Shown here: one piece after another, positions 1 through 64,000 of the stretch
Layout of the letters: each line of letters starts with the position of its first letter
Numbering within the stretch: position 1 is the stretch's first letter
DNA from: Bugula neritina
Taxonomy: Eukaryota; Bryozoa; Gymnolaemata; Cheilostomatida; Bugulidae
Direction of reading: 5' to 3'
Assembly (NCBI GenBank): GCA_964035545.1
Contig: OZ037768.1
Span: forward strand, 11,674,741 to 11,738,740
DNA: 64,000 nucleotides
Program-made: the position numbers and the translations under genes
The notes under the pieces: generated by a model
Database searches by the model: none
What the model saw: the letters and a program-made list of their open reading frames with translations, nothing else
Told to the model about the DNA's origin: nothing

Positions 1-337
1 TGTTAGTCAAGTAATGTATTCAAGACAATCGCATATCTATATAATATATTGTGGTGAATAGCTTATTGGTTGCTATTAGAAGTATAATTATACCAACAAG
101 TGACACATGCCTTTACATTCCAAATTTTAAAATATTGTGTGCAATGAATGATAACAAAATATTAGGAGAAATAAAATTTTATAGAATTTTATTTTAATTT
201 TTACTCTGCAAAACATTACAACAATGCTAAGCATGATGATCCTTCCAGCATTTTGTATTACCTACTCAATTTTATATAATAGTAATAATATGCTGATATT
301 ATATGTTTACTAAAAGACTTTAATACTATACTTGCAG
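1..337. other. Wnt intron, upstream part
   Basis: AT-rich sequence ending in a splice acceptor (cttgcag, 331-337). No coding sequence recognised. It is presumed to be the intron before the penultimate Wnt exon. Confidence 0.6.
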
Positions 338-2979
338 GAGTTAGAGAAAAGTCGTTTGTCTATAGCATAACGTCTGCTGGGGTCATGCAGGCAGTCACTA
401 GAGCGTGTGGCAGAGGAGAGATCGGCAACTGCGGTTGTGACACTAACGTGTACAAAAGAGACACTAAAAACCAATTCCAATGGGGTGGGTGCTCACACAA
501 CCCGGAATTTGGTGCAAGATTTGCAAGAGAGTTTGTGGATACCAAAGAGTTGGAAAATAATTCAGATAGTAAAATGAACTTATGGAACAATGAAGCTGGA
601 AGACAGGTAAGGTTAACTAGGCAGATTTTTGCTTGTTGGTATGATAAATGTGCTAAAATTCTGTTTAGACCAAGGTCTACAAATACTCTTTTACTTGCCA
701 TATTGAGCACTTTCAACATTGACCAGGGGGAGGGGGTTCATTCTATGAGATTGGAATATTCTAGAACTGCAGACTTTCAGTAGGATTTGACAAGCACAAC
801 ACCGTCTAACAGCAGCACTGAACTGATCGAATTCCTCTCGTTAGAGAGAACCATATTTGCTTTTGTCTTGTCCTCGTGAAATTTTAAAAAATAGCTAATC
901 TCATAAAATAGACTCTCTAATTACAATATAAAAAAAACATTATAGCTGGCTCACAAAATCTGTATATAGTTCTTTATAAGTAATCTGAAAGTTTCCAACT
1001 CTGATTTTTAACTCCTGCATGTAGAGCATACTTGAAAAATAATATGAGATTAAAGGCATGATTTGCCCAAACTTGCATTAATCAGTGACCATAATAATAC
1101 CAGTCATGCCATTCCGACAATTGTATCGGTGATAGAAGTAACGTGAGCTCCCACTGATTGAATATATTTTCATAGTTTTAAGTTGCTAAATGATGAATTA
1201 GCCAGCCTTTATCATTTTATTAGTCAGGTGTGATAAGAATGTTGAAGAATAACATTTAAACATAATCTAAAGATTGGGAAGTTGCACAAACTTAGAGTGT
1301 CTTGTTTCAGAATTCCAGTGTTTGTGTTCGTGTTTCATACAATAAAATTTATTTGTGCTAGTGCCAATAGCTGAATGTAAGACCCTTGTAGCTGTACAAC
1401 AGCCTGAATGTTTATACTTTGTACATAATAATATCCGATTAAAGTAGTTTTTCGTTTCAAACTTATAAATTGTCAAGTCAAAAAGTTGTTTTAAGTTTGA
1501 GTAATCATAAATTACAGGCATGCAATATAAGAGCCATTCATTTAGAAGAGATAAGAGAAGAAATAGTGTTAAAAATAATTTGTTTCAAGTGTCAACAAAC
1601 ATTGCACATGGCTACAATCTTTGTTGTGCAAATGGTAGCCAAAAGTATGTTAAAAGAATGTCAATTAATATTATAGATGCTGAATGCTAGCAACAGTTGT
1701 TGAAATACTTTATTCGTTTGATCTATGCAACATAAACCTTCGCAGCGTTTCTTTTTTAAATTTGCTAATTCACCTGATCAAAAGGTTCAGTGACAACTGG
1801 CTCATGAAAGGAATACCATTAGGCTTTAGTTATTTTAGTACCGCATTATTAGTTCTCCTGCATCAACAGTAGCAGGCAAACAAGACGTAAGCATTGCACA
1901 TTGTTAATCCTTATGAGCCAATAGTTTCTGACATGCTATTATTTCAATATGTAAATTATTCCAGCTTCCGTCAACATGGTGACTTGAAAAAATGCCAAAA
2001 TATTACTATGGTAGATCAAGCCAAGCACAGGATGCACTTTGCTAATTAAATCAGGTGTTCGTAGGATATTTACATAAAACAGATCCTTATATAAGATATA
2101 AATGAATACCTAATATGCAAAAAGTTGAACTTTTAAACAGTCCAAAGAGCTTTGTTTTGCATTTAAGCTAGTGGGTTTTACAGACTTCAGTACTTTTCAG
2201 TGGTGCCAGGACAAGACTAGCCAAAACGAAAACTATTCCTTGTTTTAGAAATCAAATGTGCATTAAAATAAGATAATACAAATGAATTCACAATATAACT
2301 TCATTTACCCTTAAAAATAACTAGCCAAGATTAATTGAACATGTGGTGCATCTTCAGCTATTGGAAAAAATTTCTTCATCCTAAACCACTTACAAGTCAG
2401 CTACATGTAATAATATTTATAAATATGCTTTCTGTGCATCGTTTTGTAGTTCACTGCATTATTTATAAGATACTTGCATAAAAATAATACCATGATGATA
2501 TACTCTATGCTTTACAGACAGTAAAAAAGAAAATGAAGACATTGTGTAAATGTCATGGAGTATCAGCATCATGTGCTGTACGGATCTGTTGGAGATCATT
2601 GTCAGACTTTAAAGAAGTTGGCGACGCTTTAAAGGTTTCATATGATGGAGCAAAAAAGGTTCGATATGTAGCAAGAAAAGATGCCTTAAAGCCAGCACAA
2701 AAACACTATGCAAAACCAAAAAAGCGAGATTTGGTTTACTTCAAAGAATCGCCAAATTTTTGTGAATTTGACAGCAGTGTGGGCTCCCTTGGAACTATGG
2801 GTAGACAATGTAATAGAACAAGTCAGGGACTAGACAGTTGCTCACTATTGTGCTGTGGGCGTGGCTTTGTAAGTCAGATTAAAGAAGTTGAAGAAGATTG
2901 CAACTGCAGGTTTGCTTGGTGCTGTAAGGTTGTGTGCGACAAATGTCGGAGAAAACAAGAATTTAATTACTGCAAATGA
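338..2979 (+). CDS. Wnt ligand, 3' part (last two exons)
   Basis: Secreted, lipid-modified Wnt signalling ligand; only its C-terminal part is in the window. Exons are 338-606 and 2518-2979 (TGA at 2977-2979). The first begins in the middle of a codon after a TTGCAG acceptor, so the signal peptide and N-terminal exons lie upstream. Visible Wnt hallmarks are REKSFVYSITSAG, VTRACGRGEIGNCGCD, NNEAGR, the lipidation hairpin CKCHGVSASC, and the cysteine-rich end with LLCCGRGF, WCCKVVC and a final YCK. The hairpin reads VSASC where most Wnts have VSGSC; the serine that Porcupine would acylate is present. The C-terminal half (GSLGTMGRQCN followed by GLDSC) recalls Wnt2 or Wnt4/16 types, but the subfamily is not settled. 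Intron 607-2517 shows nothing else recognisable. Confidence 0.93.
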
Positions 2980-4122
2980 GAGAATATCTAAACTGGAGAG
3001 TTGTCTCTCAATGAAATGTCTTTAACCTACAACAGAATGTGTGATTGCACAGTCAGTTTCTCTTAATTGGTTGTTTTCTTACTGGAGGCAATATTGCCAA
3101 CATCTTCAACTTTTAGTCGACCCTGAAAGTGTGCTTTGGAAAAGGTGTCTTGACAAACTGTGTATAGAAACCATAACACATGCCACTTGGCAGAAGTTAC
3201 AGCCAGTCTGTTAGAGTTGTTATACAGGACATGTTGTGCTACTGTGTTGTAATCGTATTCCTCCACTAGCATACACACGCTCCTATTTATGAGTAGTTGA
3301 ATATCAACAGTGTGGTTAAGATTTGAAAATCAAATAACTCAATAGCTTTCAATGAGCATTAAGTTACGTATTATTGTGTTAAGTTGTTGACTTTAAAATT
3401 TTGTACAGGTGTTATTATATTTACACATAACTTGACTTGTACGGTCTCATTCTTGTTCATTCCATCATTTAATCTTATTACATGTATAAATATTTATTTT
3501 TATCATCTTTTAATCAACCAGCAATTGTTACACCAAACATATTTATAGAATTAATAATTAATAATGATACAATTATTTCCTGCGAGTTAGTGTATATTAC
3601 ACTTCATCAATCTTTAGCTTTAAAAACTTGAAATATATTAATAAATAATCAATGATAGAAAAGAAAAACTGCTTTAATAGAATCAATTCAAAAAGAACTG
3701 CATAGCCATAATTATACAAATGATTGTACAATATACAATATATCATACGACTGAAATGGCTTTTTGAACATAACTTCACAGACTGTCTCGCCACTTTAAT
3801 CTAAATACTTACAAAATTACATGCACATAATGACTGTGACTCAAAGTAGAAACAATGTGTTATAATTATGAAAGACTTTCTATAATTATTATTTGAAAAA
3901 ATATGTTAATGTTAATATCTCAATCAAGAGAAAGTGAATATAACGCATTTTAAAGTAGCACCAATATTCATATATATCTATTCAAATTTGTCCACTTTTA
4001 CTACAAATAAACAAAAATGAATCTTCCCTTCACCACAAACTCAACTAATAGTAATTAACATACTCCACCCAGACAACTACAGTTAGAATGGAGTAACACA
4101 GTGTGTATTAATAGCTAGCTTT
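2980..4122. other. Convergent intergenic region Wnt / USE1
   Basis: The 3' flanks of two convergent genes. AT-rich, only short spurious open frames, no recognised gene. Presumably holds both 3' UTRs. Confidence 0.6.
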
Positions 4123-7100
4123 TCAAGATGAAGGTTTAGGAAACAACTTCATAAATACAACCATGTTGACAAAGACAAGCAGGATGAAGAGTAGTAACAG
4201 AACCATCCACCAGCTAGACTTTTTTCTGTGCTCTTCCAGTCTCCCGGTTTCTATTTTTAGTTGAGTGTAATTAGAGTCGGCCATCTTGTTGGATTCTTGT
4301 AATTTCTAAAAATATAACACCATATTTCATAGCTGATATTTGCTGCTTTCTAATGAAAACCGGTTTTTATATAAAATTAAAAAATTCAACAGGAAACTTG
4401 CATAAAGCCCAAAATGATTCATAATCTCTGAAACAACAATGAATCACACAACTGTAATAAAGAACATTCCTGAGATGCTATTGAAATACTATTTCCTAAT
4501 ATACAGGGATATTGATACATTAAGCATTAACCTCTGCTTTAAGCTTAGGAAAAATCTGACTTTTGTTTAGCAAATATGATGCTAAGAACATTGAATTAAG
4601 AAATAAAAATAATATTCCATGGTTTTGTAAATACTAAGGACTTTTAATATAGAAAAGTTTAGAATATTAGAGTTGTCTACTTAGTGATTTTGAGAGCAGA
4701 CAACTACAAATAGAGACAAATTGCACACTGGTAATAGGATTAGTGAATTACAGTGAAAACCAGTCAGCGAGTTATTAATTTATATGATAAAACACTAATA
4801 TATAGACAACATATCAATTCAGGGAATTATAAGAAAGTCCAGTCAAATCTGCAAGTATTCAATTAGCATGCATGTAATACAAACACTAGACAATATACAG
4901 TTTTATGCAAAATATGAAGCCAGCTGCTGAGGAGCAGTAATGTAAGTTCTTCACAAAATATACTCCCCACACCTGACTTCAGCCCCCACCAGGCAATCTC
5001 ATATCAAAACAGTGAAGTACTTCAAACAGTGTATTACCCTAAGGCTTCAAACAGTTTTTTGCAAACTCAAATACGGAGTGAGTTTTAAATGCACAGATAA
5101 CTCATCAACTAGGCTCTTCCTTCACTGCCCACTAATTCGCTACATTATGAGGCTTTGAAGTTGCACCATTGTCATTGTATTTTAGTCAATTATAAAGCTT
5201 CATTTCATTTTTTTCTTAAACCAGCAACAATCTACACTAAGCTTGTGACTTGAAGGTCAATACTAACCTTGTTATCATCTTGCACTATGTTACTAGCTGC
5301 CTTGGCGTGATCTTTCATGTTTCTAGCCAGTTGCACCATCTCCTCGGCTAACTTTTCCTGCATCTGCTGATGATGCTGTAGAATTGAGTCCAAATCTGAG
5401 TCATATGCGGGGGCTGTGGCACCGCCCCGTTGTCGCAGTCCATCTACATAGCAGTTCACAAACATGTGTAAACTACACATCTTACAGGCTGAACATATGT
5501 GTGTGGGCGCGTGAGTATTTATATATCTACACTTGAACATGTTTCACAAAAACTGCTTACTGTCACAGCAGAAAACATTATTGAGCACTAAACACACAAT
5601 CATAACTTGCAACTAATATTTTGTATCCAGAACTTTTTCAGCTTTACGAAAATTATAAATAATTAGCACAGTGAAAACTACATTTTAATTACAAAAACAC
5701 TCTATTTCAGTTGGGTAAGAAAAGAAAATTTAAGATATGCAAGATAACTTCATAAAAAAATGAACTGGAAGAAATAAAGAATTAAACACCCAAATTATCT
5801 AATAATAGCAATAAATATAAATCTATTTTAAAGGTATTCATTGTTACACAGTCTCAACTATTTACAGAGCTACACAATGTAAGCTCACCGCCATTCTCCC
5901 CGAGTAGCGCTCTCCGTGACTGACTAGAGAACTTAGCTTTAGACTGCAGGAGCAAGTCCTTACTCTGGCTGACAACACTCTCACCTAGGTCTGAGTGTTT
6001 TGGTGCTGGAATTGAATGAACAGCTTTGACTTTTTCACTTGCGCAATCCTAAAATATAAAGTCTACTGTAAGAAGCACTTTTGCAGTAGCCTTTTATCAA
6101 CGTTTTAGCAGTAATCATTTTGTATCACTAGGAAGCTTGAGACTTAGTGATTGTAATGCTTTTCACACTGTTTAAAATAGATTATACAATACAGAAAGAT
6201 AAAACATGTTTAAAAAAGGCATCACCAAAACTTATTGATTATTAAGAGACTTGAGTATTGATTTACTGTTGTTATACACATATTTTTTTCGAAGGAGATT
6301 TAGCAATTTTTTTAATTTTTCTCATATAGATAAATGCATGGTAGCAGAATATCCTTGAGTTTTAATTGAAACTATAAGATGTGTTACTTAGGTAACTTGA
6401 AACAGAACCATAAAAATGTGCCACCAGAGTGCACTATAGCCACTACATATGGTTATATACAAAACTTGTCACTATATTGAATAGTAGAAAAAGTGCCTAA
6501 GTTCTCAAGGAACATTGACTAGTAAACAGAATATTTTCAGCAAATTTAAATCTAAAAGCTTACCTAATATAGATTAACAGAATATAAGACTCACTTGATG
6601 TGCTGCATTCAGTATTCCCTGTAACACCCCTACTCGTTTCTTATAGTCTTTGAAAACTTCTGGATGTGATTTATTGCTATAAAATGACATTACGATTAAC
6701 AAATCAGAGACTTTTACAAAACAATTACAACTGATATACGAGATTTGGTTAATACTAATTAGAAATTGTGCTACTTCACAACTATGAGTACAAGGACTAA
6801 TATGTACGTAAACCAGTTCTCACCAGGACTCCTTGGCTAAGAGCAGTAGTTTATCATCTAATTCTTCAACAAACTACAACAAATATGCAGCACTATTAAA
6901 CCATAAAGTGATTATAATCTAAATTAGTCAACAATATCTAATGAGAGGTCCCCAACTATTACTATTAGAGTATTACAGGACAAAGAAATACTAGTTGGTA
7001 TTAGTTTATGAATCACGATTATCACTTATTGAGCATGAAAATGAATTAGTCAATTATAAATTACTTGCTTTGAGCATTTAAACTGTAGATTAGAGATTTA

Positions 7101-8735
7101 GGCAGTTCAAGCTAGTTTACATGGTAATAATTATTAATATTAATATTGTTAACAACAAATATTAATATAATAATCATCAGTGATTACTGTTGCTGCTCTA
7201 TTAAATCTAATACTTAATAACTAAGTTATACTAAGTAATAGCTAAATGAAATAACTCTAAGTATTACTATAAAATTAGGTATAACTATAACTACAAGTAA
7301 TAAGTAAATATTTACATAAGTAACTAATATACTTATATAGTAAAAACTTACAACTTATAATAAACAATAAGTGAACAACTACTAACATAAACTAATAACT
7401 AAAGCTATAAGTACAAGCACTGAATATTAATAACATAATTATAAATATAGGTACGAGTTTAACTAATGCTAATAGTATTATTAAGTTTAAATACATTAAT
7501 ATAAATTAAAATAATAATATAAGGTTAAAACTATAAAAAAAATTGGTATAACTATTACTATAAAACTGCATCAAAGTATTATTGTAATTACAATAATAAC
7601 TATAAGACTAATAGTAACTAAGAGTAAGAAAACTGTAAAATATCACTCTCACATTAACTGTATAAGTATATAAGTAATAGCATAACATTAACTATTACTA
7701 CAACTATAAGTATAACTATTAGTATTAGACATAAGTAATTACTATTAGTATCACTGATACAGTATTAGTCTATTACTATTAGTACTAGTATTAGATTTAG
7801 TCTACCAATATTAGTGAGCATAAGTATTACTATAACTTATGAGTATAAGCTACACTTACACTAACACCAACAGTGTGAGTAGCTGTTAGACTTGCCCTTG
7901 GTGTTGAACTTAGAGTTAGTCTTACTCTTAGTCACTCACAGTCACACTCACCGAGTCACTATCAGTAACTTACAGTTACTTTTAGTGGTACACATACAGT
8001 TTGAGTTGGTATTACACTCTGACTTTGACTTAATCATACTGATCGTGATACCCATACTCATACTGATACTACACTTACAGTGTTGGAGATTCAGATCTTA
8101 CTTATATTATAATTATTACTAACATAAATATAAATATTAGATTATCATTATAAATATATATCATTATATGTAATATGAGTAATATATTTAAGTTTTATAT
8201 TTATATTACAATATTATTATAATTATTAATATATTACTATTAGTATTAGCAAGTATAATATTAATTATAACCATAATGAATATAACTAAAATTTAAAATT
8301 ATTTAGTTTTACATTTGAAATTCAAATTATATTATATTATAATAATTATTACAATTTATAAGTTAATGTTATAATTAGAACATTGCCTTTAAGTTCAACA
8401 AGTACAATAGCATTAACTATAACTAAATAACTCAAAGTCAATAACATTAACTGATTAAGTTTAACTGTTTGACATTATCATTATGATTAAGTTCTGGTTC
8501 AACTCCTTAGAGTTAGACCTTAGGCTTAGGGCTAGCCGCTAGGCCTAAGTGTAACTGAATAAAATTAGACATTAATATAGCATAGACAATTTTTTTAGTA
8601 TACTATTATAATAAAGATTGTATAAGTTACTTTCTGTAATCTCCAGTTATCTTCTTCGTTAAAAGAAGCAGCTTTTTTCTCACATACATTTAGTAAGCGC
8701 TCAAAATTAATCTGTAACCTAGAAGTTGCCGCCAT
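4123..8735 (-). CDS. USE1: USE1-type SNARE (vesicle transport protein USE1 / p31)
   Basis: ER-resident Qc-SNARE that acts with syntaxin 18 and Sec20 in Golgi-to-ER retrograde fusion. Six exons on the minus strand: 8735-8631, 6873-6824, 6676-6595, 6048-5889, 5443-5268 and 4305-4123. All junctions are GT-AG with matching phases and give 251 aa, close to the usual family length of about 260. The N-terminus MAATSRLQINFERLL with EEDNWRLQK is the conserved USE1 start. Exon 5 carries the SNARE-like coiled coil (DSDLDSILQHHQQMQEKLAEEM). The last exon has a basic stretch followed by one C-terminal membrane anchor (WWMVLLLLFILLVFVNMVVF) and a short luminal tail, as expected of a tail-anchored SNARE. 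The first intron (6874-8630) is a long cryptically repetitive AT tract. Identification is firm. Confidence 0.95.
6874..8630. repeat. Cryptic simple-sequence tract in USE1 intron 1
   Basis: About 7,100-8,560 is built of degenerate short words such as tta, agt, taagtaata and ttagtatta. It grades into CTTA/CACTCACAGTCAC-like runs near 7,850-8,060 and ttaggcttagggctag near 8,520-8,540. There is no clean period and no coding sequence. A similar tract lies at about 13,010-13,150 upstream of OSBP. Confidence 0.6.
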
Positions 8736-9598
8736 GCTGGCAAGGTCAATGCTTTTGCATTCTCCGAGACAAAAGATTACGGTCTACACAGCGTTGCTTA
8801 GATACGAGTCAATAAAATAGTGCAGACACTATGGAGTATGACTAGCAGAACCTACGAGTAAACTTCAACAAGTATAATAAATATCAAAGAGGTTGAAAAA
8901 GAGTCATTACCTGAATATAAATTAAAAAAACTGCTAACAAAAATTACATCAGCAACTGCTCTCTGAAATTTGTTGTCATTCCCAATGACATTATAATTAT
9001 TACCATTTCATAATCATTATCATTATGTTTATTACTAATTTACTTGATCTTATAGACATAACGTTGTTTATAGTTATACTAATATTTTACTGTTAGTGTT
9101 GCAGTTTACTAAACCTTATTATTATTATCTATTATTATTTAACTTCATGATTATGGTTAATGATCATGATATTCATTTTAATAATGAATTTAGAAAATGA
9201 GTCATTCTAATTGAATAATTCTACTATTAATAACTATAATTAAAGAGCATCAACATGGTGTCTTTTATTAAATTTATTTTTAGTTTCAGCTGTAGGTTTG
9301 CATAGTTGCAACCAATTTATAAGTTGAGCAAAAACTAATAATTTTGCTCTTGGATACTGTAGTTATTTCATAAAGATACTGCAGAGCTAAATTAATATAA
9401 ATATTTATGCCTTAAAACCTTGTTAATTTTAGAATTCAAAAACTAGAATGATATAATAATAAAATTAAATCTAATAAACTGCAGTCTCAGAAAAATTATG
9501 AAAAACGTCTGAAGCATAATTAAATGAATAATTGGCATTACACTAATAAAGCAAAAACAACGTTTTATATTGTTATGTTATTTTTATAGATAAAGACA
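8736..9598. other. Divergent intergenic region USE1 / SAXO5-like gene
   Basis: 863 bp between two divergent start codons, so it probably contains both promoters. AT-rich, with no recognised motif or gene. A possible acceptor (tttttatag, ending at 9590) nine bases before the 9599 ATG suggests a 5' UTR intron for the plus-strand gene. Confidence 0.5.
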
Positions 9599-11897
9599 AT
9601 GTCTACATACACATTGCCTGATATACCTAACACAAAGCAGGTTAACACAAGTTATCTTCAAGGTTCACATTTTACTCTTGCTCAAGAAGAATCATGGACG
9701 CCATGGACTAGACTCTCTACTTTCAAAAAAGACTATGTTCCTTACAATGTTTCTGATAAACCACCAGCAGCCACGCCTAAGGCACCTGCAAAAATCTTTA
9801 ACAAGGATGAAAGGTTTTTTAACAACAATCATAGTGCATCAGAAACACTTGCTGAATTTCAACCAAAACCTTTCTCGGAAAAAGCAACATATGACACAAA
9901 TAAACTTCGGAAAACTAATTTCAAAATGGACTCTGATCACAGACAAACAGAACCCTATTTGTCAGTTCAAAAAACCTCCTATCCACCAAAGCATGGAGAC
10001 TATGCTAAGATCAAGCCTTCAATGAATACTAGTGCCAGTAACATTCTTCAAGGTGAGAAGAGAAAATTCTAGTACAAAAACATATTTAAGCACTGCATAT
10101 AAAACCTTAAATCTAAAAGCAAACAGTTTAAAATGTAATCTAGTTTGCATCTAAAAGTATGACACTTTTAAAAATAGATATTATTAAAAACGGTTTCATT
10201 AATTAAATGTAGTATAATGAGAATGTGCAATGCTTATTTAGGAGACAGGGAGAAAGCTCTCCAACCAATCTCTGATTACAGAGATAGGTTCAGAGGTGAA
10301 GGTACAGAAAGATTACCTTTGAGTAAAGCAGGAGTCGGTCCTTCTACTATCAGGGGAGATAATCGAACACATGGTTATGACACAACCCATCAAGATAACT
10401 ATAAAGGTGGTTGGCAAATGCCTGCCAAGCTTGTAGACCCTGTAAGCAAACATGAAACTTTATTCTATTACAACAATGCATACAACAGTTGTACAGTAAA
10501 GTAGTGTATATATTCTAAAAAATAATGCATTGACTAATGCATAATTCAAGTTAAAAAATTTGTAGCATCGTGGGAGTAGCATACCACAAGGAGACTTGGA
10601 GAAGGAATGCAAGCACCAAACAGAGTTTCAAATTGCCTATAAAGGATATGAAGGCATTAAAGGTTATGACCCTTCTACAGTAAAGAATATGCAGAAGACA
10701 CAGTTTAGACTTGAAGATGGTCACAATTTCTACAATGATTACAACACTACAATGAAGATGTCTTTTGTTCCAAAAGAATCTACAGGTAGAACATTTTACA
10801 GAATATTTGAAAGCTTGAAATATTAACTACAATACTTGGTTCATAACATTTTATACCAATTTTATTCTTGACATTATGTTTTGTATTTTCAAAGTTGAAA
10901 GATCAAGCATGGGTGAAAAAAGAAACCATAGCGATGTTCCACCTGGTGACACAGATGTTTGGAGACAAGCCCAAAGAGGGGGCACAACTACTTATCACTA
11001 TGATATGAAGGCAGTGAGTAATTTATAATTCCCTATAATTTCACCTACAAGACACTAGGAATCACTAAATTTTGCCTAGCAATGTTAAAACAGTTTAGTA
11101 GTTTAGGAATAAAAATTTTGCAGCCACCAGCAGACTTTCAAAAGGAGCCAACAGTTGATGGCGGTAGTGTGAGAACAAGGAGTCAAGTACCATTTGGAGA
11201 TGCGGCCCAAAATGCAGACTTTTACAAGACAACCAATCAGGAAGTATATGTTCCCCAAAATGGCAAACCCTCTAGCAGTGATGCAGGATCTCAAGGGTTT
11301 AGCTCTATTCCGCTAAATTATTACCCAGGTACATCACCAAGAAAGTTGCTTTTCATATGAATAAACATGTCTTTATGCAAATTAGTTCATAGGTTATGTC
11401 TTATATCTAATTGATAATGATTTCACTAGCAGTTTCTTTTAACTTTGTAGGAAGCATGGATGGGATCACTACTCAAAAGACAGATTTCAAAAACCCAAAC
11501 CGAGGGAGAGAAATGATGGATGAAAGAGCTCTAAATAGAGTAAGAACTATCTATTATGACATTAAAATTTATATAAGCTGCTTGCAATAAAACACAATAT
11601 AAATTGACAATTCTACTGACCGATCTGAGATTTTTTTATAATGCCTCATGCAAATTAGTTTAAAGAAAAACCTTAATATACTACTTAGTTGTTGTAGTTA
11701 ATCATCGCATATTATAATACAGAAACTTGTTACTGTAGATAAAGAAGACCAACATTGGAGCACCACTTGGAGGTCAAAGGTTCTTTAGCACAACTCATAG
11801 AGACCATTATGTGCCTGTGGAGCTTAGTCAAGGAGTCTCTATCGATGCTACTCGCCTGCAGAAAAGCTCCGTTCCTCTAGGAACTCTCAATGGCTGA
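9599..11897 (+). CDS. SAXO5/TEX45-like axonemal microtubule-associated protein
   Basis: Probable ciliary/flagellar axoneme protein of the SAXO5 (TEX45) type. Seven exons: 9599-10052, 10242-10495, 10566-10785, 10895-11013, 11124-11328, 11451-11539, 11739-11897 (TGA). They give 499 aa with every phase closing. The protein is hydrophilic, has no signal peptide or membrane segment, and repeats a short theme of a small polar cluster followed by PxGD: SSIPQGD, SDVPPGD and SQVPFGD, with SSVPLG at the end. It also has GSHFTL near the N-terminus and FFSTTHRDHYVP near the C-terminus. This pattern and the length of about 500 aa fit SAXO5/TEX45. A paralogous axonemal protein (SAXO4/PPP1R32-like) is the main alternative. 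Donor ACA|GTAAAG at 10495 is the weakest splice call. Confidence 0.75.
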
Positions 11898-13726
11898 GCC
11901 TTTGTTACTCTGTGATATATTTTACCCAGTTTCTGTTTGCCTGTGAACTTGTTTTATGATGTCAGCATACGTTTCATTTCTGACATGCTGAATAGTTAAT
12001 CATTGTATCTACACAGTAAATTTTATTAGATTGGATTACTTAGTCACGCTACATTCTGTATTTATTATATATAACGATGTAATTTTTTGTATAAAATACA
12101 TGAGCTCTACAGCAATCACTATATTTTATAAGTATAGAATAGAAAATCTGCAATTCATGCAAGTACTTAGTCCTCTGGCATGTGTTCACCCTATCTTAAT
12201 CGACATAAGCATACATTCTAATTTTGACAAAAAACAGCCAAACATAGCTTTGATATGAACTTAGCCATTAAAACTCAATGTGTACTTGCCAACGTACATT
12301 CATATCTTGTTTTGGTGCTGTACCTGTTTAATCTCAACGCCATAATAAATTTGAAATGCACTCAAAATTCAGTGAATTACTTCAAAGGCACTGGAAATAC
12401 AGAAAATATTGAAAGCATAGGTGAATTACTGCATGTACATATGCAGATTTAGAGCACCTATTTTTAAGACTGCAAAACTTTACAGAATCTGGTATTTCAA
12501 TGAGACGCAGTTAGCAAAGAGATTTATCAGCTAAACCATTTGTCCCTGGCTAAAAACTAATTAGGCTCAGGGTGAAGCTTCACAGTGCTTTAAATAGTTT
12601 AGCTATTGGGTATAGATGCAACAACAGTCAATTTTGTAGGCAAAATGCATGGTGCTCTCACTAATCCTAAACTTTATAATATCAATGAATAAAGCAATAA
12701 ATACTAATATGTGTTGTAGTGGTGGAGTGAATATGGTGGGGTTTTTATCACTACATCAAACATACTAGTGTAATGCAAAGGTTTAAACTTTAAAGGTGTA
12801 TAGTTATTATATCACTCTACATAATATTATATTAATACTTGACGTTATTTATAAGCGTAGTCCATCTTATCGCCTTTATCTTTCATCTAACAATATTCGA
12901 AAATAATCGATGGATATGTAAATGGCTGAAAAGTTAACAGCATCAACGAGCAGAGCTAGTCTCTTTATAAGGAAAACATATAATTATAATATTATATTTA
13001 TACGTCTTATAGTTGTTACTGTGACACTTACTGTTGTCTATTAGTATTACTGTTAGTGTTAGTGTACTACACTTACAGTTACAGTGATTGTAAATGTAAT
13101 AGTTATTCATACTGATACTAATGCTTATACTGATACTGTTACACACACACTATTAGTACTTATTATTATTATATTTGCTAGATGAGCTCACAATGAAGGC
13201 CTTACAATTCATTATGATTATGATTATGATTACGATTAATAATAATTAGTATTAATAATTGCTCAGTAAATGTAATACTAATTACAACCATAACAAATAT
13301 GATAATCGTAATCATAATGATAATTACTAATAAATAAATAAATTTTATTATTAGGTAATTAATATTTATATTAGTAATGATATAATATTAATATTCTCAC
13401 CGTTTCTCATCGTAACCGTTTTAATCTTTGTAAACTGTAAAGTAATCAGTGAGTTGGCATGGGTGCATCTCTTTCACTTTTGATTGTCACAAGATTTCAA
13501 TCCTAAATCTGAGCAATTAATGCTCACGTACCACCATCTTTGGTAGCTGTTGCTAATCAGTATATCTGTGTTTTGCTTAGAAATGATCACTTCCAGCTTT
13601 GCTTTTTTTATTTGCTAAATGTCTTACAGGTAAGATATTCAGAGCTTATTTGCTTTATTAGTTGAAACAGATACAACTGTGAAGTATAATCAGTTCGTTG
13701 TTTTTAATTGTTTGATTGTTTATATT
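11898..13726. other. Intergenic region SAXO5-like / OSBP
   Basis: AT-rich spacer between two genes on the same strand; no recognised gene. Possible AATAAA signals occur near 12,343 and 12,686. About 13,010-13,380 is a degenerate simple-sequence tract of TTAGTG-like and TACTGATAC-like words. The OSBP promoter should lie in the last few hundred bases. Confidence 0.5.
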
Positions 13727-16700
13727 ATGAAGGTAATCATGGACTTAGATTTACATGGATGGATATTTAAATGGACCAACTACATAAATGGTTACCAAAG
13801 ACGTTGGTTTGTTCTTCAAAATGGGATGCTGTCATACTACAAGTAATTGTTACATTATTTATAATTTTTAGTTTAAAAGTTTGGAATTAATTTAAATAAT
13901 TAATTAATCACCTTGCATATTTGTTTTGTTATAGAAATCAAGGTGAGATGAGTCATACCTGCCGAGGAACAATCAACTTGGCGAATGCTGTTATACAGAC
14001 TGAAGAGCCTTGCTATTTTGTGGTAACAAATGGATATTCTAATGCATTCTACCTAAAAGCTAGCTCTGATACAGAAAGGAATAAATGGGTCACTGCATTA
14101 GAAAAGGCCAGAGCAAAAGTAACCGAAAATACAAATGGTGAGTTTTTATTACCAGTATATGTAAAAGCAGGAAGTAGTAGATAAGCATAGAATAAACTGT
14201 GTCACACTACACATGGTGGTAGTGATTTTATGTTAGCAGAAACTAAATTAATTGAGATCCACGCTAATTGCTGTATTGTAATGTTATAGTAGATGGAGAT
14301 AAAACGGGTGATTTGTTGATGACGTCCACATTTGACCCAACGGAGATAGAGGCTAGCGTCAAAACACTCAGCAGTAAGATTGAAGATCTCACAACTTGTA
14401 ATACTCTTATAGTAAATCATGGCACACAGCTGCAGAGATCATTGGCTGAGTTAGATCAAATACAATCAGCCGAGGAGGCAACTTCAAAGATGAAAGCTAT
14501 TAACGAGCAAACTACCCTCTTTCGCATAACTGTGAGCGCCATGATTAATGTGAGTGAACATCATTCTATCTCACTAGATGTGATTAGGTACGTTTGCTTT
14601 TTTTCAACACCGAGCTAAAATTAGAAATTTATTCTATGTTTAAATTCATGCGAACAATTTGATTAATATAAAGTAACAAGTATGCTCGAACTGTTATAAA
14701 TTGGATAACTCTAATTTATAACATTTGTATTTTGTTTTGTTTTAGGCTTGCAAAGACCATTTAGACTTTGTAACCTCTCAGCACCAGAATTGGCACAGCA
14801 CCCTCAAACGTGAGCACGACGAAAGGTTAGCCCTACAGTCTATGGTGGAAGATTTAGCCAAGCAGCACAGTTCTCTGGAACACAGGGCTAGGTCTTTAGT
14901 GAAGTCACCTGATACTGAAAGTAATAACCACCAAATCTCAAGAAGTACAGGTAGTTTTTAAAGCTATAAGGTAACACGTAAATGTTTAGTAAAATTGTCC
15001 CTCGTACAATGAAATATATTTGTTTCATTTTTTAAAGATTGGTTAATGTGCTCTACATTCTACATAGTTGGCTGTATCTTATCTAGAAGATTTGTCTTGT
15101 ACTCAATTTATACATGCTGCACATAGTATTATGTAATAATACAATTCTTTATTTCTACACAGCATCAAGCAGTGACGAAGAAGATGTTTTTCAAGATGCT
15201 GCCGACCAGTTTACTGTCGTCGTTTCTTCGGACATTGAATCAGACATAAAGTTTGTACACTGGCATCTCATCTATTGCGTTTCATGAGATAGAAGTAGTA
15301 GCAACCACGGTGATCTCTATTAATAAGCTAATGGAATTGTATCGTATGATGGTAACAGCTGATGTGTAGACTATGTACCTACTGATAAGGCTCTAGGCTC
15401 TAACCACACTGATAATTAATCAATACGGCAGTTTTTATTTGTTGTCTGATAAAAATACTATTTGTTTGTAGCGTATCTTCAAATAACCATTTAAAGCTTC
15501 CAAGTCAAGACAAGAGTGGTGAGACGCCTAAAGACTATATAACCCAAACGGTTAGCTGATATTTTAATACTAATAACTTTTTAGTCGAATGTTAATTGCC
15601 CTGTGCGTGGTTACATGAAAGAAATGATATTTTGCTGTTTTAATCATTATCAGCAGCAGGTGTACATTTAAGCACTGTATGTGTATGCCAGACAGTATCA
15701 CATGCTATACTCACTCTACTTACACTAACGCTATCTTATTCAAAATTGCATAATTTGAGTTCGCTGTTTTCAATATTAAAACAAAATATTATAGTAAATA
15801 ATGCAACCTAGATTTGGACTTTTGGCTCTTTTAATTTTAGACACTAAATATTGTGTTGTGTTGGAAAATGGATTAATAAATTATGGCACATTCATATATT
15901 TTCTGTTTATTCTCACTTATTTCCGCTTTGTCCTGTTCGGGTAGCGGGATATATTTTCTGTTCATTCACAACTGGAAATGGTTTGAAACATTATTGAGAC
16001 TTTATAAATATTTGCAGTTCAAATTAAATATGCAACACTTTATAGCTATTGTTTTAAATATTTCTGTGTGTTGTAGTCGAATGAGTCAACTAAGCATGTT
16101 AAGAGAGTTAGGCGTAGGACTATACCTGAAAGACCAAAATATGGCCTTACAAATCTGTGGGGTCTTTTAAAGAACTGCGTTGGAAAAGATCTCACCAAAA
16201 TTCCGATGCCGGTAAATATTTGGTTTATAAAGGTTCGCTGTAATTGTAAAGTGACTCAACTTGTATTTTTAATAAAAAAAAACTTTTTATTTCAGAATTT
16301 TTACAGCAGTATAAGTATTGCTCGTTAAGTGGTAAGGTAGGTCATAATTTAGAATAAGTGTTCCTTAATATGTGGGTTATGGTATTGTTTGTCACTACTA
16401 GAATAAATTTCTCTTGTGCCTAGTTTTCTTATCCATGTTTCACCCAAGTGTATCTCCATTTGTGCTTCTCTTCCTTAAACCTGTAGGTGTTGCTATTCTC
16501 ACATGGTTTTGGTGTTAACAAAATACACATAGAGTAAGTTGCTTCTAGCAATGGAATATATCAATAACCAAAATAATCTTTTTAGATTGACCTTTCACTG
16601 AAACTAGCGCATCACAAGATTTGGTATCTCTAGCTTTTATATGTTATTAAATACACACAGTTTAAATACAAATTTATTCTAATTCTAAAGTGATTAGTAA

Positions 16701-19700
16701 AAGAGCCTTTAATATAATGAAACACAAAACATATGTAAGAGATTATTGGAATATTATTTCATGTTATTTACATTTTCTTCTAACACACTCTAATGCCTCG
16801 TTCACACATGCAATGAATACATGTATAGGTTGTTCACCTTTTGCATTAATTTGTACCTTTTGTTCACTTGACACTAAAATGAAAATATGCTGAATGTTGT
16901 AAGTTTGCAATTCAATTTTAAGACTGTTTCCTTGTTTAGCCTGTGCTGCCAGAGATGTGACACCAAAGTAGTTAATCAGAGAGCGTGGTTAGACTTAGTT
17001 TGAGCCTTGATGGAATTTTGTCTAAAGAATGTTCAATGAAGGCCACTCAGTACTATTTGTCCAGTGAATAAAGCATAGCAGCTGTTGATTTCTGTGTAGG
17101 TTATGTTAAATGAACCGCTGTCCTTCCTGCAAAGATTTGCTGAAGACTTTGAGTATTCCTATTGTTTGGATAACGCTGCCAAGTGTGACCAGTGGGAGCA
17201 GATGTGTTGGGTGGCAGTTTTTGCCATATCCTCATATTGCTACACGAGTACAAGAAAGTCGTGTAAACCCTTCAACCCTCTCCTAGGGGAAACCTTTGAG
17301 TTTGACCGAAGAGATGACTTGGGATGGAGACTCTGTAGTGAACAGGTAGCGTTATGTTTTGTAATGTGCAGATACCTTTATAAGCTAGTGCTCTGTAAGC
17401 ACTATTAAGCAAAATGGTATTTAAGTTTTGAATGATGTCTGGTCCAAGATTCTGATGTTTGTATAGGCTCTCTTACTTAATTATTTTCTGTATGATAAAT
17501 TGAAGAAAAAGTTAGTTTGCAACAGCTAGTGTTTTACTTACACCGGAAATCATTTGTAATTTAGATTTACTCACTTAGTTTTTAGTTTTATTATTGCCTT
17601 TCGATTTTGACTAAATATGTGTTTTACATATATTGTAGTTTTATATAATTGGGTCATATATCACATAATTGCGTATATATATATTACTTATTTTATCGGA
17701 GTTTATTTTTCAATGAAATTGATTATTTTTAAAATAACCTTGGCTGTTAAGTTTTCTGAATGGCTAATTCTAGCCTCAATATGTTTTAATGGTTTGTAAA
17801 ACATCATAAAACACTTTCTCTTTGAAAGGTAAGCCATCATCCACCAACTTGTGCTAGCCATGTCACCGGGAATGCAGGCTGGGCTATTGACCAAGAAACC
17901 ACACTGACCAGCAAATTTAGAGGGAAATATCTTCAAATTGATCCCATAAGTAAGTAATTTAGCAATGTTACTATGGAATAGTTTATATTACATGTAGTTA
18001 TGTGGTATTTTGTCTTACATCAGTATTTTCATACTGTACTTCTTGAAAACTATACTTGCATTATGTATATTTTGTATACAGGCATTGTTCACTGCAAGTT
18101 TGATGGAAGTGGTAACCACTACACGTGGGGAAAAGTCACAACCACAGTACATAACATCATAGTCGGCAGGTTGTGGGTTGACAATCACGGTGATATAGAC
18201 ATTGTGAATCATAAAACAGGAGATAAATGTCATTTGAAGTTTTCAGCATATAGCTACTTTAGTAACGACATACCCAGAAAGGTAAGTTATGGTTCTATTT
18301 ATTTATAACCGTAATAAATAGTTACAAGGTACACACGTTTAAACATTAATTTAAAAAATTATGATTTTGTATAAATTTATTATGGCTTTATTGAACAGGT
18401 GACAGGTGTGGTGACAGATAAGCAAGGTACTGCAAGGTGGGTGTTGAGAGGCACTTGGGATAGTCAGATGGAAGCTGCCAAAGTTCTTGGTACTTCACAA
18501 CATGGCAGCAAACCCGTATTTGAAACTGGAGAATATAAAGTAATTTGGGAAAAGAAGCCACCACCGTAAGTGGAGACTGTACCTGTGGTCATCTCTATTT
18601 GTCGACAATATTTAGTGGCCGCAGCTCTGTTAAACTTTGTGTATTTATATTCTACTGCTTAAAAGTTACTTTACTGTTTGAGAAGCTGTTTTGTATAAGA
18701 GGTTTTGCCTTCTGTAAAATAGAACGTTTACTGTCTTCTTCGAGACTTGCATTGTATAAAGTTCTTAGCTTGGGAAAATCTAGCAGCATAAAGCTATGTG
18801 TCTAGCAAAATCTTGACAAATTGTGCATTTGTTTATTTTCGTCAACAACAGTTTCTGTTTTAAATTAATCATTTTTTTTTATAAAAGTAACTTTTAGTTT
18901 GCTGTGTGAAAAGTGATAGCACTTTGTCAGTAGTATCATGTCTGTTTATTGGGGAGGACAACTTCTGTTTTCTCAAGTCAACCATAGATTACAAACTTGG
19001 CTGAAAGTTGAGGCTGTTGAATCTGTTACTGTGTACATTTTCGTATAATGTTGCAGCCCCCATTTAGATAAGTGCTATAATATGATTCAACTGAGTGTGG
19101 AGATGAATGAGCCAGAAGATGGGGTGGCTCCCACAGACTCTCGTCACAGACCTGACCAAAGACTCATGGAAAACACACTATGGGATGAGGCTAACAAAGA
19201 GAAGTTGAGATTAGAGGAGAAACAGAGAGAATTGAGGAGACTGAGAGAAAAAAAGGCGGAGCTTGCTGCTGCTGAAGGTCAGTTAAATATTAGTTATTAG
19301 TTCTTGTCTTACTTCTTCAGTATAAGTTTGTAGTGTATAGCATTCAAATGTATAGCATATAAGAATGTAGTGTACAGTGTATAAGTGTATAGTTTAATAA
19401 ATTAATATACTTACTTATTTGTCTTCCTCTATTCTACACACCAAAGCTTACAGAAAGAAATAGAGACATCATTGCGTAATGTAATTTTGCTTGCATGTTT
19501 AATGTTTCAAAAGTCTTTCAACACATTTCAGCATTATAAAACTTGGATCTTGCTAATGTCATCCAATGTAGTGTTATGTATGCTGTCTATAGAATTATAT
19601 TCTATAATGTAGCAACAAATAGGATAAAACAGAGTATTATGTCGTGAAACGGATTCTTCTGTTCACTTCCTCTTACCCAGTAGATTCAGAGAAATTCAAG

Positions 19701-19975
19701 CTCTCTATTGACTTGTTTTGAAAATTGCAAATATGACTTTGAAGAACCAGCAAAACCCAGGCACTTGTTGCAAAATATTCATACAAACGGGCATATGCTT
19801 TTTTACATTTTATTTCATTTCATATCTTACAGGTAAAAGTTTTCCTGAATACCAACCTTCGTGGTTCAAAAAGACGAAGGATCCCATCACTGGTAACCTG
19901 ACACACATGTTTACTCATGAATACTGGGATTGTAAGGATAAACAAGACTTTAGTCGTTGTCCTGATATATTCTGA
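13727..19975 (+). CDS. OSBP: Oxysterol-binding protein (OSBP), PH + FFAT-like + ORD
   Basis: Sterol/PI4P exchange protein acting at ER-Golgi contacts. Thirteen exons: 13727-13842, 13935-14137, 14290-14549, 14746-14950, 15163-15250, 15472-15550, 16077-16211, 17100-17345, 17829-17949, 18082-18281, 18399-18565, 19057-19277, 19833-19975. They give 727 aa, all phases closing. The PH domain is at the N-terminus ([26 protein letters not shown]). A coiled coil follows, then an acidic FFAT-like stretch [11 protein letters not shown] (about residues 266-276). The ORD has [16 protein letters not shown], the lipid-handling HHPP (about 447-450), [14 protein letters not shown] and the terminal CPDIF. Starts at 13727 and 13739 are in frame. 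Vertebrate OSBP has a longer low-complexity N-terminus, which is absent here or encoded upstream. Donor GTTTGT after 15250 is non-ideal but keeps the frame. Confidence 0.95.
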
Positions 19976-21189
19976 CATGGTGGAATATGATGGGTGATAA
20001 TTTAGAAGCTGTTTTCTACAAAGACATTTCTGACACACAAACTGCAATAAACTAAAACGTTGGATACAAAAGACAAAATTTCTGCGATTCTGTCTGGACA
20101 CTTTGCTCACGTTCCTAGTTCTGCCATTCTGTTGTATCATGTTTCTGCTATGCTCAAAGTTTTATGTACATCAGGTATTAACCTCATTTTAGTCTTGGTT
20201 CCATAAACAATCGACTAAAATGTAGGTTGAGATTCATTTAATGAGCTTCTTTGTATGTTTTATAGTATTTTTCAAATCAAAGCTACTTTTCGTTTTGCTC
20301 TTCCCTCAACTTTCCTAAGCTACAATCAGTGTGATGTTTTATTTTATTAAGCAAGTAGTATTTAGTTGAACAATTATTTTATTATTGCTAATGTATTTTT
20401 AACCTTCTAGGTTGCTAGCATAATGCTGAATGTTTTTTATTTTTGTAAAAAGCTTAAATATTATGTGTTTATCTGCAGTTTTCTGTTGAGGTCGAATTTA
20501 TCACTGTGTACAAAATTTGCCTTGCATAATATAGTATTTTATATATGAACACATGCTATAAATAATTGTTAAATTGTTAGTCAGGTCACACGTTGAGGTG
20601 CTCAATCCGAAATAATGTTAAAAGCCAAAATATTGGTGTGCTGCTCAGAATTTTACCTCAATTATGGAGTTATCTACACAATAAAAGTGACTGGTTTTAC
20701 CTACATACCATATCAACCCATTACACATCTAGATGGATGCTTTTTACTAATACATACAATTGACAAAATGGTTTGTTTTTAACAAAATCATTGATTTTGT
20801 TCAAGTGATGCAAGTTTTTTCAAAATGTTTTAAATAAAAAACTCCCTATATCAATAACGCTGTACGTATGGAACTATAAAAGTCGTACTGAAATTGGTTT
20901 AAAGGTTTTCTTTTCTTGCATTAGGTGTTTAATTTTCAACCTACAGTGTTTTATTTTTAACTCCTGCCTAGTTCTACTACGGCTATCAAACTACTACAGT
21001 AGTACACAATATAACAATGAATAATTGTCAAACCCATGTATGTACTACTTTTAATGTGCTGCAATATCACTATTTCTATATACAATAATTGAATTTGTAA
21101 TGAAGAAAAAATTCCAAAATAACTCAGCACTTTGGACTTGTAAAAAACTGACAAAAAAGTAATAATCAGTAATTGTCATCTCTACATTA
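19976..21189. other. Convergent intergenic region OSBP / CAP gene
   Basis: The 3' flanks of two convergent genes. No coding sequence recognised beyond the polyadenylation signals. Confidence 0.55.
20046..20051 (+). other. Probable OSBP polyadenylation signal
   Basis: AATAAA 71 bases after the OSBP stop codon. A plausible 3' end for the transcript; not proven by sequence alone. Confidence 0.45.
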
Positions 21190-24100
21190 TCACAAGTTTC
21201 CTTGTTTGTCTTTCTTTGCCTTCCTTTGTTTTTTTCGCTGATACAAATCTATTTTTCGCTGTACTCTAGTTGACCTGTTGTTTACACTCACTTCCTTGTG
21301 AATTGCTTCCACTACATTTTCAGCAAACTTTCCTTCAATATTTCCTCCAGGATAGTAGTTGGCAACCACCACTGTCTTGACAAACCCTGTCGCATCACTT
21401 GGCTCATACTCTGCATATGCTATTCCAAAAAACTTTGTAGCTTTCCATATAAGCTGGGTGAACTGTGCTTCATGAAAGAAATATTTAAATTTGTAAAGAA
21501 GTCAACTTACACTGAACTAGTTATTGTTGGAAGGCTATAAAATTAAGAGTTGTTTACTTCCATTGTAGATTAACTTTGTATTAGTTGTCTTACTTCTATT
21601 AAATTGAAGACAACTTTTATTTAAATATTTTCTTGCTTTAATTGCAAGGACTAAAAACGTTAGTTATATTTCAAAATATTGTTTGTGTAAGTCTGTAAGA
21701 GCTAATTTGTTATGAAAGTAAATATTTTAAATCTGAAATGAGGCTGAAACTTGTAACAAAATGTGCATAATAATATAATGTGATCAAGTTGAAAGGAATA
21801 TACAAGAAACCTTAGATATATCTAACATGCTAGTTCAAACATATACAAAAGAGTAACTTTCTAGTGTCATACATTAAGACTACTACAAAAAAGATATATG
21901 TAATTTGTTAGAAGAAAATCTATAACGAATCATAAATAATGTAAACGTAAACATACCACATTCTGGATCAAATTCAGTTTTCTTGAAGTTGTATTCTTTT
22001 CCCTCATCATACCAAATCAGAGTAACTTCCTCTCCACTGGGTCTCTTGTACTCATCATGCCAGAGTATAGATTCAGCTAGGTTTTCACCACAGTATCCCC
22101 TGAATGAGATAATCACAATATCCAGATGTGTTTTTATAAGCTCTATGATTAAGACTGTTTAGGCGTGGTGTAAAAACTGAGAAAAATATTGTTAGCAAAT
22201 TAATTTATTTAGAAAGCAACGTTTTTTTTTTAAAGTTTAGTGTTACGAAAAATTTTACTAGTTTTATGTTGCACTTCAACCAATTTATTTTAAAAACATT
22301 TTGCAATAAGCAAGTACTGCGGAAATTAGAGCTTGAAAAATTGTGCTAAATTTACAAAGTTTAGAATAGAACATACTGTTATGATTATACTTGGGTACAA
22401 GTTTTGATGTGATATAGTAAAGTTAGTCATAAACTAAAGATTTAGTCTCTTTATCTTCGCTGTTTTCTATTTGTACTGTTAATATTTCTATTAGCTTGAA
22501 AATATTTGCATGTTGAAATGCTGGTTGGCAGAATCAAAATTTAAATTGTCCATGCTGTTGAACAGACTTTCTTTCAGATAGCATTATATATTACATTATC
22601 ATACTATTATAATATATACTACATTAAATTATAGGGTACTATATAATATTCTCTGTATTACATTGTTATACTATAATATTTTATATTACACTGTTATACT
22701 ATAATATTATATACAAGATTAGAGAAGGTCGATGAGTAGTCTATAGTGTATTTTCTACTCAATAAAAATACTTTAATATTTGTAGTGCGTATAGTATTTC
22801 TCAGTGAACATTTAGTACATGTAATTTTTTAGGATAACAAATTATTTTTAAAAAGCTATTGTCTCATAAAAGCTCAACCTAATTTTGATTAAATGCATTA
22901 AATTATTCTGCAGCTGATTATTATTTTCTTTTAAACATATTATTATTCCGTGCAGGTAGTTTCATAGCTGCAGATAAGTTGTACTGGTTATAATTTCTAT
23001 TTCAGCATATGGCAGGTAACTGTAGCATATGCAAAGCCCAATTGTAGGCACAGTTCATCATAAACAGATTTCTAGAATTTTTTCCTGCTAGTTTGAGTTG
23101 CATTTTTGAACTGATAGAGATTTGGTTGGAAAAGGAAACATAATATTATTCAGACTCATCTTGCAACTTTTATAACAAAAGTATAAATATAATAGATAAA
23201 GGTGGAATTGTTCTATAAGCAGCTCCGAGTTGGGGGTGACTAAGTGTAGTAATTAGAGATTTTTGAGCTTGAAGCTAGAGGTTCCAACCTGAACCTCCGA
23301 CTTCAACTTTGAGAACCCGAACTACTGGACTCAGTCACCCCCAACTAGGAGCTGCTGGTAGAACAATTTATGAAGTTAAGCTCAAGCCCAACTAATATTT
23401 ATGCAAACTAGGCAAGACACGAAGCCAAGTGTATAAACTGCTATAAATGCATGCAAATAACTGCTACTTGATAATAGCTGTTATCAGTAAGATTATGTCT
23501 GTAGGTTGTTGGCAAATGGAAATCTGCAACAAATAAAATGTTGCATTAGCTGAGGCAATTTTTTTCCAAACAGCCTGGGTTCTAAGCTACAACTATTGAA
23601 TATATGAAATGCTGCCTATGCACTAATAGAAACAGTTGTATTTTAAACTCAAATATTGAAGACTTAGGCTATAAACAAGATAACATACTATTTGTACATA
23701 AGCGTTGACTCGGTCATATACTGCATACAATGTTATCTTCTGCCTGGTTTGAGATAAGATATTAAGTGCCCAGAACTGACCATCTACGATATAGTACACT
23801 ATAGGCTACAGTGTATTATACGCTGCTTAATACACTGTATCAAACACATTCAGGTGTAGCAAAAAATACCTATCCATAGCCAAAGACTCTAATTTCATAA
23901 AATTTGGTTGATTGAAAATTTCACAAGTACATAGTTTCGTTTGCAGGGGAGAAAAAAGTTTTTTGATCTGTAACACAGGCTTTTCCAATTTAATTCTTTA
24001 TTACTTTGACACACACTAGACTGCAAGGGGTCAGTAATTTAAGCCTCAAAGGTTATATACTGTCAAAGGTCAAAGGTTGACCTAAATACATTTTTCTAGG

Positions 24101-26876
24101 AAACTTTTCTTATTTCATATATAGTCATAGTTGAAGGTTAGTTTATCTTGCTCAAAAAACCAACAGTTTTGACCACATATTTTATTTGTCATAGTTGTAA
24201 ATGACCAAAACACCAGACAGAGTTAACTCAAAATCTGCTTGATCTATTTATTACCTTAGCGACTTAGCATCAATCCTGGATAACTCTAAATCATTAGTTC
24301 AAGTACAGTGATGCTATACAATACATCAAATGTAAGTTTATGTTTATTTCTAGCTAATAAATTTTTATGCAGTTTAAAGCAACTTTCTATATTAATATTT
24401 GCAACACACATGTAAAACTTTCTCACTGTAATTTCAAGTAATCAAATTTCGTTAGAAGCCTTTCTTAACGCTTGCCGATATGCTTAATCTCTTAAAGGAT
24501 TGCTCTATCTTAGTTTATTACAATCACATTATAATTATGAACTATAATCTAATGTGTATGCAAACAATTGTGACTTTGCAAAAGGATATATGCCTAGAAA
24601 ACAGCTTTTCAAAATTCCAATTTTGAGGGAGGTAAAATTTTCAGCCATGAAAAAGAATAGCCTAATACGTGACGTGTGAACGCCAGTAACTATGCTGCAC
24701 GTGCTAACTATAACGCTAGTATTCAAGGTTGCTGAGCGCAACATCAACCAATAACGCTCAAGCAGTTACAGTGCGCTATATAGGTCAGCTTTGGTGCGCC
24801 CGTAATATTGCACAATCTGACCTAGTTTAGATCGATCGCAGGCATTCATCCTAAAGAATGCATGTTTTTGCAATGCTTTTTTCTATGCTTACAAGCAAAA
24901 TATGGCCTAATGTTATCACATACATGTTATTTAACATGTCAAAAAACTATAGATTGAGATAATTCACATTTGCACTTCTATAAATATACAAATTATGAGC
25001 TGAAAGATCACATCTCACAGTCATACTTCTATAGTTATTCATTTGTATAGTCACGTGACCAGCAGGAATGCTGGCGCTGTTACGTCACATTTCCCAGCTC
25101 ATTTCAAAATCGGCGTTTTGGCTGTTACCAATCTACACCCTCAACTTCAACTAACTTTTTCTACCTTTGGTCAAATGCTTTTTGTCAATGCATGCTTAGA
25201 AAAACACAATATTATGTGTGTTTGACCTAAATGGCCATTTATTAGACAAGATAGAGCAATCCTTTAAGCTAGCTGAGATAACACAGCAAAGGTTATCACG
25301 TGGTCATCAGTTTAAGCAGCTTTGTTGTATGTGCAGAAGGTTAGGTCATCTTGATAATATGTGGCTAGTAATTTGAAAACTGTAAACAACTGTGATGATG
25401 GGGTAAAAAGGTGAAATAGACTATCTATACTCTAAATCTATTATCTATATACTCTGTAGGCTGTTATAGGAAGTACAAATGAACTAAATTATTATACTAA
25501 CAATCAAATAGCTCTTCCTGCTAGCTTGTATTGATAACCACAAAATATATGAGTACTGTGTTCAAATGTTACTTTATCATAGTGTAACATTACTTATTAC
25601 ACATGTCTGATCTTTTGGCTAGACATTTTAACAAAATAGATCCCTGACTATATTAATGTATTATATATACACATGATGCATCCGAATTTGTTAGAGACTA
25701 TGAAACTAATACAATGTATTTCACAAAACTCGTTTAATAGGACTGTGAAAGCCTGCCTATTACTTCAGGCATTTGCATTTTTCTAAACGAAAAAGTACGT
25801 TTATTTTTTAGTTACCTCTTTACTTTCAGCCAACTGTAAAACATATAATATTATAATAATACATTTGAATGAAATTAATTTCAACACACTCACTCTGCAT
25901 GTCTCCGGTCTTCTTTATCACTGTGCTCAAATATTTCATTGTCAGCTAAAAACTTAGCCTGAGAATGAGCCATCTTACAGAGGCGGAGGTTTAGGGCTAC
26001 TGGCTGAGAACCATGCTTCTGCCTTAATCTGTTGTGGGCATTCAATGCTCCCAGTGTAAAGCTACATTTAAAAAAGCATGGTATGAAAAAAACATATTTT
26101 AAAGTTGGCAAAACTTATTATTATAAATAAACTTGGCCAAAATGTTATATGATTTGTGTGTATATGCAGCCAAATAACATTTTATTTATAAACATGTTTC
26201 ACAAAAAATATGAAGAAGGTTTTTTTGTAATGCTAAACATGAAATCCCAGATTGTATTTTTATGATTTGCAATTTCGATAAAGAAGCTGTTTTGATCCAA
26301 TATCAAGTAAAAAAATCAAATTACTAATATATGCTACTATTTTGTTTCAGTTCTTTAAGTAATTAAAATCACAATATTGATAATGTTTTGATAAATATGC
26401 CACGGCAGCTTTATTTAGACCGGCTCTATTCTAACTGGCAGATAGTTTTTGGAATAAGCTGCAAGTCTTAAGCTGTTGGAACAAGTGAGATGCACATGTT
26501 TTTCTTAGTCATTCAAGTTGTAAATAATTTCAGATCCCAAAAATATTTTAAAGCTGCTAAACTTCTGTAACTGTTGGGTTTACATTTGAACAATAAATCA
26601 ATTGACAAAAATTTTGAAAATGGTTTTGTGCTGTTGCCAACTAGTCTACATGCTAAGATATGCCAAGAATGTTGAACTTAAGAATTAAGTCAACTGGGAA
26701 TTACGTAATCACAGTTACAGCAAATAAACATAAACTAAAATTAACCTTGACCATTGATCACGCCGTGTACTTTGAGACATACGGTAATATCGAGTGATAA
26801 AGCAGCATTTTTCATATTCATTTTTATAAATGGTGTCCATTTCATCGAATAATGCTCTAGAATCGTTGGCTCCCAT
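21190..26876 (-). CDS. GAPR-1/GLIPR2-like CAP-domain protein
   Basis: Cytosolic, probably membrane-anchored CAP-superfamily protein. Four exons on the minus strand: 26876-26746, 26061-25894, 22099-21957, 21467-21190. They give 239 aa with matching phases. The N-terminus is MGANDSRALF: Gly2 with Ser6 fits the N-myristoylation consensus, as in GAPR-1, and there is no signal peptide. The CAP domain shows LNAHNRLRQKHG, FEHSDK, GYCGENLAES, YNFKK, FTQLIWK and VVVANYYPGGNIEGKF. The usual GHFTQ histidine of the CAP tetrad is replaced (AQFTQ), while the EHS histidine and GEN glutamate remain. The protein is longer than the roughly 150-aa family norm. It has an N-terminal insert of about 30 residues (exon 1) and a very basic tail (YQRKKQRKAKKDKQ). 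Introns hold two non-autonomous elements. Confidence 0.85.
22656..22711. repeat. Short 28-bp tandem repeat
   Basis: Two near-identical 28-bp units starting tattaca(t/c)tgttatact, within the large CAP-gene intron. Minor AT-rich minisatellite. Confidence 0.5.
23206..23368. mobile_element. 163-bp fold-back element (MITE-like)
   Basis: The two ends are inverted repeats of about 36 bp (23206-23241 and 23333-23368) with only a few mismatches, containing aattgttcta and gttgggggtgact. The interior also pairs imperfectly, so the whole element can form one hairpin. It is more GC-rich than the surrounding intron. No clear target duplication is seen. A non-autonomous fold-back or MITE is the likeliest reading; a hairpin RNA locus is the alternative. 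Confidence 0.6.
24496..25263. mobile_element. TTAA-flanked MITE (piggyBac-like target site)
   Basis: A 768-bp element with perfect 16-bp terminal inverted repeats AGGATTGCTCTATCTT (24496-24511 and 25248-25263). TTAA lies immediately outside each end (24492-24495 and 25264-25267). TTAA duplication is the signature of piggyBac-type transposases. There is no long open frame inside, so it is non-autonomous. It sits in the CAP-gene intron between exons 2 and 3. The TIR does not start with the CCC seen in many piggyBac elements, so the family is tentative. Confidence 0.65.
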
Positions 26877-29435
26877 GGTATATGGCTGCACTAAATAATG
26901 GGTTAAATTAAACAGGCAATGAACTAATTATTATCTATTAGCATATGAGAAAAAATCATTTAATAATTTTCACAGCTATTTTGTGTTGCTATGTGCTGAC
27001 ATCACCAGTGTTGTTTCTAAGCATGTTATGAAGAAAAACAGTATGGTATTCTGTTATAATGATAGTAATCATACTAAGTGTAATGATTAATTTACAGTTA
27101 TTAGGTTAAATGTATTATTGTGTTGCACTTAAATTGATTTAGTTCCTCTTTTAGTTACAGTAAATTATCACTTAAAGCATGTTTATATGCTTTACTAACT
27201 ACTCTGCATGAACAAAGTTTCTGGGTAAATTAATTCTCAAGATAGTGAATCAAAATTTACATTATTTCTTTTTTCATGATTTATCTTAGTGCTACTGAGT
27301 AAAAATTAGTAAAGGGTTTAACACATGTGTGATAGCAATTTAACATGAGTGGTTTTATACAAAACACATGCAACTATTTTTGTTTCCAGCCAAGTTGTGT
27401 TGTGAACAGCAAGTACATTTGATGTCTCAAGCAATATAATCTGATTGGCTTACCACAAGTTTAGACACACACACTAGGCATGTTCACAAGCAAGGTAGAA
27501 AAACTAGCTATTGGATACACAAATATTATATAAGAAACATATCAGTTTTGTCAATAGACTTCCACCTAAACGTTTCTGCTATATTACAAAATCACCCAAG
27601 TTCACATCAACCTTCACACTTTTAATTCTTGTAAACTAGTAACCACCAGGTAAGGTAGGACATATTTTGTTAGATATGGCTTTTAAATACTAGTTGTAAC
27701 TACAAGCACATGATATGAAGCAGTTGTCCTTTACTTTAGGTACTAATCTGAGATAGGTTTCATAAAGCATGACTGGAATTTGTTTATTCATCACATGAAT
27801 GAGTGAAATTGTGAAGAAAAGGAAAAGGAGGACAATCATAAATGTTTTCTCTCACTAATACGAAAATACAATAGTCTATAGTATTTCAGCAACCAGTAGT
27901 GTAGTAATCAATATCACACCCTTCCTACACCTTTAAAACTTATTAAAAGCATGATATTGCACATTTGTATTATAAGCCAGCACTAACTATAATAAGATTC
28001 TAAAATAATCAGTTATGCATGTATATATAACCCTAGAAGTGCCCAGCACAGCGTTAGCTGGCCCAAAATATGCTTGGACCAGATTTTGGTGGCCCTTACG
28101 TAGGCATGCTCATTGGCTAGTACTAATAGGGTAGTATTAGATATGGTTCTTGTGATTAAACAGATGAGTAACGTTTACTATTTTGTTTCAAATAAGCCTA
28201 GTATGTATTAGTAGAACAGAATATATAGTTGCAATGCAAAAACTGATTGTCCTAGGAATAATACTTTCTAGTCACACCCAAGTTAATGAATTGATGGGGT
28301 GGCCAGGCTGTATGCATGGAAGTTCGAAATTAGTGAGAAAATGTTGCTCTTCCTTCTTATTAGTACAAAAAAATATATAATGGCAATTTCCCTTTACAAT
28401 TAAGCAGGAAATCTGATGCATACAGTTGCTTCTATTAATTTCAAAAGTACTTGATATGGTCTACACTCTATCGTGACATAGTCTTTGATATCATCATTAA
28501 CTTTTTCAATGTTTTACCTTTAAAAATGTGTCATATAACTTCTCTAGTAGCAGTAGATCATGAGTTAATGCAGGTGACGTTGATGTCTGCTATACCATGT
28601 ACTTACCTGAACATTTGTTTACCAATGAAACTGGTGGGGCTTGCTTGTAAGGTCAAAGATATGTAAACAAAATAGGATTCATTTAGTACTACAGAAGGAC
28701 ATTAGTATTGTATTAGATAATTCCTTGCATTTACACTAGCATGTTGGATTGTAAGCAAGTAAGTGCTTGTTGTTCCAGTCTTATTGTTAAAGCAGTCTTG
28801 TGACATAATTATATGTGACATTATGACATGAGGCAAACCCACACATTATTACTTCTCATTAAGCTATTATATGTATGCATTGTATACATTAGCTATTCAA
28901 CTACTGCCAACAAAATCATGTTGTGTTTTTGTAATTCTGTGTTGGCGATATGCCATGCCGGGTGTGTATGAACTTTTGTCAGCTGGTAAGTTTAGTATGA
29001 GAAATCAAATTGTAAATAACTCCTAAGTAGGACACTGAAGGACATTTTGCTGTCAGAAGATTATGGTGAAAATATATATAATAAGTATAATGATGTCATA
29101 ATAAATACTCAAGCAAAAAGACAATATAATGGCCCAAAATAATAAATTTTTGGTGTATTGTGTTTCAATTCACAAACACATTTCCTTAGTGCAACATTAT
29201 TACAAATACATTAAATATGCTTATATTAATACACCATAATGGCTTCATAAAATGACAATTTTGAAAAAAAGAAACCAAGCTAACTATGGCTTCAAATCTT
29301 AAAGTTTCTTTTTTGAGGAAGAGGTAAAAAGGCTCTACTCTGGTTACAAACTGCTGAGCTAGTTTTCTGTATTCACATGAATGAGCAATGAGCATAGTTA
29401 CGTATAGCATTAACCTTTTCAGCCAGATTATAGAC
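26877..29435. other. Intergenic region upstream of CAP gene
   Basis: About 2.5 kb without a recognised gene; only short open frames lacking family features. The CAP-gene promoter should lie just above 26,876. A locally GC-richer patch near 28,040-28,110 is unexplained. Confidence 0.5.
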
Positions 29436-29440
29436 ACTAT

Positions 29441-29747
29441 TGTTGTGTTCTTGTTATTTATGTTAAACAAGAGTAAACAGTAAGATTAAGCACGTATAAG
29501 TAAGATTGGCTGTAGAGTAGAATGTATGACTGTATTGTATTGAAGCTAACAAGTAACTGACATAAAAATACATGTAGATAAACAGTGACAGAATAACAAC
29601 TGGCTTGTATATTGATATGGCAAAAACTGTATATAATGAGTTTAAACAAATAGACATTAGAATAAAAAGTAACCGAGCACATAAAATGTGGTATGTCATA
29701 ATATGCATATATGTGGTGTATTGACAAGGCTAGTTCAATACATAGCA
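29441..29747 (-). repeat. 3' LTR of the gypsy element
   Basis: 307 bp; on the element strand it begins TG and ends CA. Identical to the LTR at 32479-32785 by direct reading. Preceded on the element strand by the polypurine tract at 29748-29759. Confidence 0.95.
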
Positions 29748-29776
29748 CTCCTCCCTCACAAATTTAGACTTAAGAG

Positions 29777-30000
29777 TTATGGCTTGTACCAATCTGGCTG
29801 TCTGCGCTCTCTGGTTGGATAGCGCCTCTCATGAGGATGGACAATATTATTATCAGCTTGGGGTGTGTTGGGTACCACTGATTTGTTCATATTTGTAAAT
29901 GGAAGGCGAATTTGAAGCTGATTAGCATGCCTCTTCCAGTTGCCACTGTCTGTTTGTACTATGTAGATAGCATTTCCTTGTTTTTGAAGCGTAAGCCACT
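29777..30000 (-). pseudogene. Remnant of gypsy integrase C-terminus
   Basis: In a different frame from the gag-pol ORF, the last part of integrase is readable: IYIVQTDSGNWKRHANQL, then a basic tail ending RRQPDWYKP before the stop at 29777. The WKRHANQL motif is typical of the integrase C-terminal region of gypsy elements. The zinc-binding and catalytic domains of integrase are absent. The deletion joint lies at about 29,985-30,010. Confidence 0.75.
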
Positions 30001-32435
30001 GGAACTTCTCCCTGATCAGTATCCTGCGAGAGAACAACTCCTAATCCATAGGATGACGCATCGGCTGCAAGAATTAGGGGTTTTGTCTCATCATAGTGTG
30101 TCAGGCTAGTAGCATTGATAATGCTATTCTTCAGCTGGGTAAAGGCTTGTTCACATTCATTTGACCATGTGAATGTGGTATCATTCTTGAGGAGCTTGTA
30201 CAGTGGAGCTGCTTTATCCGCAAGATTAGAGATGAAGCGCCCATAGTAGTTAACCTTTCCTAGAAATGCTTGCAGTTGGTGCAAGTCCTGTGGTCGAGGT
30301 AATTGAGAGAGAGCTGCCATGGAAGCAGCTGTTGGTCGTTTGCCACCCTTGTCGATGGTGTGACCCAGATACTCTACAGAGTGCTTGAAGAATTCACACT
30401 TGTCTAATCGTATTCGAAAACCATGCTCTTGAAGTGTTGAAAGCAGGTTTGTCAGATTAGTCCAGTGTTCTTCCTCCGTTTTACCAGTAATGATTAAATC
30501 ATCAAGGTATGCAGCAACTCCTGGTAATTTTTGAGTCAAGGTATCCATACACCGTTGAAACTGAGCTGGACCAGGGGCAATTCCAAAGCACATTCTATTA
30601 TATTGGTATAATCCGAATGGAGTGTTTATCACACACAGCTGTTTGGCATCATCTTCTAGCTCAAGTTGTAGGTAAGCATCAGCCAAGTCAAGTTTGGTGA
30701 AGAATTTACCTCCTCTAAGCCTGTTCATTAAATCATCCAGTTTTGGTAGTGGATGCTGATCTATGGAGATGCACTGATTGAGTCGCTTGAAATCTCCACA
30801 GATGCGAACTTTGCCAGACGGCTTGGTAACCACTACTATAGGAGCGGCCCAGTTACTGAAGTTAATACGTTGTATGACACCTTCAGCTTCAAGCCTGTTT
30901 AATTCAGCCCTAGTGGCCTCATGTTGAGAATAGGGGATTTCTCTAGGTTTAGAAAAACAAGGTTTCTGTTCTGATTTGAGGTAAATTGGTACTTTGAATG
31001 TTTTACAATGTCCTATTCCAGGTTTGAAAACATCGGGATATTTTGTTGTGAGAACTTTGACCTTGGTATCAACATTGTGTACTGCGTTAGTAACCTCGGT
31101 GTCACTGTCTACAGCAGATAGACCCTGTTGTGATAGTCCAAAACTGTCACTCCAGTTTACACCCAGTAAGTTGACACCTTCATCTGAGTCTACTATTAAT
31201 AATCGAAGATTGTTTTTTGTAGTCTGACCAATAGTTACTGTTACATAGCATTCACCACGTACCTGCATAGCGGTATTTCCATATGAATGAAGGGTCATGT
31301 CTGTCTGTTGATATGGTGGAGAGCCTAGGGCTTCGTAGCCTTTGTTCCCTACCATAGAACAAGTAGCGCCTGTGTCCCACTGAAATTGTGTTTGTTTGTT
31401 GTTCACAGTAGTGTTAATCCATATTTGTTTCCCCTTGCGTTCATATATATTGTAAACACTACTTGAAGATTCTTCTACGAAGTGAGAGTTGTTCCCACTT
31501 GATTTTGATGAAGTTTTGCAGACGCTAGAAATATGTCCTGTTTTGTTGCACAGCTTACATTGTTTGTTACGGAGAGGACATTGTTTACGATCGTGGCTAA
31601 TGTAGCATTGTGGACACGATTTCAACTTGGAAGGCTGTGTTGGCATAGCAGTCTGGTTTTCAGACTTGTGAAATTGTGGTCTCTTGCCCTGACTACCTTT
31701 GTTTTGACGTTTGTATGTTGAGGACATTTGATTTGTGGTAACAGGTGTAGAGGTCTCACCCTTCAAAACTTTATCAGTTTCTGCTGTTTGAATGTATGTA
31801 GCTGCCTTCTTTAACACATTTTCCAGTGTAGGATCTGGATCCAATAAGCATTGTCTACGTACATCAGCATGTGGAGTTTCTTTAATAATTATGTCACGGA
31901 TTTGATCATCAACATAACTTTCACCACAGTCTTCCTTTTTACAGGTAAAATTGCAGTTACGAGCTAAACCCCGTAAATCAGCTGCCCAATCTGAGTATGA
32001 CTGGTTAGGTTTCATTTTACAGTTATAAAACTGATATCTAGCTGCTTGCACATGTTTTGTTTCAATAAAATGTGTGCTAAGCTTACCTGCTAGATTATCG
32101 AACGACATGGTAGTTATGTCCTCCGAGCCATACAGTTTTGTCAGCAATTCATAACATTCTGAGCCAATCCATGAAAGTAAGCAAGCTCGTTTTTGTTCAC
32201 TGTCACTTACGTTGTAAACGGTAAAGTGCTGATTGAGCCGCTGTAAATACTGAGTCCATGATTCCTTGTCTCTGTCATAAGAGTCGAATCTAGGCACAGT
32301 TACAGATTTATTTTGTGCAGGTTCACCAGGCTTTACAGCTGTAGTAAATTGTCCCAGTATTTGAGCGAATTGCTCCATCTGCTGCTGCTGTTGTTGCTGC
32401 ATTGTTGTTATAAGTTGTTTTATAACTTCCTCCAT
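29922..32435 (-). CDS. Gypsy gag-pol, truncated in RNase H
   Basis: An 837-codon frame. Gag covers about residues 1-270, starting with a glutamine run. Two CCHC-type knuckles follow at about 274-306; the first is an atypical CX2CX3HX4C and the second a canonical CX2CX4HX4C. The aspartic protease has DTGA at 354-357. Reverse transcriptase has the active-site YLDD at 643-646, and RNase H starts with AADASSYGLG near 791-799. RNase H breaks off at about residue 815, where a deletion joins it out of frame to the C-terminal end of integrase. The order gag-PR-RT-RH and the RT sequence place it in Ty3/gypsy. The product could still be made but lacks integrase. Confidence 0.92.
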   Translation of the reverse strand: MEEVIKQLITTMQQQQQQQMEQFAQILGQFTTAVKPGEPAQNKSVTVPRFDSYDRDKESWTQYLQRLNQHFTVYNVSDSEQKRACLLSWIGSECYELLTKLYGSEDITTMSFDNLAGKLSTHFIETKHVQAARYQFYNCKMKPNQSYSDWAADLRGLARNCNFTCKKEDCGESYVDDQIRDIIIKETPHADVRRQCLLDPDPTLENVLKKAATYIQTAETDKVLKGETSTPVTTNQMSSTYKRQNKGSQGKRPQFHKSENQTAMPTQPSKLKSCPQCYISHDRKQCPLRNKQCKLCNKTGHISSVCKTSSKSSGNNSHFVEESSSSVYNIYERKGKQIWINTTVNNKQTQFQWDTGATCSMVGNKGYEALGSPPYQQTDMTLHSYGNTAMQVRGECYVTVTIGQTTKNNLRLLIVDSDEGVNLLGVNWSDSFGLSQQGLSAVDSDTEVTNAVHNVDTKVKVLTTKYPDVFKPGIGHCKTFKVPIYLKSEQKPCFSKPREIPYSQHEATRAELNRLEAEGVIQRINFSNWAAPIVVVTKPSGKVRICGDFKRLNQCISIDQHPLPKLDDLMNRLRGGKFFTKLDLADAYLQLELEDDAKQLCVINTPFGLYQYNRMCFGIAPGPAQFQRCMDTLTQKLPGVAAYLDDLIITGKTEEEHWTNLTNLLSTLQEHGFRIRLDKCEFFKHSVEYLGHTIDKGGKRPTAASMAALSQLPRPQDLHQLQAFLGKVNYYGRFISNLADKAAPLYKLLKNDTTFTWSNECEQAFTQLKNSIINATSLTHYDETKPLILAADASSYGLGVVLSQDTDQGEVPVAYASKTRKCYLHSTNRQWQLEEAC

Positions 32436-32458
32436 TTCAAAATGATATGGTTGTATTT

Positions 32459-32476
32459 ATCCCACTTCTGACACCA
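32459..32476 (-). other. Primer-binding site (tRNA-Leu-like)
   Basis: On the element strand the site reads TGGTGTCAGAAGTGGGAT. It is complementary to a tRNA 3' end closing ...TCTGACACCA, which matches the acceptor end typical of animal tRNA-Leu. Located two bases inside the 5' LTR. Confidence 0.75.
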
Positions 32477-32478
32477 GT

Positions 32479-32785
32479 TGTTGTGTTCTTGTTATTTATG
32501 TTAAACAAGAGTAAACAGTAAGATTAAGCACGTATAAGTAAGATTGGCTGTAGAGTAGAATGTATGACTGTATTGTATTGAAGCTAACAAGTAACTGACA
32601 TAAAAATACATGTAGATAAACAGTGACAGAATAACAACTGGCTTGTATATTGATATGGCAAAAACTGTATATAATGAGTTTAAACAAATAGACATTAGAA
32701 TAAAAAGTAACCGAGCACATAAAATGTGGTATGTCATAATATGCATATATGTGGTGTATTGACAAGGCTAGTTCAATACATAGCA
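32479..32785 (-). repeat. 5' LTR of the gypsy element
   Basis: 307 bp, identical to 29441-29747. Should carry the element's promoter. The primer-binding site lies two bases inside its inner edge. Confidence 0.95.
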
Positions 32786-32790
32786 ACTAT

Positions 32791-33524
32791 CCAAAGTAGC
32801 ATTGCAGTAATTAGACAGCATGCTCTATGGCTCTATAGCCTCTAAAGTCTAGTGGTGTTACAACCTGCAGCCACCAGTCAACACCAGTACTAACGTAAAT
32901 CCTCAATCTAAGTGTAATTCTACTATTTTGACTGCCTGCTTCTGCCAGTGAACGTTTTGTAAAATCTTTCATGTTTTAACTTACTCAGATAGTTTGAATA
33001 GATCCTATGTTAGATCAATCATTTTCAGATGACACATTTTCGAAAGTTGCTAAGCACAAATTAAAAAATTTCAAACAACAACCTTGATGTTACTATAAGC
33101 TGCGTGATCAAGCATTTTTATTGTTTATGATATCAATATAATTATCAATAGTTAGCTAAGCACACACATTGTACTAAGTGTTACAAATACTCATCTAGTT
33201 GATAGCTGCAATATTGTTTAGTGATAAAATGTTATAACTATGGTATGTATACAGAGGTGTACCATGTGCAGTAATGTTTTATGATTACCATTAATATAAT
33301 TATTCTTATGCTGAATAAAATTACTGAATGACTAAATGCACCTTAAAAACTCTGTAAGTTGAGGTGAATTGCATTACAGTAAGCAGTTATTGTGCACAAC
33401 TACCTAATTAGCTTTTTAATCTGTTTTGTTATTTTAGTCAACTATTTTTCCATGTTGCCATGAATGCTTATATAGTAATTTTTCAGATGTGCAAAATAAT
33501 TTTTTTGAATTAGCAATTGACATA
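32791..33524. other. Host spacer between the two mobile elements
   Basis: AT-rich non-coding DNA between the gypsy element and the left end of the large transposon. No gene recognised. Confidence 0.6.
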
Positions 33525-33533
33525 TAAAAGATG
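33525..33533. repeat. Left target-site duplication of the giant transposon
   Basis: taaaagatg, matching 56367-56375 exactly. 8 or 9 bp depending on where the element's terminal base is placed. Confidence 0.75.
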
Positions 33534-33618
33534 AGGTAGGTGCAGTAATGGAGATATTGGAAATCACATATAAAAATTTACTATACAACATTTTCATTTT
33601 CTCCACATTATGTTATAT

Positions 33619-36600
33619 ATCTACACTTTTGGAGATTTGTTGAAAGTGTTAGACAGAGCCCTATCTGATTATTTTGTTAGATTGTTAGATTGTTGAAAAT
33701 CCAATGCTTTTATATATAAAAAAGTGTTGGAGATTTGTTGAAAGTGTTAGACAGACCCCTATCTGATTATTTTGTTAGATTGTTAGATTGTTGAAAATCC
33801 AATGCTTTTATATATAAAAAAGTGTTGAAGATTTGTTGAAAGTGTTAGACAGAGCCCTATCTGATTATTTTGTTAGATTGTTAGATTGTTGAATATTCAA
33901 TGCTTTTATATATAAAAAAGTGTTGGAGATTTGTTGAAAGTGTTAGACAGAGCCCTATCTGATTATTTTGTTAGATTGTTAGATTGTTGAAAATCCAATG
34001 CTTTTATATATAAAAAAGTGTTGGAGATTTGTTGAAAGTGTTAGACAGAGCCCTATCTGATTATTTTGTTAGATTGTTAGATTGTTGAAAATCCAATGCT
34101 TTTATATATAAAAAAGTGTTGAAGATTTGTTGAAAGTGTTAGACAGAGCCCTATCTGATTATTTTGTTAGATTGTTAGATTGTTGAAAATCCAATGCTTT
34201 TATATATAAAAAAGTGTTGAAGATTTGTTGAAAGTGTTAGACAGAGCCCTATCTGATTATTTTGTTAGATTGTTAGATTGTTGAATATTCAATGCTTTTA
34301 TATATAAAAAAGTGTTGGAGATTTGTTGAAAGTGTTAGACAGAGCCCTATCTGATTATTTTGTTAGATTGTTAGATTGTTGAAAATCCAATGCTTTTATA
34401 TATAAAAAAGTGTTGGAGATTTGTTGAAAGTGTTAGACAGAGCCCTATCTGATTATTTTGTTAGATTGTTAGATTGTTGAAAATCCAATGCTTTTATATA
34501 TAAAAAAGTGTTGAAGATTTGTTGAAAGTGTTAGACAGAGCCCTATCTGATTATTTTGTTAGATTGTTAGATTGTTGAAAATCCAATGCTTTTATATATA
34601 AAAAAGTGTTGGAGATTTGTTGAAAGTGTTAGACAGAGCCCTATCTGATTATTTTGTTAGATTGTTAGATTGTTGAAAATCCAATGCTTTTATATATAAA
34701 AAAGTGTTGAAGATTTGTTGAAAGTGTTAGACAGAGCCCTATCTGATTATTTTGTTAGATTGTTAGATTGTTGAAAATTCAATGCTTTTATATATAAAAA
34801 AGTGTTGGAGATTTGTTGAAAGTGTTAGACAGAGCCCTATCTGATTATTTTGTTAGATTGTTAGATTGTTGAAAATCCAATGCTTTTATATATAAAAAAG
34901 TGTTGGAGATTTGTTGAAAGTGTTAGACAGAGCCCTATCTGATTATTTTGTTAGATTGTTAGATTGTTGAAAATCCAATGCTTTTATATATAAAAAAGTG
35001 TTGGAGATTTGTTGAAAGTGTTAGACAGAGCCCTATCTGATTATTTTGTTAGATTGTTAGATTGTTGAAAATCCAATGCTTTTATATATAAAAAAGTGTT
35101 GAAGATTTGTTGAAAGTGTTAGACAGAGCCCTATCTAATTATTTTGTTAGATTGTTAGATTGTTGAAAATCCAATGCTTTTATATATAAAAAAGTGTTGG
35201 AGATTTGTTGAAAGTGTTAGACAGAGCCCTATCTGATTATTTTGTTAGATTGTTAGATTGTTGAAAATCCAATGCTTTTATATATAAAAAAGTGTTGAAG
35301 ATTTGTTGAAAGTGTTAGACAGAGCCCTATCTGATTATTTTGTTAGATTGTTAGATTGTTGAAAATCCAATGCTTTTATATATAAAAAAGTGTTGGAGAT
35401 TTGTTGAAAGTGTTAGACAGAGCCCTATCTGATTATTTTGTTAGATTGTTAGATTGTTGAAAATCCAATGCTTTTATATATAAAAAAGTGTTGGAGATTT
35501 GTTGAAAGTGTTAGACAGAGCCCTATCTGATTATTTTGTTAGATTGTTAGATTGTTGAAAATCCAATGCTTTTATATATAAAAAAGTGTTGGAGATTTGT
35601 TGAAAGTGTTAGACAGAGCCCTATCTGATTATTTTGTTAGATTGTTAGATTGTTGAAAATCCAATGCTTTTATATATAAAAAAGTGTTGAAGATTTGTTG
35701 AAAGTGTTAGACAGAGCCCTATCTGATTATTTTGTTAGATTGTTAGATTGTTGAAAATCCAATGCTTTTATATATAAAAAAGTGTTGGAGATTTGTTGAA
35801 AGTGTTAAACAGAGCCCTATCTGATTATTTTGTTAGATTGTTAGATTGTTGAAAATCCAATGCTTTTATATATAAAAAAGTGTTGAAGATTTGTTGAAAA
35901 TGTTAGACAGAGCCCTATCTGATTATTTTGTTAGATTGTTAGATTGTTGAAAATCCAATGCTTTTATATATAAAAAAGTGTTGGAGATTTGTTGAAAGTG
36001 TTAGACAGAGCCCTATCTGATTATTTTGTTAGATTGTTAGATTGTTGAAAATCCAATGCTTTTATATATAAAAAAGTGTTGAAGATTTGTTGAAAGTGTT
36101 AGACAGAGCCCTATCTGATTATTTTGTTAGATTGTTAGATTGTTGAAAATTCAATGCTTTTATATATAAAAAAGTGTTGGAGATTTGTTGAAAGTGTTAG
36201 ACAGAGCCCTATCTGATTATTTTGTTAGATTGTTAGATTGTTGAAAATCCAATGCTTTTATATATAAAAAAGTGTTGGAGATTTGTTGAAAGTGTTAGAC
36301 AGAGCCCTATCTGATTATTTTGTTAGATTGTTAGATTGTTGAAAATCCAATGCTTTTATATATAAAAAAGTGTTGAAGATTTGTTGAAAGTGTTAGACAG
36401 AGCCCTATCTGATTATTTTGTTAGATTGTTAGATTGTTGAATATTCAATGCTTTTATATATAAAAAAGTGTTGGAGATTTGTTGAAAGTGTTAGACAGAG
36501 CCCTATCTGATTATTCTGTTAGATTGTTAGATTGTTGAAAATTCAATGCTTTTATATATAAAAAAGTGTTGGAGATTTGTTGAAAGTGTTAGACAGAGCC

Positions 36601-38450
36601 CTATCTGATTATTTTGTTAGATTGTTAGATTGTTGAAAATCCAATGCTTTTATATATAAAAAAGTGTTGAAGATTTGTTGAAAGTGTTAGACAGAGCCCT
36701 ATCTGATTATTTTGTTAGATTGTTAGATTGTTGAAAATTCAATGCTTTTATATATCTACACTTTTGGAGATTTGTTGAAAGTGTTAGACAGAGCCCTATC
36801 TGATTATTTTGTTAGATTGTTAGATTGTTGAAAATCCAATGCTTTTATATATAAAAAAGTGTTGGAGATTTGTTGAAAGTGTTAGACAGAGCCCTATCTG
36901 ATTATTTTGTTAGATTGTTAGATTGTTGAAAATCCAATGCTTTTATATATAAAAAAGTGTTGAAGATTTGTTGAAAGTGTTAGACAGAGCCCTATCTGAT
37001 TATTTTGTTAGATTGTTAGATTGTTGAAAATCCAATGCTTTTATATATAAAAAAGTGTTGAAGATTTGTTGAAAGTGTTAGACAGAGCCCTATCTGATTA
37101 TTTTGTTAGATTGTTAGATTGTTGAAAATTCAATGCTTTTATATATAAAAAAGTGTTGGAGATTTGTTGAAAGTGTTAGACAGAGCCCTATCTGATTATT
37201 TTGTTAGATTGTTAGATTGTTGAAAATCCAATGCTTTTATATATAAAAAAGTGTTGAAGATTTGTTGAAACTGTTAGACAGAGCCCTATCTGATTATTTA
37301 GTTAGATTGTTAGATTGTTGAAAATTCAATGCTTTTATATATCTACACTTTTGGAGATTTGTTGAAAGTGTTAGACAGAGCCCTATCTGATTATTTTGTT
37401 AGATTGTTAGATTGTTGAAAATCCAATGCTTTTATATATAAAAAAGTGTTGAAGATTTGTTGAAAGTGTTAGACAGAGCCCTATCTGAATATTTTGTTAG
37501 ATTGTTAGATTGTTGAAAATTCAATGCTTTTATATATAAAAAAGTGTTGAAGATTTGTTGAAAGTGTTAGACAGTGCCCTATCTGATTATTTTGTTAGAT
37601 TGTTAGATTGTTGAAAATTCAATGCTTTTATATATAAAAAAGTGTTGGAGATTTGTTGAAAGTGTTAGACAGAGCCCTATCTGATTATTTTGTTAGATTG
37701 TTAGATTGTTGAAAATCCAATGCTTTTATATATAAAAAAGTGTTGGAGATTTGTTGAAAGTGTTAGACAGAGCCCTATCTGATTATTTTGTTAGATTGTT
37801 AGATTGTTGAAAATCCAATGCTTTTATATATAAAAAAGTGTTGAAGATTTGTTGAAAGTGTTAGACAGAGCCCTATCTGATTATTTTGTTAGATTGTTAG
37901 ATTGTTGAAAATTCAATGCTTTTATATATAAAAAAGTGTTGGAGATTTGTTGAAAGTGTTAGACAGAGCCCTATCTGATTATTTTGTTAGATTGTTAGAT
38001 GGTTGAAAATCCAATGCTTTTATATATAAAAAAGTGTTGAAGATTTGTTGAAAGTGTTAGACAGAGCCCTATCTGATTATTTTGTTAGATTGTTAGATTG
38101 TTGAAAATCCAATGCTTTTATATATAAAAAAGTGTTGAAGATTTGTTGAAAGTGTTAGGCAGAGCCCTATCTGATTATTTTGTTAGATTGTTAGATTGTT
38201 GAAAATTCAATGCTTTTATATATAAAAAAGTGTTGGAGATTTGTTGAAAGTGTTAGACAGAGCCCTATCTGATTATTTTGTTAGATTGTTAGATTGTTGA
38301 AAATCCAATGCTTTTATATATAAAAAAGTGTTGAAGATTTGTTGAAAGTGTTAGACAGAGCCCTATCAAATTATTTTGTTAGGTTGTTAGATTGTTGGAA
38401 ATTCAATGCTTTTATATATCTACACTTTCAGAGATTTGTTGAAAGTGTTT
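33619..38450 (+). repeat. Left 98-bp tandem array (about 49 units)
   Basis: Units start at regular 98-bp steps (gtgttggag or gtgttgaag at 33724, 33822, 33920, 34018 and so on). Each holds gacagagccctatctgatta, three spaced ttgttagattg-like words and a ttttatatataaaaaa block. Units differ at a few fixed positions (ggag/gaag, aaatcc/aaattc/atattc). Near the two ends and at about 36,755 and 37,340 a variant has tatatctacactttt in place of the A-run. No coding potential. Orientation is opposite to the right array. Confidence 0.97.
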
Positions 38451-38641
38451 GTACATTGTTTTTTCCTGCAATGTATTTGTTGAATGCTTCTATGCTGTGA
38501 AGCCGATCATTTCATGCTTCCATTCAATTAAAAATAGTCATAACACTAATTTTTTTGACATTTTGAGCATTTAATAATTTAATTGCTAAAATATAAAAAA
38601 TACATTACTCTAAATAGCATCAATGTAAAACAACTCATCCT
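38451..38641. other. Spacer between left array and P-loop gene stop
   Basis: AT-rich 3' flank of the minus-strand P-loop gene; nothing else recognised. Confidence 0.5.
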
Positions 38642-41442
38642 CTATTTCTTTATAAAATACATGGAGTTTTTTCTTGCTCCTTGTGTTATAGTTCCAAGTC
38701 CTATTTTTTCTGCCGCCATCAAAAAATCCTTGCATTCACTCGCAGTTTTGATTATTTTGTTCTGCTGCAGCGTCCTTGCTGTTATCACCTTCTCTTTTAG
38801 AGCATGCAACCTCTTTGTCGCATTGAGCTCCAAAAATTGTTCTTCGGTCATTGCCCCATAGTAACTGCTATTCTGCAAATTCATAACATATATTTCTTGA
38901 ACAGTCATTGGAAGGTTCCAAAGATGATTTGCTCCACATTTTCAATTGTTTTATATTTTAACAGCAGCTTCGCAACATATATCGTAATTGCTTTGTTCAT
39001 TATTGCAATTTTTTTTCGAAACACCAACCTCTTCAGCCTGTTCACCCTTTCTTTGAGGCATCCCAATGATATTTAATTTCCAACCATCAAGATGCCGCAT
39101 AACTGCAATTGCCTGTGTCATGCTGCTTGCTTGTACAATTCTAGTCCCTGGCACTCCTTCCTCAAGTGCATTGCTTGCCGCTTCCAGCACCATGGCCAAT
39201 CGTAGGACATAACCCTGCATAATTACAATCAAGCAACTATAAGTTTACACAATAAGGTGTTTACAAACATGTATGGATTGAGCTGCATCTATGATACTGA
39301 ATTTCATTAGAAAACAATTCTGGGTAAAAGAGATTCTCACACTTCATATTTTTAAAGCTTGTGACTTTGAGTTATCGTAACATAGTAATATTTGCAAATA
39401 TCTGTAGCGTTTTTTTGGTACATAGGCAATGAAATTTGTAAAAGCTAGCTTATAAAGTTTGTAAATTGCCGAAATTTTACTTACAGAAGATTTATTTACC
39501 AGTCCCAAAGACGGATCAGCTGCTGGGAGGTCAGACGTTTTTGCCTCCATCTCATCAAAATAATGTTCGAACAATGTTCCCGCTTCTGAATTTAGTTTAT
39601 AGAAGTTCTTCTGAAAAAGTGGCCTCACAAATATTAAATACTAAATAATGCAATACATACAATACATTTCAAGTCTCTTAACCAATTAAAATTTATAAAG
39701 ATCCAAATACATAATTTTAATGAAAATGAACTTTTTTACACACGATTCACTTGCATACAACTTATAACTTATCCAGTTTTAAAATCCAGCTACATGCCAA
39801 ACCAGTTACTAGCTATCTTGGCAGATTCAAATACATATAGACTTATACTATTCAGCATATATGCATTACTTAAAATTTTACCTCTGAACAATGGTGATTT
39901 TGAAACACCTTCAAAAAAAGATTGAACAGATCTTTCCCACTCTCCACTCGCTTTCCTATCTCTTGAAACTTTACATGGCGCTTTGTGGTGAAGCATATCA
40001 AATGGCGGTCTAAAAACCCGTCTATATCGCCTCTCTTCATGCGCTGGTTGAGCAGCCGAGGTTGAAGAAAGCCTAGAAGTTATATGAAAGATTTTGTATA
40101 AAGTTTCAACAGGTAAAATATATTATATACCATTGTACAACACTTCTTTTAATAAATAATAGAACAGTAGCCAATAAACTGCAAACTACAAGAAAAGGAA
40201 ATAAAGAAATTTTACATGTACACACTGAACTTTTGTGTACCTGTGTAATTTAATCTTGTTTCTTCTATTTCTTGTAGGCCTTGCTTGCTGTTTCGGGCCC
40301 AGCTCCCACCACCAGATAGTGTTAGCCAAACTCGTCTATCTAGGGAATCTGGTCTTCCCTTATTGTCTAGACATTCGAACAAGCCTTCAATCTCATCCAG
40401 TATATTAAGATAAGTTCCGTTATTGGTGGATAATTGCTCATGCAATTTTGCCATAGTGATTGTTTCATTTGAGCAGAAAAGGCGAGAGAGACATGGCTCA
40501 TTATCTATATATAAAGAAGTTCTATAGTAAATAGCAACAGAAAAATTTTTATCAGTAAAGTGAAAAAACAATGCTTATCTGAAAGAGCAGTTATTTTTTC
40601 CAGCAAAAGTTTAAACTGCAAATATTATGAAACATTGCATAACTACCTTGCGTTGAAAGTCCACTAAAACTTGTTTCAGCTTGTTCATTACACACAGTGT
40701 CTTTCACTCGCTTGAGGGCTGCCAACAGACACTTCAATGCCACTGTTTTTCGAGACCCTTTAGGTAACAGTAAATAAAAAATACTAATAATTTATCCTAA
40801 CATACAAGCGTGGGGGTTTGGGTAAAAAAAGCTCTAATCATGCTAAGCAAAAGACTGATAAATGGTTTTGAATAAAATTCTGTTCTCTTCATAATTTAGG
40901 CATTTTAATAGTCATTAGTTAATAAACATCAACATTCATGATATGTGATTATGATGTTTAACCTGGAGGAGCAGCCACTGCAGACCAAATTATATTTGGT
41001 TCAGTAAAGTTGATCTCATCCCTATGAGTTGAGACAGTAGAAATCCCCATCAATCCAGACACAATTGTGAGAACCGGTAGCAACAGCATCGAGATGTTGA
41101 CAGAGGCTTCTTTTGAAGTATCATCTAATAGCTTTACCAGCGGAGTGTTGGGGAGAACTTCCCATAATGGATCAGGATTTACCTGAAGTAAGTAAAATAT
41201 GGTTTAAATGATAAATTATTAAATAAAAATACAATTGGTCATTTATAATTTCCTAGAAATGTTATTCCTTACCAAGATATAGAAGAATAGTTGTATAAAT
41301 ATAATAATGCAAATCCATAGCTACTAATAACAATTCAAATACTTACATGTTCAGAAGTATCTGTAATAGTAATTTCAGTGCTTTCTACTGACATAGCTTC
41401 ACAGTTGAGATTGGTTATATCAGTATCTGCGTTAGTGTCCAT
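38642..41442 (-). CDS. DUF3987-like P-loop ATPase of the giant transposon
   Basis: Eight exons on the minus strand: 41442-41347, 41182-40963, 40757-40647, 40504-40241, 40072-39882, 39610-39485, 39214-39029, 38872-38642. They give 474 aa with all phases closing. In order the protein shows a P-loop-like AAPPGSRKTVALKCLL, a Walker-B-like YLNILDEIEGLF, GGGSW, then TGFLQPRLLNQ and GFLDRHLICF. A helical segment YVLRLAMVLEAA and a C-terminal segment that could be winged-helix follow. This order matches DUF3987 (PF13148) proteins, which resemble primase-associated or helicase-like ATPases in phages and plasmids. The P-loop has R where GKT/GKS proteins usually have G (GSRKT). No frame break is visible. 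The gene is transcribed outward to the left end, head-to-head with the transposase. Its role in transposition is inference. Confidence 0.7.
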
Positions 41443-41521
41443 CCTATTATAATTCTAAGTATAAATACCAAGATGGTGTAGTCTGGATGTAGTCTGTATC
41501 AGGCGAGCTTTACTGCTTTAC

Positions 41522-41911
41522 TGTCTAAACTGACAGCATGACTCTAACAATATTGCAACTACTAAAAATGGTTTTGTCTTATATACTAATCCATTTGATA
41601 AACATCATATTGTGTTGCAAGAAGTATTATTTCACATTTTAGCTATTTTGGGGTAGGATCTCACTATTTCAAAGAAGTGGGCTGAAGTAAACAAACACCG
41701 TGTGACATCACAGCTGATGCAAGCATAACTGCTGACTATGAATCATTCTACATGCGTAGCTACTGTTTTGGGGTAGTAATTAAAGAAGCATTAGGTTGAC
41801 TACTGGCAGCTAGTGGTTATATAGGCTAATTGAAGGTTGATGACATTGTGATTGTGCGTGATGGTACTACGAGTTATAATTCCTGTAAACATCCTATTTC
41901 ATAACATTACA
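41522..41911 (+). repeat. BEL/Pao LTR, plus orientation
   Basis: 390 bp beginning TGTCTAAAC and ending CATTACA. Its inverted, somewhat diverged partner is at 43276-43660. Facing LTRs are not a normal retrotransposon layout. Confidence 0.7.
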
Positions 41912-43275
41912 CTCGACCCTTTAATTTCTATCTATTCACTTAGAGGGAATTAACAATTATATTATTATGCATTTAAGATACTAAGCTAAAATACTAATAT
42001 AGGTATGCATGCAAAGGTTATGGGGTAAATAGGTAAATTAATTTGTGGATAGGCCTATCTAAATATTTGAGTGGAGCTAGTCTCACACCTTTACTGTTCA
42101 ACTCTGTAGTTGCTAGTTGCACTTTTACCTTACGAATTAAGTCATCTCAGTTTTATGTGTTTCTATCTTTACTTACACATTTGTCTTTACTTAGCCTGTA
42201 ATATTCATCTGAAAATGACCCTTTTTGTACCCACTGCAGTATAAGATGTTTAGCATCTGTCAAGTCAATAATTGTGAGTCTGGGAGTTATGCTACCTTTA
42301 TGCTTTACCAATCTTTTTCTTTTTGGGGTGATACACGCCAAAGTGGGGAATGTACCACTGATGTTTGCTTGCCTCACAATTTGTAGGTACCAATTCTGCA
42401 TCGCCATTGTTTATTATGTCTGCCATAAATGCCACGTAATCTGTTTCATATTTCTGGTCTTTAAGCATTTTAGTTTTGAGGATATCAAGTCTGTGCACAG
42501 CTATTTGTCTATTGTCTGGTAATTGTGGCTTAGCATTTTTAAATGACAGTGGCATGCTGTAATAATTGTCTTTTCTTTGTTTAATATTGTTGCGCATGTT
42601 ATCTAAAAACTTGGCATCTTCCTGTGACATTTTATGAGTAGCAATGCACTTTGTGTCAGTATAATCTTGCTGTAGGACATTCAAGATATCTGAACTCAAG
42701 TTCTGCTCATGAGCCATAGCCCTATTGCATGTGGGAAATGAGTTTGTTTCATGCTTACCACTATTGCCTACAATACACCATCCTAGAGGTGTTCTCAGAG
42801 CAAAGGGATCATTGATTGCAAGGCCTATTTTAGTTTCAAGTGGCACTAAAGCTCTGGAGCTGTCATACCCTATAAAAATTCATATCTCTATATCTAAACC
42901 TTGTGGTATTTTACCTGCAATGCATTTAAGGTGTGGCCATCTATTGGCAATTTCTGGTGTGGGTATGTGCTGCTTGTTAATTAGAATGCTGTCCGTACTG
43001 TAAGTCTATCCTACTTGTATCTGCTCATGCATGTTCAGTCCTCTAATAGTCAAGTTATTGTACACCTTACACTTCATTTCCAAGTTGTCAGCTGTCATTG
43101 TTGTTAGTTTAAGAGAAACTGGTTTGCTTGTAGCTGTTTATAGCTTACTAACAACTTGGTTGGTTACAAATGCGGTATCTGACATGCTATCTAAAAGTGC
43201 ATAAGTTAGCATTTCCTCAAGATTTACAGCACAACTATACCAACACTTTATTATCTCTATCTCTTACAAGGAGGG
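41912..43275 (-). pseudogene. BEL/Pao pol remnant, deleted and broken
   Basis: Minus-strand fragments of BEL/Pao pol. From about 43,225 down there is a retropepsin-like segment LLDSMSDTAFV, where the usual D-S/T-G is D-S-M. Next is the linker to RT (SRALVPLETKIGLAINDPFA, then TPLGW), with an open stretch 42846-42298 that ends in YIPHFGVYHPKKK. RT catalytic motifs, RNase H and most of integrase are missing. A piece resembling the region before the integrase zinc domain (LTIIDLTDAKHLILQWVQKG) follows to 42153. In-frame stops occur. The part from 41,912 to 42,150 is unassigned. Confidence 0.75.
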
Positions 43276-43660
43276 TGTAATGTTACGAAATAGGATGTTT
43301 ACAGGAATTATAACTCGTAGTACCATCACGCACAATCACAATGTCATCAACCTTCAATTAGCCTATATAACCACTAGCTGCCAGTAGTCAACCTAATGCT
43401 TCTTTAATTACTACCCCAAAACAGTAGCTACGCATGTAGAATGATTCATAGTCAGCAGTTATGCTTGCATCAGCTGTGATGTCACAGGTGTTTGTTTACT
43501 TCAGCCCACTTCTTTGAAACAGTAAGATCCTACCCCAAAATAGCTAAAATGTGAAACCATACCTCTTACAACGCAATAATGTTTATCAAATGGATTAGTA
43601 TATAAGACAAAACCATTTTTAGTAGTTGCAATATTGTTAGTCATGCTGTCAGTTTAGACA
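43276..43660 (-). repeat. BEL/Pao LTR, minus orientation (copy 1)
   Basis: 385 bp, reverse-complement relative of 41522-41911, with scattered substitutions and small indels. Its inner edge abuts the protease remnant almost directly, so gag is deleted. Confidence 0.7.
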
Positions 43661-43780
43661 ACATTTTTTAAGTTTATGTAAGACTACCAAAGAGTAGCAT
43701 TATTTGAAAGACTGTGCAAAGCCACAGCATCAACATAACAGTAGATTAGGAGAGAGAGAAAAGGTAACAAACTTCTATTT

Positions 43781-43827
<47 letters not shown>

Positions 43828-44888
43828 GATTACATTTTTATACTATAAAGTTTCAATAATATGGACTGTAGTTACATGCTAGGTTGAATTGTTATTTCAT
43901 GCTGCTATCTACAATTTATGATATACATTGCTAGTGCCTTTACATACATACTTATTATACTACATACATTTTGTTTGCGTTAATATCATTATGCCTTATG
44001 TTGTATCATTATTATTTTAGTTTTTACAGTCAGTATTTGATCAACATTGGTGATTCAAATAAACTCTGATCACGGCTAAAACCCTCCCTATTCCTAGTCA
44101 GGCTGTATAAGCTAGAGTGTCACTCTAAAGCAAGAATCATAGCAAAGAGTGTCATTCTATAGAGGGAGATCTCTGCCTGATTACATCACATTACGTAGAG
44201 GTAGGTTAAGTAAAGGGCAAAATTAGAAACTTACCATAAGAAGTCGTTTTCTTAAACCGAATTAGTGAACTTAGGCTATCTCAATTTTTCCACTGATCGT
44301 AATGCTCTAAATGTACATGTGAGTATTTGTCTGTATATATATGTATATACAACAATATTTTTAAAATTAGTATTCACACAAATGTATATTATTTCAAGTT
44401 TTTGCATAATGTTTTTTTACTCTAAATGAACTTCACACCCAAATTTAGTATGAGTTAAAAATACTTAAGCTACCTATCTCAATTATTTTACTGTTGCGCA
44501 GCAATATTGCTATATTTTGCTTTCAATCTTAGAATTAGGACATGTACATTAAAAGTTTTTACTTGATATTTCAATTGTGCAATTCATTCAATATACTTTT
44601 AAAGTTATATATAATTTGCTGGATGTACATCTATATTTTTTTATAAGACAAGTTGTTGTATTTCTAGTATAATTAATTGAAATGCATCTGACAAATGTAT
44701 AGTTGTAGTTGAAGTTTAAAAAAAAATTTGTGATCTAATGAAAAAGTTTGTAGTGGTAATAGTTTTCTTTGCCACATATATAAATAGTTCTACAGTATAA
44801 TCATACGTTACATAACTACTTTCAAAAAGACACTTCAACATATTTCTAACTATATGAGTATCATTTTATAGATACTACAAACATTGAC
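43661..44888. other. Upstream region of transposase gene, with (AT)n
   Basis: Contains an AT dinucleotide run near 43,787-43,824, otherwise AT-rich non-coding DNA. With the BEL insertion removed, this and 41443-41521 would form a roughly 1.3-kb divergent promoter region. A possible acceptor (ttttatag) just before 44,880 means an untranslated upstream exon cannot be excluded. Confidence 0.5.
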
Positions 44889-47369
44889 ATGCCTCAGTTT
44901 ACCCTGATAGCTGGAATAATGCCATTGTTTGCTTATGCATACTTTGCTGTCCCAGAGGGAACTCCTTTCAGATGGAAGAAAATTACCAGTTACATTAAAG
45001 ACCATTTGGCCAAGATTCAAAGCTATGGAGAGCTTACAAAAATAACTGTGAGTGTTTCTGTTGATTTAGAAACTAGCTTACGACAATATAATTGATTCAC
45101 TAGAAATTTAATAATTTTGTATTTGAAGTTTTTCTAAATATTTTTTGAGAGATGTAATGAAAAAAAAGAAATGTTGTAAATTAACTGAATATCATACACC
45201 GTTGTTAGTAAAATATCATCGCACAACAGTAAATACGATAACTTTGGTTAAATGCTTAGTTTAAAGTAATGAGATATTGGCAGAAACTCTAGGTAATCGC
45301 ATGGCTTCCTGTAGAAAGCTAGTCACATATGGAAATTTTTGAAAACACCCTTTTAATGTTTATGAATTGGATAAGAGGCAATGTGTATTACAAAATAAAA
45401 TGTTTTAAATTTAAAATTAGGTTGGAGCTGGAAAGCATAAAGAGAGTAACTATGAGTGCAGCAGTTTTTACAAAGAAGTGTTCCGGATCATTGGGGAAGA
45501 TAATTTGATGGTGTACAACCTTCCTTTAAAATCTCATATGGTGTTTTTACCAAAAAAGAAGCTATGTTGTGACCAGGTCGGTTAATATTTAAATCATTAA
45601 AAGTATTTCATTAGTGTATATGCGTATCTGGTATTATATATTATGAATAGCTAGCAGAGTTGGGGTAGTTGTAATTGGTTGTAATTAATTACATTTACTA
45701 AAGTAATTGAATGTAATTTGTAATTGATGTATAAGAATTTGATTGTAATTGTAATTAATAAAGAATTGCTAATGTTTTTGAATTTAATGTCATATTTATC
45801 AACCTATTTTTTACTGTTAAGAACAAAGAAGGTTTTCAGTTGTCAAAATTGCCCCAGAAATGAGATTAAATAACATTTAGTACTCTTTTGTTAGGACAAA
45901 TAATCTTGTAATTGTAATTAATTACATTACCATGTAATTGACTCCAACCTTGATAGCTAGAGTAGTAAAAAACCTTTGTACCAGTGTATGTTATCAACTT
46001 TTCACTAATGTAGATTATGAAGATAGACAAAGATCGGCCATCGGAAGTTGTAGTGTATACACGAGATGGTATGTCAACAGCACAAGTGTATCACACTACG
46101 TGCAGCAAATGTAAGACTGCATATTTTCCAACTTATGAAGAAACCAACACCAGCAGAACATTCTACACAACATCAAAGGACGATAAAATTATGATGACAA
46201 GCCGGTCAACAGCCTTTACATTGGATTACCTTAAAGAAGTGCTAGTTGATATTCAACTAGGTCGCAGCTTTGGGGAGCTCTGTGAGCGATACAGTAAGCT
46301 GTATGGCTCAGATGAGTACAGAGGAGAAGTTTTTAAAACCAGACTAGAAGATGTTTATTTTATAGCCCAGCTATTAAAATACTTCAATAACAATGTCAGC
46401 TTCTCAAAAGATAATATAGCTAACCGGCTTGCCATAGATGACGTGTGTGATGAAGCAGCTGAAATAATATTCGCACAGAACAGTAAATGGGCTGCTCACA
46501 ATTGTAAAATAAAAGGTTGCTCAGAGGGATTTGTTATGTGTGATGGCAATGAAAAAATAAACAGAAGAATTTGTGCTGCTCCTAAACAACATTTTAAGTT
46601 AGGGAAGGGAATGCCCAACACTATAGGTTGCTGCCCAAACACACCAACTTTAGGAGGAAAAAACAAATCCTCGTCGGTATATTGCAAAGATCATCAATTT
46701 TTAGATTCAGACATTGTTGACAAACACATCATAGTGACAATTAATGTGCCAGATCAAGCTGTATCATCTAGGATTGTTGATGTGAGTAAAGATGTGGTAA
46801 AGATGCAAGAAGAAGATGAAAATATTGGCTGCAAAAAAACAAAGAATATAACTAGATTTCATCAAAAAACAGCTGGGATTATGGCCATTGTCAAGCCCTG
46901 TGGGATAATCATAGATCATCGGGAGATGTACACTTGTGAATCGGCAAGCCAACTCTTTGTCCAGTTGTTGAAGTTAATAGATGATCATGGAGACAAGTTG
47001 AAATATGTGGGCTATGACAGGGCATGTGAATTTCAGCCATTTGTGGAGCGACTGCATAAGAACGGAAATGCTGGTGCTGCTGAGCTCAGCAAGTTGAAAT
47101 ATCTGGTAGACAGATTTCACATCAGAGGTCATACAAAAGCAGAGTGTGACATTTCCCAAGCCTCATGCAAATACCATCCAGATTTGCCGATCTTCACGGA
47201 AATAAGTGCAGCAAACACAGAATGTGCAGAGCAAACATTCTCCTGGCTAAAGAAGTATAAGCATACCGTTAAATACATGACTGCGGCAAAATTTCGGTTT
47301 TTCCTATACTCAATAATAGAGGACCGGAATACAGAAATCCACCAACAGCAAAAAGGAAAATTTCTTTGA
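44889..47369 (+). CDS. KDZ-type transposase with cysteine cluster (copy 1)
   Basis: Likely RNase H-fold transposase of the giant element. Three exons 44889-45047, 45421-45576 and 46014-47369 (all phase 0) give 556 aa. A Cys cluster spans the exon 2/3 joint: KKKLCCDQ, then VVVYTRDG and YHTTCSKCKTAYFPTY, resembling the CxC5-type cluster described with KDZ transposases. More cysteines sit at about 269-281. Candidate catalytic residues are Asp282 (VMCDGNEK), Asp440 (GYDRAC) and Glu508 or Glu511 (NTECAEQTFSWL). Asp471 and His474 lie in VDRFHIRGH. The last motifs match the KDZ pattern of YDxAC, DxFHxxGH with CxxxxP, and NTExxEQ. The frame is intact, so the gene may be active. Other RNase H-fold families are possible, but none I know fits as well. 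Confidence 0.72.
45655..45952. mobile_element. hAT-type MITE in transposase intron 2 (copy 1)
   Basis: 298-bp AT-rich element with inverted ends (CAGAGTTGGGGTAGTTG and, reading inward from the right, CAAGGTTGGAGTCAATT). Identical 8-bp flanks ATAGCTAG lie at 45647-45654 and 45953-45960. The 8-bp duplication and CA-G-type ends indicate hAT. The interior is built of taatt/ttgtaatt words. No coding capacity. Confidence 0.8.
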
Positions 47370-47557
47370 AATAACACTTATTTTTATTTCTATATAGTTT
47401 AAATTTTTTTACTTTACCATAATTTTACTTATTATTATCTGAATTCCTTGTGAAAAAAACATAAATGTTAACAATTCTGACAGCTCAACATGTAAAATAT
47501 ATTTAAAACATTGTCTTAACATTTCCAACAAGCAAGTCAACATAATTGAAAATAGCT
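47370..47557. other. Transposase 3' flank (copy 1)
   Basis: AT-rich spacer between the transposase stop and the right array; no other feature. Confidence 0.5.
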
Positions 47558-49428
47558 TTGTCTAACACTTTCAACAAATATCTGAAAGTGTTGATATATA
47601 AAAGCATTGAATTTCCAACAATCTAACAATCTAACAAAATAATCAGATAGGGCTCTGTCTAACACTTTCAACAAATCTCCAACACTTTTTTATATATAAA
47701 AGCATTGAATTTTCAACAATCTAACAATCTAACAGAATAATCAGATAGGGCTCTGTCTAACACTTTCAACAAATCTCCAACACTTTTTTATATATAAAAG
47801 CATTGAATTTTCAACAATCTAACAATCTAACAAAATAATCAGATAGGGCTCTGTCTAACACTTTCAACAAATCTCCAACACTTTTTTTATATATAAAGCA
47901 TTGGATTTTCAACAATCTAACAATCTAACAAAATAATCAGATAGGGCTCTGTCTAACACTTTCAACAAATCTCCAAAAGTGTAGATATATAAAAGCATTG
48001 AATTTCCAACAATCTAACAATCTAACAAAATAATCAGATAGGGCTCTGTCTAACACTTTCAACAAATCTTCAACACTTTTTTATATATAAAAGCATTGGA
48101 TTTTCAACAATCTAACAAAATAATCAAATAGGGCTCTGTCTAACACTTTCAACAAATCTCCAACACTTTTTTATATATAAAAGCATTGGATTTTCAACAA
48201 TCTAACAATCTAACAAAATAATCAGATAGGGCTCTGTCTAACACTTTCAACAAATCTCCAACACTTTTTTATATATAAAAGCATTGGATTTTCAACAATC
48301 TAACAATCTAACAAAATAATCAGATAGGGCTCTGTCTAACACTTTCAACAAATCTTCAACACTTTTTTATATATAAAAGCATTGGATTTTCAACAATCTA
48401 ACAATCTAACAAAATAATCAGATAGGGCTCTGTCTAACACTTTCAACAAATCTCCAAAAGTGTAGATATATAAAAGCATTGAATTTTCAACAATCTAACA
48501 AAATAATCAGATAGGGCTCTGTCTAACACTTTCAACAAATCTCCAACACTTTTTTATATATAAAAGCATTGAATTTTCAACAATCTAACAATCTAACAAA
48601 ATAATCAGATAGGGCTCTGTCTAACACTTTCAACAAATCTCCAACACTTTTTTTATATATAAAGCATTGGATTTTCAACAATCTAACAATCTAACAAAAT
48701 AATCAGATAGGGCTCTGTCTAACACTTTCAACAAATCTCCAACACTTTTTTTATATATAAAGCATTGGATTTTCAACAATCTAACAATCTAACAAAATAA
48801 TCAGATAGGGCTCTGTCTAACACTTTCAACAAATCTTCAACACTTTTTTATATATAAAAGCATTGGATTTTCAACAATCTAACAATCTAACAAAATAATC
48901 AGATAGGGCTCTGTCTAACACTTTCAACAAATCTCCAACACTTTTTTATATATAAAAGCATTGAATTTTCAACAATCTAACAATCTAACAAAATAATCAG
49001 ATAGGGCTCTGTCTAACACTTTCAACAAATCTCCAACACTTTTTTATATATAAAAGCATTGAATATTCAACAATCTAACAATCTAACAAAATAATCAGAT
49101 AGGGCTCTGTCTAACACTTTCAACAAATCTCCAAAAGTGTAGATATATAAAAGCATTGAATTTTCAACAATCTAACAATCTAACAAAATAATCAAATAGA
49201 GCTCTGTCTAACACTTTCAACAAATCTCCAACACTTTTTTATATATAAAAGCATTGGATTTTCAACAATCTAACAATCTAACAAAATAATCAGATAGGGC
49301 TCTGTCTAACACTTTCAACAAATCTCCAACACTTTTTTATATATAAAAGCATTGAATTTTCAACAATCTAACAATCTAACAAAATAATCAGATAGGGCTC
49401 TGTCTATCACTTTCAACAAATCTCCAAC
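47558..49428 (-). repeat. Right 98-bp tandem array, copy 1 (about 19 units)
   Basis: The same repeat as the left array but reverse-complemented (e.g. aatcagatagggctctgtct, then aacactttcaacaaatctcc). A few units are shortened by loss of one aatctaac word. Variant units with aaaagtgtagatatataaaa recur. Together with the left array it forms an inverted pair at the transposon ends. Confidence 0.97.
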
Positions 49429-49599
49429 AATCTAACAAATATGATACACTAGTCAGCCCTTGTCTAACAGTTGTATCCATAGCTCTCTACAATTCCAAAT
49501 ATGTTGGTAGGACTCATCTAACACAAGTCAAAAGCTTTCAACAAAAATGCTATTCAGTGAGGAATTTTTAGTCAAAATCTCCATTTCTGCACCTAACTG
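49429..49599. repeat. Right terminal segment and TIR, copy 1
   Basis: About 170 bp between the right array and the element end, closing with ATCTCCATTTCTGCACCTA, the inverted match of the left terminus at 33537. It is followed directly by BEL pol sequence instead of host DNA, marking the internal duplication joint. Confidence 0.8.
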
Positions 49600-50040
49600 T
49601 TCAAGTGGCACTAAAGCTCTGGAGCTGTCATACCCTATAAAAATTCATATCTCTATATCTAAACCTTGTGGTATTTTACCTGCAATGCATTTAAGGTGTG
49701 GCCATCTATTGGCAATTTCTGGTGTGGGTATGTGCTGCTTGTTAATTAGAATGCTGTCCGTACTGTAAGTCTATCCTACTTGTATCTGCTCATGCATGTT
49801 CAGTCCTCTAATAGTCAAGTTATTGTACACCTTACACTTCATTTCCAAGTTGTCAGCTGTCATTGTTGTTAGTTTAAGAGAAACTGGTTTGCTTGTAGCT
49901 GTTTATAGCTTACTAACAACTTGGTTGGTTACAAATGCGGTATCTGACATGCTATCTAAAAGTGCATAAGTTAGCATTTCCTCAAGATTTACAGCACAAC
50001 TATACCAACACTTTATTATCTCTATCTCTTACAAGGAGGG

Positions 50041-50425
50041 TGTAATGTTACGAAATAGGATGTTTACAGGAATTATAACTCGTAGTACCATCACGCACAA
50101 TCACAATGTCATCAACCTTCAATTAGCCTATATAACCACTAGCTGCCAGTAGTCAACCTAATGCTTCTTTAATTACTACCCCAAAACAGTAGCTACGCAT
50201 GTAGAATGATTCATAGTCAGCAGTTATGCTTGCATCAGCTGTGATGTCACAGGTGTTTGTTTACTTCAGCCCACTTCTTTGAAACAGTAAGATCCTACCC
50301 CAAAATAGCTAAAATGTGAAACCATACCTCTTACAACGCAATAATGTTTATCAAATGGATTAGTATATAAGACAAAACCATTTTTAGTAGTTGCAATATT
50401 GTTAGTCATGCTGTCAGTTTAGACA
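50041..50425 (-). repeat. BEL/Pao LTR, minus orientation (copy 2)
   Basis: Duplicate of 43276-43660 carried in the 6.77-kb duplication. Confidence 0.7.
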
Positions 50426-50545
50426 ACATTTTTTAAGTTTATGTAAGACTACCAAAGAGTAGCATTATTTGAAAGACTGTGCAAAGCCACAGCATCAACA
50501 TAACAGTAGATTAGGAGAGAGAGAAAAGGTAACAAACTTCTATTT

Positions 50546-50594
<49 letters not shown>

Positions 50595-51655
50595 GATTAC
50601 ATTTTTATACTATAAAGTTTCAATAATATGGACTGTAGTTACATGCTAGGTTGAATTGTTATTTCATGCTGCTATCTACAATTTATGATATACATTGCTA
50701 GTGCCTTTACATACATACTTATTATACTACATACATTTTGTTTGCGTTAATATCATTATGCCTTATGTTGTATCATTATTATTTTAGTTTTTACAGTCAG
50801 TATTTGATCAACATTGGTGATTCAAATAAACTCTGATCACGGCTAAAACCCTCCCTATTCCTAGTCAGGCTGTATAAGCTAGAGTGTCACTCTAAAGCAA
50901 GAATCATAGCAAAGAGTGTCATTCTATAGAGGGAGATCTCTGCCTGATTACATCACATTACGTAGAGGTAGGTTAAGTAAAGGGCAAAATTAGAAACTTA
51001 CCATAAGAAGTCGTTTTCTTAAACCGAATTAGTGAACTTAGGCTATCTCAATTTTTCCACTGATCGTAATGCTCTAAATGTACATGTGAGTATTTGTCTG
51101 TATATATATGTATATACAACAATATTTTTAAAATTAGTATTCACACAAATGTATATTATTTCAAGTTTTTGCATAATGTTTTTTTACTCTAAATGAACTT
51201 CACACCCAAATTTAGTATGAGTTAAAAATACTTAAGCTACCTATCTCAATTATTTTACTGTTGCGCAGCAATATTGCTATATTTTGCTTTCAATCTTAGA
51301 ATTAGGACATGTACATTAAAAGTTTTTACTTGATATTTCAATTGTGCAATTCATTCAATATACTTTTAAAGTTATATATAATTTGCTGGATGTACATCTA
51401 TATTTTTTTATAAGACAAGTTGTTGTATTTCTAGTATAATTAATTGAAATGCATCTGACAAATGTATAGTTGTAGTTGAAGTTTAAAAAAAAATTTGTGA
51501 TCTAATGAAAAAGTTTGTAGTGGTAATAGTTTTCTTTGCCACATATATAAATAGTTCTACAGTATAATCATACGTTACATAACTACTTTCAAAAAGACAC
51601 TTCAACATATTTCTAACTATATGAGTATCATTTTATAGATACTACAAACATTGAC

Positions 51656-54136
51656 ATGCCTCAGTTTACCCTGATAGCTGGAATAATGCCATTGTTTGCT
51701 TATGCATACTTTGCTGTCCCAGAGGGAACTCCTTTCAGATGGAAGAAAATTACCAGTTACATTAAAGACCATTTGGCCAAGATTCAAAGCTATGGAGAGC
51801 TTACAAAAATAACTGTGAGTGTTTCTGTTGATTTAGAAACTAGCTTACGACAATATAATTGATTCACTAGAAATTTAATAATTTTGTATTTGAAGTTTTT
51901 CTAAATATTTTTTGAGAGATGTAATGAAAAAAAAGAAATGTTGTAAATTAACTGAATATCATACACCGTTGTTAGTAAAATATCATCGCACAACAGTAAA
52001 TACGATAACTTTGGTTAAATGCTTAGTTTAAAGTAATGAGATATTGGCAGAAACTCTAGGTAATCGCATGGCTTCCTGTAGAAAGCTAGTCACATATGGA
52101 AATTTTTGAAAACACCCTTTTAATGTTTATGAATTGGATAAGAGGCAATGTGTATTACAAAATAAAATGTTTTAAATTTAAAATTAGGTTGGAGCTGGAA
52201 AGCATAAAGAGAGTAACTATGAGTGCAGCAGTTTTTACAAAGAAGTGTTCCGGATCATTGGGGAAGATAATTTGATGGTGTACAACCTTCCTTTAAAATC
52301 TCATATGGTGTTTTTACCAAAAAAGAAGCTATGTTGTGACCAGGTCGGTTAATATTTAAATCATTAAAAGTATTTCATTAGTGTATATGCGTATCTGGTA
52401 TTATATATTATGAATAGCTAGCAGAGTTGGGGTAGTTGTAATTGGTTGTAATTAATTACATTTACTAAAGTAATTGAATGTAATTTGTAATTGATGTATA
52501 AGAATTTGATTGTAATTGTAATTAATAAAGAATTGCTAATGTTTTTGAATTTAATGTCATATTTATCAACCTATTTTTTACTGTTAAGAACAAAGAAGGT
52601 TTTCAGTTGTCAAAATTGCCCCAGAAATGAGATTAAATAACATTTAGTACTCTTTTGTTAGGACAAATAATCTTGTAATTGTAATTAATTACATTACCAT
52701 GTAATTGACTCCAACCTTGATAGCTAGAGTAGTAAAAAACCTTTGTACCAGTGTATGTTATCAACTTTTCACTAATGTAGATTATGAAGATAGACAAAGA
52801 TCGGCCATCGGAAGTTGTAGTGTATACACGAGATGGTATGTCAACAGCACAAGTGTATCACACTACGTGCAGCAAATGTAAGACTGCATATTTTCCAACT
52901 TATGAAGAAACCAACACCAGCAGAACATTCTACACAACATCAAAGGACGATAAAATTATGATGACAAGCCGGTCAACAGCCTTTACATTGGATTACCTTA
53001 AAGAAGTGCTAGTTGATATTCAACTAGGTCGCAGCTTTGGGGAGCTCTGTGAGCGATACAGTAAGCTGTATGGCTCAGATGAGTACAGAGGAGAAGTTTT
53101 TAAAACCAGACTAGAAGATGTTTATTTTATAGCCCAGCTATTAAAATACTTCAATAACAATGTCAGCTTCTCAAAAGATAATATAGCTAACCGGCTTGCC
53201 ATAGATGACGTGTGTGATGAAGCAGCTGAAATAATATTCGCACAGAACAGTAAATGGGCTGCTCACAATTGTAAAATAAAAGGTTGCTCAGAGGGATTTG
53301 TTATGTGTGATGGCAATGAAAAAATAAACAGAAGAATTTGTGCTGCTCCTAAACAACATTTTAAGTTAGGGAAGGGAATGCCCAACACTATAGGTTGCTG
53401 CCCAAACACACCAACTTTAGGAGGAAAAAACAAATCCTCGTCGGTATATTGCAAAGATCATCAATTTTTAGATTCAGACATTGTTGACAAACACATCATA
53501 GTGACAATTAATGTGCCAGATCAAGCTGTATCATCTAGGATTGTTGATGTGAGTAAAGATGTGGTAAAGATGCAAGAAGAAGATGAAAATATTGGCTGCA
53601 AAAAAACAAAGAATATAACTAGATTTCATCAAAAAACAGCTGGGATTATGGCCATTGTCAAGCCCTGTGGGATAATCATAGATCATCGGGAGATGTACAC
53701 TTGTGAATCGGCAAGCCAACTCTTTGTCCAGTTGTTGAAGTTAATAGATGATCATGGAGACAAGTTGAAATATGTGGGCTATGACAGGGCATGTGAATTT
53801 CAGCCATTTGTGGAGCGACTGCATAAGAACGGAAATGCTGGTGCTGCTGAGCTCAGCAAGTTGAAATATCTGGTAGACAGATTTCACATCAGAGGTCATA
53901 CAAAAGCAGAGTGTGACATTTCCCAAGCCTCATGCAAATACCATCCAGATTTGCCGATCTTCACGGAAATAAGTGCAGCAAACACAGAATGTGCAGAGCA
54001 AACATTCTCCTGGCTAAAGAAGTATAAGCATACCGTTAAATACATGACTGCGGCAAAATTTCGGTTTTTCCTATACTCAATAATAGAGGACCGGAATACA
54101 GAAATCCACCAACAGCAAAAAGGAAAATTTCTTTGA
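51656..54136 (+). CDS. KDZ-type transposase (copy 2)
   Basis: Duplicate of the gene at 44889-47369, exons 51656-51814, 52188-52343 and 52781-54136. The encoded exon 1 and exon 3 sequences are identical to copy 1, and no break is seen. It retains its own upstream 1.2 kb but not the divergent P-loop gene. Confidence 0.72.
52422..52719. mobile_element. hAT-type MITE in transposase intron 2 (copy 2)
   Basis: Copy of 45655-45952 with the same 8-bp ATAGCTAG flanks. Present because it predates the tandem duplication. Confidence 0.8.
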
Positions 54137-54324
54137 AATAACACTTATTTTTATTTCTATATAGTTTAAATTTTTTTACTTTACCATAATTTTACTTATT
54201 ATTATCTGAATTCCTTGTGAAAAAAACATAAATGTTAACAATTCTGACAGCTCAACATGTAAAATATATTTAAAACATTGTCTTAACATTTCCAACAAGC
54301 AAGTCAACATAATTGAAAATAGCT

Positions 54325-56195
54325 TTGTCTAACACTTTCAACAAATATCTGAAAGTGTTGATATATAAAAGCATTGAATTTCCAACAATCTAACAATCTA
54401 ACAAAATAATCAGATAGGGCTCTGTCTAACACTTTCAACAAATCTCCAACACTTTTTTATATATAAAAGCATTGAATTTTCAACAATCTAACAATCTAAC
54501 AGAATAATCAGATAGGGCTCTGTCTAACACTTTCAACAAATCTCCAACACTTTTTTATATATAAAAGCATTGAATTTTCAACAATCTAACAATCTAACAA
54601 AATAATCAGATAGGGCTCTGTCTAACACTTTCAACAAATCTCCAACACTTTTTTTATATATAAAGCATTGGATTTTCAACAATCTAACAATCTAACAAAA
54701 TAATCAGATAGGGCTCTGTCTAACACTTTCAACAAATCTCCAAAAGTGTAGATATATAAAAGCATTGAATTTCCAACAATCTAACAATCTAACAAAATAA
54801 TCAGATAGGGCTCTGTCTAACACTTTCAACAAATCTTCAACACTTTTTTATATATAAAAGCATTGGATTTTCAACAATCTAACAAAATAATCAAATAGGG
54901 CTCTGTCTAACACTTTCAACAAATCTCCAACACTTTTTTATATATAAAAGCATTGGATTTTCAACAATCTAACAATCTAACAAAATAATCAGATAGGGCT
55001 CTGTCTAACACTTTCAACAAATCTCCAACACTTTTTTATATATAAAAGCATTGGATTTTCAACAATCTAACAATCTAACAAAATAATCAGATAGGGCTCT
55101 GTCTAACACTTTCAACAAATCTTCAACACTTTTTTATATATAAAAGCATTGGATTTTCAACAATCTAACAATCTAACAAAATAATCAGATAGGGCTCTGT
55201 CTAACACTTTCAACAAATCTCCAAAAGTGTAGATATATAAAAGCATTGAATTTTCAACAATCTAACAAAATAATCAGATAGGGCTCTGTCTAACACTTTC
55301 AACAAATCTCCAACACTTTTTTATATATAAAAGCATTGAATTTTCAACAATCTAACAATCTAACAAAATAATCAGATAGGGCTCTGTCTAACACTTTCAA
55401 CAAATCTCCAACACTTTTTTTATATATAAAGCATTGGATTTTCAACAATCTAACAATCTAACAAAATAATCAGATAGGGCTCTGTCTAACACTTTCAACA
55501 AATCTCCAACACTTTTTTTATATATAAAGCATTGGATTTTCAACAATCTAACAATCTAACAAAATAATCAGATAGGGCTCTGTCTAACACTTTCAACAAA
55601 TCTTCAACACTTTTTTATATATAAAAGCATTGGATTTTCAACAATCTAACAATCTAACAAAATAATCAGATAGGGCTCTGTCTAACACTTTCAACAAATC
55701 TCCAACACTTTTTTATATATAAAAGCATTGAATTTTCAACAATCTAACAATCTAACAAAATAATCAGATAGGGCTCTGTCTAACACTTTCAACAAATCTC
55801 CAACACTTTTTTATATATAAAAGCATTGAATATTCAACAATCTAACAATCTAACAAAATAATCAGATAGGGCTCTGTCTAACACTTTCAACAAATCTCCA
55901 AAAGTGTAGATATATAAAAGCATTGAATTTTCAACAATCTAACAATCTAACAAAATAATCAAATAGAGCTCTGTCTAACACTTTCAACAAATCTCCAACA
56001 CTTTTTTATATATAAAAGCATTGGATTTTCAACAATCTAACAATCTAACAAAATAATCAGATAGGGCTCTGTCTAACACTTTCAACAAATCTCCAACACT
56101 TTTTTATATATAAAAGCATTGAATTTTCAACAATCTAACAATCTAACAAAATAATCAGATAGGGCTCTGTCTATCACTTTCAACAAATCTCCAAC
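54325..56195 (-). repeat. Right 98-bp tandem array, copy 2 (about 19 units)
   Basis: Unit-by-unit repeat of the array at 47558-49428, including the same variant and shortened units. Confidence 0.97.
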
Positions 56196-56366
56196 AATCT
56201 AACAAATATGATACACTAGTCAGCCCTTGTCTAACAGTTGTATCCATAGCTCTCTACAATTCCAAATATGTTGGTAGGACTCATCTAACACAAGTCAAAA
56301 GCTTTCAACAAAAATGCTATTCAGTGAGGAATTTTTAGTCAAAATCTCCATTTCTGCACCTAACTG

Positions 56367-56375
56367 TAAAAGATG
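56367..56375. repeat. Right target-site duplication of the giant transposon
   Basis: taaaagatg, identical to 33525-33533. It is absent after the first copy of the right end (49599), where BEL sequence follows directly. Confidence 0.75.
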
Positions 56376-57037
56376 CGAAGGTGGGTAGTAAAACCACATA
56401 ACAACTCGTGTACCTGGTAAGGATGCTACAAGCTAAGTGTTATAGTATGACATTATTCATCTCAGAAAATTACCAGTTTATGTGAACTACTCATGTAATT
56501 TCTATAATGCAATAAAGGAAACTATATTATCTTTCTCTGCTGGTGACTTTTTTAGTCTTGTTGATGTGTTATCACTATGTTTTATATTATGTACAACATG
56601 TGATTGGGGATTTCCTTTTATCTTTAGCCAATAACATGGAATGTTATTATCAGTTATTTATATAATTGTTCCAACTACATGGGTCAGGATAAGGTTACAA
56701 TAGGCATTAATGGTTAAGGAAAATTCAAGTTATTATCAGCTGACAAAGCACTAGTCATGGAACTATTCACTGGAAAGTTGAGCATGACTATTTGGGTTTT
56801 ACAATACTGTTTATCATTTGTTTTTAGAACATGCGCCTTCCAAAGGGATATAAAGCTGGCTGCTGGACAAAGTGTTTTCCAAATAGCAGTTCGTAGCTTC
56901 AGGATAAGTTTTGTTTTTATTGCAGATGAAAGTTTAGAGCAGAAGTTCGTCAACTGGAAAGCTATATAAAATATTACACTTACAGATTGCTAGAGTGAAT
57001 AGATCAACATATTGTATAGTATTACATCTTGGTTATC
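56376..57037. other. Host DNA between transposon and GTPase gene
   Basis: AT-rich; no coding sequence recognised. Probably the GTPase promoter and 5' UTR. Confidence 0.5.
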
Positions 57038-60000
57038 ATGAATGGACTTGACAAAGATACATCCTTCACTCAACAGCGAAGGTTTTCTAGCATCTCTACA
57101 TTTCCAACTGATTCAGAGGATGCATCAGTACTGAAGATTATAACGCTAGGGAATGTCGGCGTGGGCAAGTCAACGCTGCTGGCAAGTTATGTCAGAGAAA
57201 CTTGCCAATTAGACCTCTCGCACCAGAGTCTAGTGAGAGACAAAATAGTAGAGCGTGACGGATCCTTGTTGCAATTGGGATTGTGGGACACTGCAGGTAG
57301 GCTTCATTAAAGCAACATGTTTTGCTAGTAACTCCCTTTTTTGTAAAACTTAATGAGCATTAGACTCCCACCCTATGTATAGAATTGAGCTAGAGATTTA
57401 GTTTGTTGTTATAAAAACTGGGTTCTATAATTTATATATTTACACAAATCTTCCTGGTAGGGTCCTAAATATTTAGCTTGGTCATTCAGTTCAACACATG
57501 TATATAACATATATCAACATAAAAGTTGTTGAACAACTTTTATGGGTTGATCCAAAGTTACTAGGATAACAAGGTTTAGGTCTATCTGAATATATGATGA
57601 AGGTTATTCCATTGAATACTGTATTATTATATTTAACATACAACAAGGAAGTGTAGAATCCCCTTAGTATATAGCTGAATTAGGTCATCAACACCCACTA
57701 ACTCCACCAGGCCACACCATTGCTTGTCAGCAAACATCCCACCTCCACTTTTTGTCATGTCTGTGGGTCAGTATAATTATTCCTTAGGAAAGTAACTGCT
57801 GTTCAGCTGCTACCAGCTATGACAGAGAAGAAAGTACTTTGTGTTGTGCAGGACATGGTGGGTGATCGGAGCTGCTAAGCTGGCAGCAGGGTATCTGAGG
57901 AGAACGTCTATGACATTTTTTGTGTAAATATGTAACTAGAAAAAGGAACCCTGTAATGAAGTGAGGATTCCCTTGGGGTCAGGACCCATAGACTGGAATA
58001 ATTGATGTTATAGTGCAGAGGTGTTCAACCTTTTTAGACCGAGAGCCACTAAAAAGAATATTCTGGTGGCGAGGGCTAGGGGCTACAGTATCAGTATTTT
58101 TCAAACTGCTTTATTCCAAAACTTTGTGAATCATTGCGCAATTAAGTCCCAATAGTTACTGCAGGCTGCATGTTTTGTAGAACGCGTAGAAATAAGACAT
58201 TTAAAAGGTGGTTTGTCACTCTAATCCATATATATACGTGTGAAAACTAATTTTAGCTTTATGCCTTCGAGGGCCACATAGATGTAGGCTGGGGGCCACA
58301 TCCGGCCCTTGCATGGGGCTGCTTGTTGGACAGCCCTGTTATAGTGTATAGGGCCTATAGAGCCTGGTGATGATAAGCAAATTTGGTTATTCCATATAAT
58401 TGGTTTATAATGTTCCATTGTTTAAATGCTAATATCTCTTTATCTCAAGGTTATGCAACTGTAGACAGATATGCAGCTTAAATTATTAGTGTTAGTTGTC
58501 AGCTCTAGTGTTTTAGTCTGAGAATTTGATGAGGAACTAAAAAGATATAGTTACAGCCATGCAATGAATATACCATATAGGCAATGCAATATGATACGAA
58601 AAGACAATTAATTGCTAATTTCAGCGGTATATATTATAAACATGTCATATATTTAACATGCATAACATACAATGCCATGGTATTTTACACATGGAATTAA
58701 GTATGTTAGTATGAATATGTAACTGCTGATATAACAAATTTGCATTGGAGCAGTCTGTAACCATTCTAGTTTGTGTGAGTAAAATTTAGATTAATGATTT
58801 TGGCAGGGCAAGAAAGATATGATAGCATCACATCAAATTACTACAGAGACGCACAGGGATGCCTCCTCTGCTTTGATATAACAGATGAAAAGTCATATGC
58901 AGACCTAATAAACTGGTAAAAATAGTTTTATTCATCTAAACTCTAAAGCAATATTTCATACATATTTTTGACTTGTTGTATAGGAGTTGTACTCCCATTG
59001 ATGTTATGTAGATGAGACAACTTCTACTCAATAATTATGACTCTTATTAGATATGATATTTTTATTCGACATTCATCTAGCACTTAGCTGTGGAAATATT
59101 ATTGCGAGATAATTTTTTAACTGATATGTTAACATGCACAATGAATGTTCGGTTTTGGTTGAAGCAACCTGGGGAATGTGCTAATTTTCATTTCAAGAAC
59201 GCCCTACTTTGAGAATTCCTAATATTATTATGATGATCACAGCTATGGTTCTCTCTATATAACCTAGTCAAAATAGTATAGCTATTCATCAGAGTGTTTA
59301 AGGATTTCTACACAAATCCATTTCTTAGCTGACAAGATCAAAACTAATGTAGAACTTTGATTTCAAACTCAAGAAATACTTGAATTGAGTCGTACCCATT
59401 GTAAGTTGAGTACTGAATGATGATCACACATTTCATTAGATATGCAATAGTAGTTGTGAACACTTCAAGTTTTGATGGAAGCATGCATAGTATAGCAGCA
59501 TAACCAATTTTTATTGCGCTATAAAGTACAATTATCTGTTTGCAGTCTAGTAAAATAGCTGATAGTGCAATGTGTCGATATTAAGCATCGGATATCAATC
59601 GATGCACAATTTTTTCTACATAATTATATATATTACACTAATTAAAATTGCAAAAAGTACAGAAATTTTAATTAAAAATTGTAGGCATGATAGACTTTTA
59701 ATAAACTAGGCATTATAGATGCATTTTGATGTGTATTGCAGAAAACGAATCTGGTTTATTATTGCTGCTTACATTCTTTTAGGCACAACAAATTGAAGTA
59801 TCTCTGTGACCCTCTGCCACCCACATTACTTGTGGGAACTAAGGCAGACCTACGACACTCTACAGAGTATACCGATACAGTAACAAGTACTACAGACTGC
59901 CTACTAGCTGGTAGAAATCTCGGACTCAATTACAAAGAAGTGAGTTGCCACCAGCAAGATACTATAGACGATACATTCACCACTCTCATTGATCTAATAC

Positions 60001-60116
60001 TGGAAGAAAGGAGAAAAATGGCTCTGCAGGACAATAATAACAATGATCTCTCTCTGTCGATAACTATTAATAGACCTGTTCCAGTAAAAAAAAGTTTCTG
60101 TAGAAATCTTTGCTAA
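57038..60116 (+). CDS. Divergent Rab-like small GTPase
   Basis: Ras-superfamily GTPase, closest in style to Rabs. Three exons 57038-57296, 58807-58915 and 59783-60116 (TAA) give 233 aa with phases closing. Motifs: P-loop GNVGVGKST (38-46), WDTAGQERY (83-91) followed by the Rab-like NYYRDAQG, and G4 GTKADLR (141-147). The usual Rab NKxD is TKAD here, as in Rho proteins. The G5 position reads EVSC. A roughly 30-residue N-terminal extension precedes the G domain. The C-terminus is basic and ends SFCRNLC, which has two cysteines but is neither a standard CC/CXC nor a CAAX box. It could be prenylated or palmitoylated there. Subfamily not assigned. Intron 1 contains a hAT MITE. Confidence 0.85.
58016..58338. 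mobile_element. hAT-type MITE in GTPase intron 1
   Basis: 323 bp flanked by identical 8-bp TTATAGTG (58008-58015 and 58339-58346). The ends are inverted repeats starting CAGAGGTGTTCAAC and, inward from the right, CAGGGCTGTCCAAC. The 8-bp duplication and CAG ends are diagnostic of the hAT superfamily. GC-richer than its surroundings, no coding capacity. Confidence 0.9.
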
Positions 60117-61094
60117 TTCACATGTAGTTTAAAACTTTACTTATAATAGTGTATGCATAAATCATACGCCATTATAAGTAAACTCAGCCACAAGGCTGGA
60201 TATGATACAACTTGCACAGCTATACTATACTACAGTGTCTACTTAGTTTATGAATAGCAGCTGATTTTTGTGTCCTTTATAATGGCTTTATATAATATTT
60301 AGATTATTAATATTTAGATACCATATCAAGTTTTTTAGTTGTATATAAGAGAGTTTAAATGTTACACACAACTAGCAGTTGGATGGTTTCTCAAAAATTG
60401 ATTGTAACACAATATTCATATCTGTTGGTAGAAATGCTTTTCTAATGTTATATAATTTTGATACTCTACTGTACAGTTTGACATTGAAACTATGTGTATA
60501 TATGCTTTTATATTTCACTAGTATTATTATTGAACTATATTTATTATTTGTGTTGACGCTTGAACATAGCTCATTGAAAATAGCTATTATAATTTCAAAG
60601 TAAATAAAATATTAGCAAACCAGTATGACATTATGTGATAACAGAGAAATATTTTAACACAGTTTTGGTGTCTTATTTTTCATATTAGTGTATAGCAATA
60701 CAATTTTCATATGTAGATTATAAAGTATTTATACTTAATCAAAATATGAAATAAAGTAACATAGCACATATGCATTATGACTAAAATCTTACTTTGTACC
60801 GAAAATATATATAAATGGCATAATGATATGCTGTGATATATTGAGTATTAAAACAAACATGGATAAAACAACTCCTAGCGTGTTGATTGTAGCAAGGACA
60901 TAAAATGTTCATCAGTTACAGTTTTTTTATATTATAAATCAAATGACGGCATAAAAACCATAAAATATTCAACTACACTCCACCATACAAACAGTACCTT
61001 ACTAGTGGTAAAAGTTTATGCAAACCTAAAGAGTTATATGACCAGCTGGATCCTGGTTCATTGCTTGTGGCTCAGTTCTTCACTTAACGTCACT
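60117..61094. other. Convergent 3' flank of GTPase and MZT2
   Basis: No gene recognised. A 20-bp stem with 7-base loop (60136-60155 / 60163-60182, two mismatches) lies just past the GTPase stop. AATAAA at 60603-60608 is a plausible polyadenylation signal. Confidence 0.5.
60136..60182. repeat. Inverted repeat in GTPase 3' UTR
   Basis: Arms TTTACTTATAATAGTGTATG and CATACGCCATTATAAGTAAA pair at 18 of 20 positions around a 7-base loop. Probably transcribed as a 3' UTR stem-loop; it may be a tiny fold-back insertion. Confidence 0.5.
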
Positions 61095-63421
61095 TCCTAT
61101 TGAAACAACACAAGTGAAGAATAATATTTGCTTTAATAACATCAGAAGTGCACTCAGCTCAACATAAGAATTCATCATTATTAGTCAGCATAATAATGAA
61201 ATTAGCTACAATATTGTATGAAAAAGGAGAAATAACTCCAAAAAGACAGAAATGGTGAAGGAGCACTGATAAAATTCCTTTTAACAATAATGGGCATAGA
61301 AGAAATAACTCCAACAAGACAGTAAATGCTGAACAAAAATAAAAACTTTTGGGCTATATAGCTTAGTTGATAAAATCCTTTTTCTTGCAAACATTTACAG
61401 AATATTTTGTGGTTGTGGTGAAAACTGAAAATTAAATCAACATTTTAGACCAGCTGCTAAGTTTTTGCAAAATATTATAGTCATATTAGTAATAGGGAAT
61501 ACATACATGTGTGTCGTTCTTGTCGACGAGATCTATTGTGTCGCTGAGCCTCATGGCACATTTTCTTTAACATTTCCACGATTGCTTTGGGTTGAATGTT
61601 GAGTTTGAGCAAATTGAGTATTATTCTACAACATAATATCAACAATCTATAAAAAGTTTCTTTACAATAATAAAACATCGACAAATACATTCTAGTTAAT
61701 GGTAAATAACCTATCAGTTACAAAGATTAACAGAATGAAAACGAGCTAATATCTATTTTAAGTCGGCGAATCAACAATTAGGCATGGTATGTTTACATTG
61801 GCCAGTTTCACAAAAATCTTAAAACATAAGCATGCAGAAAATTAATGTTATATTTGTTCATTTATTAATGATCAAAGGTGGGAATTCTGGAAGTATCTTG
61901 TTTAAAGTTTTTAACCTGCAAAATTTCTTGAAACTAGTTATTAATTTGATAGCACGCGTTAAAAATACTTTATGCAGAAGTTTTACGTAGATAAAATGAA
62001 ACAATAACAGCAGGAGGATTATCACTTCTTTGTCCTGAATTATAAGCAATCAAAATAATAACACGCGTGATTCGGAAATCTTGTTAACATCATATTAAAA
62101 TATTACTTTTATTTATAAGAATAATTAGCCCCTCAATTTAATGGCAGTTAAAATAGTAAATCAGTTAAAAATATGAAAGCGATTTGAAAAGTAAAGATAA
62201 TTTTTTGAAAAAACAAAATAATTATAATTGTAATGCATGCCTAATTTTTTAATATTATGTTGTTTCAGGAGTTGTCTTTACACAGTAATCATTTCAATAG
62301 TTTTGAGGGAATACTTTTTATTTGAGAGTGTATTAATGTGGGTAGCCTCACTCGAAATTCGCTCACATGTTGAACAGGGAGCTGCATTGAAGCTTTTATC
62401 AAGTGATCAAGTGAAATTTATATGGGAATGAAAGCTCAATATGGTGACAGTTGTTTAAACCAAAACAGAGTTTTTAAATGGGCTAACAGTTTTAAGGAAA
62501 GAACGACCTCTTTAGAGAGTGAACCTGGGTCAGGTAGGCCAATAGCAAAAGAGGCGGCTAGACCAGCCAATTTGGAAACTTAGAAAAAACTTTTGTCAGG
62601 GCAGTCAGGAAAGTAACAATATAGGAGAAAATTGCTAAGTTAATAAACATTTCCATTGGAACAGTGCATCTCATCTAAGTTTAGAAAGAGATTAAGTAGA
62701 AGAGTATAGGCATGCAATCACACAGTGTCCATATCCACAAAGACACTGCAAGGCCATAATCTGCCACTTAAACAATTGAGACCATCAGCAAACTAGGCTG
62801 GAAACTGTTGGAGCATCCTGGTCTTCCACCTTGTGAATACCATTTCTTTGGTGCTTCAAGTTCCACACCAAAGCTATTCATTCACATAGAGACTTATGAC
62901 GACGTCAAAACTACTGCGAGCGAATTTTTACTGAGTCAATCTACTGAATCTTATGCTGAGGGAGTAAAAAAGATAGTGCCAAGATAAAAAAATATGTGTT
63001 CACTTGCCAAGAAATTATGTTGAAAATTAAAAAAAAATCAAATCTCTAACTCGATCACAACTTGACTTATAGCAAAATTATTTTTAGTTTTCGAATCGCC
63101 CACATAGTAATACAAGTTCATAAGCAGTTTTAGAATACATTAAATGCATGTAAACAATCGTAACTTATATTATAAAATATTACGAACTAACAAGGTTTTT
63201 CCTTTACCGAACAATCAATCAAATCCATCAGATTACTCATAGGTGATTACAAGTACTAAAATATATGTAGGTTTATTTTTGACAGCAGTACACTTTTAGA
63301 CTAACTTGAAAACTTTAGGATCAATAGTAACTCCAGCCAGATCGGTCAACTCATACAATTCTGTTTCTTCGACATTAAATGGCAAGCTACTGGTCAAGGT
63401 AAAAGATTCCATCACCATCAT
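61095..63421 (-). CDS. MZT2: Mitotic-spindle organizing protein 2 (MOZART2)
   Basis: Small gamma-tubulin ring complex subunit. Exon 1 is 63421-63306 (in-frame ATGs at 63421, 63418 and 63412) and exon 2 is 61625-61507. The core reads EETELYELTDLAG, IDPKVFK, then IILNLLKLNIQPKAIVEMLK and KMC. It aligns without gaps to MZT2 (ELYELAQAAG, IDPDVFK, LLKLNVAP, MLKSMC in vertebrates). The exon 1/2 phase closes through an AAA codon. After exon 2 a strong donor (GTATGT) leaves one T. Joining to the acceptor at 61097 would create TGA at once, giving 78 aa ending in a basic tail (RHNRSRRQERHT). Without that splice the frame runs to a stop at 61481 (86 aa). The vertebrate C-terminal extension is absent. 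Confidence 0.85.
61220..61385. repeat. Diverged short direct repeat
   Basis: agaaataactccaa, agacag and ataaaat(t)cctttt recur about 75-100 bp apart. An old imperfect duplication in the MZT2 3' region. Confidence 0.4.
62330..63000 (+). pseudogene. Decayed mariner-family transposase
   Basis: Frame-broken plus-strand sequence inside the MZT2 intron. Near 62,360-62,575 fragments match the mariner N-terminal helix-turn-helix region (HVEQGAALKLL, YGDSCLNQNRVFKW, EPGSGRP). At 62,650-62,670 IGTVHL is readable. At 62,790-62,990 the C-terminal region appears (LGWKLLEHPG, CEYHFFG, SYAEGVKKIVP). The catalytic middle, including the first aspartates, is missing through deletion. Stops and frame shifts are frequent. 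No terminal repeats were identified. Confidence 0.75.
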
Positions 63422-64000
63422 ATATCCTTATGGAAGTGGGCACAGCAAGTGGCTAAAGAGCTCACTAAAATAAATAAATCACTTTTCAAGAACAAATACT
63501 GTAAGCCAAACAAATTGAGTGCTATATCAATCAAGAAGAAAATCAGAATGTATAAGACTACGCACTACTTTGAGCTTAGAATATAGAATGTCAAAAAGTT
63601 TAGTAGCTGCTTAAAAAAGACATAAAACTTTGTTATATTTAAAAAACTCAATAGTGAACTTGAAACATGGAATTGGTCTCATAATAAGAGTTGTTTAGAA
63701 TAATGAAATGTAATAGACACTTCCATAGGTCAATCAACCCAAACCTAAAACCTAAACAGTTACCAAAACAGCTAAAAATTGCACTACTTATAATTTTGTG
63801 ACACCTGGCAACTTATTTTTACAAAACTTTTCTATACCTGAATACAGGTATAGAAAAGTTTGAAGTATAAAAAATTCTGGTGTAGGACTATTAGTTTTTG
63901 TTAATAAAAGTGACATTATCTAGTTTATGAGATAATAATGCAAAACATGATAAACAGCAAAAAATTCTCTAAAAATTTACATCTTCAGTCAGTTTCTATC
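63422..64000. other. Upstream region of MZT2
   Basis: Probable MZT2 promoter and 5' UTR. No other gene seen. Contains the perfect inverted repeat at 63824-63861. Confidence 0.5.
63824..63861. repeat. Perfect 17-bp inverted repeat
   Basis: AAACTTTTCTATACCTG and its exact reverse complement, separated by aata. It lies about 400 bp upstream of MZT2. Confidence 0.7.

Follow-up and report, generated by a model that had tools for sequence, protein, structure and literature searches.

To our knowledge, most eukaryotic cut-and-paste transposons described so far have either no protein besides the transposase or a partner that binds DNA. In En/Spm (CACTA), Tn7, Mu and IS21 a DDE transposase is accompanied by a dedicated partner protein, and En/Spm has subterminal repeats as well; TnpA is a DNA-binding protein, and TnsC, MuB and IstB are AAA+ regulators. 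Zisupton elements possess terminal inverted repeats (TIRs) and 8-bp target site duplications (TSDs), and their genes are multi-exon, with nematode and fish proteins of up to 1400 aa, according to the available portions of PMC12730594 and PMC9297572, respectively. Fungal Kyakuja, Dileera and Zisupton elements may carry TET/JBP as a second, captured enzyme gene; TSDs are 8 bp in Dileera and 7 bp in Kyakuja, which is without TIRs (excerpts of PMC12730594). KolobokP, an animal DDE transposon, has a homing endonuclease as its second gene (excerpts of PMC9587614). DUF3987 putative helicases are found in bacterial and archaeal mobile elements, within primase proteins (excerpts of PMC5862659).

The window, i.e. 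the whole 64,000-nucleotide stretch of Bugula neritina DNA analysed here, very probably holds at 33533-56366 a two-gene KDZ-superfamily DNA transposon. This element shares with Zisupton of fish, fungi and nematodes the KDZ domain, TIRs with 8-bp TSDs, and multi-exon genes (PMC9297572, available portion), but differs in its compact 556-aa transposase, its DUF3987 partner gene and its long subterminal 98-bp arrays. Like the TET/JBP-carrying fungal elements it joins a second enzyme gene to a KDZ element, and the Dileera TSD is also 8 bp; their second gene, as excerpted, is a dioxygenase, whereas here it belongs to a P-loop ATPase family. KolobokP likewise has a second enzyme gene in an animal DDE transposon, but with a homing endonuclease as partner and in another superfamily. 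The PF13148 domain is common to the bacterial and archaeal DUF3987 proteins of the source excerpted above, but the gene described here adjoins a DDE transposase gene, has seven introns and encodes GS[RK]K[ST]. En/Spm, Tn7, Mu and IS21 also pair a DDE transposase with a partner, and are set apart by the description of those partners. Neither KDZ paired with DUF3987 nor a eukaryotic context for DUF3987 was found in the literature searched. What sets the element apart is an intact second gene, for a helicase-like protein, besides the transposase; KDZ elements with captured genes are already known (PMC12730594, available portion).

The element (33533..56366, 22,834 bp, no strand assigned) was delimited by its ends and by an 8-bp TSD common to other copies, comparison of which showed that it starts with GAGG at 33533, one base before the earlier reading. 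The same comparison placed the TSD TAAAAGAT at 33525..33532 (+) on the left and at 56367..56374 (+) on the right. The 23-bp TIRs, GAGGTAGGTGCAGTAATGGAGAT (33533..33555, +) and CAGTTAGGTGCAGAAATGGAGAT (56344..56366, -), are alike at 20/23 positions. The inverted-end cores TAGGTGCAGTAATGGAGAT at 33537 (+) and TAGGTGCAGAAATGGAGAT at 56362 (-) are alike at 18/19, in agreement with the original prediction of matched inverted ends with one mismatch. No further end sites within 3 mismatches were present in the window except an extra internal right end at 49595; one other site has 4 mismatches to the end core. The prediction had also counted nine identical flanking bases, and taaaagatg is indeed present on both sides, but the TSD is 8 bp long: an exact 8-bp TSD flanks all gene-bearing copies with two recognised ends (6/6), and a 9-bp TSD was rejected since the ninth base differs in four of the six (C5:10983288, C5:8701702, C4:16747097 and C3:3889854). 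Judged from these flanks, the ninth matching base in the window is a chance match. Both this TSD and the 23-bp TIRs are Zisupton-type traits, and the proposed comparison of TSD length with Zisupton gave 8 bp in both (PMC12730594, available portion). Just inside both ends lie oppositely oriented 98-bp minisatellites, of about 49 copies on the left (33629..38449, +) and about 19 copies on the right (47555..49429, -), the latter present a second time at 54322..56196 (-). Without one unit of the duplication described below, the element measures about 16.07 kb, close to the 16 kb anticipated.

The plus-strand gene (44889..47369) encodes 556 aa in three coding exons (44889-45047, 45421-45576 and 46014-47369), its start codon having been picked by us; a second, identical copy lies inside the duplication at 51656..54136 (+), with exons shifted by +6767. 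Pfam analysis revealed the KDZ transposase domain PF18758 (36.5 bits against a cut-off of 26.6, E 5.5e-9) and a CxC5 cysteine-cluster domain (42.3 bits against 26.9, E 9.6e-11). Among the families compared, the predicted fold was nearest to the ISCth4 transposase, and the prediction showed both the DDE/RNase H fold and the conserved acidic residues that mark the KDZ superfamily; a Foldseek search by itself matched the transposase model to nothing below 1e-3. Homology and structure prediction identify the gene product as a DDE-type transposase of RNase H fold, in which D177/D335/E406 (numbering of the 451-aa exon) would form the catalytic triad, and movement would be by cut-and-paste. The large size and the replication-type ATPase could suggest a Polinton-like or viral element instead of a KDZ transposon, but the DDE transposase, the 8-bp TSDs and the lack of any polymerase or capsid match among the frames and spliced genes scanned make such an origin highly improbable.

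The minus-strand gene (38642..41442) encodes a 474-aa DUF3987 protein in eight exons (41442-41347, 41182-40963, 40757-40647, 40504-40241, 40072-39882, 39610-39485, 39214-39029 and 38872-38642), with 7/7 introns GT-AG and no stop in the reading frame. The PF13148 match was 100.6 bits against a cut-off of 27 (E 1.4e-28), and the phage family phrog_2373, 'DNA helicase', was matched at E 1.1e-12. The two divergent, intact multi-exon genes that had been predicted are thus borne out, with eight exons on one strand and three coding exons on the other, as are their assignments as a KDZ-like transposase and a DUF3987-like P-loop protein, all three domains scoring above the curated Pfam cut-offs. A canonical P-loop has GK[ST] preceded by glycine. 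The canonical Walker A pattern GxxxxGK[ST] is replaced by APPGSRKT both in the window and in L039, and the position of the second glycine is occupied by R or K in all four of the 16 relatives that reach the motif (4/4). ATPase activity of the protein is therefore uncertain. The Walker B acidic motif is present as NILDEIEG, its D invariant and the next E kept in at least 90% of a 17-row exon-4 alignment. A full-length query found no relatives among the 8000 candidates of the protein collection sharing most words, and exon 4 alone found 16 relatives from 17 candidates. The contigs bearing these exon-4 relatives differ in length from those bearing the relatives found with the KDZ protein. Sequence searches of viral contigs and prokaryote genomes found no relatives, a PDB sequence search gave a chance-level match (E 0.57) or none, and a PF13148 profile search of the genome gave no match, missing even the window's own gene.

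Retrotransposon pieces lie between the two genes. One LTR (41522..41912, -) is directed at the DUF3987 gene and ends 80 bp upstream of its ATG; an inverted LTR of the same family (43275..43660, +), repeated at 50040-50425, is directed at the KDZ gene and is 96.7% identical to the first. Between them is a broken retrotransposon internal piece (42021..42999, -), which, judged by eye, we take to be BEL/Pao-like; a Pfam scan of this piece gave no significant match. In the genome 40 matches to the LTR family were scored, of which 20 fall into ten pairs whose members share a strand and are separated by about 4.4-7.3 kb. The inverted 390-bp inter-gene region was considered as twin native promoters and rejected, as it is a repeat with half of its scored genomic matches in LTR-like pairs. 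The two outward-facing LTRs may now serve as promoters of both genes.

The host genome is that of an animal and contains Wnt genes. Searching it for other copies, as had been suggested, revealed three further full copies, in which both genes and the ends recur. Since several near-identical copies exist, the element has been mobile recently; an empty, insertion-free site for the window element was searched for and none was found. An old decayed copy at C4:13.37-13.39 Mb carries both genes and retains their divergent order. The P-loop gene was expected to lie always within consistent ends, which holds for the three other full copies but not throughout, as DUF3987-only elements and end-less remnants exist. 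After we merged matches into loci, there were 11 DUF3987 loci and 6 KDZ loci, and 6/11 DUF3987 loci were without a detected KDZ; ends were seen at two of these six, and two others were read and had none. The two with ends, C4:16747097 (5.0 kb) and C3:3889854 (4.3 kb), have the same ends, 8/8 TSDs and no KDZ detected between the ends. These short elements and the excess of DUF3987 loci would fit two separate families with shared ends, one carrying DUF3987 and the other KDZ, that became joined in this lineage, the KDZ protein serving both in trans. Such a history is improbable, as the decayed old copy already has both genes in the same order, and the 5.0-kb element retains one LTR and a fragment of the inter-gene retrotransposon piece, as a deletion derivative would.

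The right half of the element is present as two tandem units, 42835..49599 (+) and 49600..56366 (+), of 6.77 kb, identical save for one additional AT unit in the second; the two intact sister copies showed no such duplication. A second, internal right end (49577..49599, -) stands at the junction, and 49599/49600 coincides exactly with the right terminus of the element, which suggests that the duplication arose by aberrant joining of the right end. An assembly artefact is rather unlikely: the units do differ by no more than a single AT unit and the duplication is known here from the assembly alone, but a random error would not favour the exact terminus, and a tandem duplication begun at a cut right end accounts for the junction.

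DUF3987 lies inside the element, is intact in all full copies (4/4) and has evolved under purifying selection (dN/dS 0.17 in comparison with a diverged element); it therefore probably benefits the element instead of simply travelling with it. Its protein may be a transposition helper, a helicase-like or remodelling ATPase that would aid one step, possibly the assembly or unwinding of end complexes anchored to the long subterminal 98-bp arrays, alternatively replication after strand transfer. We tentatively propose a eukaryotic DDE transposon dependent on its own helicase-like ATPase, an animal counterpart to the ATPase-assisted bacterial transposons, in which transposase and ATPase would assemble on long, expandable subterminal arrays, and reactions gone astray at one end would produce tandem duplications that stop exactly at the terminus. 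It is also possible, with somewhat more doubt, that DUF3987 is cargo picked up by the element, or a selfish gene of the element that has no part in DNA transfer (e.g. anti-silencing or defence against other elements), as has been suggested for TET/JBP in fungal KDZ elements. KDZ elements are known to capture additional genes (PMC12730594, available portion), one DUF3987-only derivative keeps its frame open, and a decayed KDZ locus on C7 (1/6 KDZ loci) has no DUF3987 within the 30 kb examined. Against cargo stand the helicase annotation of the matched phage family, the predicted replication role of prokaryotic DUF3987 (PMC5862659, excerpts) and the absence of PADLOC defence hits up to E 1; purifying selection and the old two-gene copy also indicate long retention, though this is compatible with cargo. 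If true, a long-lived pairing of KDZ with a helicase-like ATPase would indicate that DDE transposition in eukaryotes includes a step that uses energy, and would place DUF3987, a domain of unknown function, in a eukaryotic context. Near-identical intact copies, minimal derivatives and the terminus duplication make the system testable in cells.

Eight short end pairs were also found, of which seven were read. In five of the seven both flanks are CACAAYAT-like, with 6 to 8 of 8 bases matching between the sides; the sixth shares the right flank only (2/8 between sides), and the seventh, of 89 bp, matches at 2/8. Because of the common flanks, at least five appear to derive from a single insertion that was amplified within another repeat, and were not accepted as independent insertions. 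Mini-elements of about 300-350 bp, without arrays or genes, apparently moved on at least one occasion, so the arrays are not strictly needed in cis. The end pair C9:1603694/1616129 was rejected as a single element, its flanks matching at 2/8 and no element genes being detected inside. The TIR core occurs at 1143 genomic sites; among 100 listed, 43 are perfect and 57 have one mismatch, and 50/57 of the latter among the matches listed are a ...GAGAA variant. The 1143 sites were not accepted as element copies; two examples of the ...GAGAA variant have 71 bp in common with each other and about 30 bp with the left end of the element, and neither showed an inverted partner.

The element at 33533-56366 of the window is a real KDZ transposon, and it is well supported that the predicted ATPase partner of its eukaryotic DDE transposase is a stable component of the element. 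Two Wnt pieces that the window contains match PF00110 at E 2.2e-58 and 1.9e-29 and identify the host as an animal. The window corresponds to C4:11674741-11738740 of the 215.8-Mb assembly searched (G000; 295 contigs, written C1, C2 and so on). The inverted ends of the original prediction were borne out, 18 of 19 bases matching in inverted orientation, and no rival end site with up to 3 mismatches was seen across the window, save an internal second right end. As also predicted, two divergent genes lie between the ends, DUF3987 on the minus strand and KDZ on the plus strand. Minisatellites of 98 bp, in opposite orientation (~49 and ~19 copies), are present inside both ends, and the right part of the element is tandemly duplicated within them. 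An LTR retrotransposon piece at 29433-32788 (RVT_1 E 5.3e-29; Ty3/gypsy-like by eye) is found a short way to the left of the element.

A genome search with the KDZ exon gave 13 matches at 6 loci, a lower bound since the best candidates were scored, and 30 kb was read around each of the five loci outside the window. Three of the five were full elements with both genes: C5:10983288-11000354 (17.07 kb), C8:6195058-6210418 (15.36 kb) and C5:8701702-8720832 (19.13 kb). The last of these contains nested insertions, and its KDZ gene is broken. A relative of the 29433-32788 retrotransposon is among these insertions and splits the copy at window-equivalent 42802-42806. All four full copies, window included, have GAGG-TAGGTGCAG as left end and CAGT-TAGGTGCAG as right end, and each is flanked by a different exact 8-bp duplication (TAAAAGAT, CTATGTCT, TAAATATT and CATTTTTA). 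Two elements carrying DUF3987 alone are likewise flanked by TGATTGAG and GCTCAATC, 8 of 8 bases matching in each, although the right end of the second starts with CATT, not CAGT; the chance expectation for such a flank match is ~4e-5 per element. The target site duplication in the compared copies is therefore 8 bp and not 9 bp as originally claimed, the ninth matching base being the first G of the element coinciding with a flank G. The length is the same as that of Zisupton, for which PMC12730594 gives 8 bp. The element is shown to have been recently mobile. Array units differ between copies (~49/19 in the window, 60/18 in C5:10983288, 48/12 in the C8 copy).

DUF3987 loci were located using exons 4, 2 and 8 as queries (10, 10 and 11 matches, merged into loci). 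The gene occurs at at least 11 loci, namely the four full elements, a decayed old copy, two TIR-bounded elements with no KDZ detected (L039, C4:16747097-16752113, 5.0 kb; L040, C3:3889854-3894180, 4.3 kb) and four remnant sets (C3:6.23 Mb, C3:19.74 Mb, C3:3.885-3.888 Mb and C2:13.57 Mb). Neither KDZ nor recognisable ends were seen around the remnants at C3:6.23 Mb and C3:19.74 Mb, whose surroundings were read. As lower bounds, KDZ was seen at 5 of 11 DUF3987 loci (surroundings read at two of the four remnant sets) and DUF3987 at 5 of 6 KDZ loci (best candidates scored); it was not found in the 30 kb read at the decayed KDZ copy on C7. The old copy (C4:13.37-13.39 Mb; aligned pieces 69-88% alike) holds both genes 12.6 kb apart in the same divergent order as the window, and the pairing is therefore not a recent accident. 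L039 is a mosaic, its left array and exons 8-6 differing from the window by ~17-22% and its exons 5-1 and LTR by ~2-9%, as if it were a recombinant between two lineages. In L040, part of the DUF3987 gene is duplicated internally and the frames are broken; a more diverged DUF3987 remnant lies ~2 kb outside it.

The DUF3987 frame is open in all four full copies, window included, and the exons of the other three, which retain the splice signals, are 98-100% identical to those of the window. Exon differences from the window in these close copies were 0, 4 and 14 against 1, 9 and 23 in introns, a weak trend. All 8 exons of the L039 gene are open; compared with the gene in the window they carry 91 synonymous and 64 non-synonymous changes, giving a dN/dS of 0.17 for the whole gene and 0.13 for exons 6-8 (dS 0.89). 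For KDZ, comparison of the window with the decayed C7 copy gave dN/dS 0.22 over the 436 codons that could be compared once any containing gaps or stops had been excluded. Among candidate proteins of other origin, 16 of 17 match exon 4 (41-94% on alignment). The atypical Walker A motif seems to be a group trait, judging from the four of these relatives that reach the P-loop, all of which read GS[KR]K[ST].

The transposase residues are conserved and the second gene is under selection. The KDZ protein would act as a cut-and-paste transposase and the DUF3987 protein as a putative helicase-like or remodelling factor, a role suggested by a PHROG match, by selection and by the proposal (PMC5862659) that DUF3987 replaces known helicases within the primase proteins that prokaryotic mobile elements encode. 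The most interesting aspect of the element is this putative ATPase partner of a eukaryotic DDE transposase. Movement of mini-elements and of KDZ-less elements implies that the genes can work in trans, which counts against a strict need for both in cis. None of the papers among the matches listed for KDZ elements, for DUF3987 (eukaryotes, metazoa, transposons), for Zisupton in sponges and for Zisupton/KDZ with ATPase or helicase brought KDZ and DUF3987 together; nor was DUF3987 found in a text search of two animal papers treating KDZ elements. Repbase may hold an entry for such an element.

Between the genes lie two copies of a 391-bp sequence (41522-41912 and 43275-43660), inverted to each other. 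It behaves as an LTR, since 20 of its 40 scored genomic matches form ten same-strand pairs ~4.4-7.3 kb apart. Both LTRs are found in the three other full copies, each pointing at one of the two genes, and the sequence stops 80 bp short of the start codon of DUF3987. The alignment of the old copy ends at that start codon. One idea is that the LTRs now serve as promoters of both genes.

Neither the C5:10983288 nor the C8 copy has the right-half duplication: each contains one KDZ exon, and its alignment runs through. The units of the duplication are identical save one AT unit, and an assembly fault that duplicated the region is conceivable, though we consider it rather unlikely. At the junction, the final base of the right end (49599) is joined to internal site 42835, which fits a right end cut in one sister copy and then joined to a site inside the other, an event that would yield a tandem duplication. 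Maize Ac gives a precedent: its aberrant transposition yields tandem duplication, there through reversed ends (PMC3744419), unlike the end-to-internal joining proposed here.

Further elements and repeats were observed. The genome also contains another KDZ family, with multi-exon genes and judged Zisupton-like by eye, in at least five places (L037 and L038 at C8:0.99 Mb and C5:3.33 Mb, C2:21322318, C7:12131759 and C8:3609300); reading 9 kb at two of these loci and 3.2 kb at three turned up no convincing match to DUF3987. The 23-bp left end has 557+514 genomic sites within 3 mismatches, against 0+0 for a control. Many, among the matches listed, are of a ...GAGAA variant; two examples (C8:6192292 and C8:6211445) have 71 bp in common with each other and ~30 bp with the element's left end; an inverted partner was not seen at either. 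Mini-elements 297-350 bp long, in which both ends are kept but genes and arrays are missing, are present at C1:4807928, C1:5551830, C6:2317053, C6:13463832 and C8:4984116. The five share nearly identical flanks and are thus apparently one insertion amplified inside another repeat.
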